Below are positions 1 through 63,849 of a DNA stretch of 63,849 nt, one piece after another; the stretch's first letter is position 1; each line of letters begins with the position of its first letter. The notes below the pieces were generated by a model, which was given only the letters and a program-made list of their open reading frames with translations, was not told the origin of the DNA and made no database searches. The stretch is from Sporichthya brevicatena (lineage in GTDB: Bacteria > Actinomycetota > Actinomycetes > Sporichthyales > Sporichthyaceae): contig NZ_BAAAHE010000013.1 of the NCBI RefSeq assembly GCF_039525035.1, positions 1-63,849 on the forward strand, given 5' to 3'. A program made the position numbers and the translations under genes.

Positions 1-51
1 CTACCGACTCCTCGAAGCAGGCCCCAACCCGGCTTGACGGGACATAGGAGC

Positions 52-88
52 GTCACCCCTTACTGCGGAGTAAGGGGTGTCACCCCTT
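52..88. repeat. Palindromic repeat, AAGGGGTGWCACCCCTT family, copy 1
   Basis: Two units face each other: a left-truncated one, then ACTGCGGAGT, then a full AAGGGGTGTCACCCCTT. The arms CACCCCTTACT and AGTAAGGGGTG are perfectly complementary around a GCGG loop. It lies 10 bases beyond the stop of the ATPase gene (minus strand), so it could end that transcript. Three other loci in this window carry the same unit. Confidence 0.85.
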
Positions 89-98
89 GTTCAACGCG

Positions 99-797
99 TC
101 AGTGGGCGGCGGAGCCGACGTACTGCTCGGCGAGGGCGTCGGCGTCGAGTTCGTCGGGTTCGCCGGCAAACGCGACCTCGCCCTTGTTCAGCAGATAGAC
201 GTAGTCCGCGACGTCGAGGGCGCGGGCGACGTACTGCTCGACGAGCAGGAGCGCGGCGCCGCGGTTCGCCAGGAGCGCGAGGAACTCGAAGACCTCGTCG
301 ACGATCTTCGGGGCCAGGCCCATGCTGACCTCGTCGAGGAGGACGAAGCGAGGCTTCTGGACGTAGGCGCGCGCGAGGGCGAGCATCTGCTGCTCGCCGC
401 CGCTCATGGTTCCGGCGACCTGGTTGATGCGCTCGCCGAGACGGGGGAACGCCTCGACGGCGGAGGAGATCGCCTTCTCCTCCTCCCCCGGGCGGCTGAA
501 CGTCACGAGGTTCTCCCGCACCGTCAGGCTGCGGAAGACCCCGCGACCCTCGGGGATGTGGCAGACCCCGCGGCGCATCAGGCGGTCCGGGTCCGCGCCG
601 GTGACGTCGTGCCCGTCGATCAGGACCGACCCCGACTTCGGGGTCAGCAGACCGCTCGCGGCGCGGAGCAGCGTCGTCTTGCCGGCCCCGTTCGGGCCGA
701 GCAGGGCGACGACCGACCCGGGCGGGACGATCAGGTTCACCTTGCGCAGCACCGTGGTGGCGCCGTACCCGGCGGTGAGGTCACGCAGGACCAGCAT
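99..797 (-). CDS. livF: ABC transporter ATP-binding protein, LivF type (cassette 1)
   Basis: This 232-residue cytoplasmic ATPase would power the Liv-type importer encoded just upstream. Walker A GPNGAGKT is at residues 34-41, the signature MSGGEQQ at 131-137 and Walker B FVLLDE at 151-156. The length and the VEQY segment near the C-terminus fit LivF rather than LivG. I chose the ATG at 797 because homology begins there; a longer open frame upstream runs into the acyl-CoA synthetase gene, 26 bases away. It is the last gene of the long minus-strand operon. No LivG-type ATPase accompanies it, so either it homodimerises or a partner is encoded elsewhere. The family call is secure; the substrate is unknown. 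Confidence 0.93.
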   Translation of the reverse strand: MLVLRDLTAGYGATTVLRKVNLIVPPGSVVALLGPNGAGKTTLLRAASGLLTPKSGSVLIDGHDVTGADPDRLMRRGVCHIPEGRGVFRSLTVRENLVTFSRPGEEEKAISSAVEAFPRLGERINQVAGTMSGGEQQMLALARAYVQKPRFVLLDEVSMGLAPKIVDEVFEFLALLANRGAALLLVEQYVARALDVADYVYLLNKGEVAFAGEPDELDADALAEQYVGSAAH

Positions 798-823
798 CGC
801 GTCGCTCCCGTCTTGAAAAGCCG

Positions 824-2377
824 TCAGATCCGGGTGCCCGCGCCGGCCCAGTACTCGTCGCGGATCAGGCGCTTGAGCAGCTTGCCCGTCGGCTCGCGCG
901 GCAGCTCGGGACGGAAGTCGACGCTGCGCGGGCACTTGACGTCGGCGAGCGAGGCACGGCAGAACGCGACGAGCTCCTCGGCCACCTCCGGCGACGGCTC
1001 GACGCCCGGCGCGAGCTGGACGACGGCCTTGACCTCCTCGCCGAACTCCTGGTTCGGGACACCGATGACCGCGACGTCCGCGACCTTCGGGTGCGTGGCG
1101 AGCAGGTTCTCCGCCTCCTGCGGGTACACGTTGACCCCGCCGGTGATGATCATGTTCGACGCCCGGTCGGTGAGGAACAGGTAGCCCTCGTCGTCCAGGT
1201 GGCCGATGTCGCCCATCGTCGAGGCGCCGTCGGACCGCACCGCCTGCGCGGTCTTGTCCGGGTCGTTGTGGTAGGCGAACGTGTTGCCCTCGGCGAAGTA
1301 GACGAGACCGTCCTCGTTCGGACCCAGGACCTCACCCTCGGGCCCGACGATCTCGACGCGGCCGAGCACCGCGCGACCGACGGTGCCGGGACGCGCCAGC
1401 CACTCCTGCGGCGTGACCCAGCACAGGCCCGCGCCCTCGGTCCCGCCGTAGTACTCGTGGACGATCGGGCCCCACCAGTCGAGCATCGCCGCCTTGACCG
1501 GCCGCGGACACGGCGCCGCCGCGTGCATGGCGGCCTTCAGACTCGACAGGTCGTAGCGCGAGCGCACGTCCTCCGGCAGCCGGAGCATCCGCGTGAACAT
1601 CGTCGGCACGAACTGAGCGTGCGTCACCTGATACTTCTCGACCGCGGCCAGCACACCTTCCGCGTCGAACTTCTCCATGATCACGGCGGTGCCGCCGAGC
1701 GCGATCACGTCCATGCACCAGCGCAGCGGTGCCGTGTGGTACATCGGCGCCGGCGACAGGTAGACGGTGTCCGGGCCCATCCCGAGGAGCGCCTTGCCCA
1801 TCCGGCCCGGTACCAGCGTCGTGCCCAGCGGCTGACCGGTGAACGGACGCAGCACGCCCTTCGGCCGTCCGGTCGTCCCGGACGAGTACGTGAGGTCGCT
1901 GCCCTCCAGTGGGTCGACGAGCCGCTCCCCCGCGTGCTTGGCCGCGAGGTCCGCCAGCGCCGGCCAGCCGTTCGTCTCACCGCCGACGACCACGACCTGG
2001 AGTTCGCGGCCGACCAGCTCGCGGGTCTTCGCGACGCGGTCGGCGTCGAGACCGGACGAGACGATCAGGACCCGTGCCCCGGAGTCGGAGACGATGTACG
2101 CCGCCTCGTCGGGAGTCAGCCGCGTCGAAAGGAACGTGTAGTTCAACCCGGCGTAGTGGGTGCCCCACGCCACCTGGAGGAACTCGAGGCGGTTCTCCAT
2201 CCACACGACCACGTGGTCGCGGACCGCCAGGCCCAGCTCGCGGAGCGCCAGCGCGATCTCGTGCGCGGACGCATCCAGCTGAGCAAACGTCAGCTGCTCC
2301 CCGGAACCGGCCATCACGACCGCCGGCTGGTCCGGATTCTCGGCGACGTGCGCACCGGGGTAGAACAGGCCCGTCAT
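824..2377 (-). CDS. AMP-forming acyl-CoA synthetase (FadD-like)
   Basis: This adenylate-forming enzyme (517 residues) would activate a carboxylic acid to its CoA thioester using ATP. The P-loop-like YSSGTTGRPKGV is near residue 170 and YGGTEG near 310. The hinge region GDIGHLDDEGYLFLTDR is followed by ITGGVNVYPQE, and PTGKLLKR carries the C-terminal lysine. The ATG at 2377 has GAGGAG seven bases upstream; a TTG sits directly before it. It lies between the solute-binding protein and the ATPase of the transport cassette, which suggests that the imported compound is an acid or is converted to one. A close paralogue is at 52863-54389. The exact substrate cannot be read from sequence. Confidence 0.92.
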   Translation of the reverse strand: MTGLFYPGAHVAENPDQPAVVMAGSGEQLTFAQLDASAHEIALALRELGLAVRDHVVVWMENRLEFLQVAWGTHYAGLNYTFLSTRLTPDEAAYIVSDSGARVLIVSSGLDADRVAKTRELVGRELQVVVVGGETNGWPALADLAAKHAGERLVDPLEGSDLTYSSGTTGRPKGVLRPFTGQPLGTTLVPGRMGKALLGMGPDTVYLSPAPMYHTAPLRWCMDVIALGGTAVIMEKFDAEGVLAAVEKYQVTHAQFVPTMFTRMLRLPEDVRSRYDLSSLKAAMHAAAPCPRPVKAAMLDWWGPIVHEYYGGTEGAGLCWVTPQEWLARPGTVGRAVLGRVEIVGPEGEVLGPNEDGLVYFAEGNTFAYHNDPDKTAQAVRSDGASTMGDIGHLDDEGYLFLTDRASNMIITGGVNVYPQEAENLLATHPKVADVAVIGVPNQEFGEEVKAVVQLAPGVEPSPEVAEELVAFCRASLADVKCPRSVDFRPELPREPTGKLLKRLIRDEYWAGAGTRI

Positions 2378-2424
2378 CAACTACTCCTCGCGAATCGGCA
2401 GATCGGTGGGGCGGACGCCCGGGG

Positions 2425-3918
2425 TCAGAGGCAGGACGCCTTGTTGCCCTGCGGCGCCTGCCAGCCCTTGGTGGTGAGCAGCACGGGGAACCAGCACGGG
2501 TACGCACCCGCACTGTCCTGCCCGTACTTGAAGGTCAGCGGGATGGTGAGACCGCCGAGGTTGTCCTTCTTGATCGTGCCGAGACCCCTGAGCACGAGCT
2601 CGGTCGTGATCGGGCCGGACGCCTCGGCGCCGAGGTTCGAGATCGCCTTGGCGAAGAGCTCACCGCTGACCCACGCCACGTTGCTCGCACCGTCGGGCGC
2701 CACGCCGGGCGCGTACCGCGCGAACGCCTCGTGGTAGCGCTTCTGCGCCGGCGTCGACTTCTCGGTCCACGGCGCGGTGGCGGAGCCGACCGCGAGGGTG
2801 ACCTCCTGGACGTTCTTGTCGCTCGTCACCGAACCACCGACGGCGATCGGCGAGGTGGAGAGGGCCGGCGTGTAGTTCAGCGCCTTGCAGGAACGGACGA
2901 GACGGCTGATCGCCGAGGCGTCGATCGCGAGCAGGAGCTGGTCCGCGCCGGCGTTCTTCGCGGCCTGGCACTGCGCCGAGTAGTCGGTCGAGGTGATCGA
3001 GACCTGGGTCTTGTAGACCTCGGTGATCCCGATCTTGTCCTTGCCGCGGTCGATGACGCCGACGGCGTCGGTGCACGGCTTCGCCTCGACGCAGTAGATC
3101 GTCGCGACCTTCTTGAACCCACGGTCGGCCTGGACCTTGATGGCGCCGAGCACGTCGCCGTCGAGGTCACCGCCCTGCGGGAACATGTAGGGCGTCCGGT
3201 TCCACTCGAAGTTGATCAGGTCGCCGCCGACGGCCGGGATCTTGAGCTGGTTGACCTTCGCCGCGAAGCCGGAGATCGACACCGGCGCCTGGCTGCCGAC
3301 GAGCGCGACGACCTTCTTGTTCTGCACGAGGTCCTGGACCGCGGCCGCAGCGCGCGAGGGGTCGGAGCCGTCGTCGGCCTGGAACAGCTGCACCGGGTGG
3401 CACGCGATGCCACCGCGGGCGTTGATGTCCTTCACCCACACCTGCATGGCGAGGCGGCTCGGGGACAGGATGTTGCCGACGATGCCGGTCCACCCGCCGA
3501 CCTGGCCGATGCGGATCGGCTCCAGCGCCTTCGTGCACGTCTGACTCTGGGTCGCCGCGCCGCCACCGGCCGCCGGCTTCGCACCCTGGCCCGCACCCGC
3601 GGCGGGCTTGGCGTCCGGCGCGGTGGTCGCGGTCCCCGCACCCGGCGCGGTCACGCCCGGCGCGGTCCCGCTGTCGACGACGGCACCGGGGTCGGGAACG
3701 CCCGGGTCGACGGCGCCGGGGGCGGCGACGTCACCGGAGTCGGCCGGCAGGCCCGTGTCGACGCCGGTCGTGGCCGGCGCGCGGCCCTCCGCGGCGACGA
3801 TCTCGGCGATCGGCGTGCGGGTTCCGCAGCCACTGGTCAGCACCACGGCACCGACGAGCAGCGTGGCGGCGCCCGCCCGGGCGAGGCGCCTCCGTGTGGT
3901 CCGTCGTGCAGTAGTCAT
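2425..3918 (-). CDS. Lipoprotein solute-binding protein of Liv-type ABC importer (cassette 1)
   Basis: This 497-residue extracytoplasmic binding protein (periplasmic binding protein type I, Leu/Ile/Val-like fold) would deliver substrate to the fused permease encoded 23 bases upstream. A short Arg-rich N-terminus, a hydrophobic segment and the lipobox LTSGC mark a lipoprotein. About 95 residues of Ala/Pro/Gly/Thr-rich linker follow before the folded domain begins near CTKALEPIRIGQVGGWTG. Several cysteines (in GIACHP, YCVEAKPC and RSCKAL, and the penultimate residue) are shared with the two binding proteins of cassette 2. The start at 3918 is supported by GGGAG six bases upstream; an ATG at 3939 is the alternative. 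The ligand is unknown; the family is not limited to amino acids. Confidence 0.9.
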   Translation of the reverse strand: MTTARRTTRRRLARAGAATLLVGAVVLTSGCGTRTPIAEIVAAEGRAPATTGVDTGLPADSGDVAAPGAVDPGVPDPGAVVDSGTAPGVTAPGAGTATTAPDAKPAAGAGQGAKPAAGGGAATQSQTCTKALEPIRIGQVGGWTGIVGNILSPSRLAMQVWVKDINARGGIACHPVQLFQADDGSDPSRAAAAVQDLVQNKKVVALVGSQAPVSISGFAAKVNQLKIPAVGGDLINFEWNRTPYMFPQGGDLDGDVLGAIKVQADRGFKKVATIYCVEAKPCTDAVGVIDRGKDKIGITEVYKTQVSITSTDYSAQCQAAKNAGADQLLLAIDASAISRLVRSCKALNYTPALSTSPIAVGGSVTSDKNVQEVTLAVGSATAPWTEKSTPAQKRYHEAFARYAPGVAPDGASNVAWVSGELFAKAISNLGAEASGPITTELVLRGLGTIKKDNLGGLTIPLTFKYGQDSAGAYPCWFPVLLTTKGWQAPQGNKASCL

Positions 3919-3941
3919 GGGGTCTCCCTGGATCGACATGC

Positions 3942-5858
3942 TCAGTGCGAGGCGAGGGCGGGCTTGCGGCGTTGCCCCTCGCCCGCGGGGGTGTTGAACC
4001 GGCGGTCGGTGGGTCCGACCTTCCGGTCGGTGTCGGTGACGGCCGCGACGCGGGCTCCGACGTCCGTGGACGAGAGCGCCGCGACCGCGAACGCGATGAC
4101 GCCGAACCCGATCTGCAGAACCAGGAACGCGTCGTTGTTCTCGATGTAGCCCGGCAGGACGAACAGCAGCACCGGGGCGACGAAGGCCGGGATGATCAGG
4201 CGGGCACCCGCCACGAACAGCACGGCCAGCACCAGCAGCGACTGGATCGCCGGGAAGCTGAATCCACCGACGCGGCCGAACAGTCCGGCGAACAGCGCAC
4301 CGCTGATCCCGGCCATTGACGCCGACATCGTGAAGATGATGACGAGCGTGATGCGCAGGTCGGCACCGAGCGTGCTCAGCGCGATCGGGGCGTCGGCGAG
4401 CGCACGCAGGAGGCGGCCCAACCGGCTCCGCTCGACGAGCAGGACGACGATCGAACCCGCGACCGCGAACGCCAGCAGCAGATAGAAGTACTCCTTGTCC
4501 GAGGTGAACCCGGACGGCCGCGGCGTCGCCAGTTGCTGCGAGAGCCCGAACATGAAGTCCTTCGTGTAGAAGAACTGGTCGAGCATGATCCCGAAGCCAA
4601 GCGTGGCCAGGCCGAGGTAGAGCCCGGACAGGCGGATCGCCGGGATCGCGATCAGCGCACCGACCGCGCCGGTGACGATCGCGGACACGACGAGCGCGAA
4701 GCCCCACGGCAGCCCCTGCTCCAGCATCCGGCCAAAACCTGCCGCGCCGATGGCCGCGAAGCCGAACTGGCACAGCGAGATCTGACCCGACAGCCGCACC
4801 AGCAGGCTGAGCGAGAGGAACAGGCACACCAGCGCGAGCGCGGTGTTCCACAGCGGCAGGCGGGTCCCGACGAACGCCGGCAACAGGGCCAGCGCGACGA
4901 CACCGACGCCGTACCCGATCCCCTGCTGGGCCGGGGTGAACCGGCTCGGACCGATCGCGCGGGCCTTCACGTCCCGGCCGATCTCGGCCAGGCTCCCCTT
5001 CCGGGCGAAGATCAGGATCGCGAGCAGGACCAGGAACGGCACGTTCAGGTCGAGGCCCTGCAGCCACGTCGTGGTGCCGGCCTCCTTGGAGACCAGCTTC
5101 TGCACGATGCCGACGGCGATACCACCGACGAACGCGAGCGGCAGGGACGAGAAGCGCGCGATGGCGGCGGCACCGAAGGCCTGGACGATGAGCAGCGTCA
5201 GCACGTCGACCTGCACCTGACGCTGCACCTCGGCGAACAGCACACCGGACGCAGCGGTGAAGGTCGTGCCGATGATCCACGCCGCGCGGCGCACCCGCGA
5301 GGGCCGAGCCCCGGCCATCGCGAGCAGGCTCGGGTCGTCGACGACGGCGCGCATGGCCACACCGAGTCGGGTGAGGCGGAAGAACAGGAACAGTCCCACC
5401 GCGGCCGCGGTGCCGAAGGCCACGATGATGACCTGCTGCGCGGTGACCCCGACCCCGGAGACCGTGAACATCTCCTCCTGCGGGAGGAACGAGGAGAAGT
5501 CCCGCGACGCGCCGCCCCAGATCAGCGCGATCAGCGCACGCAGACCGACGAGCAGCGCGACGGTGCCGACGATCCGGTACGTGATCGAGACTCCGGCGAG
5601 CGCGGCGGCGAACCGCTCGAAGACCAGACCACCGAGCACACCGAAGACACCGACGGCGAGAATCGCCGCGAGCCACGACGGCATGTCCGCCTGGTCGTGC
5701 GCGGAGTAGAAGAGGTAGGCCGCCAGCGCGGACAGCGTGCCGTGGCCGAAGTTGAACAGACCCGACGTCTTGTACGTGAGCACCAGGCCCATCGCCGACA
5801 GGCCGTAGATCGCACCGGTCGTGACCCCGAAGACGAGGAACGGGATGTACTCGCTCAC
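3942..5858 (-). CDS. Fused LivH-LivM branched-chain-type ABC permease (cassette 1)
   Basis: This 638-residue integral membrane protein joins both permease halves in one chain. The LivH-like half (about residues 1-290) starts with IYGLSAMGLVLTYKTSG and FNFGHG. The LivM-like half (about 310-620) has SGQISLCQFGFAAIGA and IRLSGLYLGLATLGFG, typical of LivM. Homologues are normally two separate proteins of about 300 residues. The start is GTG at 5858 with a weak GGTGA upstream. It sits between the Cys/His membrane protein (70-base gap) and the binding protein (23-base gap). A paralogous fusion is at 24653-26572, so the fusion is a stable feature of this transporter class. Confidence 0.92.
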   Translation of the reverse strand: MSEYIPFLVFGVTTGAIYGLSAMGLVLTYKTSGLFNFGHGTLSALAAYLFYSAHDQADMPSWLAAILAVGVFGVLGGLVFERFAAALAGVSITYRIVGTVALLVGLRALIALIWGGASRDFSSFLPQEEMFTVSGVGVTAQQVIIVAFGTAAAVGLFLFFRLTRLGVAMRAVVDDPSLLAMAGARPSRVRRAAWIIGTTFTAASGVLFAEVQRQVQVDVLTLLIVQAFGAAAIARFSSLPLAFVGGIAVGIVQKLVSKEAGTTTWLQGLDLNVPFLVLLAILIFARKGSLAEIGRDVKARAIGPSRFTPAQQGIGYGVGVVALALLPAFVGTRLPLWNTALALVCLFLSLSLLVRLSGQISLCQFGFAAIGAAGFGRMLEQGLPWGFALVVSAIVTGAVGALIAIPAIRLSGLYLGLATLGFGIMLDQFFYTKDFMFGLSQQLATPRPSGFTSDKEYFYLLLAFAVAGSIVVLLVERSRLGRLLRALADAPIALSTLGADLRITLVIIFTMSASMAGISGALFAGLFGRVGGFSFPAIQSLLVLAVLFVAGARLIIPAFVAPVLLFVLPGYIENNDAFLVLQIGFGVIAFAVAALSSTDVGARVAAVTDTDRKVGPTDRRFNTPAGEGQRRKPALASH

Positions 5859-5928
5859 GGCGTCACCGCCACGGACTTCGTCCTCGCGGGGCCGCCTTCG
5901 GTGTTGATGGTTCGCTCACTTCGTTCGC

Positions 5929-6399
5929 TCACGGTTCACACACCCCGCACGCCCCGAGGTCAGCCAGGTCGGTCGCCGCGACGACCTCCTTGCCCGACAT
6001 CAGCAGGCAGGACGGCCGGTGGAACCGGCGCGAACCCGGCCAGGTGACGTAGTTGCTGTCCGGCAGGACCTGCGTCGCAGTGCGCTCGGCGCGAGACTCC
6101 CGGCGCTCGAGCAGACCGGTGCGGACCGCGCGCTCGGCCGCGACGATGCGCAGCTTGCCGGCAACGAGCCAGAGCAACAGCCCGAGACCGGCCAGGGTCA
6201 CCGACCCGGTGCCCGTGACGAGCCAGCGCGCGTCGTCGCGCCAGTCCGCCTCCTTCGCGCTGCCGTACCAGGCCACGACGAGACCCACCGCGCCCAGGGC
6301 GTACGGCACCAGCAGCAGCGTCAGGTCGCGCCGACCCCACAGCCCCGTGCCCAGGTACGAATCACGCGGTTCGGCCGGGAGCGCATAGCGCTCGTTCAA
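5929..6399 (-). CDS. Membrane protein with C-terminal H-x3-C...C-x2-C motif (cassette 1)
   Basis: The function of this 156-residue protein is unknown. Two hydrophobic segments (about 27-46 and 60-80) are followed by an Arg/Glu-rich stretch and a tail holding FHRPSC (H127, C131) and CGVC (C151, C154). This spacing resembles the zinc site of Ada-type metal-binding domains (HxxxC ... CxxC), so I infer metal binding. The paralogue at 26569-27066 keeps all four residues plus the intervening CLL-x2-GK-x-VVAA. Translation probably starts at TTG 6399, which overlaps the previous stop as TTGA. Recurrence beside a Liv-type permease suggests a transporter accessory role. Confidence 0.7.
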   Translation of the reverse strand: MNERYALPAEPRDSYLGTGLWGRRDLTLLLVPYALGAVGLVVAWYGSAKEADWRDDARWLVTGTGSVTLAGLGLLLWLVAGKLRIVAAERAVRTGLLERRESRAERTATQVLPDSNYVTWPGSRRFHRPSCLLMSGKEVVAATDLADLGACGVCEP

Positions 6400-6755
6400 C
6401 GGGACCGCCCCACCGACAGCTCGGAACGGTCCGCGGACTCGCGCACCCCCGGCGCCGCGGTCATGCCGTTGCTGGCGGCCAGGCGCTCCGCCCGCTCCTC
6501 CTCCAGCAACACCCGCAGGCGCCGCAGCTCCCGCCACTCATCCCGCATGTCCGCGGACAGCCACAGCGCGGCCGCCGAGCCGACCAGGAAGATGCCGGTC
6601 AGCCCGCCGGAGATGAAGTACGGGATCTGGATGGCCAGGTGCGGGGTGTCACTGGCACCCAGCCAGCCCAGACCGAGCGCGAGCAGGCCGAGCAGCGCCA
6701 GAGCGACCGCCCCGGCCCGGTCCCACTGCGTCCGCAGCCACGTCAGGAGCTCCAT
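6396..6755 (-). CDS. Small two-helix membrane protein with DEWREL motif (cassette 1)
   Basis: This 119-residue protein is of unknown function. It has a short amphipathic start with QWDRA, one helix (about 14-33), a SDTP...QIPYFISGG loop, a second helix (about 46-66) and SADMRDEWRELRRLR, which leads into a charged, probably coiled-coil tail. The paralogue at 27077-27385 repeats QWDRA, SDTP, PYFIS and RDEWREL in the same order. I chose ATG 6755 because GAGG lies five bases upstream; GTG 6758 is possible. It begins two bases after the upstream stop and overlaps the next gene by four bases. It may be a coupling or assembly subunit of the importer; that is inference. Confidence 0.72.
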   Translation of the reverse strand: MELLTWLRTQWDRAGAVALALLGLLALGLGWLGASDTPHLAIQIPYFISGGLTGIFLVGSAAALWLSADMRDEWRELRRLRVLLEEERAERLAASNGMTAAPGVRESADRSELSVGRSR

Positions 6756-6757
6756 CA

Positions 6758-8164
6758 CTACCTCGATCCCACGATCTTCGATCCCACGACGGTCACGAGC
6801 GGTGCCCCGAGGAGCACGACCGCCGCGACCACGACGAACACGACGTACAGGTCGGTGAAGGGCGAACCCGCTCCCCCGATGCCCGGACCACCGGCGAGCT
6901 GGACGGGGCTCGGCGCCCCGACGGGCGCGACGCCCGGAGCGGTGCCGGGCAGGGCGCCCGGGACGGCCCCGAGGTCGGTGCCCGGCAGTAGACCGGGGTT
7001 CGCGGCGCCGTCGATGCCGTCCGGCAGCGCGCCACCCGCAGCACCTGAGGTGGCGTCAGTTCCCCCGCTGATCGGCATTCCCGCCCCGTCGAGGGCCGAG
7101 CCGTCGATCGACGCGGCGGTCAGGCCGAGGTCGAGGGTGACCGGGGTCGAGCTCTTCACGCCCAGCGGGTTCTCCGGCGGCGCCGGCAGTTCGGTCCGGA
7201 ACGAGAGCAACGGCGCGATGATGCCGTTCGGAGTCGGCACCGCGGCCTGGTAGGTGACCTCGACCCCGATGGCCGCAAAGGCTGCGGCCACGGTCTCGAA
7301 CGGCACCGGCGAGGAGTGCTGCACGCCGGCGGCGGTGAAGGTGACGACGAACTGGCCGTTGCGGAAGCCGAGCTCCGGCGCGTTGTAGCTCGAACCGCCG
7401 CCCGGCAGCGCGACCGGCGGGAACTCCAGCGTCGGCGGCTGCGGCGTGCCCGGCAGGGGGTTCGGGAGCGGCACCTTGGCCGGCGTGCTCTCCGGCATCG
7501 CGAAGCTCAGGCCCGGCGCGGTGATGTTGTCGATCCGCAGGTCGGACGCGGTGGTCCGCTTGCCGAACGTGTCCAGCAGGGCGACCGCCCGCGACTCGAC
7601 GCGGCCGATGTGGAGGAAGTCGAGCAGCGCCAGCGCCTCGAGGCGGGACTTGCCCTCGGCCTTCACACCCTCGGTGCTCTCCCGCGTGGCGTCGACCATC
7701 GCGGTGGTCTCCGCGCCCGTGGCCGCACTGCCCATCGTGGCGACGGACGCCGCCCGGGTCGGAGCCGCGTCGGCGCGCAGCGTCAGGCCCGGGAAGTTCA
7801 ACTCGGCGGGGTCGTCACCGGCGTTCGCCTGGGCCACCACCGGGTAGTTCGGCAGGGCGACGCCGAACAGGCCGCCGACGGCGCCGGGGGTGTTCGCGGC
7901 GGTGGTGCCCGGGTACGGCGCGGCCGCGAGAGCCTGCGAGTTGCCGAGCGACGACAGGTCCGCGGTCGCGATCGGGGCGTCGCCCTCGATCAGCAGGTTG
8001 AGCGGGATCGCGTCGTTGGTCGTCGTCGCGCGGAAGCCGTAGGCCTCCGCGTGACCGGTGTAGTTGATGTCCGCCTGGGCGGGCGACGAGAGCAGGACCA
8101 GCCCGCCGGTGGCCGCCACCGCCAACGCGGCCCCGGCCGCCAGCGTAGATCGCAGCGAACGCAT
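6758..8164 (-). CDS. Secreted, C-terminally membrane-anchored protein (cassette 1)
   Basis: I do not recognise a named family in this 468-residue exported protein. A signal peptide (about 1-31, ending SSPAQA) is followed by a mature region beginning DINYTGHAEAYGF. An alternating beta-type central part ends near GIIAPLLSFRTELPAPPENP. A Gly/Ala/Pro-rich stalk (about 375-430) leads to one C-terminal helix (DLYVVFVVVAAVVLLGAPLV) and a short basic tail. No LPXTG motif is visible. The paralogue at 27382-28656 shares the same plan and the GIIAP-x-LSF / LPAPP-type block. It begins 22 bases after the acyl-CoA dehydrogenase gene and leads the transporter part of the operon. It may be a surface capture or scaffold protein for the importer. 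Confidence 0.75.
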   Translation of the reverse strand: MRSLRSTLAAGAALAVAATGGLVLLSSPAQADINYTGHAEAYGFRATTTNDAIPLNLLIEGDAPIATADLSSLGNSQALAAAPYPGTTAANTPGAVGGLFGVALPNYPVVAQANAGDDPAELNFPGLTLRADAAPTRAASVATMGSAATGAETTAMVDATRESTEGVKAEGKSRLEALALLDFLHIGRVESRAVALLDTFGKRTTASDLRIDNITAPGLSFAMPESTPAKVPLPNPLPGTPQPPTLEFPPVALPGGGSSYNAPELGFRNGQFVVTFTAAGVQHSSPVPFETVAAAFAAIGVEVTYQAAVPTPNGIIAPLLSFRTELPAPPENPLGVKSSTPVTLDLGLTAASIDGSALDGAGMPISGGTDATSGAAGGALPDGIDGAANPGLLPGTDLGAVPGALPGTAPGVAPVGAPSPVQLAGGPGIGGAGSPFTDLYVVFVVVAAVVLLGAPLVTVVGSKIVGSR

Positions 8165-8186
8165 CTGATGTGTCCTCACTATTCGC

Positions 8187-9353
8187 TCACAGGCCCAGCG
8201 AGCGGCCGATGATCTCGCGCATGATTTCGTTCGTCCCGCCGTAGATCGTCTGGACGCGGGCGTCCACGAACGCACGGCTGACCGGGTACTCGCGCATGTA
8301 CCCGTAGCCCCCGTGCAGCTGCAGGCAGCGGTCGGCAGTCCGGACCTGCAGCTCGGTGACCCAGTACTTTGCCATTGCCGCTTGCTCGGCCGAGAGCTCG
8401 CCCGCCACATGCAGCCGGACGCAGTCGTCGAGGAACGTGCGGGCGATGGTCAGCTCGGTGACCAGTTCGGCGAAGACGAACCGGCTGTTCTGGAAGCTGC
8501 CGATCTTCTGCCCGAACGCCTTGCGGTTGGTGACGTAGTCGTAGGTGGACGACAGCACGCCACCGGCCGCTCCGAGCGCCGTGCAGGCCAGCGACAGGCG
8601 CTCCTGCGGCAGGTTCTTGACCAGGTAGGAGAAGGCCTCCCCCTCGTTGCCCAGCAGGTTCGCGACCGGGACGCGGGCCTCGGAGAAGAACAGCTCGCTG
8701 GTGTCCTGGCCGTGCAGGCCGATCTTGTCGAGGTTGCGGCCGCGCTCGAAGCCCGGCGTCCCGCGCTCGACGACCAGCAACGAGAGCCCGCGGTGGGGGT
8801 GGTCGCCGGTCCGGGCCACCACGATCACCAGGTCGGCGTTCTGCCCGCTGGAGATGAAGGTCTTCGCACCGTCGAGGACGTAGTGGTCACCCTCGCGCCG
8901 GGCGCGGGTCGTGATGCCGGCGAGGTCGCTGCCGGTGCCCGGCTCGGACATCGCGATCGCGCCGACCAGCTCACCCGAGGTCAGGCCCGGCAGCCAGCGC
9001 TGCTGCTGCTCGGCGTTGGTCAGCTCGAGCATGTAGGCGCCGACGACGTCGTTCTGCAGCGCGAGGCTCAGCCCCGCGCTCGACATCCCGGCGCGCGCGG
9101 CCTCCTCGCCGAGGATGGCGTTGAGACGGAAGTCGTTCGTCCCGGCGCCACCGAACTCGGTCGGCGTCCCGAACAGCAGCAGCCCGGCCTCGCCCGCGGC
9201 CGTGTAGAACGAGCGGTCGATGATCCCCTTGCTCTCCCACTCCTCGTCGAAGGGGACGACGGAGCGCTTGAGGAAGGTCCGGACGCTGTCGCGGAAGAGC
9301 CGGTGGTCGGAGTCGTAGACCGGCCGGTTCGGGTCGTCGAGCGGGTTGCGCAT
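8187..9353 (-). CDS. Acyl-CoA dehydrogenase
   Basis: This 388-residue flavoprotein would introduce an alpha,beta double bond into an acyl-CoA, passing electrons to ETF. The N-terminal helical domain (HRLFRDSVRTFLKRSVVPF) is followed by the middle-domain signature AIAMSEPGTGSDLAGI and the C-terminal QLHGGYGYMREYPVSRAFVDARVQ segment with YGGTNEIMREII. Family length is about 380-400 residues, so it is complete. ATG 9353 overlaps the stop of the SnoaL-like gene. It sits in the catabolic half of the operon beside crotonase, thioesterase and P450 genes, consistent with beta-oxidation of a side chain. Chain-length preference is unknown. Confidence 0.95.
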   Translation of the reverse strand: MRNPLDDPNRPVYDSDHRLFRDSVRTFLKRSVVPFDEEWESKGIIDRSFYTAAGEAGLLLFGTPTEFGGAGTNDFRLNAILGEEAARAGMSSAGLSLALQNDVVGAYMLELTNAEQQQRWLPGLTSGELVGAIAMSEPGTGSDLAGITTRARREGDHYVLDGAKTFISSGQNADLVIVVARTGDHPHRGLSLLVVERGTPGFERGRNLDKIGLHGQDTSELFFSEARVPVANLLGNEGEAFSYLVKNLPQERLSLACTALGAAGGVLSSTYDYVTNRKAFGQKIGSFQNSRFVFAELVTELTIARTFLDDCVRLHVAGELSAEQAAMAKYWVTELQVRTADRCLQLHGGYGYMREYPVSRAFVDARVQTIYGGTNEIMREIIGRSLGL

Positions 9354-9880
9354 CAGGCACCACTCCCGCGCGCGCCCCGGGCGAGGCTCATCAGGTACGC
9401 GCCACCGAGCTTGCCCTCGCGCGGCGGGAGGCCGCCGAGCTGCTGCAGCATCGGGACGATGTCGTAGGCGGACAGGTACGAACCCAGCTGGTCCCCGTGG
9501 AACTCGAGGAAGATGTCGCACCCGTGCGCGTCGAACGTGCGCTCGGGGTTCAGCTTCGCCGGCCCGGAGCCGGTTTGACGGAAGAGCACGATGCCGCGGC
9601 GGGCGTCGGGGGCGAAGAAGCGCTCGATCTCGGCGAACTGCACGTCGGGCATCGCCTCCCAGATCTTCTCCGTGTACGCGCGCACGCCCTCCTTGCCCTC
9701 GATGACCTCGGGCCAGAAGGTGCGGTCGTCCCAGCGGATGTCGTCCGAGAGCAGCTCGAGCACCCGCTCGGTGTCGTGCGAGTTCCAGGCGGCGAGCCAG
9801 CGGTCCGCGAAGTCGGCGAGGAACGCCGCGTCGCTCTGCGCGCCGGTCTGCGCGCCGGTCTGAGGCGTCGTCACGGTCAT
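9353..9880 (-). CDS. SnoaL/NTF2-like protein
   Basis: This 175-residue protein has a cone-shaped NTF2-like fold, recognisable from the start FADRWLAAWNSHDTERVLELLSDDIRWDD and the later FFAPDARRGIVLF and EFHGDQLGSYLSAYDIVPML blocks. Members act as ester cyclases, isomerases or limonene-epoxide-type hydrolases, or bind small ligands, so the reaction here is open. The start at 9880 follows the thioesterase stop by two bases, and its own stop overlaps the acyl-CoA dehydrogenase start (ATGA). The N-terminus holds a short TGAQTGAQS repeat that is probably disordered. Its place in the P450/beta-oxidation operon suggests action on an oxygenated pathway intermediate. Confidence 0.85.
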   Translation of the reverse strand: MTVTTPQTGAQTGAQSDAAFLADFADRWLAAWNSHDTERVLELLSDDIRWDDRTFWPEVIEGKEGVRAYTEKIWEAMPDVQFAEIERFFAPDARRGIVLFRQTGSGPAKLNPERTFDAHGCDIFLEFHGDQLGSYLSAYDIVPMLQQLGGLPPREGKLGGAYLMSLARGARGSGA

Positions 9881-9882
9881 GG

Positions 9883-10689
9883 TCAGGCTCCTTCGGAACG
9901 GGGACCGGCGGCGGTGATCAGGCAGACGGTGCGATCGGCACCGAGGTCGCGGATCTCGCCGACGAGCAGACGGCTCGTGGCGCGGTCGGTGACCGAGGTC
10001 CGGACGAACCGGACCGGGCCCACGGACGCCGGGGCGATGAAGCGGACGGTGAAGTCGTCGATGTGGCTCAGCCCGGCCTCCGTCGCAGCCGGCTCGACCA
10101 GCGTCACCATGAGCGCGCCCTGCCCGACACCCCACGGGTTCGTGGTGCGGTCGTTCAGAACGATCTGGCCGTCGGTGTGGAAGACCTCGGCCAACGGGCC
10201 GAGGGGGGCCTTCCGGTAGGGCGCGAGGTCGAAGGTGCCACCCGGTTCGATCTCGTGCAGGTACATGCGAATGCCCTCGCGGACACCGTGGTTCACCGTC
10301 GCCACCCCGACCACCTCGCCGCGGGCGTCCACGACCGTCACCTCGGCGACGGCGTGCGCCCGGCCGGCCCGCACCATCGAGCCGCGGCAGACCAGGTCAC
10401 CCTGAGCGTCGGGGTCGAGCACGTGCAGCACGATGTCGGCGGTCACCGCTCCCGCGGGGTCGACGACCAGGTTCGCGCTGGCCCCGGCCGCGATGTCCAC
10501 GCCCTGCACCATGCGGGCGAACACGGACCCGCCGGTCCCCGGTGCCGGGGTCGGCAGGATCGCCTCGACGACATCGGCCGTCGGACGGTGCACGCGCGCA
10601 CCGAACCAGGCACCGGCGGCGTCCGTGATGACGTCGGTGCGTGGCGGGGTGAGCTCGGCCTGCACGTGAGCGACCAGGTCAGCTGACAA
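9883..10689 (-). CDS. Acyl-CoA thioesterase, tandem hotdog type
   Basis: This 268-residue protein has two hotdog-like halves. The first runs to about residue 130 (FARMVQGVDIAAGASANLVV, then CRGSMVRAGRAHAVAEVTVVDARGEVV in two overlapping strands). The second has NPWGVGQGALMVTLVEPAATEAG and RTSVTDRATSRLLVGEI. Such proteins hydrolyse or remodel acyl-CoA thioesters. TTG 10689, with GAGGA six bases upstream, is the best start; it overlaps the upstream SCP2-like gene by 11 bases. GTG 10665 is an alternative. It ends two bases before the SnoaL-like gene, consistent with translational coupling. It may release CoA or supply a hydratase-like activity in the pathway. Confidence 0.8.
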   Translation of the reverse strand: MSADLVAHVQAELTPPRTDVITDAAGAWFGARVHRPTADVVEAILPTPAPGTGGSVFARMVQGVDIAAGASANLVVDPAGAVTADIVLHVLDPDAQGDLVCRGSMVRAGRAHAVAEVTVVDARGEVVGVATVNHGVREGIRMYLHEIEPGGTFDLAPYRKAPLGPLAEVFHTDGQIVLNDRTTNPWGVGQGALMVTLVEPAATEAGLSHIDDFTVRFIAPASVGPVRFVRTSVTDRATSRLLVGEIRDLGADRTVCLITAAGPRSEGA

Positions 10690-11086
10690 CGAGGTCCTCG
10701 CGTCCGTCGACCTTGAGGCGCTCGACGTAGCCGGGGAAGAGCTTGCGGGTCAGGGGGGCGAGCTGGAGCAGCTTGGTCAGCTGGCCCTCGACCTTGACCT
10801 TGCCGCGCGCCATGGCGAAGGGCAGGTTGACCTTGCCCTGCCAGTACGCGTTGGCGGTCTCGGTGCTCATCGACATCGTCGCGTCCGGGGCGGGCCCGTC
10901 GGTGCCGGCGATCACCTTCTTGTTCGGCAGATCGATGATCAGGTCGCACTCGGGCTCGGTGCAGTGCACGCGCAGCACCAGGCCGGTCGCGGCCATCTTG
11001 TCCCCGAGGTCGGGGTCGGCCAAGGCGTCCTCGAACACGCTGCCGATGTAGCGGTGCATCTCATCGGCGCTGGCGAATCCAGGCAT
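10679..11086 (-). CDS. SCP2 sterol-carrier-like domain protein
   Basis: This 135-residue single-domain protein has the SCP2 pattern of a hydrophobic ligand-binding fold: GLVLRVHCTEPECDLIIDL, then DATMSMSTETANAYWQGKVNL and FAMARGKVKVEGQLTKLLQLAPLTRKLFPGY split over two helices. SCP2 proteins bind or shuttle lipids, sterols or acyl-CoAs between enzymes. GGAG lies upstream of ATG 11086, and the stop overlaps the thioesterase start. It sits next to the P450, so a role in presenting a lipophilic substrate is plausible. The ligand cannot be predicted from sequence. Confidence 0.82.
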   Translation of the reverse strand: MPGFASADEMHRYIGSVFEDALADPDLGDKMAATGLVLRVHCTEPECDLIIDLPNKKVIAGTDGPAPDATMSMSTETANAYWQGKVNLPFAMARGKVKVEGQLTKLLQLAPLTRKLFPGYVERLKVDGREDLVVS

Positions 11087-11122
11087 GAGTGGGTCTCCTT
11101 GAGTCCGGCGAGTGTCCGGCGC

Positions 11123-12397
11123 TCAGGCCGGGGTGAAGGTGGCGGGCATCCGCTTGATGCCGTGGATGAAGTTCGAGACCAGGTACTCCGGCTCCCCCAC
11201 CTGCAGGTCGGGCACCCGGAAGAGCAGCTCCCGGAAGATCGAGCGCAGCTGCACCTTCGCCACGTGCGCGCCCAGGCAGTAGTGCACCCCACCCCCACCG
11301 AAGCCGACGTGGTCGTTGTCCTTGCGCGTGACGTCGAAGGCATACGGGTCGGCGAACACCGACTCGTCCCGGTTCCCCGACGGGTAGAGCAGCACGACCT
11401 TGTCCCCGGCCAGGATCTGCTGACCGCCGACCTCGGTGTCCACCCGCGCGTTGCGGCGGAAAGTCATCACCGGGGAGGTCCAGCGCACGAACTCGTCCAC
11501 CGCGGTACCGATGACGTTGTCGAAGTCGGCGACGAGGATCTCGCGCTGGTCGGGGAAGTCGCACAGCGCCTTCATCGCGAACGAGGTGGTCTGGCGGGTG
11601 GTGTCGTTGCCGGCCACGCTGATCAGGCAGAAGAACGCGGCGATGTCCTCATCGGTCAGCTTCTTGCCGTCGACCTCGGCCGCGAGCAGCGCCGAGATCA
11701 GGTCGTCCTCGGGCTGCGCCCGGCGCCGCTCACACAGGTCGAACGCGGCGTTGTGCAGCACGCCCATCGCGTTGAGCATCACCATCAGGTTGTCGCCGTC
11801 GACGTCGATCTGCTCGTCGTCGTTCCAGCCGACCAGCTCGTTCGCAGCCTTCGTGACCTCCTCGCGGATCTCCGGGTCGATGCCGACCATCTCCGAGACC
11901 GTCCACATCGGCAGCCGCGAGGCCACCGCGCGCACGAAGTCGACCTCACCCGGCCCGGCCAGCAGGTCGTCCACGATCTGCTTGGCCTGCCGCGCGATCT
12001 GATCCTCGATCAGCGCGATCCGCCGCGGCGTGAACGCCGAGGAGATCAGCCGACGGATCAACCCGTGCCGCGGGTTGTCCATCATCAGGATCGACGAGGT
12101 CGCCTCCAGCACGTCCGGCGGCATCAGGTCGAGCATGACGCCGCCGTACTCCTCGGCCGAGGAGGAGAACACCTCGTGGTCCCGGCTGATCCGGCGGATG
12201 TCCGCGTGCCGTGTGATCGCCCAGAACCCCGGGTCGTCCGGGTCCGGCATCAGCATCGACTGCACCGGGGCCTGCCAGGACACCGGCCGACTGCGTCGCA
12301 GCTCGGCGAAGACCTTCTCCCGGTCGTCAGCACTCTGCGCCCAGAACGCGAGCGTCGAGACGTCCAGCGGGTCGTAGTCGGTGCGCGTGGTCGGCAC
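11123..12397 (-). CDS. Cytochrome P450
   Basis: This soluble haem monooxygenase (424 residues) inserts oxygen into an organic substrate using a ferredoxin partner not found nearby. The I-helix AGNDTTR is at 262-268, the ExxR pair at E302/R305, and the haem loop FGGGGVHYCLG has the ligand C374. GTG 12397 is preceded by a strong GAGGAGG. It follows the crotonase gene by 26 bases and precedes the SCP2-like gene by 36. In actinobacteria this arrangement with acyl-CoA enzymes is common for steroid, terpenoid or alkyl substrates. Subfamily assignment would need a tree. No ferredoxin or reductase gene is visible in the window. Confidence 0.96.
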   Translation of the reverse strand: MPTTRTDYDPLDVSTLAFWAQSADDREKVFAELRRSRPVSWQAPVQSMLMPDPDDPGFWAITRHADIRRISRDHEVFSSSAEEYGGVMLDLMPPDVLEATSSILMMDNPRHGLIRRLISSAFTPRRIALIEDQIARQAKQIVDDLLAGPGEVDFVRAVASRLPMWTVSEMVGIDPEIREEVTKAANELVGWNDDEQIDVDGDNLMVMLNAMGVLHNAAFDLCERRRAQPEDDLISALLAAEVDGKKLTDEDIAAFFCLISVAGNDTTRQTTSFAMKALCDFPDQREILVADFDNVIGTAVDEFVRWTSPVMTFRRNARVDTEVGGQQILAGDKVVLLYPSGNRDESVFADPYAFDVTRKDNDHVGFGGGGVHYCLGAHVAKVQLRSIFRELLFRVPDLQVGEPEYLVSNFIHGIKRMPATFTPA

Positions 12398-12423
12398 GGT
12401 GTCCTCCTCTCGGGTCGATCCGG

Positions 12424-13236
12424 TCAGCGCGCGAGTCGCTCGGTGGCCTTGCTCTGGCCGGCGCGCAGGCGGGCCAGGCCGTCCTCGATGCGCCGGGTGA
12501 ACAGGTCGCGGCTGACCAGGTCGGCCGTCACGCGGAGCTCGTAGTTGAGCGCCCCGACCGGGTCCATGTGCCCGGCCCGCAGCGCGACCTCCTTGAGCAC
12601 GGTGAGCAGCTCGGGGCCGGCCTCGGCGATCTGCTTCGCGACGCGCAGGGCGTTCTCGCGCAGGGTGCCGACGGGGACGACCTCGCTCACCAGACCGATG
12701 CGCAGCGCCTCGGCGGCGGGAATCGGGTCGCCGGTGAAGTACAGGCGCCGGGCGTTCTGCGCGCCGACCTTGCGCTCGAGCGCGTGGTAGAAGCCGTTCA
12801 TCGCGTACTTCACCTGCGTCGAGCCGAACGCCGCGTTCTCCGACGCGATCGTCACGTCGCACATGTTGGCGACGTCCAGGCCGTAGCCGGGCGCGACGCC
12901 GGCGACCGCGGCCACCGTCGGCTTGCGGTAGTCGTAGATCGCGACCATCAACTTCGTGGCGAGCTCGACGAACCGGGTGCGCTCGTCACTGCCGGTCTGC
13001 GCGGTGCCCGTGCCCTGCAGGACGTCCAGCGCCCAACCGGAGCAGAAGTAGTCCTCGTTGCCGATGAACAGGACGGCGGCGACCTCGTCGTCGTACGCCC
13101 ACGCGGCGAGCTGGGTGCAGATGTCCTCGTGAAGCTCCCACCCGAGCGCGTTGCGCTTCTCGGGGTGGTTCAGCTGGAGGATGCCGACGCCGTTCTCGAC
13201 CGAGACGTTCATGTACTTGTAGGTCATCGGACTCAT
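12424..13236 (-). CDS. Crotonase-fold (enoyl-CoA hydratase/isomerase) protein A
   Basis: This 270-residue crotonase-superfamily protein has LQLNHPEKRNALGWEL, the first oxyanion-hole strand FIGNEDYFCSGW and the second AGVAPGYGLDVANMCDVTIASE. The segment that usually reads FxxPExxxGxxP reads FGSTQVKYAMNGF here, so the canonical catalytic glutamates of hydratases are missing. It may therefore be an isomerase, hydrolase, decarboxylase or non-catalytic partner. ATG 13236 overlaps the stop of crotonase B (ATGA). Translational coupling with B and the same missing residues suggest the two act as a pair. The fold is certain, the reaction is not. Confidence 0.9.
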   Translation of the reverse strand: MSPMTYKYMNVSVENGVGILQLNHPEKRNALGWELHEDICTQLAAWAYDDEVAAVLFIGNEDYFCSGWALDVLQGTGTAQTGSDERTRFVELATKLMVAIYDYRKPTVAAVAGVAPGYGLDVANMCDVTIASENAAFGSTQVKYAMNGFYHALERKVGAQNARRLYFTGDPIPAAEALRIGLVSEVVPVGTLRENALRVAKQIAEAGPELLTVLKEVALRAGHMDPVGALNYELRVTADLVSRDLFTRRIEDGLARLRAGQSKATERLAR

Positions 13237-13997
13237 GCCTTCTTCGCGCGGGAGCTGATCTTCGAGAACGCCTGCTGGATGCGCTCGTTGACCTCGGGGT
13301 GACGGATGACCTCCTTGTAGGCCAACGTCTCGTAGGTCAGCGCCGAGATCGGGTCCATCGCCGGGGAGCGCAGCGCCATCTCCTTGTTGTTCATGGCGGA
13401 CGCGGTCGTCGTCTCGGCGATCGAGCGGGCGAGCTCGGTTGCGGACTTGACGACCGTGCCGGCCGGCACCAGCCGGTCGATCAGGCCGATGCGCAGAGCC
13501 TCCTGCGGGTCGATGCGGTCACCGGAGAAGGTGAGCAGCTTCGCCTGGGACAGGCCGACGATGCGCCACAGCGGCGAGAAGTATGGCGTGAGACCGAACT
13601 TGATCTGCGCGTAGCCGAACATGCCGTTGTCGGCGCCGACGCGGATGTCGCAGAACACCGCGATGTCGAGGCCGCCACCGAGCGCCGGGCCACCGACGGC
13701 CGCGATGGTCGGCTTGCAGTAGTCGAGCAGCGTGCCGTAGGCGCGCAGGCAGGCGGCGGAGTAGGCCGCCCGGGTCTCGTCGGTGAAGCCCGACTGCAGG
13801 TCGAGGTCGAGTCCGGCGCAGAACACGTCCTCGCCGCCGGTGATCACGACCGCCGCGACGGAGTCGTCGGTCTTCCAGGCGTCCAGGGCGTCCGACAGCT
13901 GGCCGAGCAGCTCGAGACTGAGGGCGTTGCGACGCTCGGGGCGGGTGAAGGTGATGGTGCCGACCCCGTCGGCCACCGTGGTGCTCACGCTCGACAT
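13233..13997 (-). CDS. Crotonase-fold (enoyl-CoA hydratase/isomerase) protein B
   Basis: This is the first gene of the long minus-strand operon (254 residues). The crotonase motifs are ITFTRPERRNALSLELL, GGEDVFCAGLDLDL and GGPALGGGLDIAVFCDIRVG. In place of the usual Pro-Glu and later Glu it has FGYAQIKFGLTPYFS, so the standard hydratase glutamates are absent, as in protein A. ATG 13997 has AGAGG five bases upstream. Tandem TetR-type operators lie directly upstream at 14020-14061. A variant crotonase reaction on an activated pathway intermediate is likely; which one is unknown. Confidence 0.9.
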   Translation of the reverse strand: MSSVSTTVADGVGTITFTRPERRNALSLELLGQLSDALDAWKTDDSVAAVVITGGEDVFCAGLDLDLQSGFTDETRAAYSAACLRAYGTLLDYCKPTIAAVGGPALGGGLDIAVFCDIRVGADNGMFGYAQIKFGLTPYFSPLWRIVGLSQAKLLTFSGDRIDPQEALRIGLIDRLVPAGTVVKSATELARSIAETTTASAMNNKEMALRSPAMDPISALTYETLAYKEVIRHPEVNERIQQAFSKISSRAKKA

Positions 13998-14019
13998 GGA
14001 ACCTCTTCGTTGACCGGCG

Positions 14020-14061
14020 AATGTAGCGTTCAGTACATTAGAATGTAGTGAACAGTACATT
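14020..14061. promoter_or_regulatory. Tandem operators AATGTA-N8-TACATT
   Basis: Two 20-bp inverted repeats occur at 14020-14039 and 14042-14061, both of the form AATGTA-N8-TACATT. Their starts are 22 bp apart, about two helical turns. They sit between the divergent TetR gene and crotonase B, where a TetR dimer pair would block both promoters. A third site, with one changed base, is at 16324-16343. Confidence 0.8.
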
Positions 14062-14119
14062 TCACGGGTCGTCAAGCACGGCCGGGCGTCTACCCTGATG
14101 CCGGCGCAAGGAGGCACGG

Positions 14120-14749
14120 ATGGCGAAGGCGGCACCGGTCGTCGCCCGGCGGGGACGGCCGCCGCGGTCGGACGCTCCCGACGGTCGGGCCCGCCTGATC
14201 GCCGCCGCTCGTGACGTGTTCGGAGCCCAGGGCTACGGCAGCACCACGGTCCAGGACCTGGTCAAAGCCGCCGGCGTCAACCCCCCGACGCTCTACCACC
14301 ACTTCGACGGCAAGGCCGGCCTGTTCGTCGCCGCGGCGGAGGACACCTACGCCCCCGTCCTCACCCGCTTTCAGGAGGCCGTCGCCGGGCAGTCCGAGTT
14401 CGGGCCGGCGCTCGAGGCGCTGCTGTCGGCGGCGGTCACGCTGATGGACACCGAGCGCGCCCTCGCGCGCATGTTCATGGTGATCCAGTTCGAGTACCCG
14501 CGCCGCCCCGAGCTTCGCGACAGCCTGCGGCCGCTGCTGCGGACCTACCGCGAGTTCTTCGACTCCCTGGCCGCACTCGCGCCCGACTCGCTCGCCCCCA
14601 CCCCGCGCGCCCGCATCGACCTCAGCCGCGCCCTCGTCTCCGTCCTGACCGGGTTGAACAACGAAGCCCTGCTGCTCCCCAACGCCCGCGACTTCGCCGG
14701 GCTCGTCCGCTCGACCCGCGCACTGCTCGGCCTGCCGACCGAGGACTGA
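14120..14749 (+). CDS. TetR-family transcriptional regulator (divergent to the 14-gene operon)
   Basis: This 209-residue DNA-binding protein has an Arg/Pro-rich N-terminal arm (RRGRPPRSDAPDGR). The TetR helix-turn-helix spans about residues 22-65 (LIAAARDVFGAQGYGSTTVQ, then AAGVNPPTLYHHFDGKAGLF). A ligand-binding helical domain with a C-terminal part rich in Leu and Arg follows. AAGGAGG precedes ATG 14120. The gene is divergent from the catabolic/transport operon and three bases from the end of the convergent ligase gene. I infer that it represses the operon, itself and probably the ligase through the AATGTA-N8-TACATT sites, released by a CoA ester or the substrate. Confidence 0.93.
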   Translation: MAKAAPVVARRGRPPRSDAPDGRARLIAAARDVFGAQGYGSTTVQDLVKAAGVNPPTLYHHFDGKAGLFVAAAEDTYAPVLTRFQEAVAGQSEFGPALEALLSAAVTLMDTERALARMFMVIQFEYPRRPELRDSLRPLLRTYREFFDSLAALAPDSLAPTPRARIDLSRALVSVLTGLNNEALLLPNARDFAGLVRSTRALLGLPTED

Positions 14750-14752
14750 CCC

Positions 14753-16285
14753 TCACGTTCGCTGGAGCTCCTGCTTGCGGACCTTGCCGGTCGCGGTCAG
14801 CGGGAGCGCAGGGACGACGTGCCACTCGGTCGGGAACTTCTGCTTCGCCAACCGGGTGGTCTCCAGGTGGGCGAGGATCGGCTCCGGACCGGACCAGGTC
14901 GCTCCCTCGCGCAGCACCACCCAGGCGCCCACCGCCTCACCGAGTCGGTCGTCGGGCACCGCGGTGACCGCGACGGCAGCGACGTCCGGGTGGCCGGCGA
15001 CCGCGGCCTCGATGTCGAGGGCCGAGAGCTTCTCGCCGCCGCGGTTGATGATGTCCTTCGTCCGCCCCGTCACGCGGACCCAGCCGTGCTGGTCGACGAT
15101 CCCGACGTCGCCGGGGTAGAACCAGCCCTCGTCATCTATCTGGCTGCGCGTCAGTTCGGGGTCGGTGTAACCGGACAGCAGCTGCGGCCCGCGGATGCGG
15201 AACTCCCCCACCTCGCCGGGCGGGAGCGGCTCGCGCGCCTCGTCGACGGCCTGGATCGCCATGCCCGGGACGATCCGACCGTCCCACTCCGAGCGGCGCT
15301 CGACGTCATGCTCCGGGCCGGCGATCGCACACACACCGGCGGTCTCGGTCATTCCGTAGGCGCGCATCGCCTGGATGCCGACGGACTCGGCACGAACGAT
15401 CACCGCGGGCGGGATGGTCGCACCCGCGCAGGCGTAGACCGACAGCCGGTGCTCGGCCCCGGCGCCGGCCTCGTACCGCTGGACGAGGTCGGAGAGGAAC
15501 ACCGTCGCGCCCATCATCAGCGTCCCGCGCTCGCGCTCGATGATCTGAGCCGCCTCGTCGGGCCGCCAAGCGTCGAGGATGACCGACCGCGCACCGAGGT
15601 ACGCCGGGAAAACGACGCCGGCGACGAAACCGCCGAGGTGGGACAGCGGGGTGCCGCAGACGATCACCGTGTTCTCGTCCGCGCTCAGCGCGACCTTGAA
15701 GTTCTCCAGGTGCGCCAGCAGCGCCCGACTGGAGAGCCGCACGCCCTTCGGGGCCGAGGTGGTGCCGGAGGTGTAGAGCAGCAGCGTCGTGTCCTCGGCG
15801 TCCTGCGGTTCGGGCAGCGGGACCGCCTCGACCGCACTCCCCCGGGTCGGGACGGCGGACCAGCCCTCGACGACGCCGCCGACGACGTACCGGACGGCGG
15901 GTGTCAGGTCGAGCTCGGCGAGGATGCCGTCGAGTTCCTCGGTCGGCCGGCGCGGCCCCAGCGCCGCGGCGGCCGCGACGACCGCAGGACGGGCGTCACC
16001 GAGGATCTGGCGCATCTCGTGCTCGCGGTAGATCGGGATGACCGGGGTGTTCACGGCGCCGATCCGGAACGCAGCGACCTGCAGGACGAGCGCCTCCAGG
16101 CAGTTCGGCAGCTGGACCAGCACCCGGTCCCCGCGCTGCACACCGCGACACACGAGGTCGGATGCCACCGCGGTGACCCACTCGTCGAACTCCGCGTACG
16201 TGACGCGGACGTCCCCGAAGCTGAACAGCTCCGCGTCGGGCCGCGCCTGCGCGGCCGTGGTCAACAGGTCGCCGATCCGTTCCAT
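14753..16285 (-). CDS. AMP-forming acyl-CoA ligase
   Basis: This 510-residue adenylate-forming enzyme has LLLYTSGTTSAPKGVRLS, AYGMTETAGVC and GWFYPGDVGIVDQHGWVRVTG, then NRGGEKLSALDIEAAV and the C-terminal TATGKVRKQEL lysine motif. It would make a CoA ester from a free acid. I chose ATG 16285; GTG 16321 also opens the frame but lies against the operator and has no ribosome binding site. A single TetR-type operator copy at 16324-16343 suggests co-regulation with the P450/transport operon by the adjacent TetR. It is convergent with that TetR gene. Its substrate is likely the imported acid or a pathway product, which is inference. Confidence 0.92.
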   Translation of the reverse strand: MERIGDLLTTAAQARPDAELFSFGDVRVTYAEFDEWVTAVASDLVCRGVQRGDRVLVQLPNCLEALVLQVAAFRIGAVNTPVIPIYREHEMRQILGDARPAVVAAAAALGPRRPTEELDGILAELDLTPAVRYVVGGVVEGWSAVPTRGSAVEAVPLPEPQDAEDTTLLLYTSGTTSAPKGVRLSSRALLAHLENFKVALSADENTVIVCGTPLSHLGGFVAGVVFPAYLGARSVILDAWRPDEAAQIIERERGTLMMGATVFLSDLVQRYEAGAGAEHRLSVYACAGATIPPAVIVRAESVGIQAMRAYGMTETAGVCAIAGPEHDVERRSEWDGRIVPGMAIQAVDEAREPLPPGEVGEFRIRGPQLLSGYTDPELTRSQIDDEGWFYPGDVGIVDQHGWVRVTGRTKDIINRGGEKLSALDIEAAVAGHPDVAAVAVTAVPDDRLGEAVGAWVVLREGATWSGPEPILAHLETTRLAKQKFPTEWHVVPALPLTATGKVRKQELQRT

Positions 16286-16323
16286 GAGCCCCCACCGTCC
16301 GTGACGCGACGTCAGTTCCACTG

Positions 16324-16343
16324 AATATAGTAACCGCTACATT
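16324..16343. promoter_or_regulatory. Third copy of the TetR-type operator (AATATA-N8-TACATT)
   Basis: This site has the same length and N8 spacing as the tandem sites at 14020-14061, with one base changed in the left half (AATATA for AATGTA). It lies 38 bases upstream of the ligase start on the minus strand, the right place to block that promoter. The match suggests that one TetR protein controls both units. Confidence 0.7.
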
Positions 16344-16366
16344 TTTGGTTGACCAGTGTTCGAGAT

Positions 16367-16397
16367 GGTTGACACCTGTCAACCGCACACCTACGGT
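16367..16397 (+). promoter_or_regulatory. Promoter with overlapping operator for the flavin monooxygenase operon
   Basis: GGTTGACA-CC-TGTCAACC (16367-16384) is a perfect 18-bp inverted repeat. It contains TTGACA at 16369-16374, which is followed after 17 bases by TACGGT at 16392-16397, a good -35/-10 pair. A further half-site GGTTGAC lies at 16348. The second TetR protein, encoded in this operon, is the obvious candidate to bind here. Confidence 0.7.
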
Positions 16398-16437
16398 CGG
16401 GCAATCCCCGCGAATACCCCGGAACTGGAGCCCGTTC

Positions 16438-17811
16438 GTGCCCACCACCCCGACCGTGGCCGTCATCGGCGCCGGGATCAGCGGCCTGACCGCCGGCAAG
16501 ATCCTGCGCGACTACGGCGTCGACTACACGTGTTTCGAGTCGTCCGACCGGATCGGCGGCAACTGGGCTTTCGGCAACCCGAACGGGCACTCCAGCGCCT
16601 ACCGGTCGCTGCACATCGACACGTCGAAGAGCCTGCTGTCGTTCGCCGACTTCCCGATCCCGGCGGACTACCCGGACTTCCCGCACCACTCGGACATCAA
16701 GAACTACCTGGAGGCCTACGCCGAGGCGTTCGACCTCAAGGCGCGGATCCGGTTCCGCACCCGGGTCGAGCACGCGCAGCGCCTCGACGGCGGCGGGTGG
16801 TCGCTGCGGACCGGGGACGGCGAAACCTCGCAATTCGACGTTCTCGTCGTCGCGAACGGGCACCACTGGGACCCGCGGTACCCCGACTTCCCCGGCGAGT
16901 TCGGCGGCGAGACCATCCATTCACACCACTACATCGACCCCCGCACGCCGCTCGACCTGTACGGCAAACGAATCCTCGTGGTCGGCATCGGCAACTCGGC
17001 GGCTGACATCGCGAGCGAGCTATCGCAGAAGAGCTACGACAACCAGGTCACGCTCTCGACCCGCTCGGGCGCGTGGATCATTCCGCGCTACATCCTCGGC
17101 CGGCCCGCGGACGTGCTCGCCCGCACGAAGCCGTATCTCCCGCTGTCGTGGCAGCGCCTCGTTCTGCGCAAGGCGCCGCTGCTGATCTCCGGCCGTCCCG
17201 AACGCTTCGGCCTGCCGCGGCCGAACCATCACTTCCTCGAAGCGCACCCGACAATGTCGAACGACCTGCTGCTCCGGCTCGGGTCCGGTGACCTCGTCGC
17301 GAAGCCGGACGTGCGCCGACTCGACGGCGAAGAGGTCGAGTTCGTCGACGGAACGCGCTCCACGTTCGACGTCATCATCTACGCGACCGGCTACAACATC
17401 ACGTTCCCGTTCCTCGACCCCGAGTTCCTCTCGGCGCCGGACAACAAGATCCGGCTGTACAAGCGGATGTTCGTCCCGGGGATCGACGACCTCGTCCTTA
17501 TCGGGTTCGCACAGGCGGTGCCGACGTTGTTTCCGTTCGTCGAGTGCCAGTCGCGGGTCCTCGGCGCCTACGTCGCCGGGTTCTACCGGCCACCGGACCC
17601 CGCCGAGATGGAGCGGGTGATCGACGCCGACAACGCCCGCTTCACCGGGCACGTCACCGATCGGCCGCGGCACACCCAGCAGCTCGACTACTTCGTCTAC
17701 GAGCACGACGCGCGGACCAAGGAACTGCCCGCGGGGGCGGCGCGGGTGGCCGCGCAGGGTCCGGTGCCGTTGGCCGGGCGCGTCCGCACGGCGGCGACGT
17801 CGCGTGGGTGA
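16438..17811 (+). CDS. FAD-dependent monooxygenase, FMO/Baeyer-Villiger-like
   Basis: This 457-residue flavoprotein uses FAD and NAD(P)H to oxygenate a small molecule. GAGISG near residue 10 binds FAD. GETIHSHHY near 160 resembles the FMO identifying motif, VVGIGNSAADIA near 185 is the second nucleotide-binding loop and YATGYN near 320 is the conserved FMO block. GTG 16438 has GGAG eight bases upstream and directly precedes the FAD strand, so I prefer it to ATG 16345. Its end overlaps the TetR gene by a few bases, starting a five-gene translationally coupled operon. The substrate is unknown; ketones, amines and sulfides are typical of the family. Confidence 0.92.
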   Translation: MPTTPTVAVIGAGISGLTAGKILRDYGVDYTCFESSDRIGGNWAFGNPNGHSSAYRSLHIDTSKSLLSFADFPIPADYPDFPHHSDIKNYLEAYAEAFDLKARIRFRTRVEHAQRLDGGGWSLRTGDGETSQFDVLVVANGHHWDPRYPDFPGEFGGETIHSHHYIDPRTPLDLYGKRILVVGIGNSAADIASELSQKSYDNQVTLSTRSGAWIIPRYILGRPADVLARTKPYLPLSWQRLVLRKAPLLISGRPERFGLPRPNHHFLEAHPTMSNDLLLRLGSGDLVAKPDVRRLDGEEVEFVDGTRSTFDVIIYATGYNITFPFLDPEFLSAPDNKIRLYKRMFVPGIDDLVLIGFAQAVPTLFPFVECQSRVLGAYVAGFYRPPDPAEMERVIDADNARFTGHVTDRPRHTQQLDYFVYEHDARTKELPAGAARVAAQGPVPLAGRVRTAATSRG

Positions 17812-18454
17812 GGTGACCCGCCTGCCGCGGGCGTCCGAGCGGCGGCGACCCACCGCCGCGGACGACAAGCGGCGGGCGATCCTCGCCGCCGTCGAGGAAC
17901 TGTTGCAGGAGCGGCCACTGCAGGACATCAGCGTCAGCGACATCGCCGCGAAGGCGGGCGTCGGGCGGTCGGGCTTCTACTTCTACTTCGCGAGCAAGGG
18001 CGCCGCGGTGTCGGCGCTCCTCGGCGAGGTTTTCGACCTCATCGTCTCCGGGGCCGACGCGCTGCTCGGCGAACTGCGGTCCTCCCGGGCGCCCGCCGAC
18101 GTCGTCCGCTCGGTGCTGGAGTGGACGTGGCGTTCGTGGCAGTCGCACCAGGTGCTGATTCTCGCGATGCTCGACGCGCGCGGTCTCGACGCCGGCGTCC
18201 GCGAACAGTGGGACGCGTGGAACGACCGCTTCGCCGTTCCCGTCGTCGCCGCGATCCTGGCCGGGGAGACCAAGCGCGCGGGCCGGACCGAGGCCGAGGT
18301 GCATGAGATCGTGCTCGCCCTGATCGGGGCCAACGAGCGCGCGTTCGAGCGTCTGAGCCGCAGCGGCGCGAACTCCGCACAGATCGATCGCACCCTGACC
18401 GCGCTCACCACGCTCTGGTCCGCCGGGCTGATTCCTTCGAGGGGCAGGACATGA
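17804..18454 (+). CDS. TetR-family regulator inside the monooxygenase operon
   Basis: This 216-residue regulator has an N-terminal Arg-rich arm, then DKRRAILAAVEELLQERPLQ and DISVSDIAAKAGVGRSGFYFYF as the TetR helix-turn-helix. An alpha-helical ligand domain contains LEWTWRSWQSHQVLI. GTG 17804 overlaps the FMO gene end; GTG 17813 is a possible later start. Its stop overlaps the next start (ATGA). It probably autoregulates the operon through the inverted repeat at 16367-16384. The effector is unknown. Confidence 0.92.
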   Translation: MGEVTRLPRASERRRPTAADDKRRAILAAVEELLQERPLQDISVSDIAAKAGVGRSGFYFYFASKGAAVSALLGEVFDLIVSGADALLGELRSSRAPADVVRSVLEWTWRSWQSHQVLILAMLDARGLDAGVREQWDAWNDRFAVPVVAAILAGETKRAGRTEAEVHEIVLALIGANERAFERLSRSGANSAQIDRTLTALTTLWSAGLIPSRGRT

Positions 18455-19422
18455 CCACCACCGACCGCAGCGTCGCTGCCGCTGCGCGGGCCGATGTCGA
18501 GGTGCTGACGTTCCCGTCCGGCACCGGGCAATGCGCCGCCGAGCACCACCGCGCGCAGACCGACAATCTCCGCACTGCCGCCGGCGTCCCCTACGTCGTG
18601 ATGGCGCACGGCTTCGGCGCCACCGTCGACTCCGGTCTCTCCTCGTTCGCGCGGACGTTCGCGGCCGCCGGGATCGGCGTGCTCGCCTTCGACTACCGCG
18701 GGTGGGGCCGCAGCGACGGCGACCCGCGGCGGGTCGTCGACGTCGAGAGTCAGGTCGCGGACTTCCGGGCGGCGCTGCGGGCCGTCCGGGCCCGGGCGGA
18801 CGCCGACCCCGAGCGTCTCGTGGCGTGGGGCTGCTCGCTCGCGGGCGGTCATATCTTCCGCGTTGCCGCCGAGGAGCCGCTCCTCGCGGCCGCGATCGCC
18901 GTGACGCCGGCGGTCGACGGGCCGGCCGCGCTGGGAAACATCGTGCGGCGCGACGGCGTCCACGCCCTCGGATCCGTGGCGCCGGCGCTGCGCGACGTGG
19001 TCGCGGCCAAGCGCGGGCGGCGCCCGGTCACGATCCCGATCGTCGGTGAGCCGGGAGCGACGGCTGTCATCACCGCTCCCGGTGCGTTCGCGCAGTACCA
19101 GGCCATCGCCGGGCCGACCTGGAACAACTCGGTGGCGGCCCGCTCGATGCTCGGGCTGGCGCGCTACCGCCCTGGCCGGCTCGCTTCCCGAATCCGCTGC
19201 CCGCTCCTCGTGCAGATCGCCGACCGAGACACGATCTCGCCGGTCGAACCGATCCGCGCGGCGGCCCGGCGCGCTCCGCGGTCGGAGGTCCGGCACTACC
19301 CGGGCGACCACTTCGACGTCTACCCGGGCTGCGCCCACCACGATGCGGTGACGGCGCACCAGGTCGCCTTCCTCCGCCGTCACCTGAACCCCCGTCAGAA
19401 CAATTTGGGAGAGGTCTCGTGA
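18451..19422 (+). CDS. Alpha/beta hydrolase
   Basis: This 323-residue serine hydrolase has MAHGFGA as the oxyanion loop, FDYRGWGRSDG as a conserved strand-turn and GCSLAGG near residue 130 carrying the nucleophile serine. IADRDTISPVEP and GDHFDVY supply the likely acid and histidine. The fold matches CocE/DLH-like or esterase-type enzymes. ATG 18451 overlaps the TetR stop, and its own stop overlaps the GTG of the kinase gene. Next to a Baeyer-Villiger-like monooxygenase it could cleave the ester or lactone produced, which is inference. Confidence 0.9.
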   Translation: MTTTDRSVAAAARADVEVLTFPSGTGQCAAEHHRAQTDNLRTAAGVPYVVMAHGFGATVDSGLSSFARTFAAAGIGVLAFDYRGWGRSDGDPRRVVDVESQVADFRAALRAVRARADADPERLVAWGCSLAGGHIFRVAAEEPLLAAAIAVTPAVDGPAALGNIVRRDGVHALGSVAPALRDVVAAKRGRRPVTIPIVGEPGATAVITAPGAFAQYQAIAGPTWNNSVAARSMLGLARYRPGRLASRIRCPLLVQIADRDTISPVEPIRAAARRAPRSEVRHYPGDHFDVYPGCAHHDAVTAHQVAFLRRHLNPRQNNLGEVS

Positions 19423-20504
19423 GCACTCCCCTGATCGGTACCGCCGACGCGCTGACCCCTGAGTGGCTGGCGAGCGTCCTGACCACGCACGACGGGCGAT
19501 CACCGTCGATCACGGCGGTTGACCTCCAGGCGATCGGCCAGGGTCAGCTCGGCGCCACCTACGCCGTCACGCCGACCTACGGCAGCGGCGGCGAGGGCTT
19601 CCCGGCCCGGGTCGTGGTGAAGCTCCCCGCGGCCGATCCGAACAGTCGTGCGTTCGCGCAGAACCTGGGCTGCTACGCCCGTGAGGTGGCCTTCTACACC
19701 GAGGCGGCGTCCCGCTTGGCGGTCCGGACGCCGCAGTGCTGGGCGGCGACCGTGTCCGAGGACGGTGCCGACTTCGTCCTCGTCCTCGAGGACCTCTCCC
19801 CCGCCCGGGAGTGCGGTCAGCTCGACGGGTGCGGGGTCGAGGAGGCGCGCGCGGCCCTGGCCCAGGCGGCCGCCCTGCACGCGTCGTCGTGGGGTGATGC
19901 CGAGCTCGCCCGGGCCGAGTGGCTGCTCACCGGCACGGGCGTCTGGCGTCACCTGAGCGCGAAGGCGCCGGCGACGGCGGAGGCGTTCGCGGAGCGCTTC
20001 GCCGGCCGGATGGACGACGCCACCGAGCGGGCGGTCGCCGGGCTCGCGAACGGCCCGGCCGCGGTGTGGGTCGAGCGGGGCATGCGGCCCCGGTGCGTGT
20101 GGCACAGCGACTTCCGGCTCGACAACCTGCTGTTCGACGCAGCCGGGGGCGCCGTGCCGCTCGTCGTCGTCGACTGGCAGAGCGTCACCTGGGCGGACGG
20201 CACGATCGACGCCAGCTACTTCCTCGGTGCCGGGATGCCCACCGAGCTGCGCCGCGAGCACCAGGAGTCGCTGATCCGCGGCTACCACGAGGCGCTCGTC
20301 GCGGGCGGCGTGCGTGACTACTCCTGGGACGAGTGCTGGGACGACTACCGCGCCCACGCGATCGCTGGTCTGCTCGTCGCCATCACTGCCGGCATGGGGA
20401 CGACCCCCTCGCCCGAGGCCGACGCCCTGTTCCTCACCATGGCGTCGCGGCACGCTCAGCACATGCTCGACGTCGACACGCTCTCGCTGCTGGCCGCCGG
20501 ATGA
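19419..20504 (+). CDS. APH-fold kinase (aminoglycoside phosphotransferase family)
   Basis: This 361-residue small-molecule kinase-fold protein has the nucleotide-binding lysine strand RVVVKLP, catalytic loop WHSDFRLDNLLF (HxDxxxxN) and metal-binding VVVDWQS. Members in catabolic operons of actinobacteria often phosphorylate alcohols or act with acyl-CoA dehydrogenases, so antibiotic resistance is not implied. The start is GTG 19419 with GGAGAGG upstream, overlapping the hydrolase stop (GTGA). The stop overlaps the LLM gene (ATGA). The substrate is unknown; coupling to the hydrolase suggests an alcohol product as acceptor. Confidence 0.88.
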   Translation: MSTPLIGTADALTPEWLASVLTTHDGRSPSITAVDLQAIGQGQLGATYAVTPTYGSGGEGFPARVVVKLPAADPNSRAFAQNLGCYAREVAFYTEAASRLAVRTPQCWAATVSEDGADFVLVLEDLSPARECGQLDGCGVEEARAALAQAAALHASSWGDAELARAEWLLTGTGVWRHLSAKAPATAEAFAERFAGRMDDATERAVAGLANGPAAVWVERGMRPRCVWHSDFRLDNLLFDAAGGAVPLVVVDWQSVTWADGTIDASYFLGAGMPTELRREHQESLIRGYHEALVAGGVRDYSWDECWDDYRAHAIAGLLVAITAGMGTTPSPEADALFLTMASRHAQHMLDVDTLSLLAAG

Positions 20505-21562
20505 GCAAGGTGCCGCCCGACCTGCCCGAGCTCGGCTTCTACACCCTCGCCGGGCACACGAACTCGCCGCGGGACATGCTCGGCCAACTGCGGGAGGCCG
20601 AAGCGATCGGCCTCGGCGCGGCGTTCATCTCCGAGCGGTGGAACCTCAAGGAAGCGGTAACGCTCTCCGGGGCCGCGGCCGCGGCGAGCGAACGCATCGC
20701 GCTGGCGACGGCTGCGACCAACCACAACACCCGGCACCCGGTGATCACGGCGTCCTACGCCACGACGATGCACCGGCTCTCGGGCGGGCGGTTCACGCTG
20801 GGCCTCGGCCGGGGCATCGCCGCGCTCTTTAATCAATTCGGCCTGCCCAAGGTGACGATCGCTCAGTTGGAGGACTTCGCCGGCCTGATGCGGCGCCTGT
20901 GGCGGGGCGAGGTGATCGTCGACCACGACGGACCGGCCGGGCGCTGGGCGTTCCTCCACCTCGACGCCTCGTTCGACGAGGACATCCCGCTCGGCCTGAC
21001 GGCGTGGGGCCCGAGGACGTGCGCCCTCGGCGGCCGCGCGTTCGACCAGGTCGTCCTGCACACGTTCTTCACCGACGAGACGCTGACCCGCTGCGTCGCC
21101 GCGGTCCGCGAGGCAGCGGAGCAGGCCGGCCGCGACCCCGCGGCGGTTCAGGTGTGGTCGGTGTTCGCAACGGTCCCGGGCGAGGTCTCGCGGGAGACCT
21201 ACCTGCTCAAGGTCGTCGCCCGGTTGGCGACCTACCTCCAGCTCCCCGGCTACGGCGAGGGCCTCGTCGCCGCGAACCGCTGGGACCCGGCGATCCTCGA
21301 GCGTTTCCGCGCCGACCCCGTCGTCGCCGGTTTCGGCCGCAACCTGATCGACGCGGTGGGGACCCCGGACCAGCTCGAGCACATCGCGACGCTGCTCCCG
21401 CCGGAGTGGGTCGAGCCCGCCGCCTACGGCACCGGAGAAGACTGCGCCCGCGCCGTCCGCCGCCAGCTCGATCTCGGCGCCGACGGCGTCATCCTGCACG
21501 GCGCGACCCCCGCCGAGCTCACCCCCGTCGTCGCCGCCTACCGGCAACTGCCGTCGGCCTGA
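20501..21562 (+). CDS. LLM-class (F420-dependent type) oxidoreductase
   Basis: This 353-residue luciferase-like TIM-barrel enzyme has LGFYTLAGHTNSPRDML, AIGLGAAFISERWN, ATNHNTRHP and MHRLSGGRFTLGLGRG, typical of F420-linked members. It would transfer hydride to or from F420, or act as a monooxygenase. ATG 20501 overlaps the kinase stop (ATGA). It is the last gene of the operon and ends 17 bases before the palindromic repeat array. The cofactor choice is inferred from family trends; FMN is possible. Confidence 0.9.
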   Translation: MSKVPPDLPELGFYTLAGHTNSPRDMLGQLREAEAIGLGAAFISERWNLKEAVTLSGAAAAASERIALATAATNHNTRHPVITASYATTMHRLSGGRFTLGLGRGIAALFNQFGLPKVTIAQLEDFAGLMRRLWRGEVIVDHDGPAGRWAFLHLDASFDEDIPLGLTAWGPRTCALGGRAFDQVVLHTFFTDETLTRCVAAVREAAEQAGRDPAAVQVWSVFATVPGEVSRETYLLKVVARLATYLQLPGYGEGLVAANRWDPAILERFRADPVVAGFGRNLIDAVGTPDQLEHIATLLPPEWVEPAAYGTGEDCARAVRRQLDLGADGVILHGATPAELTPVVAAYRQLPSA

Positions 21563-21579
21563 CCCCACCTGTCCCACCA

Positions 21580-21675
21580 GGGGTGACACCCTTTACGGCG
21601 CCAGAAAGGGTGACACCCCTTACTGCGGAGTAAAGGGTGTCACCCCTTACTGGGCAGTAAGGGGTGACACCCTTT
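21580..21675. repeat. Palindromic repeat array, AAGGGGTGWCACCCCTT family, four units
   Basis: Four near-identical 15-17-base odd palindromes are separated by 10-base linkers (ACGGCGCCAG, ACTGCGGAGT, ACTGGGCAGT), a period of 27. Adjacent units and linkers can pair with each other, giving alternative long hairpins. The array fills the gap between convergent genes ending at 21562 and 21692, where a bidirectional terminator is expected. Confidence 0.85.
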
Positions 21676-21691
21676 CTGAACAGCGGGCGCG

Positions 21692-23173
21692 TCAGATGCA
21701 GTCGAAGCGGGCGCCGGCGGGGGCGAAGAAGCCGCGGCTGTCGAAGCCCATCGCGGCGAAGCAGAAGTTCTCCTGGGCGTGGGGCTGGTTCAGGGTGTAG
21801 GTGGTGGCCGGAATGAGCCCGCCGAGAGTCTCCTTCTTCACCTTGCCGAGCCCGGTCAGGATCAGGTCGCGGGTGAGCGGGACGTCGCGCGCCGACGGGC
21901 CGAGGAGCTCGACCGCGCGCTCGAGCATCTTCGCGCTCGACCACGTGAGGGCGCTGGCGTTGTTGAACTCCGCCGTCGGGTTGTAGCGCGCCATCGCGGC
22001 CCGGTAGTCCTTGATCGCCTGGTTGTCGTCGGTCGAGGTGAACGGGAAGATCGGCGTGGCCATCGAGACCGTCGCCTTCTGCAGGTTCTTGTCGTTCGGG
22101 TCGAACGTCGCCTGGCTCGCGGTGATGACGATGGGGACGCCGAGCCCGACGGTCGCGCACGAGCGGGCGGTCCGCTGGACACCACCGGCGTCGCCGGCGA
22201 ACACGACCGCCTTCGCCCCGGCGTTCTTCGCGGCCTGGCAGGCGGAGGTGAAGTCGTTCTGGGTCAGGGAGATCTGCGTCTGGTAGACGATCGACATCCC
22301 GAACTTCTTGGCGTAGCCGTCGCGGTCCAGGGTGTCCTTGAACGCCGTGCAGGCCGTGGACTCGACGCAGTAGAAGACGGCGAGCTTGTCCACGCGCTTG
22401 GACTGCAGCGCCTTGGCGGACCCGGCGAACTGCGCCTTCTCGATGCCGCCCACCGGGTACAGGTACGGCGAGAGATGCCAGTCCGGCGTGACCTGGTCGC
22501 CGCCGACGGACACGATCTTCGCCGACTCGACGCCCTTGCGGAACCCGACGATGTCGAGCGGGGCGTAGCTCGCGATCAGTGCGACCGCGTTCCGGGACTG
22601 GACCATCTCCTTGACCGCGGCCTCCGCCTTCGCGGGGTCCGAGGCGGTGTCCTTCTGAAACAGAGTCACCGGATGACAGCCGAGGCCGCCGCGGGCGTTC
22701 ACGTCACGCACCCACACCGGGAGGGTCTGCACCGCGCCCTGGTTGTTCGCCCCGACCAGACCGCTGAACGCGCCGACCTGACCGATGACCACCGGCGGCC
22801 CCTGCTTCGCACACCCGGCGGCCACCGGGGTCTTGGCGCCGCCGGCGGCATTGGTCTTCGTCGCGCCGGACTTCGTGCCCGCGGCCGGGGTCGGGGTCGC
22901 CACCGCTCCCCCGTCCGGCACCGTCCCGCCGACGGGGACGTCGACGGCGGCGTCCGGCGCCGCGACGACGGCCCCGCTGCTGTCATCGGTCGACGCCGGA
23001 GCGGCGGCGGCCGCACTCGCCTGGGTCTGCGCGAGCTGCTCGGCCAGGCCGCCACTCTCGGCGGCGACCACGGCAGCGTGATCGGTCCGCGCACCGCAGG
23101 CGCTCAGGACGAGCGCTGCCGCACCGACGACGGCGGCGGCACGGAGAGCCCGACGGAACTCAGATGCAGTCAA
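21692..23173 (-). CDS. Lipoprotein solute-binding protein 2 (cassette 2, tandem duplicate)
   Basis: This 493-residue Liv-type binding protein is nearly the same in its folded part as the gene directly upstream. A hydrophobic segment and the lipobox VLSACG are followed by about 100 residues of Ala/Thr/Pro linker. The domain then begins CAKQGPPVVIGQVGAFSGLV and ends in FDCI. No ATG fits; TTG 23173 has AGGGA about seven bases upstream and overlaps the upstream gene by 14 bases. Most differences between the copies are in the signal, the linker and scattered surface positions, as expected for a fairly recent duplication. It is the last gene of cassette 2. Confidence 0.88.
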   Translation of the reverse strand: MTASEFRRALRAAAVVGAAALVLSACGARTDHAAVVAAESGGLAEQLAQTQASAAAAAPASTDDSSGAVVAAPDAAVDVPVGGTVPDGGAVATPTPAAGTKSGATKTNAAGGAKTPVAAGCAKQGPPVVIGQVGAFSGLVGANNQGAVQTLPVWVRDVNARGGLGCHPVTLFQKDTASDPAKAEAAVKEMVQSRNAVALIASYAPLDIVGFRKGVESAKIVSVGGDQVTPDWHLSPYLYPVGGIEKAQFAGSAKALQSKRVDKLAVFYCVESTACTAFKDTLDRDGYAKKFGMSIVYQTQISLTQNDFTSACQAAKNAGAKAVVFAGDAGGVQRTARSCATVGLGVPIVITASQATFDPNDKNLQKATVSMATPIFPFTSTDDNQAIKDYRAAMARYNPTAEFNNASALTWSSAKMLERAVELLGPSARDVPLTRDLILTGLGKVKKETLGGLIPATTYTLNQPHAQENFCFAAMGFDSRGFFAPAGARFDCI

Positions 23174-24656
23174 ATTTCGATCCCTGGGGTGCGTGGAAGC
23201 CGCGGTGGTCGAAGGCCATGGCGGCGTAGCACAGGTTCTCGGCGGCCTGCTTCTGGTTGTACGTGTAGGAGGTCGCCGGGATGAGCCCACCGAGGGTCTC
23301 CTTCTTGATCTTGCCGAGGCCCTGCATGATGTGGTCGCGTGTGAGCGGGACCTCGTGCACCGACGGGCCGAGCAGTTCGATCGCGCGCTCCAGCATCTTG
23401 GCGCTGGACCACGTCAGAGCAGCGGCGTGGTTGATGTCGGCCGTCGGGTTGTACCGCGCCATCGCGGTGCGGAAGGCCTTCTGCGCCTCGTTGTCCTGTT
23501 GGGTGAACGGGAAGATGGCCGACGCCATCGACACCGTCGCCTTCTGCAGGTTCTTGTCGTTCGGGTCGAACGTCGCCTGCGTCGCCGCGATGACGATCGG
23601 GACGCTCAGGCCGACGGTCGCGCAGGACCGGGCCGTGCGCTGGACGCCCCCGGCGTCACCGGCGAACACGACCGCCTTCGCGCCGGCGTTCTTCGCCGAC
23701 TGGCAGGCCGAGGTGAAGTCGTTCTGCGTCAGGGACACCTGCGTCTGGTAGACGATGTCCATCCCGAACTTCTTGGCGTACCCCTCCTTGTCGAGGGTGT
23801 CCTTGAACGCCGTGCACGCCGTGGACTCGACGCAGTAGAAGATCGCGAGCTTGTCGACACCCTTGGCCTGCAGCGCTTTCGCGGACCCGGCGAACTGCGC
23901 CCGCTCGATCCCCCCGACCGGGTACAGGTACGGCGACATGTGCCAGTCCGGCGTCACCTGGTCGCCACCGATCGAGACGATCTTCGCCGACTCGACGCCC
24001 TTGCGGAACCCGACGATGTCGAGCGGCGCGTAGCTCGCCACCAGGGCGACCGCGCCGCGGACGTTGACCATCTCCTTGACCGCCGCCTCGGCCTTCGCCG
24101 GGTCCGAGGCGGTGTCCTTCTGAAACAGCGTCACGGGGTGGCATCCGATGCCGCCGCGGGCGTTCACGTCACGCACCCACACGGGGAGGGTGTTCACCGC
24201 GCCCTGGGTGTTCGCGCCGACCAGACCGCTGAACGCGCCGACCTGACCGATCACCACGGGCGGGCCCTGCTTCGCACACCCGGCCGCGACGGGTGTCTTG
24301 CCGGTACTCGCGCCGTTGGTGTTCGCCTTGCCACCGCCACCCGTGGCGGACGCGGCCGGCGTCGGGGTGGCGACCGTTCCCCCGGTGCTCGTCCCCGCCG
24401 CGACCGGGGCGTCGACGGTCTGGCCGGGCGCGACCGCGCCGACCCCGGCACCCGGGTCGGCGTCCGTCGTCGCGGGTGCGGCCGCGGCGTTGTTCGCCTG
24501 CGCCTCGGCCAGCCGCTGGGCGAGTTCGCCGCTCTCCGCGGCGACGACCGACGCGCGGTCCAGGCGGGAACCGCAGCCGGTGAGCACGAGCGCGACGGCG
24601 GCGGTGACGGCCGCCGTCCTCAGCAGACGGCGGTGCGAGGAACTGATGCGGATCAC
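23160..24656 (-). CDS. Lipoprotein solute-binding protein 1 (cassette 2)
   Basis: This 498-residue Liv-type extracytoplasmic binding protein has a signal with the lipobox VLTGCG, a low-complexity linker to about residue 120 and then CAKQGPPVVIGQVGAFSGLV. The cysteine positions GIGCHP, YCVESTAC, SACQS and RSCATV are shared with the neighbouring copy and largely with cassette 1. GTG 24656 overlaps the permease stop (GTGA) and has GAGGAG upstream. It works with the permease encoded upstream. Two closely similar receptors for one permease suggest two related ligands or a dosage effect. The ligand is unknown. Confidence 0.9.
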   Translation of the reverse strand: MIRISSSHRRLLRTAAVTAAVALVLTGCGSRLDRASVVAAESGELAQRLAEAQANNAAAAPATTDADPGAGVGAVAPGQTVDAPVAAGTSTGGTVATPTPAASATGGGGKANTNGASTGKTPVAAGCAKQGPPVVIGQVGAFSGLVGANTQGAVNTLPVWVRDVNARGGIGCHPVTLFQKDTASDPAKAEAAVKEMVNVRGAVALVASYAPLDIVGFRKGVESAKIVSIGGDQVTPDWHMSPYLYPVGGIERAQFAGSAKALQAKGVDKLAIFYCVESTACTAFKDTLDKEGYAKKFGMDIVYQTQVSLTQNDFTSACQSAKNAGAKAVVFAGDAGGVQRTARSCATVGLSVPIVIAATQATFDPNDKNLQKATVSMASAIFPFTQQDNEAQKAFRTAMARYNPTADINHAAALTWSSAKMLERAIELLGPSVHEVPLTRDHIMQGLGKIKKETLGGLIPATSYTYNQKQAAENLCYAAMAFDHRGFHAPQGSKFDCI

Positions 24657-26572
24657 GGGACACTCCTCGTGGTCACGAGCGGCCGGGTCGGGGTGGGCTC
24701 CGACGTCCGGCCCGAGATGGGTCCGCCGCGGCCGAGCCGGTACTCGGAGTCGACCGCGCCGCGGGCGATCAGCTTCGAGATCCGGGTGGGCAGGTCGACC
24801 GCGGAGAGGATGGCGGCGACGCCGAAGATCAGCTGCAGCCACTGGGCGGGGGTCTCGCCGTCGATGTAGACGAGCGGGAGAATGCTGATGATCGGGGCGA
24901 TCACCGCGGCCGAGAGCGTGCCCCGGCCGGCGAGCGAGAGCACCGCGAGAATCAGCAGCGAAGTCAGGTAGTGGTAGGAGTCGGCGCTGACCGACCCGAA
25001 CACGCACGCCCCGAGCGCCCCGGAGAGCGCGGCGAGCGCGGCCGAGAGGCAGAACACCAGCGTGCGGGTGACGTTGACGCTCGTGCCGAGCGTCGCCAGC
25101 GCGATCGGGCTGTCGGCCATCGAGCGCAGCAGTCGGCCGAGCCGGGAGCGCTCGAGCGCGGCGACGGCCAGGATCGCGGCGACGCCGAACGCGAGGACGA
25201 CGTAGTAGTAGGCCGTGTCCCCGGCGAGGCCGTCGGGCCGTCGCGTGGCCTGGCCCTGCGTCCCGAAGAACCAGTCCTTCGTGTACGCGTACTGCGCGAG
25301 CAGGATGCCGAAGCCGAGCGTCGCGAGGCCGAGGTAGAGCCCGGACAGTCGGATGGCGGGGATCGCGATGACCGCGCCGACGGGCACGGCGATCAGCGCC
25401 GCCCCGAGGACGGCCAGGCCCCACGGGAGGTCCTTGTCGAGCAACTGACCCACCATCGCGCCGCCGATCGCGGCGAAACCGACCTGACACAGGGAGATCT
25501 GGCCGGAGACCCGCACCAGCAGCACGAGGGAGAGGAACAGCAGCACCTGCGTCGCCGCGACCGTGTAGGACGACTGGTGCACGCCCCAGTACGTCGGCGC
25601 GAGCAGCGCCGCGACGGCGACGACCGACCAGCCGGTGACCTGCCGCCACGGCGGCGCGGTGCGGGAGCGGCCGGCGCCGCGCACCGGGCGGCCGAGTTCG
25701 ACGAGCTTGCGGCGCGGCAGTACCAGCAGCACGACGAACAGCACGAGGAACGGGGTGTTGACGTCGAGGCCCTGCATCCAGGAGTGCTGGCTGGCCTCCT
25801 TGGACAGCACCGCCTGCAGCACGCCGATCGCGAGCCCACCGGCGTACGCCAGCGGCAGGTTGGTGAACGCGCCGATCGCGGCGGCGCCGAAGGCCTGCAC
25901 GACGAGCAGCGAGAGGAACGTGACGTCGAGCTGCTGCTGCGCGCTGGCGAGCAGGATGCCGGACACCGCGGCGAACGAGCAGCCGATCAGCCACGCCATC
26001 CGCCGGACCCGCGCGGGACCGACGCCGCTGAGCCCGAGCAGGTCGGGGTCGTCGACGACGCCGCGCATCGCGCGCCCGAGCCGGGAGCGGTTGAAGAACG
26101 CGTAGAGCGCGACGGCCGAGAGCAGACCGAACACGACGACCACGACGTTCTCGGTCGTGACGTTGACGCCCGAGATCGTGAACGCCGTCTCCTGCTCCAG
26201 CAACGGCTCGAAGCGCTTGGCGGACGGACCGTAGAGCAAAGCGACCAGCGCCGGGATCGCGACGACGAGACCGACGGTCGCGACAAGTTTCTGACTGGTC
26301 GGCACATGAGCCAGCGAGCGGGCGAGCTGCTCCATCAGCAGACCGGCGACGACGCCGAACCCGAGGATCGCGACCGCGGCCGCCACCGGCCAGGGCACGC
26401 CGTGCTCCTGGCGCAACTGGTGGAAGCACACCGCGGCCGAGGCGGCGACCGCACCGTGGCCGACGTTGAGCACACCCGAGGTCTTGTAGGTGAGCACGAG
26501 GCCCATCGCGGCGACGCCGTAGATGGATCCGACGGTGACGCCGATGACGAGGAAGGGCAGGTAGTCGTTCAC
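24653..26572 (-). CDS. Fused LivH-LivM ABC permease (cassette 2)
   Basis: This 639-residue permease has both halves in one chain, as in cassette 1. The N-half has IYGVAAMGLVLTYKTSG and LNVGHG. The C-half has VRVSGQISLCQVGFAAIGGA and IRLSGLYLGLATLGFGILL. The start is GTG 26572, overlapping the Cys/His protein stop (GTGA), so the two are translationally coupled. Its stop overlaps the first binding-protein start. Compared with cassette 1, the helices and loops align throughout and only the linker near residue 290-320 is clearly different. A single ATPase gene accompanies it. Confidence 0.92.
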   Translation of the reverse strand: MNDYLPFLVIGVTVGSIYGVAAMGLVLTYKTSGVLNVGHGAVAASAAVCFHQLRQEHGVPWPVAAAVAILGFGVVAGLLMEQLARSLAHVPTSQKLVATVGLVVAIPALVALLYGPSAKRFEPLLEQETAFTISGVNVTTENVVVVVFGLLSAVALYAFFNRSRLGRAMRGVVDDPDLLGLSGVGPARVRRMAWLIGCSFAAVSGILLASAQQQLDVTFLSLLVVQAFGAAAIGAFTNLPLAYAGGLAIGVLQAVLSKEASQHSWMQGLDVNTPFLVLFVVLLVLPRRKLVELGRPVRGAGRSRTAPPWRQVTGWSVVAVAALLAPTYWGVHQSSYTVAATQVLLFLSLVLLVRVSGQISLCQVGFAAIGGAMVGQLLDKDLPWGLAVLGAALIAVPVGAVIAIPAIRLSGLYLGLATLGFGILLAQYAYTKDWFFGTQGQATRRPDGLAGDTAYYYVVLAFGVAAILAVAALERSRLGRLLRSMADSPIALATLGTSVNVTRTLVFCLSAALAALSGALGACVFGSVSADSYHYLTSLLILAVLSLAGRGTLSAAVIAPIISILPLVYIDGETPAQWLQLIFGVAAILSAVDLPTRISKLIARGAVDSEYRLGRGGPISGRTSEPTPTRPLVTTRSVP

Positions 26573-27066
26573 GCGCAGACCCCGCACGGCTGAAGGAGGG
26601 CCTCGTCCGCGGCGACGACCGTCTTGCCGCGCACCAGCAGGCAGTCGGCGCGGTGGTGGTGCGCCATCCCGGCGACGGTGACGCGACCCCGGTCGGTGGA
26701 GATGTTCTCTCCCCCGGTGGGTGCGGTGCGCGCCGCGATGCGCGCCCCGACCTGACGCCGCACCGCGCGCGCCTCGATGCGCACCCGCGCGAACCCGCGG
26801 TAGAGCCACACCCCGACACCGGCGCAGGCCACGACCACGCCGATCATCGCCAGCGCGGTCCAGGACATCTGGCTGTCCCAGTCAGTGGTGTCGCTCGCGC
26901 CGAACCACGCGAGCGCGACCAGCAGGACGCCGACGGCCAGCAGCACCGCGGTCGCGGTGAGGTCCGCCCGCGTCCACAGCGCGTCCGGCATCGGCCGCGC
27001 GGCACGGGCGGACCGAGGCTTGGCCCGGGTCCGCACGGCAGGCGTCGTCACCTGAGTACTCGTCAT
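26569..27066 (-). CDS. Membrane protein with C-terminal H-x3-C...C-x2-C motif (cassette 2)
   Basis: This 165-residue paralogue of the protein at 5929-6399 has a basic N-terminus (about 35 residues), two helices (about 35-55 and 69-89), an Arg-rich juxtamembrane segment and the tail HHRADC...CGVC. H138, C142, C161 and C164 match the cassette 1 residues. The shared core CLL-x2-GK-x-VVAA lies between the two pairs. ATG 27066 is the only start after the small upstream gene ends at 27077, but its ribosome binding site is weak. The conservation of four Cys/His residues while the rest drifts argues for metal binding or a disulfide site. Function unknown. Confidence 0.7.
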   Translation of the reverse strand: MTSTQVTTPAVRTRAKPRSARAARPMPDALWTRADLTATAVLLAVGVLLVALAWFGASDTTDWDSQMSWTALAMIGVVVACAGVGVWLYRGFARVRIEARAVRRQVGARIAARTAPTGGENISTDRGRVTVAGMAHHHRADCLLVRGKTVVAADEALLQPCGVCA

Positions 27067-27076
27067 CGCGACGGGA

Positions 27077-27385
27077 TCAGGCCTCGGCGTCGGACGCGGC
27101 CAGCTGCTCGCGCAGGGCGCGCAGCTCGCGCCACTCGTCACGGAGGTCGGCGGAGACCCACATCATCCCGGCGACCGCGCACAGCACGACGCCGCCGGCG
27201 CCGGCCGAGATGAAGTACGGCAGCTGCTCGGCCACGTAGGGGGTGTCACTGATCCCGATGTAGCCGACGACGAGCACGATCACCGCGCCGACGATGCAGG
27301 CCACCGCGATGGCCCGGTCCCACTGCGCCTTGAGCAGCGTCGGCAGATCCTGCTTGGTGGGGGCCTGCTGCACAGCAGTGTTCAT
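27077..27385 (-). CDS. Small two-helix membrane protein with DEWREL motif (cassette 2)
   Basis: This 102-residue paralogue of 6396-6755 has LLKAQWDRAIAVACIVGAV, helix 1 (about 26-44), SDTPYVAEQLPYFIS, helix 2 (about 60-78) and SADLRDEWRELRALREQL. The tail is shorter than in cassette 1. Its ATG overlaps the secreted-protein stop by four bases. The almost fixed RDEWREL segment just after helix 2 looks like a contact surface on the cytoplasmic side. No known family was recognised. Confidence 0.75.
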   Translation of the reverse strand: MNTAVQQAPTKQDLPTLLKAQWDRAIAVACIVGAVIVLVVGYIGISDTPYVAEQLPYFISAGAGGVVLCAVAGMMWVSADLRDEWRELRALREQLAASDAEA

Positions 27386-28656
27386 GCGCGTACTCCTCGC
27401 CGGACGAGACCGGTGACCAGGACGCCGACGAGGCAGGCGCCCGCCAGCACGAGATAGATGTCGCCGACCCCGCCGCGGCGGAGGTCGTCGAAGTCGGGGA
27501 TGACACCGCTGCCCGCGACCAGGGAGGTCGGGACCGTCCCGGGCGCCGCCGCCGGCAGGACGCCGGTGGAGGGCAGCGCGCCCGGCACGCCCGCCGCGTC
27601 GATCCCGGCCGGGGTGGTGTCGGCCGGCGTGACGGCGGCGTCCGTGCCCACCGGCGCGACGGCCGCCGCACCCTCAGGGATGACCTGCGCCGCGATCGTG
27701 GCGAAGGCGTGCCCGATGTCGAGCGTCAGCTTCGTCTCGCCACCGAAGAGCGGGTTGTCCGGCGGGGCCGGCATCATCGCGGTGAACGACAGGACGGGCG
27801 CGATGATCCCGGTGTCGGTCTCGCGGGCGGCCTGGTAGCTGCCCTCGATGCCGGCGGCCTTGAGCCCGTCGAAGAACACGTCGGTCGGGATCGGGGTCGC
27901 CTGACCTGCGCCCGCGGGTGGGAGCAGGTGGAACTGCCCGTCCCGGAAGGCGAACTCCGGGCCGACGTAGGTCGAGCCGTCGGGGGCGGCGAACTTCACG
28001 CCCGGCAGGCGCAGCGAGTCGATCTCCAGCAGCGAACTGCGCGTCAGCTTCGCGTCGGAACTCGAGCTCACCTTGGCGAGACTGCGGATCCCGTCGAAGG
28101 TCGCGAGGCCGGCGAGTGCGAGAGCCGACTGCCGCGCCTCGGCGATCGCGGTCACGCCCCCGTCGCTGAGGCGTTCGACGCGCGCCGTCGCGACGTAGCC
28201 GCTGGCGGCGCTGAGCGACTGCGCGCGCCCGGCGGCCATGCGGTCCGAACTCTCGGCGGCCAGCTCGACGCCGGGTGCGGTGACCGAGCGCGGCTCGTCG
28301 CCGAGCTCGCTGTTCGCGTAGAGCGGGTAGTCCGGCAGCGGCGGGAAGCCGGGCGCGAGCGCCCCGATCAGACCGGGGAGGCCGACGAGGCCGTCCCCCG
28401 GGTAGGGGAAGCTCGCGAGCGCGGACGAGCGCGGCAGCGCGGACAGCCGGGCCTGGGCGGTGGGGCCCGAGCCCTCCGGCACGACCCCGAGCGGGAAGTT
28501 CGGGTTGGACGCGGTGACCCACACGCCGTAGGCGGCGGCGGTGGCGTCGAAGGTCGTCTCGGCGCGGGAGTCGCCGGCGCCGGCGAGCACCGCCCCCGTG
28601 CACAACAGGCCGCCGGCCACCGCGACGGCGCCGACGCGGCGCAGCCGGGTGGTCAC
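27382..28656 (-). CDS. Secreted, C-terminally membrane-anchored protein (cassette 2)
   Basis: This 424-residue paralogue of 6758-8164 has a signal peptide (about 1-32), then TFDATAAAYGVWVT. The middle region is rich in alternating hydrophobic/polar residues, with LRLPGVKFAAPDG and TDTGIIAPVLSF-x-AMMPAPPDNP. A Pro/Ala/Thr stalk leads to a final helix (IYLVLAGACLVGVLVTGLV) and a basic tail. GTG 28656 overlaps the LivF stop (GTGA). It is encoded directly after the ATPase here, whereas in cassette 1 it leads the transporter genes, so the gene order is shuffled but the set is kept. Function unknown; it is probably a surface component of the importer. Confidence 0.78.
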   Translation of the reverse strand: MTTRLRRVGAVAVAGGLLCTGAVLAGAGDSRAETTFDATAAAYGVWVTASNPNFPLGVVPEGSGPTAQARLSALPRSSALASFPYPGDGLVGLPGLIGALAPGFPPLPDYPLYANSELGDEPRSVTAPGVELAAESSDRMAAGRAQSLSAASGYVATARVERLSDGGVTAIAEARQSALALAGLATFDGIRSLAKVSSSSDAKLTRSSLLEIDSLRLPGVKFAAPDGSTYVGPEFAFRDGQFHLLPPAGAGQATPIPTDVFFDGLKAAGIEGSYQAARETDTGIIAPVLSFTAMMPAPPDNPLFGGETKLTLDIGHAFATIAAQVIPEGAAAVAPVGTDAAVTPADTTPAGIDAAGVPGALPSTGVLPAAAPGTVPTSLVAGSGVIPDFDDLRRGGVGDIYLVLAGACLVGVLVTGLVRRGVRA

Positions 28657-29345
28657 TGCGCCCCCAGGTAGCTGGCGAAGATGGCGGCGGAGTCGAGTTC
28701 GCCCGGCTCACCGGCGAAACTGACGGCCCCTCGATCGAGGAGGTAGACGTAGTCGGCCGCTTCGAGCGCGCGGGTGACGTACTGCTCGACGAGCAGCAGC
28801 GACGCCCCCTGACCGGCGAGCATGCGAAGAAACTCGAAGATCTCGTCGACGATCTTCGGGGCCAGGCCCATCGAGACCTCGTCGAGCAGGACCACCGACG
28901 GGGACTGCACGTAGGCGCGGGCGAGCGCGAGCATCTGCTGCTCGCCGCCGGACATCGTGCCGGCGACCTGGTTCATCCGCTGCCCGAGGCGCGGGAACGC
29001 GGCGACGGCCCGCTCGAGGGCGTCGGCCTCCTGGCCGGGACGGGCCTGGAGCAGGACGTTGTCCCGCACCGTCATCGTCGGGAAGACGCCCCGACCCTCG
29101 GGCACGTGGCACACGCCCCGGGCGACCAGGTCCTGCGGCGGGCGACGCGTCACGTCCTCACCGTTCAGGAGCATCCGGCCACCGGTCGGCCGGAGCAGAC
29201 CGGACGCCACGCGCAACAGCGTCGTCTTGCCGGCACCGTTCGGACCGAGCAGCGCGACCACCGACGACGGCGGGACCGCGAGGGTCACACCCCGCAGAAC
29301 CGTCACGCCGCCGTAGCCCGCGGAAATCCCGTCGAGCAGCAACAC
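28653..29345 (-). CDS. livF: ABC transporter ATP-binding protein, LivF type (cassette 2)
   Basis: This 230-residue ATPase is first in the cassette 2 operon. Walker A GPNGAGKT is near residue 33, signature MSGGEQQ near 129 and Walker B VVLLDE near 150, followed by VSMGLAPKIVDEIFEFL. It aligns closely with the cassette 1 ATPase along its whole length. GTG 29345 has GGAGG about eight bases upstream. As in cassette 1, no LivG gene is present, so the pair of ATP sites must be formed by a homodimer or a shared subunit. Confidence 0.93.
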   Translation of the reverse strand: MLLLDGISAGYGGVTVLRGVTLAVPPSSVVALLGPNGAGKTTLLRVASGLLRPTGGRMLLNGEDVTRRPPQDLVARGVCHVPEGRGVFPTMTVRDNVLLQARPGQEADALERAVAAFPRLGQRMNQVAGTMSGGEQQMLALARAYVQSPSVVLLDEVSMGLAPKIVDEIFEFLRMLAGQGASLLLVEQYVTRALEAADYVYLLDRGAVSFAGEPGELDSAAIFASYLGAQ

Positions 29346-29393
29346 GAGGCGAACCTCCTTCCGACATCGTGAACGTAGACCACTTGGAGTCGA

Positions 29394-29420
29394 CGTTCAA
29401 GATTGAAAGTTGGTTCTAAA
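29394..29420. promoter_or_regulatory. Possible operator upstream of cassette 2
   Basis: TTCAAGATTGAA is an inverted repeat, followed by AGTTGGTTCTAAAA in the promoter region of the cassette 2 operon. A related string (TTCAATACTGAA then AGTCTGTTACAGAAA) occurs at 43317-43345, upstream of an unrelated membrane-protein gene. It could be a regulator site; chance cannot be excluded. Confidence 0.35.
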
Positions 29421-29467
29421 AAATCGGGTCGGCGCGGCAGCATGACGGCCCGTGACGGGCCGTGAGG

Positions 29468-30088
29468 TCAGGCGGCCAGCAATTCCTCGATCGCGGCGAG
29501 CGCGGCGGCGAAACTCTGATCCTCGGCGGCACCGAGGTCGAGCGGGATCATCTGCGGCGATTCGCGGGCCAGGGTGAGCTCGGCGTCGACGAAGGTGACG
29601 TCGGTGATGCCGAGGTTGCTGACCGCATGCCGGAGCCACGGCTCGCGGTGGTCCCACCCCTCGCGCGGGGTGCCGGGGCCGTAGCCGCCACCGCGGGCGG
29701 TGACGACGACGAGCTTGGTCTCCGTCAGCCGGCCCAGTGTCCGCTCGGAGACGATCCGGTCGAACCACGCCTTGAAGGTGCTGGGGACGCTGAAGTTGTA
29801 GAGCGGCAGCCCGACGACGACGGTGTCGGCCGCGACCAGCTCGTCGATCAGCTCGGTGCTGACCTTGAACGAGTCGTTCTGCTCGGGAGTGCGGTCCGCC
29901 TCGGGAGTGAAGGCCGCGGTGAAGCCGGCCTCGTCGAGGTGCGGGATCGGATCGACGGCCAGGTCGCGGTAGGTGACCGTGCCGTCGGGGTGTGCTGCCG
30001 ACCAGAGCTTGGCGTAGTGCGCGGAGAGGCGGCGGCTGCGTGAGCCCTCGGAACGGAGGGACGAGTCGAGGTGTAGGAGGTGAGCCAT
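29468..30088 (-). CDS. FMN-dependent NADH-azoreductase-like flavoprotein
   Basis: This 206-residue flavodoxin-like quinone/azo reductase has LLHLDSSLRSEGSRSRRLS as the FMN phosphate loop, GLPLYNFSVPSTFKAWFDRI as the signature around the isoalloxazine and VVTARGGGYGPG as the third loop. Such enzymes reduce quinones, azo or nitro compounds with NAD(P)H. AGGAGG precedes ATG 30088. It is divergent from a MarR gene 67 bases away, a common pairing for redox-stress or xenobiotic response. Physiological substrate unknown. Confidence 0.92.
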   Translation of the reverse strand: MAHLLHLDSSLRSEGSRSRRLSAHYAKLWSAAHPDGTVTYRDLAVDPIPHLDEAGFTAAFTPEADRTPEQNDSFKVSTELIDELVAADTVVVGLPLYNFSVPSTFKAWFDRIVSERTLGRLTETKLVVVTARGGGYGPGTPREGWDHREPWLRHAVSNLGITDVTFVDAELTLARESPQMIPLDLGAAEDQSFAAALAAIEELLAA

Positions 30089-30155
30089 AGATAGTTTGTA
30101 GCACACACATGATTGTCGCGTCATCGATAGTTGCTCGACGCCGTACGCTGGGCTC

Positions 30156-30671
30156 ATGGCGACGCCGAAGGTGGTGACCGACGAGCTGCGGGTGCTTCCC
30201 CTGCTCGACCACCTCGCACGCGTCGGACGCCGCGCCGCCGAGGCCGCGATGGCCCCGAGCGAGCTCCGGCCGCGGCACCTGGTCGCGCTCACGCTGCTCG
30301 CCGAGCACGGCCCGGTCGGTCAGCAGACTTTGGCCGAGACCCTGCATCTCGACCCCAGCAACGTCGTCGGGCTGCTCAACGAGCTCGAGGACCGGGACTT
30401 CGTGGTCCGCCGGCGCGACCCCGCCGACCGGCGCCGCCACATCGTCGAGCTCTCCCCCACCGGCGTCCGCGAGCTGCGGCGCCTCCAGCGCCGGCTCCGC
30501 ACCGTCGAGGAAAGCCTGCTCGCCGGGCTCACCGTCGAGGAGCGGGCCACCCTGCACGGGTTGCTGACCCGTGCCGCGGGCACGCCGTCCTGTGCCGAGG
30601 CCGCCGTCGCGGAGCTGTGCACCGAGGCGGCGCTCGACTCCCCCGGTACCGGGAGCGCCTGCACCGAGTAG
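30156..30671 (+). CDS. MarR-family transcriptional regulator
   Basis: This 171-residue winged-helix regulator has RPRHLVALTLLAEHGPVGQQ, LAETLHLDPSNVVGLLNELE as the recognition helix region and the wing RRRDPADRRRHIVELSPTG. It is divergent from the azoreductase gene, which it probably represses; a reactive quinone or phenolic effector would be typical. A TACGCT box lies close to ATG 30156, so the mRNA may have a very short leader. The C-terminal tail contains three cysteines (PSCAEAA, ELCTEA, SACTE), which might sense oxidation; that is speculative. Confidence 0.92.
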   Translation: MATPKVVTDELRVLPLLDHLARVGRRAAEAAMAPSELRPRHLVALTLLAEHGPVGQQTLAETLHLDPSNVVGLLNELEDRDFVVRRRDPADRRRHIVELSPTGVRELRRLQRRLRTVEESLLAGLTVEERATLHGLLTRAAGTPSCAEAAVAELCTEAALDSPGTGSACTE

Positions 30672-30707
30672 CTGTTTTTCCCTCCGGCCCGCGGGCAGTC
30701 CCGAGAC

Positions 30708-31676
30708 ATGGAGATCGGGTACACGCTGATGTGCGAGCAGGCCGGACCGCAGCAGCTGGTCCGGGACGCGGTGGCCGCCGAGGAGGCCGGGTTCGACTTC
30801 GCGGTGATCTCGGACCACTACTTCCCCTGGCTCTCCGAGCAGGGGCATTCCCCGAACGCGTGGTCGGTGCTCGGTGCCGTCGCCCAGGCGACCGAGCGCC
30901 TGCCGCTGATGACCTACGTGACCTGTCCGATCCGGCGCTACCACCCGGCGGTGGTGGCGCAGCTCGCCGCGACGACGGCGCTGCTCTCGGACGGACGCTT
31001 CACCCTCGACCTCGGGGCGGGCGAGAACCTCAACGAACACGTCGTCGGGGGCGGGTGGCCGCCGGTCGACGTCCGGCACGAGATGCTCACCGAGGCCGTC
31101 GAGATCATCTCGGCGCTGTTCACCGGCGAGTACGTCAACCACCGGGGCAAGCACTTCGACGTCGAGTCCGCAAAGCTCTTCGACGTCCCCGACACCCCGC
31201 CGCGGATCGGCATCGCGGCGTCCGGACCGCAGTCGTGCGAACTGGCCGGGAAGTACGGGGACCTGCTGATCGCCGTCGAGCCGAACGACGAGCTCGGCCA
31301 GGCGTTCGACGCCGCCGGTGGGGCGGGCAAGCCGCGCTACGGCCAGCAGCCGCTGAGCTACGACACCGACGCGGATGCGGCGGTGCGCCGGGCCCACGAG
31401 CAGTTCCGCTGGTTCGGCGCGGGCTGGAAGGTCAACGCCGAGCTGCCCGGCCCGGCGGCGTTCGACGCGGCGTCTCAGTTCGTCCGGCCCGAGGACGTCG
31501 CGGCCGCGATGCCGTGCGGCGACGACGTCGGCGCCGTCGTCAAGGCGTGCCGCGCGTGGGCCGACGCCGGGTTCACGCACCTGGCGCTGATCCAGATCGG
31601 CGGCGAGGCGCAGGAGGCCTACTTCCCGTGGGCCCGCGACGAGCTGCTCCCCGAGCTGCGCCGCGCGCTCGCTTAA
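30708..31676 (+). CDS. LLM-class F420-dependent oxidoreductase, G6PDH-like
   Basis: This 322-residue TIM-barrel enzyme has IGYTLMCEQAGPQQLV, AVISDHYFPWLSEQGHSPNAW, TYVTCPIRRYHPAVVAQ and LDLGAGENLNEHV. These match the family around F420-dependent glucose-6-phosphate dehydrogenase. It may oxidise a sugar phosphate or another alcohol, reducing F420. It follows the MarR gene by 36 bases on the same strand and ends in a convergent terminator shared with the aldehyde dehydrogenase. Substrate not predictable. Confidence 0.9.
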   Translation: MEIGYTLMCEQAGPQQLVRDAVAAEEAGFDFAVISDHYFPWLSEQGHSPNAWSVLGAVAQATERLPLMTYVTCPIRRYHPAVVAQLAATTALLSDGRFTLDLGAGENLNEHVVGGGWPPVDVRHEMLTEAVEIISALFTGEYVNHRGKHFDVESAKLFDVPDTPPRIGIAASGPQSCELAGKYGDLLIAVEPNDELGQAFDAAGGAGKPRYGQQPLSYDTDADAAVRRAHEQFRWFGAGWKVNAELPGPAAFDAASQFVRPEDVAAAMPCGDDVGAVVKACRAWADAGFTHLALIQIGGEAQEAYFPWARDELLPELRRALA

Positions 31677-31679
31677 CTG

Positions 31680-31727
31680 TTGCGTCCGGCCGACTGGGGC
31701 CTATAGCCCACAGTTGGCCGGACGCAA
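31680..31727. terminator. Bidirectional hairpin between convergent genes
   Basis: TTGCGTCCGGCCGACTGG pairs with the far side CAGTTGGCCGGACGCAA around a loop containing CCTATAGCC, with one G-U/mismatch position. It lies between the LLM gene (ends 31676, plus) and the aldehyde dehydrogenase gene (ends 31743, minus). Confidence 0.75.
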
Positions 31728-31742
31728 GAAGCTGACGGAAGG

Positions 31743-33236
31743 TCAGGCGTACGGGTTCTCGTCCAGCAGGATCGTCTTGGTCTCGAGGTAGGACCGCAGC
31801 CCCTCGGTGCCACCCTCGCGGCCGATGCCGGACTGCTTGAAGCCGCCGAAGGCGATGCCCATGTCGAGCTTCATGTTGTTGTGGCCGACCGTGCCGGAGC
31901 GCAGGCGGGCCGCCACCGCCCGGGCGCGCGCGGCGTCCGGGGTGAAGACCGCGGCGTTGAGGCCGTAGATCGTGTCGTTGGCGATGTCGATCGCCTCCTC
32001 CTCGCTGTCCGCGGGGATGACCGACAGGACCGGGCCGAAGATCTCCTCCTGCGCGATCGTCTGCTTGTTGTTGACGTCCGCGAAGACCGTCGGCTCGACG
32101 TAGTAGCCACGCTCGAGGTGCTTCGGCCGGCCACCACCGGTGACCAGGCGCGCGCCCTCCTCGACACCCTTGGCGATGTAGCCCTCGACGCGGTCGCGCA
32201 GGCTGGCCGAGGTCAGCGGGCCCATGTGGGTCGCCGGGTCGAACGGGTCGCCGACGGTGACGGCGGAGAACGCGGCGGCGAGAGCCTCGGCGAACTCGTC
32301 GTGCTTCGAGCGCGGGACGACGATGCGGGTCAGCGAGGCGCAGACCTGGCCGGTGAGCAGGCACTCGGCCCCGGCGAGGGTCTGGGCGGCCTGCGCGATG
32401 TCGGCGTCGTCGAGGACGATGGCAGCCGACTTGCCGCCGAGCTCGAGGGTCACGCGGGCGATGCGCTCACCGGCGATCGACGCGATGCGGCGGCCGGCGG
32501 CCGTCGACCCGGTGAAGGCGATCTTGTCGACGCGCGGGTCGCGGACGAGCATCTCCGAGACCTGGCGGTCCGCGGTGACGACATTGAGGACGCCCGGCGG
32601 CAGGCCGGCCTCCTCCGCCGCCTCGGCGAGCAGGTAGCCGGCCGCGGGGGCCTCGGGCGACATCTTGAGGATCGCGGTGCAGCCGGCGATGAAGGCCGGG
32701 GCCAGCTTGATGGCGGCCAGGTCGAGCGGACCGTTCCACGGGACGATCGCCGCGACGACACCGACGGGCTCGCGCACGAGCAGCGCGTAGCTCGGCGGGA
32801 AGAGCGGGTTCGGCGTCGGCTGGACGTTCTCCTCGAACGGGTAGGTGTCGGCGAGGCTCGCGTAGTAGCGGAACAGGTCCGGGATGGACATCGCCATGAA
32901 CTGCGAGATCGAGTGCAGGACGCCGGACTCACGCGGCCACAGGTCGGCGTAGATCTGCGCCTTCTCGGCGAGCTTGTCGGCGAGGGCGTTCATGTAGCCG
33001 GCGCGCTCGGAGTGCGACATCCGCGGCCACGGGCCCTTGTCGAACGCCTGCCGCGCGGCCTCCATCGCGGCTTCCATGTCGGCGGCCTGCGCCTCCGCGA
33101 CGCTGAAGACGGCCCGCTCGGTGGTGGAGTCGATCACCTGGAACGCCGAGTCGGAGCTGGGGGTGACCCACTCGCCGTTGATGAAGAAGCGGTCAGTGCC
33201 CTTCAGCGGTACCTGGACGTCGTCGGTCAGGCTCAT
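31743..33236 (-). CDS. NAD(P)-dependent aldehyde dehydrogenase
   Basis: This complete 497-residue member of the ALDH superfamily would oxidise an aldehyde to an acid. Motifs include VPWNGPLDLAAIKLAPAFIA, FTGSTAAGRR near 241, the general base E265 in LELGGKS and the catalytic cysteine C299 in TGQVCAS. EEIFGPVLSVIP and FGGFKQSGIGREGG lie near the C-terminus. ATG 33236 is preceded by GAGAGGACC. Its promoter region holds an ATCTAA-N5-TTAGAT operator-like repeat. Substrate range cannot be told; an alcohol dehydrogenase at 46895 could feed it. Confidence 0.95.
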   Translation of the reverse strand: MSLTDDVQVPLKGTDRFFINGEWVTPSSDSAFQVIDSTTERAVFSVAEAQAADMEAAMEAARQAFDKGPWPRMSHSERAGYMNALADKLAEKAQIYADLWPRESGVLHSISQFMAMSIPDLFRYYASLADTYPFEENVQPTPNPLFPPSYALLVREPVGVVAAIVPWNGPLDLAAIKLAPAFIAGCTAILKMSPEAPAAGYLLAEAAEEAGLPPGVLNVVTADRQVSEMLVRDPRVDKIAFTGSTAAGRRIASIAGERIARVTLELGGKSAAIVLDDADIAQAAQTLAGAECLLTGQVCASLTRIVVPRSKHDEFAEALAAAFSAVTVGDPFDPATHMGPLTSASLRDRVEGYIAKGVEEGARLVTGGGRPKHLERGYYVEPTVFADVNNKQTIAQEEIFGPVLSVIPADSEEEAIDIANDTIYGLNAAVFTPDAARARAVAARLRSGTVGHNNMKLDMGIAFGGFKQSGIGREGGTEGLRSYLETKTILLDENPYA

Positions 33237-33329
33237 TGCGGTCCTCTCGTTCGGTGTTCCGGTGCGCGCCCGCGCGACCTGCCCGGAATCTACCCCGGTG
33301 TTGACACGCGCGTCAGCGGCTTCGGCGTC

Positions 33330-33346
33330 ATCTAAACACGTTAGAT
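33330..33346. promoter_or_regulatory. Operator-like inverted repeat ATCTAA-N5-TTAGAT
   Basis: This perfect 6-bp-arm palindrome with a 5-base spacer lies in the 258-bp divergent region between the aldehyde dehydrogenase and the sigma factor genes. It is AT-rich against a very GC-rich background. About 30 bases away, TTGACACGCGCGTCA is a second weaker palindrome. No binder is evident. Confidence 0.5.
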
Positions 33347-33442
33347 ATCGCCGCGGGAGGATGTCGCGGACTCCAGAGCGGGCTCTCAGCACGACGCGCG
33401 CCGGCGATCCGGCGAGAACCGCGCGAAATTCCCGCCGACCCT

Positions 33443-33469
33443 GCAACCTGGCAGGGCGCGCCGTCCGTA
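33443..33469 (+). promoter_or_regulatory. Predicted ECF promoter of the first sigma factor gene
   Basis: GCAACCTGG is followed by CCGTCCGTAT, with CAACC at 33444 and CGTA at 33466, a 22-base offset. The second sigma gene has the same boxes at exactly the same offset (57120 and 57142). AACC/CGTA is a usual ECF promoter pattern, so autoregulation is likely. Confidence 0.65.
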
Positions 33470-33494
33470 TGGAGGGCGTCGGAGGGGGAACGGA

Positions 33495-34019
33495 ATGCGC
33501 ATTCGGCGCGGAGTCACGCGGGACGACGAGTTCGTCGCTTTCGTCCGTGACGCTTCACCCAGGCTCTGTCGCGTCGCCTACCTGGTGTGCGGCAACTGGC
33601 ACCTGGCGGAGGACACCGTCCAGGCGTCCCTGGTCAAGCTGTACCTGAGCTGGGACCGCGTCGACCGGGACTCGGACCCCTGGTCGTACGCACGGCGAAC
33701 CGTCGTCAACGCCGCGATCGACGAGAGCCGTCGGCCGTGGCGCCGTGAGACCGCGACCGACGTCCTGCCCGACGTCGCGGTCCCGACGCCGTCCGCGCTG
33801 GACGACCAGGTCGTCGAGGCGCTGTCCGCACTCCCCCGCGCGCAGCGCGCGGTGGTGGTGCTCCGCTACATCGAGGACCTCGACGTCGACACCGTCGCGC
33901 ACGTCCTCGGCCTTCCCTCCGGCACCGTCAAGAGCCACGCCGCCCGCGGGCTCACCAGCCTCCGCGCCCGTCTGACCCCGATGGCGGTCGGCGCCTCCCA
34001 CACCGAGGAGATCCGGTGA
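33495..34019 (+). CDS. SigE-family ECF RNA polymerase sigma factor
   Basis: This 174-residue sigma-70 group IV factor has region 2 in DEFVAFVRDASPRLCRVAYL, NWHLAEDTVQASLVKLYLSW and WSYARRTVVNAAIDESRRP. Region 4 is in LSALPRAQRAVVVLRYIEDL and HVLGLPSGTVKSHAARGL. ATG 33495 is in a GGAGGGGGAACGGA context. It overlaps the downstream membrane-protein gene by four bases (GTGA), as expected for a sigma factor and its partner. A sister pair is at 57175-58467 with the same type of promoter. Confidence 0.95.
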   Translation: MRIRRGVTRDDEFVAFVRDASPRLCRVAYLVCGNWHLAEDTVQASLVKLYLSWDRVDRDSDPWSYARRTVVNAAIDESRRPWRRETATDVLPDVAVPTPSALDDQVVEALSALPRAQRAVVVLRYIEDLDVDTVAHVLGLPSGTVKSHAARGLTSLRARLTPMAVGASHTEEIR

Positions 34020-34873
34020 ACAACGACTACGACCTCATCGAGCGGCTCCGCACCGCCGGCACCGCGACCCCGCCGTCCCGTCACACCCCGGACGTGGTGC
34101 TCGCCGCCGGCCGCAAGGCCCACAGCCGCCGCAGCGCCCTCCGCGTCAGCGGGGCGGCGCTCTCCCTCGCCGCCGTCGTCGTGGCCGGGATGCAGCTGAC
34201 CCCCAGCAACTCCGGGCCCCAACTCGTGACCGCCGCGGGTGACGGCGCTTCCGCCCCTGCGGCCAAGCCCGCGCCCGCGGTCAAGCCGGCGCCGGTGTCG
34301 ACGTCCGAGTTCGCCCCGGACGCCGACGCGACCAACGCCGCGATCCTGCAGAAGGCGATGGGCAAGGACTTCGCGATCGCCGAGGACCAAGCGCACGGCC
34401 GCGTGCTGCCGGGGACGAAGTCCGCGGCCGGCCTGCCGGGCGGGTACGCCGGCGTCGTCTCGTTGAACACGAGCGTGAGCAACGAGGCCGGCCTGGCCGC
34501 CATGTGCAAACCGATGGTGGAGAAGGGCGCGACGATCGACGGCTGCATCACCCGCTCTCTCCCCGACGGCCGCGAGATCCAGGTCAGCTTCTCCCGCTGG
34601 GCACCGACCGCGGCGCACCCGCAGGACACCGCCGGCGAGTCCGTCCGGGTGTACTTCCTCCAGCCGAACGGTCTGCTGACCTGGGCCGACCTCACCGCCT
34701 CGACGCTTGCCGACGAGAACACCGCGGCTTCCCGCGCCGCCGTCAAGACGTGGCTGGACTCGATGGTCGACCGCCTCGGCGCGGCGGCCGCGAACCCCGG
34801 CGTCGAGGCCCAGGGCTTCGACGGGGACCACTGCACGGTCACCGGCGACGTCTGGGACTGCAGCACCACCTGA
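34016..34873 (+). CDS. Single-pass membrane partner (putative anti-sigma factor) of the first sigma factor
   Basis: This 285-residue protein has a cytoplasmic N-terminus of about 40 residues (DLIERLRTAGTATPPSRHTP), one helix (ALRVSGAALSLAAVVVAGMQ) and an Ala/Pro/Lys linker. A secreted domain contains four cysteines in two likely pairs (AAMCKPM/DGCITR and HCTV/WDCSTT). No zinc anti-sigma HxxxCxxC motif is visible. The GTG start overlaps the sigma factor stop. The layout suggests an envelope-sensing anti-sigma factor; the extracellular domain was not recognised. Confidence 0.75.
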   Translation: MNNDYDLIERLRTAGTATPPSRHTPDVVLAAGRKAHSRRSALRVSGAALSLAAVVVAGMQLTPSNSGPQLVTAAGDGASAPAAKPAPAVKPAPVSTSEFAPDADATNAAILQKAMGKDFAIAEDQAHGRVLPGTKSAAGLPGGYAGVVSLNTSVSNEAGLAAMCKPMVEKGATIDGCITRSLPDGREIQVSFSRWAPTAAHPQDTAGESVRVYFLQPNGLLTWADLTASTLADENTAASRAAVKTWLDSMVDRLGAAAANPGVEAQGFDGDHCTVTGDVWDCSTT

Positions 34874-34887
34874 CCGCCGAACCACCC

Positions 34888-34926
34888 GACGGCGCCCGAC
34901 TGACGCAGAGTCAGTCGGGCGCCGTC
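34888..34926. terminator. Perfect 16-bp hairpin terminator
   Basis: GACGGCGCCCGACTGA and TCAGTCGGGCGCCGTC pair perfectly around CGCAGAG. It follows the membrane-partner gene (ends 34873) and overlaps the 3' end of the convergent DUF2243 reading frame, so it can serve both strands. Confidence 0.8.
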
Positions 34927-35434
34927 GCGGCGTGGAGGTGGGCCGAGCCGCTGCGGTGGATCGCGGTCCCCGCGGCGACGAGCAGCGCCCCGAAAGCGAG
35001 AAAGCCGAGATCCCAGCTCGGCGGGCGCCGAGGTCGTCGCGGACATGATGGACGCCGAGGATCTGGTGATCGACCAGGCCCTCGACCAGGTTGAACAGTC
35101 CCCAGCCGGCGAGCAGCAACCCGATGTGAAATCGCCAGCTCGGCGCGAGCCGGCGCTGCTGCCAGCCCCGGAGCGTGAGGACCGAGGCGACCAGGACGCA
35201 GACCCAGGTCGCGAGGTGGAACATTCCGTCCGCGAGGGTGTTCGCCTCCAGGCCCGCGAGCGTCGTCGTCGGGTAGTCGTCGACGTGGCTGACCATGTGG
35301 TGCCACTGGAGCAACTGGTGCAGGACGATCCCGTCGATGAAGCCGCCCAGCCCGATGCCGAACAGGAGGCCGGGCGCGATCGGGGCGTCGTCGGGACTGC
35401 GCACGGCCCTGCCGCTACCCGACCGGTTCTCCAC
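34911..35434 (-). pseudogene. DUF2243 membrane protein, interrupted by a one-base frameshift
   Basis: The N-terminal part reads LLFGIGLGGFIDGIVLHQLL, HMVSHVDDYPTT and LFNLVEGLVDHQILGVHHV, characteristic of the four-helix DUF2243 family. After VRDDLGA the frame runs into unrelated sequence. One extra C in the short C-run (GGG on the plus strand at 35023-35025) would restore SWDLGFLAFGALLVAAGTAI, the expected last helix, and stop at 34911. It is either a recent mutation or a sequencing slip. The start is probably GTG 35434. Function of the family is unknown. Confidence 0.75.
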
Positions 35435-35490
35435 CAATCAGGTCGAGGACCGCCAGGAGCCCCCATCCTGGTCGATCCCGCTCCAGTGAG

Positions 35491-35557
35491 CGACAAGGTT
35501 GAAACGGGTGAGGCGACTTCCGGCCTGGAAGTCGCCTCAGTTCTTTCAACCCTGTCG
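35491..35557. terminator. Long hairpin terminator downstream of LLM gene
   Basis: The outer arms CGACAAGGTTGAAA and TTTCAACCCTGTCG (one mismatch) enclose a perfect inner stem GAGGCGACTTCC...GGAAGTCGCCTC. It lies 13 bases beyond the stop of the minus-strand LLM oxidoreductase gene. Confidence 0.75.
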
Positions 35558-35569
35558 CTGGCTGGGGAC

Positions 35570-36529
35570 TCAGCGGAATTGCGGGATCACCTTCTCGGCG
35601 AACAGCCGCATCGTCGTGGTGTCGGGGTAGTCGGAGCACCACGGGTAGAAGCCGGTGCACCCGAGGTCCCGGTAGGCGGCGATCTTCTCCGCGACCTGGT
35701 CGGGGGTGCCGACGAGGTTGCCCTCGCGCCAGGAGTCGAACTCCTCGCCCCAGGTGCTGCGGGAGCCGCCGTCGACGATCTCGGCCTCGGTCTCGCGGAC
35801 GTGGATCTCCGGGGACCAGGTCTTCTCGATCTCGTCGTAGTCGCGGCCGACGTCGCGACAGTGGTTCTTCAGGATCTCGGCCTTCGCGGCCCACTCGTGG
35901 GGCTTGCCGCCCCAGTTGGAGGCGTCGGCGAGGCGGGCGACGATCCGGAGCGTCACCTTCTCGCCGCCCCCGCCGACGAGGACCTGCGGCCGGGCCTGGA
36001 GCGGCTTGGGGTCGCACTCGGCGCGGTCGAGTTGGTAGTACGCGCCGTCGTAGGAGAACGACGGTTCCTTCCACATCCCGGTCACGATCTCGATGCACTC
36101 GCGCATGGCGCGGAGACGGTCGCGGTTGGAGGCGAACTCGTAGCCGTACCCGGCGAACTCGTTGCGGTACCAGCCCGCGCCGATGCCCCAGATCAGGCGG
36201 CCGCCGGACATCACGTCGATGTTCGACGTGATCTTCGCGAGCAGCGCCGGGTTCCGGTACGGGTTGCAGCCGACCATCTGGCCGAGCATGATCCGCGACG
36301 TCCGCTGCGAGATCGCGGCCATCGTCGTCCAGCACTCGAACATGGCTTCCTGCGCCGGCTTCGGCACGTTGTGGAAGTGGTCGTAGACCCAGAGGGAGTC
36401 GTAGCCGAGTTCCTCGGCGAGCTGAGCGATCTCGACCGACTTGGCCCACTTGGCGGCCGGGTCCTCGATGGATTTCAGTTCCATCTTCCAGCCCTGCGGG
36501 ATGAACACCCCGAACTTCATCGCAGTCAT
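35570..36529 (-). CDS. LLM-class F420-dependent oxidoreductase
   Basis: This 319-residue luciferase-like protein has KFGVFIPQGWKMELKSIEDP, EELGYDSLWVYDHFHNVP, MVGCNPYRNPALLAKITSNI and GGRLIWGIGAGWYRNEFAGY. These blocks are typical of F420-linked monooxygenase/dehydrogenase relatives. ATG 36529 is chosen from the GAAGGATGAGGG context; ATG 36520 is possible. It is a single gene, divergent from the acyl-CoA ligase 202 bases away and ended by a strong hairpin. Substrate unknown. Confidence 0.9.
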   Translation of the reverse strand: MTAMKFGVFIPQGWKMELKSIEDPAAKWAKSVEIAQLAEELGYDSLWVYDHFHNVPKPAQEAMFECWTTMAAISQRTSRIMLGQMVGCNPYRNPALLAKITSNIDVMSGGRLIWGIGAGWYRNEFAGYGYEFASNRDRLRAMRECIEIVTGMWKEPSFSYDGAYYQLDRAECDPKPLQARPQVLVGGGGEKVTLRIVARLADASNWGGKPHEWAAKAEILKNHCRDVGRDYDEIEKTWSPEIHVRETEAEIVDGGSRSTWGEEFDSWREGNLVGTPDQVAEKIAAYRDLGCTGFYPWCSDYPDTTTMRLFAEKVIPQFR

Positions 36530-36731
36530 GCCCTCATCCTTCCCCGTCGCCGGCGCCCCAGTCGGCACGGCCTGGCCGTGCGCCGAGGACCCTTTTTGTC
36601 AATCCCCACTTTTGTCGACGGCGCATCAGGGACGTCGGAACTCCACCGGGTGGGTGGCACGAGACGACGGCGACCGGACGGACTAACTTCGGTGGGGCAC
36701 ACCCCCGGTACGACGCCCGTGGAGGCACCGC

Positions 36732-38270
36732 ATGCGCGTTCCCCTGATCGTGTCCGACTTCCTCGACCGGGCGGTGACCGCCTTCGGGGACTCCACCGCG
36801 ATCGTCGACGAACCCGACCAGCCCGCCGCGCCGGTGGCGACCACGACCTACCGTCAGTTCGGCGAGCGGGTGCGGGCGTGGCAGGCGGGTCTGGACGCGC
36901 TCGACGTCGAGCCGGGGGCGCGTGTCGCGGTCGTCAGCCACAACTCGGCACGACTGCAGGAGCTGCTGCACGCGGTGCCCGGCACCGGGCGGATCTGCGT
37001 CCCCATCAACTTCCGGCTGCGGCCGCACGAGGTGCAGTTCATCGTCGACCACTCCGAGGCCGACGTCCTGTTCGTCGACCCCGAGCTGGACGCGGACCTG
37101 AAGGACGTGAAGGGCGCACGGCACCGCTTCGTCCTCGGTGAGGAGAGCGAATCGGTTCTGCGCTTCGGCGTCGAGCCGCGCCCGTGGGCGGCACCCGACG
37201 AGGACGCGACCGCCACGATCAACTACACCTCGGGCACGACGGCATCGCCGAAGGGCGTCCAGCTGACCCACCGCAACATCTGGATCAACGCGGTGACGTT
37301 CTCGATGCACGTCCGCCTGTACGAGCGCGACGTCCTCATGCACACGCTGCCGATGTTCCACTGCAACGGCTGGGGCATGCCCTACGCGACCGTGGGCCTC
37401 GGCGCGACCAACGTCGTCATCCGCAAGATCGACGGCGCCGAGATCCTGCGCCGGGTCGAGCGGCACGGCGTCACGATCATGTGCGGCGCCCCCGCGGTCT
37501 GGGCGGCGACGCTCGACGCGGCGCCCGAGTTCGACCCGGTCCCTGGCCGCGACCGGGTCCGGATCGTCGTGGCCGGCGCTCCCCCGCCGTCGCGCACGAT
37601 CCAGCGCATCGGCGACGAGCTCGGGTGGGAGTTCAACCAGATCTACGGCCTCACCGAGACCGCGCCGCTGCTGACCGTCAACGTCCCCGACCCCGCGGAC
37701 GACGACGCGCCCGGCGAGGAGAAGGCCCGCAAGATGTCCCGCGCAGGCAAGCCGGCCCTGGGCGTCAAGCTGCGGATCTCCGACGACGGCGAGGTGCTGG
37801 CGCGTTCGAACGTCGTCATGGCCGGGTACTGGCGCAACCCGGACGCGACGGCCGAGGCGATCGAGGACGGCTGGTTCCACACCGGCGACGGCGGCTCGAT
37901 GGACGAGGCCGGTTACCTCACCATCGGCGACCGCAAGAAGGACATCATCATCACCGGCGGCGAGAACGTGAACTCGATCGAGGTCGAGGACACCCTCTTC
38001 TCGCACCCGGCCGTCGCGGAGGTCGCGATCATCGGCGTCCCGTCGGAGAAGTGGGGCGAGACCATCAAGGCGCTCGTCGTCCTCGCGCCGGGCGCGGAGG
38101 TCACCGAGGCCGAGCTGATCGCGCACTGCAAGGAGCGCCTCGCCGGCTACAAGGCGCCGACGTCGGTGGAGTTCCGCAAGGAGATCCCGCGCACCGCGAC
38201 CGGCAAGATCCAGAAGTTCAAACTGCGCGAGCCGTACTGGAAGGAGCTGGGCGGACGCCAGGTGAACTGA
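36732..38270 (+). CDS. AMP-forming acyl-CoA synthetase (medium/long-chain type)
   Basis: This 512-residue adenylate-forming ligase has INYTSGTTASPKGVQLTHRN, TLPMFHCNGWGMPY and IYGLTETAPLLTV. GDGGSMDEAGYLTIGDRKKD, ITGGENVNSIEVED and RTATGKIQKF follow. The FHxNGW block is typical of fatty and aromatic acyl-CoA ligases. It is followed immediately (TGA then ATG) by a PaaX-type regulator gene, which suggests that the CoA ester made here is the effector of that regulator, possibly phenylacetyl-CoA-like. No phenylacetate epoxidase genes are present in the window, so the substrate stays open. Confidence 0.93.
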   Translation: MRVPLIVSDFLDRAVTAFGDSTAIVDEPDQPAAPVATTTYRQFGERVRAWQAGLDALDVEPGARVAVVSHNSARLQELLHAVPGTGRICVPINFRLRPHEVQFIVDHSEADVLFVDPELDADLKDVKGARHRFVLGEESESVLRFGVEPRPWAAPDEDATATINYTSGTTASPKGVQLTHRNIWINAVTFSMHVRLYERDVLMHTLPMFHCNGWGMPYATVGLGATNVVIRKIDGAEILRRVERHGVTIMCGAPAVWAATLDAAPEFDPVPGRDRVRIVVAGAPPPSRTIQRIGDELGWEFNQIYGLTETAPLLTVNVPDPADDDAPGEEKARKMSRAGKPALGVKLRISDDGEVLARSNVVMAGYWRNPDATAEAIEDGWFHTGDGGSMDEAGYLTIGDRKKDIIITGGENVNSIEVEDTLFSHPAVAEVAIIGVPSEKWGETIKALVVLAPGAEVTEAELIAHCKERLAGYKAPTSVEFRKEIPRTATGKIQKFKLREPYWKELGGRQVN

Positions 38271-39218
38271 ATGACGGAGGCTCAGGATCGCTGCGCGCTG
38301 CTGGTTCGACGGTTCCGCCGCGAACCCGATGCCAGCGCGCGCTCGCTCCTGGTCACGATCTTCGGTGACTCCGTCGCCCCGCGCGGGGGCGAGGTGTGGC
38401 TGGGGACGCTGTCGCGTCTGGTCGAGCCGCTCGGCATCAACGACCGGCTCGTCCGGACGTCGCTGCAGCGGCTCGTCACCGACGGCCTCGTGGTCAACCG
38501 GCGCGACGGGCGCCTGAGCTTCTACTCGATCGCGCCTGCGGCCCGGAACGAGTTCCGCGAGGCGGACCGCCGGATCTACTACCCCCGCACCGCGACGCCG
38601 TGGGACGGGCGGTGGACGGTCGCCGTCGAGTCGCCGGGGCTGCCGACGGGCGAGCGGACGGCGCTGCGCCAGCAGCTCGCCTGGCTCGGCTTCGGTTCGC
38701 TCAACCCGCCGGTGCACGTGTGCCCCCTCGACCGGACCGAGGAGCTGCAGCAGCTGCTCGCCGACCTCGGCCTGGCCGACCACGTCGCGGTCTTCCGCGG
38801 CGAGGTCGCCCCGGGCGGCCGCTCGACCAAGGACCTCGCGCGGGCGCTGACCGGCGGGCTGCGGGAGCTCGAGCCGGCGTGGAAGGCGTTCCTGCGGCGG
38901 TTCGGCCCGCTCGCGGAGTCGCTCGACGGTCGCACTCCCCCGGACATGGACCCCGAGGACGCGTTTCTGACGCGGACTCTGCTCGTGCACGCATACCGCC
39001 GCGTCGTGCTCCGCGAGCCCGAACTGCCCGCCGAGCTGTGGCCCACGGGCTGGGTCGGCGAGCAGGCCTACGCCGTCGCGGCCACCTGTTTTGCCGCCCT
39101 CGCCGAGCCCGCGGACGCGCACCTGGAGAGCGTCGTCGCCGCCGCCGGGCTGGAGGTCGCGCCGGTCGACCCGGCGTACACCGGACGCTTCGCCGCGGCC
39201 CGCGCCCTCTTGACATGA
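38271..39218 (+). CDS. PaaX-family transcriptional regulator
   Basis: This 315-residue repressor-like protein has the winged-helix N-terminus ARSLLVTIFGDSVAPRGGEV, WLGTLSRLVEPLGINDRLVR and TSLQRLVTDGLVVNRRDGRL. The PaaX central region contains WDGRWTVAVESPGLPTGERT, and a C-terminal helical domain follows. PaaX proteins repress catabolic genes and respond to aryl-CoA esters. The gene starts one base after the ligase stop, so the two form a unit. Its operator could not be identified by eye. Confidence 0.9.
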   Translation: MTEAQDRCALLVRRFRREPDASARSLLVTIFGDSVAPRGGEVWLGTLSRLVEPLGINDRLVRTSLQRLVTDGLVVNRRDGRLSFYSIAPAARNEFREADRRIYYPRTATPWDGRWTVAVESPGLPTGERTALRQQLAWLGFGSLNPPVHVCPLDRTEELQQLLADLGLADHVAVFRGEVAPGGRSTKDLARALTGGLRELEPAWKAFLRRFGPLAESLDGRTPPDMDPEDAFLTRTLLVHAYRRVVLREPELPAELWPTGWVGEQAYAVAATCFAALAEPADAHLESVVAAAGLEVAPVDPAYTGRFAAARALLT

Positions 39219-39298
39219 CCCGCTGACCGCGGATTCGATACGCAGATCGCACCAACTTCGCGGTTTGGTGTGTCATGTCTGCCCGGCCGGGAGGCGCC

Positions 39299-40546
39299 AT
39301 GGGTGAGCTCGGACGACGTCGACTCCTGCAGCTGATCGGCGGCGCAGGCCTGGGCACCGGCGCCGGACTGCTGACGCCGGGCGTGGCCGCGGCCGCACCC
39401 GCGCCGGACGCGGCCAGGGGCGCCGCGTCGCTGCGGACCCGACTGACGCAGCAGTACGGCATCACCTACCCGATCGTGAACGCCGGCATGGCGTTCTACG
39501 CGACGCCCGAACTCGCGGCCGCGGTCACCAACGCCGGCGGCCTCGGCTGCCTCGGGCCGATGCCCGAGACCCCGGAGGGCATGCGCAAGCAGATCCAGGA
39601 GACTCGCGCGCTGACCAAGGGCCCGTTCGGCGTCGACTTCGTGTACTTCCCGCTCGCGAACAGCACGCTGTACACCCCCGGCTACGAGGCCGACGACGAA
39701 CACATGGCGCGCAACGCGACGTGGTCGGTCAACGACCTGCACATCGACGTCGTCATCGAGGAGAAGGTCGACTTCGTCGTCTGGTACTGGACGAAGCCCG
39801 AGGCGCGGTGGGTCCGGAAGCTCAAGGACGCCAAGATCCCGCAGTGGGCGCAGGTCGGCAGCGTCGCGGGTGCTCTGGAGGCGGCCGAGTACGGCGCCGA
39901 GGTTCTCATCGCCCAGGGCAAGCAGGGCGGCGGGCACGTGCGCGGGTTCCAGGACGGCGACCCGCTGCACCGCTCCGAGCTCGTCCCGATGGTCCGCAAG
40001 GCGGTGCCGAAGAACGTCCTGGTCCTCGGCTCCGGCGGCATCGCGGACGGGCGCACGCTCGCGAACGCGCTGTCGGAGGGCGCGGACGGCGGCTGGGTCG
40101 GGACCCGTTTCGCCGTCAGCAAGGAGTCGTTCGCGCATCCCGAGTACATGCGCCGCGTCATCGCGGTGAAGGACGGCTGGAGCCAGACGACCCCGACCGC
40201 GATCTTCGGCCCCGAGTTCCCCCACGCGTACACGCGCTCGATCGTCAACCGCGTCCTGACGGAGTGGAAGGGCAAGGAGGATCAGATCCCGGTGCCCCCG
40301 CCGCCGGCCCCGTTCGTCGGCACGGCTCGCCTGATGCCGTGGACCGTCCCGGGCGGCATCCCCTACGCGATGCCGAAGTTCAGCGTCATCATCCCGACGC
40401 GCCTGTCCGAGGGCGACTTCGACGAGATGTGCCTGCTCGCCGGCTCGGAGTCGAGCGAGATCATCGACTCCGTCGAACCCGCCGGGAAGATCGTGCGCGA
40501 CATGGCCACCGAGGCCGCCGCGATCCTCGGCCGCAAGCGCCGCTGA
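39299..40546 (+). CDS. Nitronate monooxygenase-like flavoprotein with a Tat-type signal peptide
   Basis: This 415-residue protein starts with GRRRLLQLIGGAGLGTGAG and a hydrophobic run ending in VAAAAPAP, a twin-arginine-like signal. The body is an FMN TIM barrel of the 2-nitropropane dioxygenase type: YPIVNAGMAFYATPELAAAV, TNAGGLGCLG, IAQGKQGGGHVRGF, VLGSGGIADGRTL and VGTRFAVSKES. The usual family is cytosolic, so export would be unusual. ATG 39299 has GGGAGG five bases upstream; ATG 39275 is less likely. The catalytic histidine is probably in GGGHVRG. It ends before a large palindromic terminator. Confidence 0.85.
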   Translation: MGELGRRRLLQLIGGAGLGTGAGLLTPGVAAAAPAPDAARGAASLRTRLTQQYGITYPIVNAGMAFYATPELAAAVTNAGGLGCLGPMPETPEGMRKQIQETRALTKGPFGVDFVYFPLANSTLYTPGYEADDEHMARNATWSVNDLHIDVVIEEKVDFVVWYWTKPEARWVRKLKDAKIPQWAQVGSVAGALEAAEYGAEVLIAQGKQGGGHVRGFQDGDPLHRSELVPMVRKAVPKNVLVLGSGGIADGRTLANALSEGADGGWVGTRFAVSKESFAHPEYMRRVIAVKDGWSQTTPTAIFGPEFPHAYTRSIVNRVLTEWKGKEDQIPVPPPPAPFVGTARLMPWTVPGGIPYAMPKFSVIIPTRLSEGDFDEMCLLAGSESSEIIDSVEPAGKIVRDMATEAAAILGRKRR

Positions 40547-40550
40547 CCCC

Positions 40551-40612
40551 GTCGTGAAAAAAGGGTGTCACCCCTTACTGCGCAGTAAGGGGTGACACCC
40601 TTTTCTCACGAC
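40551..40612. repeat. Palindromic repeat, AAGGGGTGWCACCCCTT family, copy 3 (62-bp hairpin)
   Basis: Two units flank ACTGCGCAGT, and the symmetry extends outward through GTCGTGA and TCACGAC. The arms are 31 bases with a single mismatch. It fills the gap between convergent genes ending at 40546 (plus) and 40620 (minus), consistent with a bidirectional terminator. Confidence 0.88.
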
Positions 40613-40619
40613 CGAACGG

Positions 40620-41126
40620 TCAGGCGGGGCGGCGGGCGACCATGTTCATCGCCTTCATCGACATGACGACGACGGCGTCCTGATTCAGCAGCTCGCCGAA
40701 GCTGAAGATCAGGCCGCGGTCGGGCTTGGAGCGGGACGGGCGGGCCTCGGTCGTCGTCACCCGCAGGCGGAGCTCGTCGCCGGGGCGGACGGGCGCGGGC
40801 CAGCGAATCTCGTCGACTCCCGGGGACGCCAGGCTCGCGTTGTGCGTCAGGTAGTGGTCGGCGAACATCCGCATGCACAGGCCGGACGTGTGCCAGCCGC
40901 TCGCGATGATGCCGCCGAACGGGCCGCGCTTCGCGTAGTCCGGGTCGATGTGGATCGCCTGCGGGTCGAAGCGCATCGCGTACTCGACGATCTCGTCCTC
41001 GGTCAGCCCGAGGGAGCCGTAGGTGAAGGCGACTCCGACGGGATAGTCCTCGAAGAACCGGTCGTCGACGGGGGCCTCGAAGTCGGGACCGAGGGCGCGG
41101 GTGGTGGGGGCGGGGCGGGAGACCAT
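40620..41126 (-). CDS. MaoC-like (R)-specific enoyl-CoA hydratase/dehydratase
   Basis: This 168-residue single hotdog protein has DDRFFEDYPVGVAFTYGSLG, EIVEYAMRFDPQAIHIDPDY, FGGIIASGWHTSGLCMRM and RWPAPVRPGDELRLRVTTTE. The Asp and His in FDPQAIH are the usual catalytic pair of MaoC hydratases. ATG 41126 lies 124 bases inside the 3' end of the MFS gene in another frame. No later start codon precedes the conserved region. It probably acts on an enoyl-CoA; the pathway is not shown by neighbours. Confidence 0.88.
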   Translation of the reverse strand: MVSRPAPTTRALGPDFEAPVDDRFFEDYPVGVAFTYGSLGLTEDEIVEYAMRFDPQAIHIDPDYAKRGPFGGIIASGWHTSGLCMRMFADHYLTHNASLASPGVDEIRWPAPVRPGDELRLRVTTTEARPSRSKPDRGLIFSFGELLNQDAVVVMSMKAMNMVARRPA

Positions 41127-42526
41127 GGCTCCAGTTTGGCGGACCGGTGCAGACACGTAGCGGCCAGGATCACCGCGACGAAGAACGCGAGCCCCGCGAC
41201 ACCGAGCGCGTATCGCAGTTGCAGGACGACGTCGTCGCCGGCACCGACGAGCCCGCCGAGCACCGCGATGCCGATGACGCTGCCGGTCTGCCGCGAGGCG
41301 TTGATGACTCCGGCCGCGAGACCCGCGTGGTGCACCGGCACCGCGTCGGTCAGCGCGGCGGTGACCGCGGGCATCGTCAGGCCCATGCCGACGCCGGTGA
41401 CCGTCAACGTCAGGACCAGCACGGCGTAGGGGACGTCGCCGGCGAGCATCGTCGCGGCGATGCCGGTCCCGGTGAGGAACATGCCGAGGCACGCAGTGCC
41501 CGTCGGGCCGCCGGCGCGGGCGCTCCAGCGGGCGGAGGACGCCGCGCCCGGGATGATCCCCGCGACCTGGGGCAGCAGCGCGAAGCCCGCCTCCAACGGA
41601 GACATCCCCCGCTCGTTCTGGAAGTACAGCGTCAGGACGAACAGCGGGCCGTAGAACCCGAAGTTGATGAGGACGCCGATGACCGCGCCGCCCGCGACCG
41701 CCGGTTCGCGGAACAGGTGCAGCGGCAGCATCGGCTCGGGGACCCGGGTCTCCACCGCGAGGAACGCCAGCGCGCCCACGACGAACACGGCGGCGGCCGC
41801 GACGACGACCGGCTCGATCCCCGCGTGCGCACCCTCGATCAACGCGACGGCCAGGGCGCCCAGGGTGACGACGGCGAGCAGTTGCCCGGTCACGTCCAGG
41901 GCGCGCGGGATGCCCTGCCCGCGCGGGACGTGACGGGCGGTCAGCGCGAGCACGAGCAGTCCGAACGGCACGTTGACCAGGAACACCGACCGCCACGACC
42001 ACACCTCGACGCCGAGGCCGCCGACGACGGGGCCGGCGGCCGCGCCGAAGGCGGCGATCAACGCCCACAGCCCGATCGCCCGCCGGCGCAGGCCGGGGTC
42101 GGCGTACCCGGCACGGACCAGGGCGAGCGAGGACGGCACGCACAACGCCGACGCCGCACCCTGCAGCGCCCGGGCGCCGATCAGCGTCCCCGTCGTCGGT
42201 GCGAGCCCGCAGGCGAGCGAGGCGAGGGTGAACAGCGCGATGCCGACGTGGAACACCGTCCGCGCGGTGTACCGGTCGCAGAGCGCGCCCCCGGTGAGGA
42301 TCCCCGCCGCGAGGACGACGAGATAGCTGTCGACCACCCACTGCAGGCCGGCGAGGTTGGTGTCGAGGTCGTCGCGGATCGGCGGCAGCGCGACGTTCAC
42401 GATCGTCGTGTCGAGGATGACCATGAAGTAGCCCAGGCAGGCCGCGACCAGGGCAGGCGTCAGGACACGTTCCGGGCCGGACCTCTCGACACGGCGGTCG
42501 GCGGGCGGTTCCATCGCTCTCACCAT
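41003..42526 (-). CDS. MFS drug/solute transporter, DHA2 (14-helix) type
   Basis: This 507-residue major facilitator protein has VILDTTIVNVALPPIRDDLD, LQWVVDSYLVVLAAGILTGG, CDRYTARTVFHVGIALFTLA and a later long helical series, with about 14 helices. This is typical of EmrB/QacA-type proton-linked exporters. Its last about 40 residues (Pro/Ser-rich PAPPPPPAPSVP) are read through the start of the MaoC gene in another frame and may be an accidental tail. ATG 42526 is 22 bases from the divergent isomerase gene. Export of a pathway product or toxin is the likely role. Confidence 0.9.
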   Translation of the reverse strand: MVRAMEPPADRRVERSGPERVLTPALVAACLGYFMVILDTTIVNVALPPIRDDLDTNLAGLQWVVDSYLVVLAAGILTGGALCDRYTARTVFHVGIALFTLASLACGLAPTTGTLIGARALQGAASALCVPSSLALVRAGYADPGLRRRAIGLWALIAAFGAAAGPVVGGLGVEVWSWRSVFLVNVPFGLLVLALTARHVPRGQGIPRALDVTGQLLAVVTLGALAVALIEGAHAGIEPVVVAAAAVFVVGALAFLAVETRVPEPMLPLHLFREPAVAGGAVIGVLINFGFYGPLFVLTLYFQNERGMSPLEAGFALLPQVAGIIPGAASSARWSARAGGPTGTACLGMFLTGTGIAATMLAGDVPYAVLVLTLTVTGVGMGLTMPAVTAALTDAVPVHHAGLAAGVINASRQTGSVIGIAVLGGLVGAGDDVVLQLRYALGVAGLAFFVAVILAATCLHRSAKLEPWSPAPPPPPAPSVPTSRPPSTTGSSRTIPSESPSPTAPSG

Positions 42527-42548
42527 GACACAGCCCTAGGTTGACGGC

Positions 42549-43268
42549 ATGACGCCCGCGCACTTCGTCTCGTTCTTCCGCGCGGAGGCGGATGCCTTCG
42601 CGCGTGTCCTGGAGACCGGCGACCTCGACGCCCCCGTCCCGGCCTGCCCGGACTGGAACCTCACCGCACTGACCGCACACCTCGGCGGCATCCACCGCTG
42701 GGCCCGCGGCGCCATCGTCACCGGACCCGGGCCGATCGAGGAGCCCGACCTGCCCTCGGACCGCGACGCGATCGTCGCCTGGTTCCGCGAGGGCGCGGAC
42801 GCCCTCCACGAGACCCTCGCGGCCGCCGACCCGCAGACCCCGTGCTGGTCGTTCGGCACGGACCGGAGCGTCGCGTTCTGGCTGCGCCGGCAGGCGCACG
42901 AGACCTCCGTCCACCGCTGGGACGCCGAGGCCTCGCAGGGCGCGCCCGGCCCGATCGATCCCGCACTCGCCGTGGACGGCGTCCACGAGGTCGCCGACAT
43001 GTTCTTCCCGCGCCAGGTCTCCCTCGGTCGGATCCCGCCGCTGACCCGGACCCTGCGCCTGACCCCGGACGAGGGCGCGCCCGTCGTGTTCGCCGGGGAC
43101 GGCACGGCGTCCGTCCCGCCGGCCGAGGCCGACGCCGAGGTCGCCGGTCCCGCGGAGGCGCTGCTCCTCCTGGTCTGGGGCCGGACCGTCCTCGACGATC
43201 CCCGGCTCCGCCTCGGCGGCTCCCGCGCCGCCGCCGAGGAGGTCCTCGCCCAGGCCCTCGCGCCGTAG
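42549..43268 (+). CDS. Mycothiol-dependent maleylpyruvate isomerase-family protein
   Basis: This 239-residue protein has the DinB-like four-helix metal-binding domain with TAHLGGIHRW and RQAHETSVHRWDAE, whose histidines fit the metal site of mycothiol-dependent isomerases and transferases. PACPDWNLTALTAHLGGIHR is the usual N-terminal block. The C-terminal half is the small accessory domain. The family uses mycothiol as cofactor, which supports an actinobacterial host. It is divergent from the MFS exporter with only 22 bases between starts. Reaction unknown. Confidence 0.9.
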   Translation: MTPAHFVSFFRAEADAFARVLETGDLDAPVPACPDWNLTALTAHLGGIHRWARGAIVTGPGPIEEPDLPSDRDAIVAWFREGADALHETLAAADPQTPCWSFGTDRSVAFWLRRQAHETSVHRWDAEASQGAPGPIDPALAVDGVHEVADMFFPRQVSLGRIPPLTRTLRLTPDEGAPVVFAGDGTASVPPAEADAEVAGPAEALLLLVWGRTVLDDPRLRLGGSRAAAEEVLAQALAP

Positions 43269-43345
43269 CTCGCCTCCCTGTCTGTCGGACACCGGGTCTG
43301 GACTATCTGTAGCGGATGTTCAATACTGAAAGTCTGTTACAGAAA

Positions 43346-43425
43346 CGCCCGCGGGATGACGTCCCCTGCGGGCGCTTGTCAGCCCGCCTGAGGGCTGACA
43401 CGGACCCCCTGCGGGACGTCATCCC
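43346..43425 (+). other. Structured leader with mutually exclusive hairpins
   Basis: Hairpin 1 pairs CGCCCGC (43346) with GCGGGCG (43368). Hairpin 2 pairs TGTCAGCCC (43377) with GGGCTGACA (43392). A third stem pairs GGGATGACGTCCC (43353) with GGGACGTCATCCC (43413) and would exclude hairpin 1. The last arm ends three bases before the GGAGG of the gene at 43445, so folding could control translation or transcription. Confidence 0.5.
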
Positions 43426-43444
43426 ACGGAGGTTGGGCACGGTC

Positions 43445-44170
43445 ATGGGGCCGAATGTGTTCGCGCAGAAGCTGTGCATCCATCTGACCGGGCTGTTCTT
43501 CGTCCTCGTGGGCGGCGCGTTTGCGGTGGCGGGGTGGGTCCCGCCGTTCTCCCCCGACGGGTCGTTCGAGGAGCTGGCGAACAACTTCCGCGACCAGGAC
43601 AACGTCCGGATCGCGGCGGCGATGTTCTTCTTCGGCGGGGCGGTGTTCGTCTTCCCGACCGTCGCGATCGCCGGCCAGCTGCGCCGGATCGAGGGCACCG
43701 CCCGGCCGGTCATGACCTGGGCTCAGCTGCTCAGCGGCGCCGTCGGTGTCCTCGGCATCCAGATCGCCGCGGCCATCTGGCTCGCGATCTCCTTCTACGA
43801 CGGCAGCAGCGACGACGTCGTGTCGACGATGAACGCGATGGCGTGGTTCTTCATCCTCGGCGCGGTCGCGCCGGCGGTGTTCCAGAACATGGCGATCGCC
43901 ACCGTGGTGCTCTCCGGGGACGGCGCGGTGTACCCACGCTGGATCGGCTACCTGAACCTGTACTGCGCGCTCGGGCTGACGCTCGGGGTGCTGACGCCGT
44001 TCTTCCAGGACGGTCCGTTCGCGTGGAACGGCATCGTCGGGTTCTGGGTCGTGGCCGTCGACTTCTTCGTCTGGATGTTCGTCATGTGGTGGGCCACGGT
44101 CCGCGCCATCGACACCGACCGCGGCGAGGAGGTGCCGACCGATGGGCGGCGGGTTGCGGTACACGCCTGA
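43445..44170 (+). CDS. Multi-pass membrane protein of unknown function
   Basis: This 241-residue protein has about six hydrophobic segments: HLTGLFFVLVGGAFAVAGWV, AAAMFFFGGAVFVFPTVAIA, LSGAVGVLGIQIAAAIWLAI, AMAWFFILGAVAPAVFQNMA, LNLYCALGLTLGVLTPFF and VVAVDFFVWMFVMWWATV. ATG 43445 has GGAGG twelve bases upstream, after a structured leader. Its end overlaps the next gene by 29 bases. It is the first of three co-transcribed genes ending in a PEP-utilising protein. No family was recognised. Confidence 0.8.
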   Translation: MGPNVFAQKLCIHLTGLFFVLVGGAFAVAGWVPPFSPDGSFEELANNFRDQDNVRIAAAMFFFGGAVFVFPTVAIAGQLRRIEGTARPVMTWAQLLSGAVGVLGIQIAAAIWLAISFYDGSSDDVVSTMNAMAWFFILGAVAPAVFQNMAIATVVLSGDGAVYPRWIGYLNLYCALGLTLGVLTPFFQDGPFAWNGIVGFWVVAVDFFVWMFVMWWATVRAIDTDRGEEVPTDGRRVAVHA

Positions 44171-45089
44171 GGACGAGGGCAACCACGCGCCCGGCTCCGA
44201 TCCCTGGTGGCAGGAGAGCGTCTTCCTGCACTGGTTCGACCCGGCGGCCGGCGTGGGCGGCGTTCACCGGATCGGGCAGGAGGTCCCCCAGGACACCTCC
44301 GCGCTGTGTTGCTTCGTCTTCGACCGCGAGGCGCGGTACCGCCGCGTCGAGCGCGTCCCCCTGCTCGCCCCCGACACGCCACGCGGCTTTCGCGCCGGCG
44401 GCAGCACGTGGGACGTCGAGGACGGCCGGCCCCGCCTGCGTGTGAAGGAGGACGGACTCGAGCTCGACCTCGTGATGGAGAACTTCTACGACCTCACCGA
44501 CTTCTTCCCCTCCGGCGGGTCGATGGTCGAGGACTTCGCCAAGCACCACTACGAGACCTCCGGCCGGGTGCGCGGGACGGCGGTGCTGCAGGGCCGCAGC
44601 TACGAGATCGACGGCCTCTGCCACCGCGACCACTCGTGGGGTCCGCGCCGCTGGGACCAACTGTTGTCCCACCGCTGGGTCTCGGGGACGATCGGCCCCG
44701 AGCTCTCGTTCGGCTCGATGGCCTGGCACGCGGCCGACAACAGCGTCGTCCAGATCGGGTACGTCGTCCGCGACGGTGAGCTGGTGCTCGCGACGAACGT
44801 CGACGTCCTCGCGTACATGGAGGTCGACGCCCTCACCCACCGCGGCGGCGAGGTGCACTGGACGCTGGCTGACGGATCGTCACTGTCGGCGCGGTGCACG
44901 GTCGTCGACGGCGTGGTCACCGGCAACCACGGGGTGGTCTGGGTCGACTCGCTGTGCGAGGTGATCCTCGACGACGGGCGCACCGGCTACTGCGACTTCG
45001 AGCTGTCCACCAACCCGCGCGCCGGCACCCGGGACATCGGTCTCGCCGTGCGCGCCGCCCTGCACAACGGATGGAGCACCCGCACATGA
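44142..45089 (+). CDS. Lipocalin-like/AttH-type domain protein (DUF7064/7065-like)
   Basis: This 315-residue soluble beta-rich protein has WWQESVFLHWFDPAAGVGGV near the start and CHRDHSWGPRRW near residue 155, then WVSGTIGPELSFGSMAWHA. The xRDHSWGxRxW block recurs in AttH/carotenoid 1,2-hydratase-like and hydroxyneurosporene-synthase-like proteins, so a ligand-binding or hydratase-like role on a lipophilic compound is possible. It overlaps both neighbours (29 bases upstream, ATGA downstream). Resemblance is by motif only; confidence in function is low. Confidence 0.65.
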   Translation: MGGGLRYTPEDEGNHAPGSDPWWQESVFLHWFDPAAGVGGVHRIGQEVPQDTSALCCFVFDREARYRRVERVPLLAPDTPRGFRAGGSTWDVEDGRPRLRVKEDGLELDLVMENFYDLTDFFPSGGSMVEDFAKHHYETSGRVRGTAVLQGRSYEIDGLCHRDHSWGPRRWDQLLSHRWVSGTIGPELSFGSMAWHAADNSVVQIGYVVRDGELVLATNVDVLAYMEVDALTHRGGEVHWTLADGSSLSARCTVVDGVVTGNHGVVWVDSLCEVILDDGRTGYCDFELSTNPRAGTRDIGLAVRAALHNGWSTRT

Positions 45090-46711
45090 GTTCCGCGTCC
45101 GACAACCCGGTCCACGCGACCTCCTCCCCCACGACCCGCTGGTCACGGGCGAACTTCGCCGAGGCGATCCAGGGCGTGCAGACCCCGCTCGGGTGGACGT
45201 ACTGGGACTACGTCATGGAGATCTCCGTGCGCCGCGCCTTCGGGCGCATGGGCGTGTTTCCGCGGAGCCAGCTCAAGATGCCCACGTCGGTCGACGAGAA
45301 GTTCGCCGCCGCGTTCTTCGGCCGCCCGGCCGGCAACGTGCGGACGATGTGGCTGATCGGCGAGGCGATGCCGGGCACCTCCGGTGACGCCGTCGTCGAG
45401 CAGATGTTCGGTGAGCGCCGTCCCGAGGGCGCCCGGAAGAAGGACTCCGCGGGCAAGCGGCGGTACCCGATCGTCGCGGTGAAGTTGCCGCTGTGCGCAC
45501 GGTGGGCCGCAAAGACGCTGCGCCCGATCCTCGCCGACCAGCGGCAGTGGTGGCACCAGTCGGTGATCGTGTCCCCGCCCAAGGACCAGGCCGCCGCGAT
45601 CGCGCTGCTGAAGCGCTCGGCGGAGGAGTTCATCCGCGTCGGTGAGCGGCACGCGTCGATGACCCTGATCGGTCAGGGCATCGCCGAGCAGATCGAGGCC
45701 CTCGCGCAGTCGGCGTGGGGCAGCCGCGACCGCGCCGCCGACCTGATGACCGGCTACGGCTCCATGGAGGAGACCGAGCTGATGGGCGACCTGTGGGAGG
45801 TCGCGCAGAACCAGCTCTCGCTCGACGACTTCCTCGCCCGCCACGGCTACCACGGGCCCGACGAGGGCAACCTCGCGAGCACGATCTGGCGCGAGGACCC
45901 CAAGCCGGTTCAGCGGATGATCGACCAGTACCGCAGCGCGTCCGTCGCGCACCCCAAGGCGAAGGAGGCGGCGCAGATCGCGCGCCGCGAGGCCACGGAG
46001 GCCGACCTGCTCGCCGCCCTCGGTCGGGGCAAGCGCTCCAAGGCGAAGCTGCTGCTCAAGCTCGGACGCTCGTTGATCCCGATGCGCGAGGTCGGCAAGG
46101 CCGGCTTCCTCCACGCGATCGACGGGGCGCGCTGCGCGGCTCGCGTGCTCGGCGACGACCTCGTCGCGACGGGCTTCCTCGACGCGCGCGACGACGTCTT
46201 CTTCCTGACCTACGCCGAACTGATCGCGGGCGTCAGCACCCCGCAGCAGGAACTCGTCGCCGAGCGCAAGGCGAACCACGCGCAGTACCAGACCCTCGAC
46301 GTCCCCCAGGCCTGGACGGGTAACCCGACCGCCGAGGTCGCCACCCCGAAGGCGTCGGACGCCCCGGTCGCCGGGGTCGAGCAGATCACCGGCATCGGCG
46401 TCTTCGGCGACGAGGAGGTCACCGGCCGCGCCCGCGTCGCGCTCGATCCCGCCGCCGTCGACCTCGAGCCCGGCGACATCCTCGTCTGCCGCACCACCGA
46501 CCCGAGCTGGACACCGCTGTTCCTCGTCGCCGAGGCCCTCGTCATCGACACCGGCGGGCAGATGAGCCACGGCGCGATCGTCGCCCGCGAGCTCGGCGTC
46601 CCCTGCGTCATCAACACGCTCACCGGGACCCGGGACATCCCCGACGGCGCCCACCTCACCGTCAACGGCACCACCGGCGTCGTCACGATCCGCCAGACCG
46701 AACCCGCCTGA
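45086..46711 (+). CDS. PEP-utilising swivel-domain protein without ATP-grasp domain
   Basis: This 541-residue protein ends in a phosphohistidine swivel domain, with TGGQMSHGAIVARELGVP and the phospho-accepting H495. The long helical middle (NQLSLDDFLARHGYHGPDEG, TEADLLAALGRGKRSKAKLL and YAELIAG) resembles the substrate-binding middle of rifampicin phosphotransferase-like and PEP-synthase-like proteins. The N-terminal ATP-grasp domain that normally feeds the histidine is missing, and no separate gene for it is nearby. ATG 45086 overlaps the upstream stop. It may be a split phosphotransferase relying on a distant partner, or a non-catalytic derivative. Confidence 0.85.
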   Translation: MSSASDNPVHATSSPTTRWSRANFAEAIQGVQTPLGWTYWDYVMEISVRRAFGRMGVFPRSQLKMPTSVDEKFAAAFFGRPAGNVRTMWLIGEAMPGTSGDAVVEQMFGERRPEGARKKDSAGKRRYPIVAVKLPLCARWAAKTLRPILADQRQWWHQSVIVSPPKDQAAAIALLKRSAEEFIRVGERHASMTLIGQGIAEQIEALAQSAWGSRDRAADLMTGYGSMEETELMGDLWEVAQNQLSLDDFLARHGYHGPDEGNLASTIWREDPKPVQRMIDQYRSASVAHPKAKEAAQIARREATEADLLAALGRGKRSKAKLLLKLGRSLIPMREVGKAGFLHAIDGARCAARVLGDDLVATGFLDARDDVFFLTYAELIAGVSTPQQELVAERKANHAQYQTLDVPQAWTGNPTAEVATPKASDAPVAGVEQITGIGVFGDEEVTGRARVALDPAAVDLEPGDILVCRTTDPSWTPLFLVAEALVIDTGGQMSHGAIVARELGVPCVINTLTGTRDIPDGAHLTVNGTTGVVTIRQTEPA

Positions 46712-46725
46712 CCCCCTCCCCTTCC

Positions 46726-46785
46726 AGTGGAGATGACATCTCCATCGACATCAGCCCCTCCCAGTGGAGATGTCATCTCCACTGG
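46726..46785. repeat. Pair of odd palindromes, GTGGAGATGWCATCTCCAC family
   Basis: AGTGGAGATGACATCTCCAT at 46726-46745 is a near-palindrome. At 46761-46785 a perfect 25-bp odd palindrome has 12-bp arms beginning CCAGTGGAGATG around a central T. Like the AAGGGGTG family it has a central TGWCA. It follows the PEP-utilising gene and precedes the alcohol dehydrogenase. Confidence 0.8.
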
Positions 46786-46894
46786 GGTCGGGGCACAACC
46801 GAGGGGTGGGGTGTTGGGTCCCCCGCCCTGGAGCGGGGGCCTCCGAGGTGGTGTTATCGGTTCCGACACCACCGGTGAGTGAGTGAGGAGCGGG

Positions 46895-48001
46895 ATGAAG
46901 ACGAGAGCAGCAGTGCTCTGGGAGCTCGGCGGCAAGTGGGAGGTCGAGGAGATCGACCTCGATCCGCCGAACGCGCACGAGGTGCAGGTCAAGATGGTCG
47001 CGAGCGGGCTGTGCCACTCGGACGAGCACCTCGTCACCGGCGACATCCCGATCGCCCTGCCGGTGCTCGGCGGGCACGAGGGCGCCGGGATCGTGACCGA
47101 GGTCGGCGAGGGCGTCACCGACGTCGAGGTCGGGGACCACGTCGTCATGAGCTTCCTGCCCTCCTGCGGGAAGTGCTCGTACTGCGCGCGCGGCATGACG
47201 AACCTGTGCGACAGCGGCGCGGCGCTGATCCTCGGCCCGCAGCTCGACGGGACCTGGCGGTTCCACGCGCGCGGTGAGGACGTCGGCCAGATGTGCCTGC
47301 TCGGCACCTTCACCGAGCACACCGTCGTGCCGGACCAGTCGGTCGTGAAGATCGACGACGACATCCCGCTGGAGAAGGCCGCGCTCGTCGGCTGCGGCGT
47401 CCCGACCGGGTTCGGCAGCGTCGTCCGCACCGGCGCGGTGAAGCCGGGCGACACCGTCGTCGTCATGGGCATCGGCGGCATCGGCATCAACGCCGTCCAG
47501 GGCGCGCGGATCGGCGGGGCGCGGAACATCGTCGCCATCGACCCGGTCGAGTTCAAGCGCGAGAAGGCCATGGAGCTCGGCGCGACGCACGCGGTCTCCG
47601 ACGTCGACGAGGCGTGGACGGTCGTCGCCGAACTGACCCGCGGCCAGCTCGCCGACATCTGCGTCATCACCACCGACGTCGCCGAGGGCGACTACATCGC
47701 GCCGGCGCTGTCGCTGGTCGGCAAGCGCGGCAAGGTCGTCGTCACCGCCATCGGTCACCCCGACCAGATGGAGATCAAGACCAACCTGTTCGAGCTCACG
47801 CTCTACGAGAAGCAGATCCTCGGCTCGTTGTTCGGGTCCTCGAACCCGCGTCACGACATCCCCCGCATGCTCGAGATGTACCGCGCCGGGCAGCTCAAGC
47901 TCGACGAGCTCGTCACCCGCGAGTACTCCCTCGACGAGATCAATCAGGGCTACGCGGACATGCTCTCCGGCAAGAACCTGCGCGGCGTGATCCGGTTCTG
48001 A
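46895..48001 (+). CDS. NDMA-dependent (mycofactocin-type) zinc alcohol dehydrogenase
   Basis: This 368-residue MDR enzyme has catalytic zinc ligands in SGLCHSDEH and GGHEGAG, structural zinc cysteines in PSCGKCSYCARGMTNLC and the nucleotide fold VVVMGIGGIGINAVQGARI. The overall pattern, including the GPQLDGTWRFHARGEDVGQM insert, fits the NDMA-dependent methanol/alcohol dehydrogenase family, which holds NAD(H) tightly and uses mycofactocin as electron acceptor. ATG 46895 has GAGGAG upstream; GTG 46883 is possible. No mycofactocin genes are in this window. It would oxidise an alcohol to an aldehyde. Confidence 0.9.
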   Translation: MKTRAAVLWELGGKWEVEEIDLDPPNAHEVQVKMVASGLCHSDEHLVTGDIPIALPVLGGHEGAGIVTEVGEGVTDVEVGDHVVMSFLPSCGKCSYCARGMTNLCDSGAALILGPQLDGTWRFHARGEDVGQMCLLGTFTEHTVVPDQSVVKIDDDIPLEKAALVGCGVPTGFGSVVRTGAVKPGDTVVVMGIGGIGINAVQGARIGGARNIVAIDPVEFKREKAMELGATHAVSDVDEAWTVVAELTRGQLADICVITTDVAEGDYIAPALSLVGKRGKVVVTAIGHPDQMEIKTNLFELTLYEKQILGSLFGSSNPRHDIPRMLEMYRAGQLKLDELVTREYSLDEINQGYADMLSGKNLRGVIRF

Positions 48002-48029
48002 GCGGCAGCCACCGCAAATACCGGCGCGG

Positions 48030-48096
48030 CGCCCCCGCCTCCCCAATACTGGTGATCTTGGTTTCGGCCCGGACGGGCCGAGGGGAAGCGGGGGCG
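48030..48096 (+). other. Large stem-loop in the leader of the lipoprotein gene
   Basis: CGCCCCCGCCTCCCC (48030) pairs with GGGGAAGCGGGGGCG (48082), with an inner hairpin CGGCCCGGACGGGCCG. The purine-rich arm that could bind the ribosome lies in the stem, directly before ATG 48102. It may end the alcohol dehydrogenase transcript, or hide the next ribosome binding site, or both. Confidence 0.5.
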
Positions 48097-48101
48097 TTCG
48101 C

Positions 48102-50141
48102 ATGTCTGCACGGTTGCGCCGTGGTCCGGGCCGGGTTCGACTGACCGCGGCCACCGCGGCACTGGCCCTCGTCGCCCTGGCGGCCGGCTGCAGCAGCGAC
48201 GACGACAAGGACGGCTCCCCCGGCGCGACCGGCGCCCCGGCCCCCGGCGGGGGCAAGGCGGCCGCGGTCAAGCTGCCCGACGGCTGCACGACCGTCGTCG
48301 ACGCCGAGACCCCGGCCGAGGTCTCGGTCGCGGTCAGCTCCGCGCTGTTCACCTCCGCCCCGGTCGTGGTCGTCGGCCCCGCGGCCGGCCCCGGCCTCGC
48401 CGACGCGACCCGGGCCGGCCGCGACGTGGGCGCCCCGGTCCTGGTCACCGACCTCACCGGGGACGGCGGGACCGGGAGCGAGACCGCCGCCCCGACCAGC
48501 GCCCCGACCGCCGCCGCCGTCTCCCTGGAGACCGACACCGCCGACTGCGCCGCCCCGCCCCCGAGCGCGGTCCCCACCGCCGACCCGAGCGCGAGCCCGA
48601 CCGCGACCGCGAGCCCGACCGCGACGCCCTCGGAGTCGGAGGCCGACTCTGAGGGGTCGGAGGAGACCGCCACCGCGTCCCTGTCGATGACCCCGGCGTC
48701 GTTCTCGGTCGCGACCGCCGGCTCCTCCAACTGCCTCGACGAGCTCGCGGAGAACGTTCCCGCCGAGGGCACCGCGACCCCCGCCCCGAGCGAGACCGCG
48801 ACGGCGACGCCGACCGAGACCGCGACGCCGACCGAGTCCCCGAGCGAGACCGCGACCCCGAGCGACACGACGACCCCGGGGACGACGGACAGCCCGACCG
48901 AGATCCCGCCGGAGGCCCCGAGCGAGACGCAGGCTCCGGTGAACGTGCCGCTCGACCCGACGGTCGCGGCGGAGATCCAGCGGCTCTCCCCCGAGGCGGT
49001 GCTGGCGACCGACGCCGCGGTGGCGGCGAAGGTCCGCGAGGCCCTGCCCGGTGTGAAGGTCGTCGAGAACGCGTCCGACCTGCCGCGGACCTCGGCCCCG
49101 GAGGGGCTGTCCGGGCTCGCGGTGCTGGTTCCCGCCGAGGAGGACCTGCGCGCCGGCGCCCTGGCCGCGCAGGCCTCGGCGACCGTCGCCGGCGCGAACG
49201 TCGTCGGCGTCACGAACGGCGACCCGCGCGCCGGCAAGTGCGCGGTGCAGGCGCTCTTCGCGGCGAAGCCGACGAAGGTCCTCGGCGTCGGGGACATCGG
49301 CTCCGCGAAGCGGCTCTCGGACCGCATGGCGGTCGTCGGCACCGGCGTCGAGCTGCCGGGCGGCGGCCAGGTGTTCTTCCCGGGCCGGCGGCTGATCGCG
49401 ATGTACGGCTACCCGGGTGCGCCGGAACTCGGCGTCCTCGGCGCGCAGGGCATCGAGGCCAGCATCAGCCGGGCGAAGGGCATCGCCGACCTCTACGACG
49501 GCATCTCCGACGTCCCGGTCATCCCCACCTTCGAGATCATCACGACCGTCGCGCAGGGCGTGCCCGGCAGCGACGGCGACTACTCGGCCGAGTCCGGCCT
49601 GGACAAGATCCGGCCCTGGATCGAACAGGCCGACGCGGCCGGCATGTACGTGATCCTCGACCTGCAGCCGGGTCGCACGGACTTCCTCACGCAGGCCAAG
49701 CGCTACGCCGAGCTGCTCAAGCACCCGCACGTCGGACTGGCGCTCGACCCCGAGTGGCGGCTCAAGCCCGGGCAGGTGCACCTGCGCCAGATCGGCAGCG
49801 TGGACTCCTCGGAGATCAACCGCGTCATCGACTGGCTCGCTGACCTGACGGCCGAGAACAACCTGCCGCAGAAGCTGCTGGTCCTGCACCAGTTCAGCCT
49901 GACGATGATCACGAACCGATCGGCCCTGGACACCTCACGGGACGAGCTCGCGCTGCTGATCCACATGGACGGCCAGGGCGAGCCGATCGCCAAGGAAGGC
50001 ACCTGGCGCATCGTCACCAACACGGTGCCGGACGAGATCTGGATGGGCTGGAAGAACTTCTACAAGAAGGACACCCGGCTCATGACCCCACGGGAGACCC
50101 TGAACCGGGAGCCGGTCCCGGTGATGATCTCCTACCAGTGA
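48102..50141 (+). CDS. Large Ser/Thr/Pro-rich surface lipoprotein
   Basis: This 679-residue exported protein has a basic N-terminus, hydrophobic core and lipobox ALAAGC (about residue 30). A first domain like cell-wall-binding/ArAE-type repeats (VVDAETPAEVSVAVSSALF, SAPVVVVGPAAGPGLA) is interrupted by about 150 residues of Ala/Thr/Pro/Ser/Glu low-complexity sequence. It resumes in AVLATDAAVAAKVREALPG. The C-terminal half looks like a TIM-barrel glycosidase-like domain (DVPVIPTFEIITTVAQGVPG, YVILDLQPGRTDFL, LALDPEWRL, VLHQFSLTMI). An enzymatic role on wall polymers is possible but the active site was not identified. Confidence 0.8.
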   Translation: MSARLRRGPGRVRLTAATAALALVALAAGCSSDDDKDGSPGATGAPAPGGGKAAAVKLPDGCTTVVDAETPAEVSVAVSSALFTSAPVVVVGPAAGPGLADATRAGRDVGAPVLVTDLTGDGGTGSETAAPTSAPTAAAVSLETDTADCAAPPPSAVPTADPSASPTATASPTATPSESEADSEGSEETATASLSMTPASFSVATAGSSNCLDELAENVPAEGTATPAPSETATATPTETATPTESPSETATPSDTTTPGTTDSPTEIPPEAPSETQAPVNVPLDPTVAAEIQRLSPEAVLATDAAVAAKVREALPGVKVVENASDLPRTSAPEGLSGLAVLVPAEEDLRAGALAAQASATVAGANVVGVTNGDPRAGKCAVQALFAAKPTKVLGVGDIGSAKRLSDRMAVVGTGVELPGGGQVFFPGRRLIAMYGYPGAPELGVLGAQGIEASISRAKGIADLYDGISDVPVIPTFEIITTVAQGVPGSDGDYSAESGLDKIRPWIEQADAAGMYVILDLQPGRTDFLTQAKRYAELLKHPHVGLALDPEWRLKPGQVHLRQIGSVDSSEINRVIDWLADLTAENNLPQKLLVLHQFSLTMITNRSALDTSRDELALLIHMDGQGEPIAKEGTWRIVTNTVPDEIWMGWKNFYKKDTRLMTPRETLNREPVPVMISYQ

Positions 50142-50159
50142 CGACTCTCTGACGCCCCG

Positions 50160-50669
50160 TCAGCGCCATCCCTCGACGCCTGTGAGGACGTCGGCGGTGG
50201 CCTGGCCAGGGCGCAGGATGCTGATCGTTCCGGTCCGCTCGACGATCGCGACGCCGACGTCGGCGTAGGACCCGATGCCCGCCCGGCGCAGGGCCGCGCG
50301 CAGGTCGTCCTCGGAGAGCTGGGCTCCCCGCAGGGCCTCGGCCAGCACCTGGCCGTCCCTCATCACCAGCACCGGTCCCCCGCCGAGCAGGCGGTCGACG
50401 CGGGGGTTGCCGAGCAGGTGCCGCGTTCCCGCGTGCAGGAGGAACAGCGTCACGAAGCCGAGCACACCGGCCGGGAGCGACGGGGTGTGCCCGAGGATGG
50501 AGCGGCCCACGATCGAGCCGAGGCACAGGCCGAGCGCGAGGTCGTAGACGGTCAGCGCGGCCACGAGGCGCCGTCCGGCCAGCCGGATCAGCACCAGCAA
50601 CGCGACGTACATGCCGATCGCGGTCAGGACGACGGCGGCGGCTTCCGGCCAGGTCAGCGAGTAGTCCAC
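50160..50669 (-). CDS. DUF421 (YetF-like) membrane protein
   Basis: This 169-residue protein has three N-terminal helices (EAAAVVLTAIGMYVALLVLI, VYDLALGLCLGSIVGRSILG, PAGVLGFVTLFLLHAGTRHL). A cytoplasmic domain with PVLVMRDGQVLAEALRGAQL and DLRAALRRAGIGSYADVGVA matches DUF421. GTG 50669 is the start. The family is linked to spore and stress envelopes in some bacteria; its function here is unknown. It is convergent with the lipoprotein gene and co-directional with the secreted hydrolase 31 bases upstream. Confidence 0.9.
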   Translation of the reverse strand: MDYSLTWPEAAAVVLTAIGMYVALLVLIRLAGRRLVAALTVYDLALGLCLGSIVGRSILGHTPSLPAGVLGFVTLFLLHAGTRHLLGNPRVDRLLGGGPVLVMRDGQVLAEALRGAQLSEDDLRAALRRAGIGSYADVGVAIVERTGTISILRPGQATADVLTGVEGWR

Positions 50670-50700
50670 GGCGCCAACTCTTTCGCACCCGCCCGAGGCG

Positions 50701-51597
50701 TCAGCGCAGCCGGGTCGCCAGCCAGCTCAGGACGAACTCGCTGACGCGCGGCCAGTACGCCGCTCCGTGCTGGTCGCCGGCGAGGACCTTCAGCGTCGAC
50801 GGGACACCGACGGCCCGCGACCTCACGGCGAACTCCCGCGCCTGTGCGGTGTCGAAGGGGCCCTCCCCCTCGGAGTGGAACAGCAGGGACGGCACGTCGC
50901 GGCGGTTCAGCGCCGCGGCGGGCGTCGCGTCCCGGTAGCGGTCCGGGCACTCGGCCGGGTCGCAGCGCAGCAGCTTGTCCTGCACGACCGCGTCCTCGAA
51001 GTTCGGCGCCTGCTTGGTCACGGTCAGCGGGTTGAGCAGACCGGAGAGGGCGACCACGCCCCGGAAGCGGTCCCGGCCGTCCCCCGCGGTCGCGACCGCG
51101 GCGGCGATGTGTCCGCCCGCGGACGAGCCGAGCAGTGCCAGGCGCCGACGGTCGATGTGAAAGCGGTCGGCGTGCCGGCGCAGGTACGCCACGGCGGCAG
51201 CGACGTCCTCGCGCTGCGCGGGCCAGCGGGCCTGCGTCGCGAGCCGGTAGTTCACCGCCACTGCCACGTAGCCCTCACGCGCGAGCTTGCGGGCGATCGG
51301 CGCCATCGACGCCCGGCTCCCCCGCGTCCACGCCCCGCCGTGGACGAGGACGACCGTCGGCAGCTTCGCGCCGGTCCGCCCCACCGCGGCGGGCGGCAGG
51401 TACACGTCGAGGGTCGACGCCGTCCCGTGGTCCCCGTAGCGGTAGGTCGCCCGGCCGGTGGTCTGCTTCGCCCGGGGCTCCGATACCGACGCCTCGGGGT
51501 CCGGCCGCCACCCGCCGGTGACGGCGTTCCCGGGCGTGGCGAGTCCGGTCAGCACCAGGGCGGCCACTACCGCCGTCCCGACGCGCGCACGCCACAT
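50701..51597 (-). CDS. Secreted alpha/beta hydrolase (carboxylesterase-like)
   Basis: This 298-residue protein has an N-terminal signal peptide (VGTAVVAALVLTGLATPGNA). The hormone-sensitive-lipase-like features are VVLVHGGAWTRGSRASM (HGGxW oxyanion loop), LLGSSAGGHIAAAVA with the nucleophile serine, FHSEGEGPFD with the acid, and GDQHGAAYW with the histidine. It probably cleaves short acyl esters outside the cell. It is upstream of the DUF421 gene on the same strand; the upstream region holds a long hairpin. Confidence 0.9.
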   Translation of the reverse strand: MWRARVGTAVVAALVLTGLATPGNAVTGGWRPDPEASVSEPRAKQTTGRATYRYGDHGTASTLDVYLPPAAVGRTGAKLPTVVLVHGGAWTRGSRASMAPIARKLAREGYVAVAVNYRLATQARWPAQREDVAAAVAYLRRHADRFHIDRRRLALLGSSAGGHIAAAVATAGDGRDRFRGVVALSGLLNPLTVTKQAPNFEDAVVQDKLLRCDPAECPDRYRDATPAAALNRRDVPSLLFHSEGEGPFDTAQAREFAVRSRAVGVPSTLKVLAGDQHGAAYWPRVSEFVLSWLATRLR

Positions 51598-51664
51598 CCG
51601 CCCGGATCCCCCTCGCGCCGCGACCCCCCGCGGCGAAGGGAATCCTGGCGGCGCGCGGACCCGC

Positions 51665-51739
51665 GCCGGACCCCGTTGCTCCCGAATGTCCGGCGTTCAC
51701 CCGAAACAAGTTCCACCGTCCGGGCGAACGGGGTCCGGC
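51665..51739 (-). terminator. Long hairpin downstream of the Gfo/Idh/MocA gene
   Basis: GCCGGACCCCGTT and AACGGGGTCCGGC pair perfectly across about 49 bases, with an inner CCCG/CGGG pair. It follows the oxidoreductase gene (stop at 51760, minus strand) and precedes the secreted hydrolase start. It may be a terminator or a structured leader. Confidence 0.5.
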
Positions 51740-51759
51740 GTGTCGTGCGGAGGCGCCGC

Positions 51760-52866
51760 TCAGTCCGCGCAGCGCTGCCGGGTCCCGGTGTCCGCGGCCG
51801 TCTGGACGGCGTCGAGCATCCGGTGCCGGCGCAGGGCGTCGGCGAAGGTCGGGGTGCGGTGACCGCCGTCGTCGAGGTCGCGGAGCAGGCCGGCGTAGGC
51901 CTGCGCGACCGTGTACGACGGGCCACCCCGACCGTGCGGTACGAGCTCGTAGCCGCCGGGGATCTCGACCGGGCTGAGGATCTTGTCGTCGCCCGTGCCC
52001 TTGAACAGCTCCACCATGCCGAACTGCAGGTGCCCGTGGACACCGACGAACACCAGCTCGCCCTTCGTCCCGCTGACGATCCAGCGGAGTTTCTGGTCGC
52101 GCGTGTTCCCGCCGCGGAAGTGGACGTTGACGACGGCGCCGCCCGCCAGGGTGCCGGTGATCGCCACCTGGTCCGGGGCGGTCATCGTCATCTCCTCGCT
52201 GGTCTCGACGTGGCGCACCGTCGGCTGACGGGTCGTCACGGTGGCGGAGACCTCGGCGAACTCGCCGAGGGTCCAGGCGAGAGCGTCGACGGCGTGCCCG
52301 ACCGGCACGGTGAGCAGGGTGGCCCCGTTCGCCGCGTCGATGAGGTACTCGCCGCCGGGACGGACCACGCCGCCCCACTCCCCGCCGACGCCGACGAGCG
52401 TCGTGGAGAGCACCTCGCCGATCTCGCCGGTCGCGACCAGGTCGGCCGCGTGCCGGATCGCCGGCGTGGCCCGCGCCTGGAGTCCGACCCAGGCGTGGAC
52501 GCCCCGCTCGGCGGCCTCGGCGGTGAGCGCCTCGGCCTCCGCGGTGCCGTTGCCGAGCGGCCACTCGCACAGAACCTTCTTGCCGTGCGCGATCGCGTGC
52601 CGCACCAGTTCCGCGTGGTACGGCACCTTGACCGTGATGACGACGAGGTCGACGTCCGGGTGCGCGGCGAGTTCGGCGGCGTCGGCGCACGCGATCGGGA
52701 CCTCGTGCGCCTCCGCCGCCGCCTGGCCGCTGGCCGCCGAACTCGCACTGGCCGCGCGGAGCTCCAGCCCGGGGATCGCGCGGATCGCCGGGACGTGCGC
52801 GGTGCCGGCCCACCCGCGGGACGCGGACAGGCCGACGATGCCGACACCCAGAGGGGCGGGGCTCAC
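51760..52866 (-). CDS. Gfo/Idh/MocA-family oxidoreductase
   Basis: This 368-residue NAD(P)-dependent dehydrogenase-like protein has the nucleotide-binding LGVGIVGLSASRGWAGTAHV, VDLVVITVKVPYHAELVRHA and KKVLCEWPLGNG (the EKP-like lysine region, here with Trp for Lys: EWP). A C-terminal GFO-type beta-sheet domain follows (NVHFRGGNTRDQKLRWIVSG, GTKGELVF). The substitution of the catalytic lysine of EKP by EWP suggests altered or lost dehydrogenase activity. GTG 52866 overlaps the ligase stop (GTGA). Its substrate is unknown; in fungi and bacteria close relatives act as Gal80-like or galactose oxidoreductases. Confidence 0.85.
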   Translation of the reverse strand: MSPAPLGVGIVGLSASRGWAGTAHVPAIRAIPGLELRAASASSAASGQAAAEAHEVPIACADAAELAAHPDVDLVVITVKVPYHAELVRHAIAHGKKVLCEWPLGNGTAEAEALTAEAAERGVHAWVGLQARATPAIRHAADLVATGEIGEVLSTTLVGVGGEWGGVVRPGGEYLIDAANGATLLTVPVGHAVDALAWTLGEFAEVSATVTTRQPTVRHVETSEEMTMTAPDQVAITGTLAGGAVVNVHFRGGNTRDQKLRWIVSGTKGELVFVGVHGHLQFGMVELFKGTGDDKILSPVEIPGGYELVPHGRGGPSYTVAQAYAGLLRDLDDGGHRTPTFADALRRHRMLDAVQTAADTGTRQRCAD

Positions 52867-54389
52867 GCCGTCCTCTCCTTGAGCAGACCCTTCTGCAGCT
52901 TGCCCGTGGCGGTGCGCGGCAGGGAGTCGCGGAACTCCCAGACCCGCGGGATCTTGAAGCCGGCGATCTTGTCGCGAAGGAACGCCATCAGCTCCTCCTC
53001 CAACTCCGGGCCGGGCGTCGCGCCGGGCGCGGCCTGGACGAAGGCCTTGACCCGCTCGCCCATCTCCGGGTCCGGGATGCCGATCACCGCGACGTCGTCG
53101 ACGGACGGGTGCAGAGCGAGGGCGTCCTCGATCTCCTGCGGGTAGATGTTCACCCCGCCGCTGATGATCATGAACGCCTTGCGGTCGGTCAGGTACAGGA
53201 AGCCTTCGGCGTCGACGTACCCCATGTCGCCGACCGTGGTCCACGTCGGGTGCTCGGGGTGCTGCGCGCCCTTCGTCTTGGTCGGGTCGTTGTGGTACTC
53301 GAACGGGAGCTCGTCGCGCTCGAAGTACACGTCCCCGGGCTCGCCGACGTCGCAGATCGAGCCGTCGTCCCGGCAGATCCGCAGTACGCCGAGCGCGGCG
53401 CGGCCGACGGTGCCCGGGTGGGCGAGCCAGTCCTGCGGGGTGACGAAGGTCAGGCCGTTGGACTCGGTGGAGGCGTAGTACTCGTGAACGATCGGGCCCC
53501 ACCAGTCGATCATCTGCGCCTTGACCTCGACCGGGCACGGCGCGGCGGCGTGGATCGCGATCTTGAGGCTGGAGACGTCGGCGGCGGAGCGCACCGACTC
53601 GTCGAGCTTGAGCATGCGGACGAAGTGGGTCGGCACCCACTGACTGTGCGTCACGCTGTACTTCTCGATGAGTTCGAGCGAGCGCTGCGCGTCGAACTTC
53701 TCCATCATCACGACCGTGCCGCCCAGGGACTGCACGCCGGCGCAGAAGCGCAGCGGCGCGGCGTGGTACATCGGCGCGGGCGAGAGGTAGACGGTCGAGT
53801 CGTCGAAGGCCCACAGCATCTTGAGCAGCGGGGTGATCACGCCCGGGTCGTCGGCCGCGAGCGTGCCGGGGATCGGCAGCTTGACGCCCTTGGGGCGGCC
53901 GGTGGTGCCGCTGCTGTAGAGCATGTCGGCGCCGCGGGGCTCGTGCGCCAGCGGCTCGGGGGTGCTGCCGGCGAGCGCGGTCTCGTAGTCGTCGTAGCCG
54001 TCGACCGTGCCGATGGCCAGCTTGAAGTCGAGCTGGGGGCAGCGCTTCGCGACCTCGGTCGCGAGGTCCGCGAGGTCGGCGTGCACGACCAGCGAGCGGG
54101 CGTTCGCGTCGTTGACGATGTAGCTCGCCTCGTCCGCGGAGAGGTTGAAGTTGATCGCGGTGACGTAGAGACCCGAGCGCATCGCCGCCCAGTAGATCTC
54201 CAGCACCTCGGCCGTGTTCGGCAGCAGCATGGCGACTCCGTCGCCGGTACGCAGCCCAGCGGCGTGCCACCACTGGGCGAGGCGGTTCGAGCGCTCGTCG
54301 AGCTCGCGATAGGTCACGGTCCTGCCGGTTCCGGCCACGATCAGGGCGGGCTTGTCCGGCGTCGTCTTCGCATGAGTTCCCGGGTACAT
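52863..54389 (-). CDS. AMP-forming acyl-CoA synthetase (FadD-like), paralogue of 824-2377
   Basis: This 508-residue ligase is close to the one in cassette 1. Both have LTY- or VTYRELDxxSxRLA-type starts, LYSSGTTGRPKGVKLPIPG, VYLSPAPMYHAAPLRF, WGPIVHEYYASTESNG and GDMGYVDAEGFLYLTDRKAF. IISGGVNIYPQEIED and RTATGKLQKG follow. It makes a CoA thioester from an acid. ATG 54389 lacks a clear ribosome binding site and may start a leaderless message. Its stop overlaps the downstream oxidoreductase gene. It is divergent from the ArsR gene 63 bases away. Confidence 0.93.
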   Translation of the reverse strand: MYPGTHAKTTPDKPALIVAGTGRTVTYRELDERSNRLAQWWHAAGLRTGDGVAMLLPNTAEVLEIYWAAMRSGLYVTAINFNLSADEASYIVNDANARSLVVHADLADLATEVAKRCPQLDFKLAIGTVDGYDDYETALAGSTPEPLAHEPRGADMLYSSGTTGRPKGVKLPIPGTLAADDPGVITPLLKMLWAFDDSTVYLSPAPMYHAAPLRFCAGVQSLGGTVVMMEKFDAQRSLELIEKYSVTHSQWVPTHFVRMLKLDESVRSAADVSSLKIAIHAAAPCPVEVKAQMIDWWGPIVHEYYASTESNGLTFVTPQDWLAHPGTVGRAALGVLRICRDDGSICDVGEPGDVYFERDELPFEYHNDPTKTKGAQHPEHPTWTTVGDMGYVDAEGFLYLTDRKAFMIISGGVNIYPQEIEDALALHPSVDDVAVIGIPDPEMGERVKAFVQAAPGATPGPELEEELMAFLRDKIAGFKIPRVWEFRDSLPRTATGKLQKGLLKERTA

Positions 54390-54444
54390 GGCTGCACGCT
54401 ATCCAAGGCGTTGCTCTTGCGTCGGCGCTGGTCCTGGTCTATAT

Positions 54445-54460
54445 ACAACCGTATGGTTGT
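54445..54460. promoter_or_regulatory. Operator ACAACC-N4-GGTTGT overlapping the ArsR start codon
   Basis: ACAACCGTATGGTTGT is a perfect inverted repeat. The ATG of the ArsR gene (54453) lies within it, and TATATA at 54440-54445 is a likely -10 box, only seven bases before the ATG. This points to a leaderless, autorepressed transcript. Confidence 0.7.
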
Positions 54461-54815
54461 AGATCAGGCCGAGGTGGATCAGCTCTTCCACGCCCTGGCG
54501 GACGCGACGCGACGCGACATCGTCCGCCGCACCCTGGACGGATCCCACTCGGTCTCCGCCCTGGCCCGCGAGTACCCGATGAGCTTCGCCGCCGTGCAGA
54601 AGCACGTGGCCGTGCTGGAGCGGGCGGGCCTGGTGACCAAGCAACGACGCGGTCGCGAGCACCTGGTGGCGGGCAACCCCGCCGCCCTCGCCGCCGCCCG
54701 CGACGCCCTGGATCGGCTCGAACTGGTGTGGCGCGACCGCGTCGCCCGAATGGCGGACCTCCTGGCCGCCGACGCTTCCGCTGACAACTCCCCCGACAAC
54801 GAGGACTTCAGATGA
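54453..54815 (+). CDS. ArsR-family helix-turn-helix regulator
   Basis: This 120-residue winged-helix protein has FHALADATRRDIVRRTLDGS, LAREYPMSFAAVQKHVAVLE (recognition helix) and LVTKQRRGREHLVAGNPAAL (wing). No metal-binding cysteines are present. This fits the ArsR subgroup that pairs with AHSA1-type SRPBCC proteins, as it does here (overlap ATGA). The operator covers its own start codon. The inducer is unknown, perhaps a ligand of the SRPBCC protein. Confidence 0.93.
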   Translation: MVVDQAEVDQLFHALADATRRDIVRRTLDGSHSVSALAREYPMSFAAVQKHVAVLERAGLVTKQRRGREHLVAGNPAALAAARDALDRLELVWRDRVARMADLLAADASADNSPDNEDFR

Positions 54816-55300
54816 CCGTCACCTCCGTGACCAAGGACGCCACCACCCGCACGATGACCCTGACCGCGGAGTTCGACGCCCCGGTCCCCCGCGTCTGGCA
54901 GCTCTACGACGACCCGCGCCGGCTGGAGCAGTGGTGGGGTCCGCCGACCTACCCGGCGACCGTCGTCGACCACGACCTGTCGGTCGGCGGGACCGTCCGC
55001 TACGTCATGACCGGGCCGGAGGGCGACAAGTCCTGCGGGTACTGGATCGTCCGCGCCGTCGACGCCCCGCATTCCCTGGAGTGGGAGAACGGCTTCGCGA
55101 CCGACGACCTCGAGCCCGACCGCTCGATGCCCGTCATGACCATGCGCATGACCCTCGCCCCGCGCCCCGGCGGCGGGACGGTGATGACGATCGCGACCGT
55201 CTTCGAGACCGCCGAGAACATGACCTGGTGCCTGGAGATGGGCATGGAGGAGGGCATGTCCTCCGCCGTCGGCCAGTGCGACGCGGTGCTCGCCGCCTGA
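54812..55300 (+). CDS. SRPBCC (AHSA1-like) domain protein
   Basis: This 162-residue START-like protein has FDAPVPRVWQLYDDPRRLEQ, WWGPPTYPATVVDHDLSVGG, GYWIVRAVDAPHSLEW and MTWCLEMGMEEGMSSAVGQC. The hydrophobic cavity fold binds small lipophilic ligands or works as a co-chaperone-like factor. Its start overlaps the ArsR stop, an arrangement seen in many actinobacteria. No enzymatic residues were identified. Confidence 0.92.
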   Translation: MTVTSVTKDATTRTMTLTAEFDAPVPRVWQLYDDPRRLEQWWGPPTYPATVVDHDLSVGGTVRYVMTGPEGDKSCGYWIVRAVDAPHSLEWENGFATDDLEPDRSMPVMTMRMTLAPRPGGGTVMTIATVFETAENMTWCLEMGMEEGMSSAVGQCDAVLAA

Positions 55301-55303
55301 GGG

Positions 55304-55654
55304 CTACTGCCGCTCGTCGTCGAGGTAGAGATCGACCTGATCGTCGTAGAAGCAGAGCAGGCCGGCGATGTCGGCGCGTTCGGCGATCGGGTCCTCGTAG
55401 CTCCACACGAGGTCGGTGTGGATGCGGCCGCCCACCGTCAGCGACCAGTAGGACGCGGTGCCCTTGTACGGGCAGCGGGTGCTCGAGTCGGTGCGCGTGA
55501 GCAGGTCGGTGCGAACGTCCTCGGCGGGCAGGTAGTAGCGCGGTGGCAGCCCGCGTTCACGCAGGACGCGGGCCCGCTTCGAGTCGGCGACGGTCACCCC
55601 GTCGACCTCGATCCGGACGCGCTGCGGGCACTCCTCGACACCGATGCGGCTCAT
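55304..55654 (-). CDS. DUF427 domain protein
   Basis: This 116-residue protein has RVRIEVDGVTVADSKRARVL, GLPPRYYLPAEDVRTDLL, STRCPYKGTASYWSL and VWSYEDPIAERADIAGLLCF, which match the DUF427 family of small beta-rich enzymes or binding proteins of unknown role. It is convergent with the SRPBCC gene with only three bases between stops, and 71 bases from the divergent YjbR-like gene. Confidence 0.92.
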   Translation of the reverse strand: MSRIGVEECPQRVRIEVDGVTVADSKRARVLRERGLPPRYYLPAEDVRTDLLTRTDSSTRCPYKGTASYWSLTVGGRIHTDLVWSYEDPIAERADIAGLLCFYDDQVDLYLDDERQ

Positions 55655-55725
55655 GCGGGGACAACGACCCGGGCGGCGGCGCGCATTCCGCGGCGCCCTC
55701 CGGCGGGGCGTACTACGGTCGGCGC

Positions 55726-56112
55726 ATGGCGACAGTTCGCGACGTCGAGAGGGTCATCGCCCGGCTGCCCGAGGTGACCGAGGGCCTGCGGTTCGGGCAC
55801 CGGACCTGGTATGTCGGCAAGAAGTCGTTCGCCTGGGTGCGCCCGTTCTCCAAGGCGGACCTCAAGCGCTTCGGCGACGAGACTCCCCCGGACGGCGACA
55901 TCCTCGCCGTCGCTACGGCGGACCTCGGGGAGAAGGAGGCGCTGCTCTCCGCGCACCCGGGTCCGCTGTTCACGATCCCGCACCTCGACAATTACCCCGC
56001 CCTCCTCGTGCACCTGAAGTCGACGCCGCCCAAGCTCCTGCGCGAGATCGTCGAGGACGGGTGGCTCGCGGTCGCCCCGCGCCAGCTCGCCGAGCAGTAC
56101 CTGCAGCGTTGA
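55726..56112 (+). CDS. MmcQ/YjbR-like DNA-binding protein
   Basis: This 128-residue protein has VERVIARLPEVTEGLRFGHR, TWYVGKKSFAWVRPF, FTIPHLDNYPALLVHL and LREIVEDGWLAVAPRQLAEQ, the CyaY-like fold of the YjbR family. The ATG at 55726 starts the conserved region; a longer frame upstream is not needed. The stop overlaps the kinase start (TTGA), so the two are coupled. Confidence 0.88.
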   Translation: MATVRDVERVIARLPEVTEGLRFGHRTWYVGKKSFAWVRPFSKADLKRFGDETPPDGDILAVATADLGEKEALLSAHPGPLFTIPHLDNYPALLVHLKSTPPKLLREIVEDGWLAVAPRQLAEQYLQR

Positions 56113-57020
56113 CGCTCGACATCCCCGACGCACTGCAACCCGCCGGCGGCACGGACCCCTGGAACGGCTGGCTCGCGGCGCTGCCCGCGCGCGCCGAGGA
56201 GCTGCTCGGCGAGTGGGCGCTGGCGGTCGACGGCGCCCCGATCGCGGGACGGCTCTCGCTCGTGGTCCCGGTCCGGACCGAGGACGGCCGGGCCGCGGTG
56301 CTGAAGGTCGGGTACCCCCACGACGACGCTGCGCTCGAGCACCTGGCGCTGCGGTACTGGGGCGGGACCGGTGCCGTGGAGTTGCTGCGCGCCGACCCGC
56401 ACCGGTTCGCGCTGCTGCTGGAGCGCGCCGGCCCGGAGGATCTGACGGAGCGTTGGGACCTGGAGGCGTGCGAGGTCGTCGGCGAGCTCTACGGGCGCAT
56501 CCACGTCCCCGCTCCCCCGCAGTTCGCGACCCTGCCCGCTCAGGTGCTGCGCTGGACCGAGCAACTGCGGACGTTGCCGGGCGGCCTGCCCCCGCGGCTG
56601 GTGGAGCAGGCGATCTCGCTGGGGACGGACCTCGCCGCCGACCCCGCGAGCGTCGGGACGCTGATCCACACCGACCTGCACTACGAGAACGTCCTCGCCG
56701 CCGACCGCGACCCGTGGCTGGTCATCGACCCCAAGCCGCTCTCCGGCGACCCCCACTACGAGATCGCCCCGATGCTGACCAACCGCTGGGACGAGGTCGC
56801 GGGCCAGGTCCGCGCCGCCGTCCGCCGCCGCTTCGACACCCTCGTCGACGTCGCCGGGTTCGCGGAGGACCGCGCCCGCGCCTGGGTGATCGTCCGGGTC
56901 GTCCACAGCGCCGCCTGGGCCCTCGCCGACGCCGCCCGGTTCGGTGGTGGAGCCGGCGGGCCCGCCGCCTCCGAGTGGCTGACCCGCTGCGTCGCCGTCG
57001 CCAAAGCCGTGCAGGGCTGA
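56109..57020 (+). CDS. Aminoglycoside/hydroxyurea kinase-like protein, APH(6) type
   Basis: This 303-residue kinase-fold protein has LLGEWALAVDGAPIAGRLSL, VPVRTEDGRAAVLKVGYP with the ATP-binding lysine, LIHTDLHYENVLAA (HxDxxxxN) and WLVIDPKPLSGDPHYEIAPM (the DPK loop). The N-terminal pattern fits the streptomycin/hydroxyurea kinase family. The start is TTG 56109, overlapping the upstream stop as TTGA. It may phosphorylate an aminoglycoside or a sugar-like metabolite; resistance should not be assumed. Three 10-bp direct repeats (GGGCTGACCA) cover its end. Confidence 0.88.
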   Translation: MTLDIPDALQPAGGTDPWNGWLAALPARAEELLGEWALAVDGAPIAGRLSLVVPVRTEDGRAAVLKVGYPHDDAALEHLALRYWGGTGAVELLRADPHRFALLLERAGPEDLTERWDLEACEVVGELYGRIHVPAPPQFATLPAQVLRWTEQLRTLPGGLPPRLVEQAISLGTDLAADPASVGTLIHTDLHYENVLAADRDPWLVIDPKPLSGDPHYEIAPMLTNRWDEVAGQVRAAVRRRFDTLVDVAGFAEDRARAWVIVRVVHSAAWALADAARFGGGAGGPAASEWLTRCVAVAKAVQG

Positions 57021-57046
57021 CCAGGGCTGACCAGGGCTGACACCCG

Positions 57047-57104
57047 TGTCAAGAAAGGGTGACACCCCTTACTGCGCAGTAAGGGGTGTCACCCTTTTTT
57101 GACA
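57047..57104. repeat. Palindromic repeat, AAGGGGTGWCACCCCTT family, copy 4
   Basis: Two units flank ACTGCGCAGT and extend to TGTCAA and TTGACA, giving 29-base arms with one mismatch. Here it lies upstream of a sigma gene promoter on the same strand as the upstream kinase gene, not between convergent genes, so it could insulate the two transcripts. Confidence 0.88.
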
Positions 57105-57118
57105 AGGCGCGCGGTGAG

Positions 57119-57145
57119 GCAACCTGGGAGGGCACCCATTCCGTA
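57119..57145 (+). promoter_or_regulatory. Predicted ECF promoter of the second sigma factor gene
   Basis: GCAACCTGGGAGGG is followed by ATTCCGTAG. CAACC at 57120 and CGTA at 57142 give the same 22-base offset as in the promoter at 33443-33469, and the bases around the boxes (GCAACCTGGnAGGGC, CCGTA) also match. Confidence 0.65.
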
Positions 57146-57174
57146 GAGACGGATGACCGAAGGAGGTCAGCGGG

Positions 57175-57687
57175 GTGGGATCCGAACGGAATGCCGAGGC
57201 GGAGTTCGCGGCGTTCGTGCTGAGCACGCAGCGGCGGCTGCGGCGTGTCGCGTACCTGGTGTGCGGGGACTGGCACCGGGCCGAGGACATCGTCCAGACG
57301 GCGCTGGCCCAGGTGTACGCGCGCTGGGACCGGATCCGCCGCGAGGACGGGCCGGAGGGCTACGCCCACCGCGCGGTCGTCAACGCCGCGATCGACGAGC
57401 GGCGACGACCGTGGCGGCGGGAGCGCGCCACCGACGCCCTGCCCGACCGGGCCGCGCCGCCGGACGACGACGGCATCACGCCGGCGGTCCTGGCGGCGCT
57501 CGCGACGCTGCCGCGCCGGCAGCGCGCCGTGGTGGTGCTGCGGTACGTCGAGGACCTCGACGTCGAGCAGACCGCCGCGCTGCTCGGGATCTCCACGGGG
57601 ACGGTCAAGAGCCAGGCCGCCAAGGGCCTGGCCTCCCTGCGGGCGCACCTGTCCGGTGTCCCCGCCGACGCGAGAACGGGTGAGTAG
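57175..57687 (+). CDS. SigE-family ECF RNA polymerase sigma factor (second)
   Basis: This 170-residue factor is close to the one at 33495. It has EFAAFVLSTQRRLRRVAYLV, DWHRAEDIVQTALAQVYARW and YAHRAVVNAAIDERRRPWRR in region 2, and LPRRQRAVVVLRYVEDLDVE with LLGISTGTVKSQAAKGLASL in region 4. GTG 57175 has GGAGG eight bases upstream. The gene for a membrane partner starts three bases after its stop. Similar promoters suggest that both sigma factors may recognise each other's genes. Confidence 0.95.
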   Translation: MGSERNAEAEFAAFVLSTQRRLRRVAYLVCGDWHRAEDIVQTALAQVYARWDRIRREDGPEGYAHRAVVNAAIDERRRPWRRERATDALPDRAAPPDDDGITPAVLAALATLPRRQRAVVVLRYVEDLDVEQTAALLGISTGTVKSQAAKGLASLRAHLSGVPADARTGE

Positions 57688-57690
57688 GCC

Positions 57691-58467
57691 ATGACCGGAC
57701 CTCTGGCACCGCACAGCGACGACGGCGTCGTCGACCTCCTCCGCGCGGCCGGCCACGGCGGGGGCGATCCCTCCCCCGCCGACGTGCACCGCGCCATCAC
57801 CGCCGGGCGGCGGATCCGCCGCCGGCGGCAGACCGCGCAGATCCTGGGCTCCGGGCTCGCGATCGTCGCGGTCCTGGGTGTCGGCATCACCACCGTGACG
57901 GCGCTGAACGACAACGGCAGCACCCCGGTCACCTCGGCCGCCGACCCCGAGCCCGCCCGGCCCGACCCGGCCGTCGGCAACAACGTCACCCTCGCCGCCG
58001 GCTACCTCGCCGAGGACCTCGGCCCCGGGTGGTCCGTCCGCCGGGGCACGGTGACCCTCGACCCGGACGACGAGGCGGCCGCCGGCCTTCCGGAGGGCGC
58101 GTACGCCGCGACCGCGCACACCGAGCTCGTCAGCCGCTCCGCGTTCGACCAGGTCTGCAACGGCGCCGGCGGCAAGCTGCCGTGCGAGGAGGTCCCCACC
58201 CCCGACGGCGGGACAATCCATCTCTGGAACTGGGTCGACCGCGACCTGACGACGGGCCAGATCCGCGGCGAGGCGGCCGCCTACCGCGCCCTGGCCGACG
58301 GCACCTACCTGCTCGTCGGGATTCGGCTCGACGGCCCGGAGACCCCCGCCGCCCAGCGGGACGTCCACGTGGACGCCGTCAAGTCCTGGTACGACGCCCA
58401 GGCGGACGGGCTGCGCCGGGCCGTCACCGACACCCGCCTCGAAGGCGCCCTGGACGCAGCGGGCTGA
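57691..58467 (+). CDS. Single-pass membrane partner (putative anti-sigma factor) of the second sigma factor
   Basis: This 258-residue protein has a cytoplasmic N-terminus (DDGVVDLLRAAGHGGGDPSP, DVHRAITAGRRIRRRRQTAQ), one helix (LGSGLAIVAVLGVGITTVTA) and an extracellular domain with two cysteines (QVCNGAGGKLPCEEV). The cytoplasmic part DVxxAIxAGRRIRRRR is like the DVVLAAGRKAHSRR region of the sister protein at 34016. The external domains differ, so the two systems probably sense different signals. No named domain was recognised. Confidence 0.72.
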   Translation: MTGPLAPHSDDGVVDLLRAAGHGGGDPSPADVHRAITAGRRIRRRRQTAQILGSGLAIVAVLGVGITTVTALNDNGSTPVTSAADPEPARPDPAVGNNVTLAAGYLAEDLGPGWSVRRGTVTLDPDDEAAAGLPEGAYAATAHTELVSRSAFDQVCNGAGGKLPCEEVPTPDGGTIHLWNWVDRDLTTGQIRGEAAAYRALADGTYLLVGIRLDGPETPAAQRDVHVDAVKSWYDAQADGLRRAVTDTRLEGALDAAG

Positions 58468-58483
58468 CCGGCCCCGAACACAG

Positions 58484-58518
58484 CGAAGGGGCGGTAGCAG
58501 GCCACTACCGCCCCTTCG
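58484..58518. terminator. Bidirectional hairpin between convergent genes
   Basis: CGAAGGGGCGGTAG and CTACCGCCCCTTCG pair perfectly around CAGGCCA. It sits between the sigma-partner gene (ends 58467, plus) and the cupredoxin gene (ends 58533, minus). Confidence 0.85.
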
Positions 58519-58532
58519 TGCTGGGTCGAGCG

Positions 58533-58976
58533 CTACTCGACCACCAGCGTCCCCCGCATGGAGGGGTGCACCTGGCACACGAACTCGTACCGGCCCTTCG
58601 GCAGCTTCTCGGTGCCGTGGACGGTCTTCACCTGCATCCAGTCGACCAGCCCGCTGCTGAAGCGGGTGGGCGGGCAGTCCTTGCCCGCGCCCGGCTTGTA
58701 GGGCGGGGCGGTGCAGCCGGGGATGTACTCGTCGATGCTGTGCGACGGGATCCCCTGGATGACGTCGTAGTTCCCGAACTTGAAGGTGCCGCCCTGCGAG
58801 ATGTGGATCTCGTTGGACGGGAAGTAACTCCACGCGGACGCGAACGTGTCCGCGGGGTGGGGCTGGGTCGTGAAGTCCTCGATCGGGTCGGCCGAGGCGT
58901 TGCCGGGAACGGTGGCGAGGCCGAGGGCGAGGAAGAAAGCCCCGCCGAGGCCCCCGTAACGGGTGGTCTTCTTCAT
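58533..58976 (-). CDS. Secreted cupredoxin-like blue copper protein
   Basis: This 147-residue exported protein has a signal peptide (about 1-29, ending GNASA) and one cupredoxin domain. Copper ligands are H79 (IPSHSIDEY), C134, H137 and M140 in CQVHPSM. It could carry electrons or store copper outside the membrane. CDCPPT-type extra cysteines (PGCTAPP, KDCPPT) may form a disulfide. It follows the secreted protein gene in one operon with the amidohydrolase. Confidence 0.88.
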   Translation of the reverse strand: MKKTTRYGGLGGAFFLALGLATVPGNASADPIEDFTTQPHPADTFASAWSYFPSNEIHISQGGTFKFGNYDVIQGIPSHSIDEYIPGCTAPPYKPGAGKDCPPTRFSSGLVDWMQVKTVHGTEKLPKGRYEFVCQVHPSMRGTLVVE

Positions 58977-58992
58977 GGAGTCTCCCTTTCCG

Positions 58993-59562
58993 CTACGAGA
59001 CCGAGAACGACGGGAACGTCACGCGCGCACCCTCGAGGGGGCGCGACCCGGCCAGGCCCAGCACGAACGGGTGCGGCAGGCAGCCGGCGTGGACCTGAAG
59101 GCCCGTCAGCACTCGCACCGTCTCGCCGGCCTTCGACTTCTTGAACAGCGGCACCTCCAGGGCTCCGCTCTCGTAGTACTTCGGGCCGAACGCGGACCTG
59201 TGCCCGAGCACGCGGCCGTCCGAACCCATCACGACGACGTCGATGATCGGGTGCTCGGTCATGATCGCGTCGACGTAGTCGACCCGGACCCGCGACGCCG
59301 GGCTGCTCGTCACCTGCTCACCGACGAGCGTGGCGCGGGGGCCCTCGCCGACGCAGTGGACGGTGCCGGCCTGCCGCGTGTTGTGCTGGAAGATCGTGAT
59401 CTCACCGGCGGCCGCGTCGACCTGGTGGAAGGTCGACGCGTCGCCGTTGGACGGTCCGGCCTTCCAGGACGCCGTGGCCTTGGAGGAACTGGCCTCCGCG
59501 GGAGCGATCGTCCCGGCCACCAGCAGGGCGGCCGCGATCGCTGTCGTGCCGATCCGGAACAT
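58993..59562 (-). CDS. Secreted protein of unknown function (cupredoxin operon)
   Basis: This 189-residue protein has a signal peptide (about 1-26, ending APAEAS) and a mature beta-rich part with TIFQHNTRQAGTVHCVGEGP, VRVDYVDAIMTEHPIIDVVV and HAGCLPHPFVLGLAGSRPLE. Two cysteines may form a disulfide. AGGAGG lies just upstream of ATG 59562. It is encoded between the amidohydrolase and the cupredoxin, with short gaps, so it may act with them. No family was recognised. Confidence 0.75.
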   Translation of the reverse strand: MFRIGTTAIAAALLVAGTIAPAEASSSKATASWKAGPSNGDASTFHQVDAAAGEITIFQHNTRQAGTVHCVGEGPRATLVGEQVTSSPASRVRVDYVDAIMTEHPIIDVVVMGSDGRVLGHRSAFGPKYYESGALEVPLFKKSKAGETVRVLTGLQVHAGCLPHPFVLGLAGSRPLEGARVTFPSFSVS

Positions 59563-59588
59563 GGAGCGCCTCCTGTCTGGTGTGGGGT

Positions 59589-61406
59589 TCACGGGGCGTA
59601 CTCGGGAGAGTTGACGTAGCGCCAGAAATCTCGACGTGTGCGCGGTCCGATGATCTGGTTGCTGCGGAACGTCGCCATCTCACGGGGCGTCATCGGGTTG
59701 AGGATGTACGCGTCGCGCATGGCCTGGACCTGGTCGGTCGAGATCTTGCCGCGGTGGGCGTCGGGATCGAGGCCGTAGGCCTTGGCGGCGTTGCGGCCGA
59801 GGATGCCGTTGCGGATGCTGCGCTCCGGGTGGGCCTTGCCGTCGGTCGGCCAGCCCTTCACGTTCGGGTGCTTCTTGCGGTAGCTGTCCGGGGACAGCGC
59901 GTTCTTCCGCGGGTCGAAGCGGTCACCGTCGAGGCCGTAGGGCAGGTTGTAGAACTCCTTGGCCCGGTCGCTGAACTGCAGCGCGCGCATCGTGACGAAC
60001 TGCGGTTGCGGGTTGCCGTACCAGATGCAGTCCGTGCCGAGCACGATCCGCTCCGGGCCGACGTAGGTGATGAGCTTGCCCAGCAGGTGCGCGGCCTGGT
60101 CGGCGTCGTTCATGACGTTCCACCACACGGAGCCGAGCTCGGCGTACATGTTCTTCGTGTTGCCGTGCTCCATGCCCGGCTTGATGAACTGCGTCGCGTC
60201 CCAGGCGTTCTCGCGCAGGCTCTTGATGAAGGCGTCCACGCTGCGGTTCGAGGAGTTGACCTTCTCGTCGCCGGGGTACGCCGTCATGTACTCGCCGTCG
60301 TACCCGCAGTGGTAGGTGTAGAAGGCCACGTCGGGGTACATGCGGCCGATGATCCCCATGTCGCGCGGGGAGAACTTGGCCGAGTCGAAGGTGCCGTTGA
60401 AGGCCAGGCCCTTGTGGGTGCAGATGACCTTCGGTCGGTCGTAGCGCTCGCAGATCGTGCGGATGTGCTCGACGATCGCGATGCCGTTGTCGTCGTCGAA
60501 CCACCAGCCGTTCATCGGCGGTGCACTGCCCAGCGGCGGCGGCGTGCCGAACGCGGCGTCACCCCAGCCGCAGTACAGCTTCCAGCCGTAGATCGGCATG
60601 TTCTTGGCCGCCTGCTCCATCCAGGCGAAGTCCTCGGCCTGGTGGATCGGCGTCATGCCGTTGCGCACGAAGCCGCGGTTCGGCTGCGCGAACGCGTGCA
60701 TGAAGCAACGTTCGGACTGTGAGAGGTGGTTCGCGAGGTCGACGGTCTCCTTCGCGTACGCCACCGGGAGGATGTTGGTCGCGTCCGGGAGGTTGGGCAG
60801 CGCCGTCAGGAGGCTGACCGTCGTCGAGGAGTCGAGGAACATCTCCTTGAAGTAGTGGTAGCGGCCGAGGTTCTCGATCCAGTCGAGCTCACCGCCGAAA
60901 CCGAACCCGCGGATCTCCCCGTCGTCGACGCCCGGCATCTGGCCCATGGCCTGCGAGGTCCACAACTGCAGGAACTGGCCGAAGCCCGGGTTCTCGACGC
61001 GCCAGCGGCCGGCGGCGTCGAGGTGGTGTCCCTGGGTGTCGAGGATGAACTCGCCGGGCAGGTTGGCCAACTGCGCGCCGGGGTTCTCCAGGTCGACGGC
61101 GTCCTCGCCGGGGATGCCGTTGCCGGCGAAGGCGTAACTGCCCCACTTCCCGGCGGTCACCTGGTTGATCGCCCAGATACCGATGGCGTAGCCGGCGGCG
61201 GTGCGGACGAACGAGCGCCGGTCCATGTTGAACCGACGACGCCAGTGCTCCACCGCCTCGTCCTGCAGCGCCATGATCTGAAGCTGACTCTTGGTCGGGG
61301 GCTTGGGGACGTACTCGCCGTTCGATGCCGGCATGACGTCGATCGGGACGTCCTCGGGGACGTCCGGCCAGGTTTCCTTCCAGGGCAACTTCGGGGCTTT
61401 GGCCAT
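59589..61406 (-). CDS. Amidohydrolase-2-family metal-dependent hydrolase with internal Tat-like motif
   Basis: This 605-residue TIM-barrel hydrolase/decarboxylase has LDTQGHHLDAAGRW, CTHKGLAFNGTF, TYHCGYDGEY and VLGTDCIWYG as probable metal and catalytic residues. NMDRRSFVRTAAGYAIGIWA near residue 60 is a twin-arginine-like signal placed after about 60 polar residues. The protein may therefore be exported or anchored with an N-terminal cytoplasmic tail. It leads a three-gene operon with two secreted proteins, and is divergent from a GAF regulator. Substrate unknown. Confidence 0.9.
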   Translation of the reverse strand: MAKAPKLPWKETWPDVPEDVPIDVMPASNGEYVPKPPTKSQLQIMALQDEAVEHWRRRFNMDRRSFVRTAAGYAIGIWAINQVTAGKWGSYAFAGNGIPGEDAVDLENPGAQLANLPGEFILDTQGHHLDAAGRWRVENPGFGQFLQLWTSQAMGQMPGVDDGEIRGFGFGGELDWIENLGRYHYFKEMFLDSSTTVSLLTALPNLPDATNILPVAYAKETVDLANHLSQSERCFMHAFAQPNRGFVRNGMTPIHQAEDFAWMEQAAKNMPIYGWKLYCGWGDAAFGTPPPLGSAPPMNGWWFDDDNGIAIVEHIRTICERYDRPKVICTHKGLAFNGTFDSAKFSPRDMGIIGRMYPDVAFYTYHCGYDGEYMTAYPGDEKVNSSNRSVDAFIKSLRENAWDATQFIKPGMEHGNTKNMYAELGSVWWNVMNDADQAAHLLGKLITYVGPERIVLGTDCIWYGNPQPQFVTMRALQFSDRAKEFYNLPYGLDGDRFDPRKNALSPDSYRKKHPNVKGWPTDGKAHPERSIRNGILGRNAAKAYGLDPDAHRGKISTDQVQAMRDAYILNPMTPREMATFRSNQIIGPRTRRDFWRYVNSPEYAP

Positions 61407-61655
61407 CAGGCGCGCTCCTTACCGGAGGATCGTCGAAGAAGCCGTCCGTACGACGGCGTACTCGGCTGCGCGCGCGGCCCATTCGCAGAGGGCCCGCACG
61501 CGGGGGCTCGTCTCGGCGACCGGGGCGGGCCGGACATTCGAAACGGGTGTTGGTGTCCGGCAAGTTTCCTGCGGTGCAAAACGCCCCCGCAAGGGTTGCA
61601 TGACGCTGCATAAGGGGAAATATGCTCCGAACCACCGAAGCGACGAGGTGGACGC

Positions 61656-62948
61656 GTGAAGGCGCCGAACGGCTTCAATTCGATTCGCCCCGGCACGGAC
61701 CTGCCCACGTACGCGCGCGCCCTGCAACAGGCGCACGAAGCGATCACGAGCACCGGCCGGGCCACTGCACTTCGCCCCCGTCCGGTCATCGCCCGTTCGT
61801 GGAACCGTTCTCAGGTCTCCGGTCTGCGGCCGCTCGGCGACATCCGCCAAGATCTCTTGACGCCGAGTCAAATCGACGAGCGTCGTGAGTCCTCCTTACT
61901 TGCCGAGGTCATCGAAGGACTTCGACGCACCGTCACTTCCTACGCCGAGGCCTCGCACTATCTGCTGGCGGTCACCGACGACCAGGGCATGATCCTGTGG
62001 CGCGAGGGCTCGACCCAGCTGCGGCACGTCGCCGACCGCCACGGCTTCGTCCAGGGGGCACTGTTCACCGAGGACCGGGTCGGCACCAACGCGATCGGCA
62101 CGGCGCTCGCCGAGGAGTGCGGCGTGCAGGTCTTCTCGGCCGAGCACTACTGCGTCGAGCTGCACCCCTGGTACTGCACCGCGGCGCCGGTGCACGACCC
62201 GCGCACCGGCCGGCTCGCCGGCATCGTGGACGTCAGCGGCCCGGCCCTGACCCTGCACCCGGCGATCGGGGCGCTGGTGGAGACGGCGGTCCACTGCGCC
62301 GAGATGCAGATCTGGCAGCGGCACGTGACCCACCTCGAGCGCCTGCGCAGTCAGGCCGCCTCAATCATCGCGACGCTCGACGGCCCCGCGCTCATCGTCG
62401 ACGACGAGGGCTGGATCGCCGAGGCCACCGGCATCGCGACCGGGCGTCGGGTGGCCGTGCCGTGCGCCGACCGCGCCATCTCGGTCCCGGGTCTGGGCGT
62501 CTGCGTGCCCGAGCGGATCAACGGTGGCTGGCTCCTGCGTCCGGCCGAGCGGCAGGAGCGCATCAACCTCACGCTCGACCTGCACAGCGCACCGGTCGTG
62601 TCCACCTGCAGCGACAAGGGCAGCTGGCGCTTCGCCCTGACGGCGCGTCACGCCGAACTGCTGCTGCTCGTCCACCTCGCCGGGCGGGCGGGCATCGGCG
62701 CCGCGGCTCTGAGCGAGGCGCTGTACGGGGACGCGGAGCACGTCGTCGCCGTCCGGGCCGAGGTCTCCCGGCTACGGCGCTCGCTCGGCGCGATCGTCCT
62801 GAGCCGGCCGTACCGGCTGGCCGACGAGGTCGACCTCGTCATCGACTGGGGCGACGCGGAGCTCGCCGGGCAGTCCCCCGTCGTCGCGGGGTCGATGGCA
62901 CCGGCCGTCCGCGCGCTGGCCGACCGGCCGGTAAGCAGGCTCTCCTGA
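61656..62948 (+). CDS. GAF-domain transcriptional regulator (AcoR-like N-terminus, no AAA+ domain)
   Basis: This 430-residue protein has an N-terminal region RPVIARSWNRSQVSGLRP and a GAF domain (about 80-220: LAVTDDQGMILWREGS, FTEDRVGTNAIGTALAEECG, GIVDVSGPALTLHP), as in acetoin-type activators. The sigma-54-binding AAA+ domain is absent; instead a winged-helix-like C-terminal part (LTARHAELLLLVHLAGRAGI, VVAVRAEVSRLRRSL) follows. It likely activates the divergent amidohydrolase/cupredoxin operon in response to a bound ligand. The 249-base gap between them has no perfect operator that I could see. Confidence 0.88.
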   Translation: MKAPNGFNSIRPGTDLPTYARALQQAHEAITSTGRATALRPRPVIARSWNRSQVSGLRPLGDIRQDLLTPSQIDERRESSLLAEVIEGLRRTVTSYAEASHYLLAVTDDQGMILWREGSTQLRHVADRHGFVQGALFTEDRVGTNAIGTALAEECGVQVFSAEHYCVELHPWYCTAAPVHDPRTGRLAGIVDVSGPALTLHPAIGALVETAVHCAEMQIWQRHVTHLERLRSQAASIIATLDGPALIVDDEGWIAEATGIATGRRVAVPCADRAISVPGLGVCVPERINGGWLLRPAERQERINLTLDLHSAPVVSTCSDKGSWRFALTARHAELLLLVHLAGRAGIGAAALSEALYGDAEHVVAVRAEVSRLRRSLGAIVLSRPYRLADEVDLVIDWGDAELAGQSPVVAGSMAPAVRALADRPVSRLS

Positions 62949-62978
62949 ATTCGTGATCCCGGAGCTAGGGTGCAGCTC

Positions 62979-63791
62979 ATGGATCTTGGAAGCTTCGGCA
63001 TCTGGCAGCCCACCGTCCGCTCGACCCCGGAGCTCGCCGCGGAGGCGGAGCGTCTCGGGTACGGCACGTTCTGGCTCGGCGGGTCGCCGCGGGAGCCGCT
63101 GACCCAGGTCGAGGAGCTCCTCGACGCGACCGAGCGCATCGTCATCGCGACCGGCATCGTGAACATGTGGGCCGACGACGCCGGGCCGATCGCGGAGAAC
63201 TACCACCGCATCGAGGCGAAGCACCCGGGCCGGTTCCTGCTCGGCGTCGGCATCGGGCACCCGGAGGCCACGAAGGAGTACCAGGCCCCGTACCCGACGA
63301 TGGTCAGCTATCTCGACGAGCTCGACGCCGCGGGTGTCCCGCGCGACCGGATGTGCCTCGCGGCGCTCGGGCCGAAGGTGCTCAAGCTCGCCGCCGACCG
63401 CACGGCCGGCGCGCACCCGTACCTGACCAGCCCGGCGCACACCGCGCAGGCGCGCGAGATCGTCGGTGGTGCACTGCTCGCACCCGAGCACATGGTCGTC
63501 GTGAGCACGGACGCCGACGAGGCTCGGGCGATCGCCCGCAAGACGCTGAACTTCTACCTGGGCCTGATCAACTACCGGAACAACTGGCTGCGCGAGGGGT
63601 ACAGCGAGGCCGACCTCGCGGACGGCGGCTCCGACGCGTTCGTCGACGCGATGGTGCTCCACGGCGACGCGAAGACGATCGCCGACGGACTTCGCGCCCA
63701 CCACGACGCGGGCGCGGACCACGTCTGCATCCAGGTCCTCGGCCCCGACCCGTCGGCCGGGCAGCGGGCCCTGGCGGAGGTGCTTCTCTAG
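62979..63791 (+). CDS. LLM-class F420-dependent oxidoreductase (TIGR03620-like)
   Basis: This 270-residue short luciferase-like protein has DLGSFGIWQPTVRSTPELAA, LGYGTFWLGGSPREPLTQVE, TGIVNMWADDAGPIAENYHR and RFLLGVGIGHPEATKEYQAP. ATG 62979 has AGGG nine bases upstream; GTG 62970 is also possible. It follows the GAF regulator by 30 bases on the same strand. It ends 58 bases before the window edge. Substrate unknown. Confidence 0.9.
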   Translation: MDLGSFGIWQPTVRSTPELAAEAERLGYGTFWLGGSPREPLTQVEELLDATERIVIATGIVNMWADDAGPIAENYHRIEAKHPGRFLLGVGIGHPEATKEYQAPYPTMVSYLDELDAAGVPRDRMCLAALGPKVLKLAADRTAGAHPYLTSPAHTAQAREIVGGALLAPEHMVVVSTDADEARAIARKTLNFYLGLINYRNNWLREGYSEADLADGGSDAFVDAMVLHGDAKTIADGLRAHHDAGADHVCIQVLGPDPSAGQRALAEVLL

Positions 63792-63849
63792 GACTCTCCT
63801 GAATAATCCGCGCGGCGGTCGCGCGGTGGCTTGAGCCCGCTCGAGATGA

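Follow-up and report, generated by a model that had tools for sequence, protein, structure and literature searches.

A variant of the Liv/HAAT importer with three additional protein families, expanded in Sporichthyaceae and encoded together with putative lipid-oxidation genes

The transport half of a 14-gene operon of the soil actinobacterium Sporichthya brevicatena is, as judged from its genes, a distinct variant of the Liv/HAAT importers that is undescribed within the literature searched and strongly expanded in the Sporichthyaceae. The operon is located at positions 99-13997 on the minus strand of the window, the stretch of 63,849 nucleotides analysed here, which makes up contig C13 in full and comes from a source genome of 5.23 Mb in 89 contigs (G000). 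It is proposed, with rather more confidence than doubt, that this one operon serves to import and to start the oxidation of one lipophilic compound, most likely a methyl-branched or isoprenoid one, and that its transport half represents a distinct Liv/HAAT sub-type present in about 32 copies. What is new enough to report is the importer variant together with its expansion and not the operon by itself; a partial literature search found no paper on these modules, which is not proof of novelty.

Organisation of the operon

The 14 genes, here numbered g1 to g14 in the direction of transcription, are all co-directional, and coordinates and gene calls agree with the initial annotation in placing them on one strand between positions 99 and 13997. 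From LivF (g14) upward the junctions measure +26, +47, +2, +70, -4, +2, +22, -1, +2, -11, +36, +26 and -4 nt, a range of -11 to +70 nt that is in keeping with the gaps of at most 70 nt reported before. The ATGA-type overlaps, which had been described as many, do exist, and the word is generous for two overlaps of 4 nt, one of 1 nt and one of 11 nt. GC3 is 0.90-0.97 across all 14 genes. In a complete congeneric genome of 5,500,153 bases (G001), which is approximately 92.5% identical across the region, all 14 genes and a divergent TetR gene are colinear with the window at amino acid identities of 79-99%, and dN/dS between the two ranges from 0.04 for the P450 and LivF to 0.29 for g5, the fastest-evolving gene of the unit, which indicates purifying selection. 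The TetR-family regulator (14120..14749, plus strand; PF00440, 5e-18) adjoins the operon in both genomes, is a candidate repressor and probably controls the operon.

Strong internal promoters had been named as the observation that would speak against a single unit, and a consensus scan found no promoter-like or terminator-like site within the operon, which is weak evidence at 70% GC. In G001 a perfect hairpin and then a T-rich stretch (TTTCTT) come directly after LivF. The window has this palindrome behind LivF too (CACCCCTTACT..AGTAAGGGGTG; 48..98, minus strand), where it is a candidate terminator with an RNA fold of -34.4 kcal/mol (z -5.3). A single operon is the best reading of 99-13997 because of the colinearity in G001, the gene overlaps, the lack of an internal promoter or terminator match and the hairpin after LivF in G001. 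That the catabolic genes g1-g7 and the transport genes g8-g14 are separate transcription units which merely adjoin each other is improbable: paralogous modules do recur without this catabolic set, but the two halves are 22 nt apart and the ligase gene g13 sits within the transport half, while the scan result and the colinearity of the whole unit also count against it. The recurrence of modules without g1-g7 does imply that the two halves were joined secondarily. Since only two close species, G000 and G001, were found to have all 14 genes as a set, the operon looks like a recent union of a widespread transport module with a particular set of catabolic genes.

The palindrome at 48-98 belongs to a dispersed repeat, GGTGACACCCCTTACTnnGnAGTAAGGGGTG, which has further copies, intergenic or at the ends of contigs, in about 18 other loci that were retrieved (L105, L106, L107 and L206 among them), so its role as a terminator is a putative one; members of this palindrome family may act as bidirectional terminators. 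The window contig itself breaks near this repeat. A second palindrome, GTGAGCGAACGAAGTGAGCGAAC, which is REP-like and has a short repeat on its flanks, is part of an insertion of about 62 nt in the gap between g10 and g11 (5859..5928, no strand assigned). The insertion is absent from G001, where g10 and g11 overlap by 4 nt, and is present as a single copy in the window. It accounts for the 70-nt gap, the largest in the unit, and may have broken the translational coupling of g10 and g11.

The transport core

The transport core consists of minus-strand genes of the Liv/HAAT families. The LivK-type substrate-binding lipoprotein g12 (2425..3939) has the lipobox LTSGC, matches Peripla_BP_6 (PF13458, 9.5e-42) and shows weak PDB matches to HAAT receptors; g11 (3942..5858) is a fused LivH-LivM permease (LivHM) of 638 aa in which the BPD_transp_2 domain (PF02653) occurs in two stretches; and g14 (99..797), the sole ATPase of the unit, is of LivF type by its N-terminus and length (PF00005, 1e-31) and shares 99% amino acid identity with its G001 counterpart. 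The unit thus holds the receptor, both permease domains and the LivF ATPase that define Liv/HAAT systems. Liv systems usually have two ATPases, and LivG was not found in the 14-gene unit, which is therefore termed a Liv/HAAT variant and not a standard member. The possibility that a LivG gene lies past the end of the contig was rejected, as in G001 LivF is succeeded by the hairpin and an unrelated crotonase-like reading frame. Across the 32 paralogous modules of the genome described below, two ATPases are encoded in 22, LivF only in seven and none within 7 kb in three; the seven are L075, L080, L086, L092, L095 and both modules of the window, the 14-gene unit included. A LivF homodimer or a shared pool of LivG would be unusual for Liv systems.

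Like LivK-LivH-LivM-LivG-LivF systems, the modules have a Peripla_BP_6 receptor, BPD_transp_2 domains and LivF, with the second, LivG-type ATPase in 22 of the 32. Unlike those systems they fuse LivH and LivM and add g8, g9 and g10, LivG is missing from about a third of them, they are tied to P450 and CoA genes, and they reach up to 32 copies per genome. The receptor and permease of the initial annotation are confirmed, whereas a plain Liv system is not what they form: the transport half belongs to a set of 32 paralogous modules that carry three extra proteins.

Three additional proteins

The uncharacterised genes at 5929-8164, which had not been singled out before, are the most interesting part of the unit. 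The first, g8 (6758..8164, minus strand), encodes a predicted secreted, beta-rich protein with hydrophobic segments at residues 7-25 and 441-459; after an N-terminal signal segment the AlphaFold model has a beta-rich domain of high confidence (residues ~30-360), then a linker of low confidence and, at the C-terminus, a TM helix that would anchor the protein. Foldseek and VIA-align matched it only to outer-membrane beta-barrels, with a TM score of 0.13 and Z values of at most 6.1, within the range of chance, so no fold is claimed and none is rejected. The product of g9 (6396..6755, minus strand) is a 2-TM protein with a QWDR...SADLRDEWR signature in an alignment of 25 sequences and matches no family above the cut-off. 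The third, g10 (5929..6399, minus strand), is likewise a 2-TM protein (AlphaFold pLDDT 85, two long helices; no structural match at E 0.001), the C-terminus of which carries an H-x3-C...C-x2-C motif. Its residues H127, C131, C151 and C154 are invariant in 23 aligned sequences and form a putative metal knuckle. The motif may resemble the Ada metal-binding domain, an assignment to which Pfam gave no support.

At an E value of 0.001 Pfam matched none of 30 g8 and none of 25 g9 proteins, and two of 23 g10 proteins matched DUF6233 weakly; the g10 of the window matched neither a Pfam nor an NCBIfam model. In NCBIfam, one g9 protein weakly matches the Cg1360 family and one of the 30 g8 proteins weakly matches choice-of-anchor P (NF040603, 8.7e-5), a family which g8 resembles as a surface-anchored extracellular protein and from which it differs in being tied to an importer and, for the g8 of the window, in having no match. 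Searches of PDB sequences with g8 and g10 profiles returned nothing convincing. Stray weak matches apart, g8, g9 and g10 are three protein families without a curated description.

Recurrence of the transport module

The genome was searched with g11 and g8, up to 20 kb were fetched for each match, and genes were called and clustered. The source genome encodes 32 fused LivHM permeases, 32 g8, 31 g9 and 28 g10 proteins, and a receptor gene is present in most of the 32 modules. Their usual order is g8-g9-g10-LivHM, with g8 placed after the ATPases in several modules. A second module in the window (21692-29345) comprises two receptors, LivHM (24653-26587), g10, g9, g8 (27382-28656) and LivF (28653-29345) and has no LivG, and module L083 (G000 C16:93500-113400) has five tandem LivK-type receptors, which suggests receptor diversification for one permease. 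The divergence of g8 between modules follows that of LivHM (distance correlation r 0.88), and similar values are found for LivHM and the receptor (0.80) and for g8 and the receptor (0.79; p 0.0005 each), while the distances of g9, g10 and LivHM intercorrelate at r 0.51-0.56 (p 0.0005). As the genes of a module may simply be inherited together, these correlations show joint inheritance, not physical contact. By their recurrence and divergence g8, g9 and g10 appear to behave like parts of the importer.

Matches to g9 number 34, 32, 16, 18 and 15 in five genomes of the family and 0-4 in other relatives; across the phylum g9 was matched in 31 of 396 genomes, and within the class g8 was matched in 16 of 394. 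The order g8-g9-g10-LivHM-ATPase-ATPase-receptor is found in Streptomyces sp. CB01635, S. antnestii, Haloechinothrix halophila, Actinophytocola and Frankiales MAGs, and in Nocardioides marmoriginsengisoli the receptor precedes the ATPases in an otherwise similar g8-g9-g10-LivHM arrangement. The gene order of the module also occurs in Acidimicrobiia and many MAGs. These modules were found with the g9 alignment, whereas a scan of the named genomes with a single LivHM protein gave no match. The Streptomyces modules have no recognised CoA genes beside them.

Of the 48 P450 genes in the source genome, 13 are no further than 10 kb from a module LivHM where chance predicts 5.4 (p 0.002), and 25 are no further than 20 kb from one where chance predicts 9.3. 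Twelve oxidation and CoA families make up 34% of the non-module genes in 20-kb neighbourhoods, and in 20 regions chosen at random their share is 15% (p 0.002). Because the family models were built from the module neighbourhoods and some regions overlap, the P450 comparison is the cleaner of the two. Genes for linalool dehydratase/isomerase, AtuA and KshA-like (Rieske) proteins occur near other modules. The 15% in random regions shows a genome that is rich in catabolic genes overall, which counts against the preferred reading of linked import and oxidation, as do the Streptomyces modules, the finding of the full 14-gene set in two close species only and the genes missing from the unit. An importer of the branched-chain amino acid type that merely shares an operon with a lipid pathway would explain why receptor, permease and ATPase all belong to Liv/HAAT families, but it has little probability in view of the 32 copies, differing in their receptors, that a single genome of 5.2 Mb carries, the non-random closeness to P450 genes, the three recurrent extra proteins, the colinearity of both halves in G001 and the weak similarity of the receptor to solved Liv proteins.

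Catabolic genes and the likely substrate

The functions that the initial annotation had given to the genes are backed by Pfam matches; all of the genes described in this section are on the minus strand. The P450 g3 (11123..12397) is CYP268-like, being 54.9% identical over 410 residues to CYP268A2 (PDB 6bld, E 7e-143), which exceeds the 40% identity to a member that defines the CYP268 family, and the two proteins have the heme-cysteine and I-helix motifs in common in the alignment. CYP268A2 is also active on methyl-branched lipids other than geranyl acetate. For the M. marinum enzyme, PMC8521596 reports geranyl acetate as a substrate, citing its reference 32. The 55% identity favours a methyl-branched or isoprenoid substrate, and by analogy with CYP268A2 g3 may oxidise branched isoprenoid lipids. 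Unlike the mycobacterial CYP268A2 and CYP124, g3 is encoded inside an importer operon, and its putative substrate is read across from CYP268A2.

Whether the operon might instead serve a sterol or steroid has to be weighed, as g3 has CYP124, CYP125 and a reconstructed ancestral CYP125 among its close relatives, and in M. neoaurum CYP125, CYP124 and CYP142 oxidise sterol side chains (PMC13254585). The SCP2-like and SnoaL/ketosteroid-isomerase-like proteins of the operon and the KshA-like Rieske genes near other modules point in the same direction. Such a substrate is nevertheless doubtful, since CYP268A2 is by far the nearest solved P450 (480 bits, compared to 379 for ancestral CYP125, 319 for CYP124 and ~258-281 for native CYP125), a ring-cleavage gene is absent from the operon and the genome already has one canonical Mce operon.

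Among the remaining genes, an SCP2-like lipid carrier is encoded by g4 (10679..11086; PF02036, 1.4e-10), a hotdog (thioesterase-like) protein by g5 (9883..10689; PF03061, 4.7e-6; start TTG 10689 or GTG 10665), a SnoaL/NTF2-like protein by g6 (9353..9880; PF12680, 3.5e-14) and an LCAD-like acyl-CoA dehydrogenase by g7 (8187..9353; PF00441/02770/02771), for which the best PDB matches are 2pg0 and the mitochondrial long-chain acyl-CoA dehydrogenase 8w0t. The acyl-CoA synthetase g13 (824..2377; PF00501, 1e-65) is FadD4-like, scoring 581 bits against NF038341 (FadD4), under the cut-off of 850. A lipophilic substrate is supported by the predicted CYP268-type P450, SCP2 protein, long-chain-type dehydrogenase and FadD4-like ligase. 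As a marker for the catabolic half g5 was dropped: in 396 genomes its matches beyond the genus were all weak and partial.

The tandem paralogs g1 (13233..13997) and g2 (12424..13236) are 38% identical and together occupy 12424-13997. The crotonase fold claimed for them is correct (PF00378 in each), whereas the two catalytic glutamates of enoyl-CoA hydratase are replaced by Asp and Gln in both in the alignment, so neither is likely to be an ordinary hydratase; they possibly form a heteromer with a different reaction. The complete CoA-ester breakdown proposed before is not borne out: by Pfam none of the 14 genes encodes a 3-hydroxyacyl-CoA dehydrogenase or a thiolase, and a canonical enoyl-CoA hydratase and a P450 redox partner are also missing from the unit. 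This incomplete route, together with the glutamate-less crotonases, the hotdog and SnoaL-like proteins and the anchored surface protein, would fit the tailoring of lipids as well, in an operon for modifying or recycling an endogenous lipid or one of the cell envelope (e.g. a spore or wall isoprenoid) and not for using a compound from outside. This is unlikely, as uptake with catabolism is what a Liv-type importer, a lipoprotein receptor, a CoA ligase and an acyl-CoA dehydrogenase usually serve in combination, and the diversity of the 32 copies points to many substrates from outside the cell.

Proposed mechanism and relation to Mce importers

Gene content, order and conservation, the recurrence of g8-g9-g10-LivHM and the correlated divergence of g8 and LivHM are observed; complex formation, the direction of transport, the class of substrate and the order of reactions are predicted from sequence in the following scheme. 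The LivK-type lipoprotein g12 and the membrane-anchored g8 would receive the hydrophobic ligand outside the cell, and the fused permease g11 would move it inward with the 2-TM proteins g9 and g10, powered by LivF (g14) either as a homodimer or with a LivG of another module. Inside the cell the P450 g3 would hydroxylate a terminal methyl and the synthetase g13 would trap the acid as its CoA ester, which SCP2 (g4) may shuttle. The first specialised steps would fall to the dehydrogenase g7 together with g5, g6 and the atypical crotonases g1 and g2, and general beta-oxidation would then follow elsewhere. Of the single pathway that had been proposed for one imported lipophilic compound, the one operon, the lipophilic substrate and the co-inheritance of import and oxidation genes are supported, and the complete breakdown of the CoA ester is not; one pathway for one such compound is plausible but unproven.

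In terms of how it may work, the importer is comparable to Mce1 and Mce4, which are likewise multi-subunit ABC importers with surface proteins and a link to lipid catabolism. The comparison is one of function only, as the permease and ATPase of the modules are Liv-type and Pfam (E 0.001) finds no MlaD/Mce domain in g8-g10 and their paralogs. Within the genome, MlaD proteins are confined to contig C19 and its one six-gene Mce cluster (C19:2009-7508, L110), which the genome has in addition to the 32 Liv-type modules. It is about as probable as its opposite that g8-g9-g10-LivHM with LivK and LivF/G constitutes an ABC importer class of its own for hydrophobic molecules, one that evolved from the Liv family as the actinobacterial equivalent of Mce and that the Sporichthyaceae would have diversified into some thirty substrate-specific loci for uptake and oxidation.

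The surface protein and the two small membrane proteins, with a Liv core near P450 and CoA genes, form a concrete candidate that is ready for knockout. About 32 recurrences of an importer with three undescribed proteins suggest a family of nutrient importers in bacteria that has been little noticed, and three undescribed families with a 32-fold expansion in 5.2 Mb would make the Sporichthyaceae modules a good system for how importer specificity diversifies.
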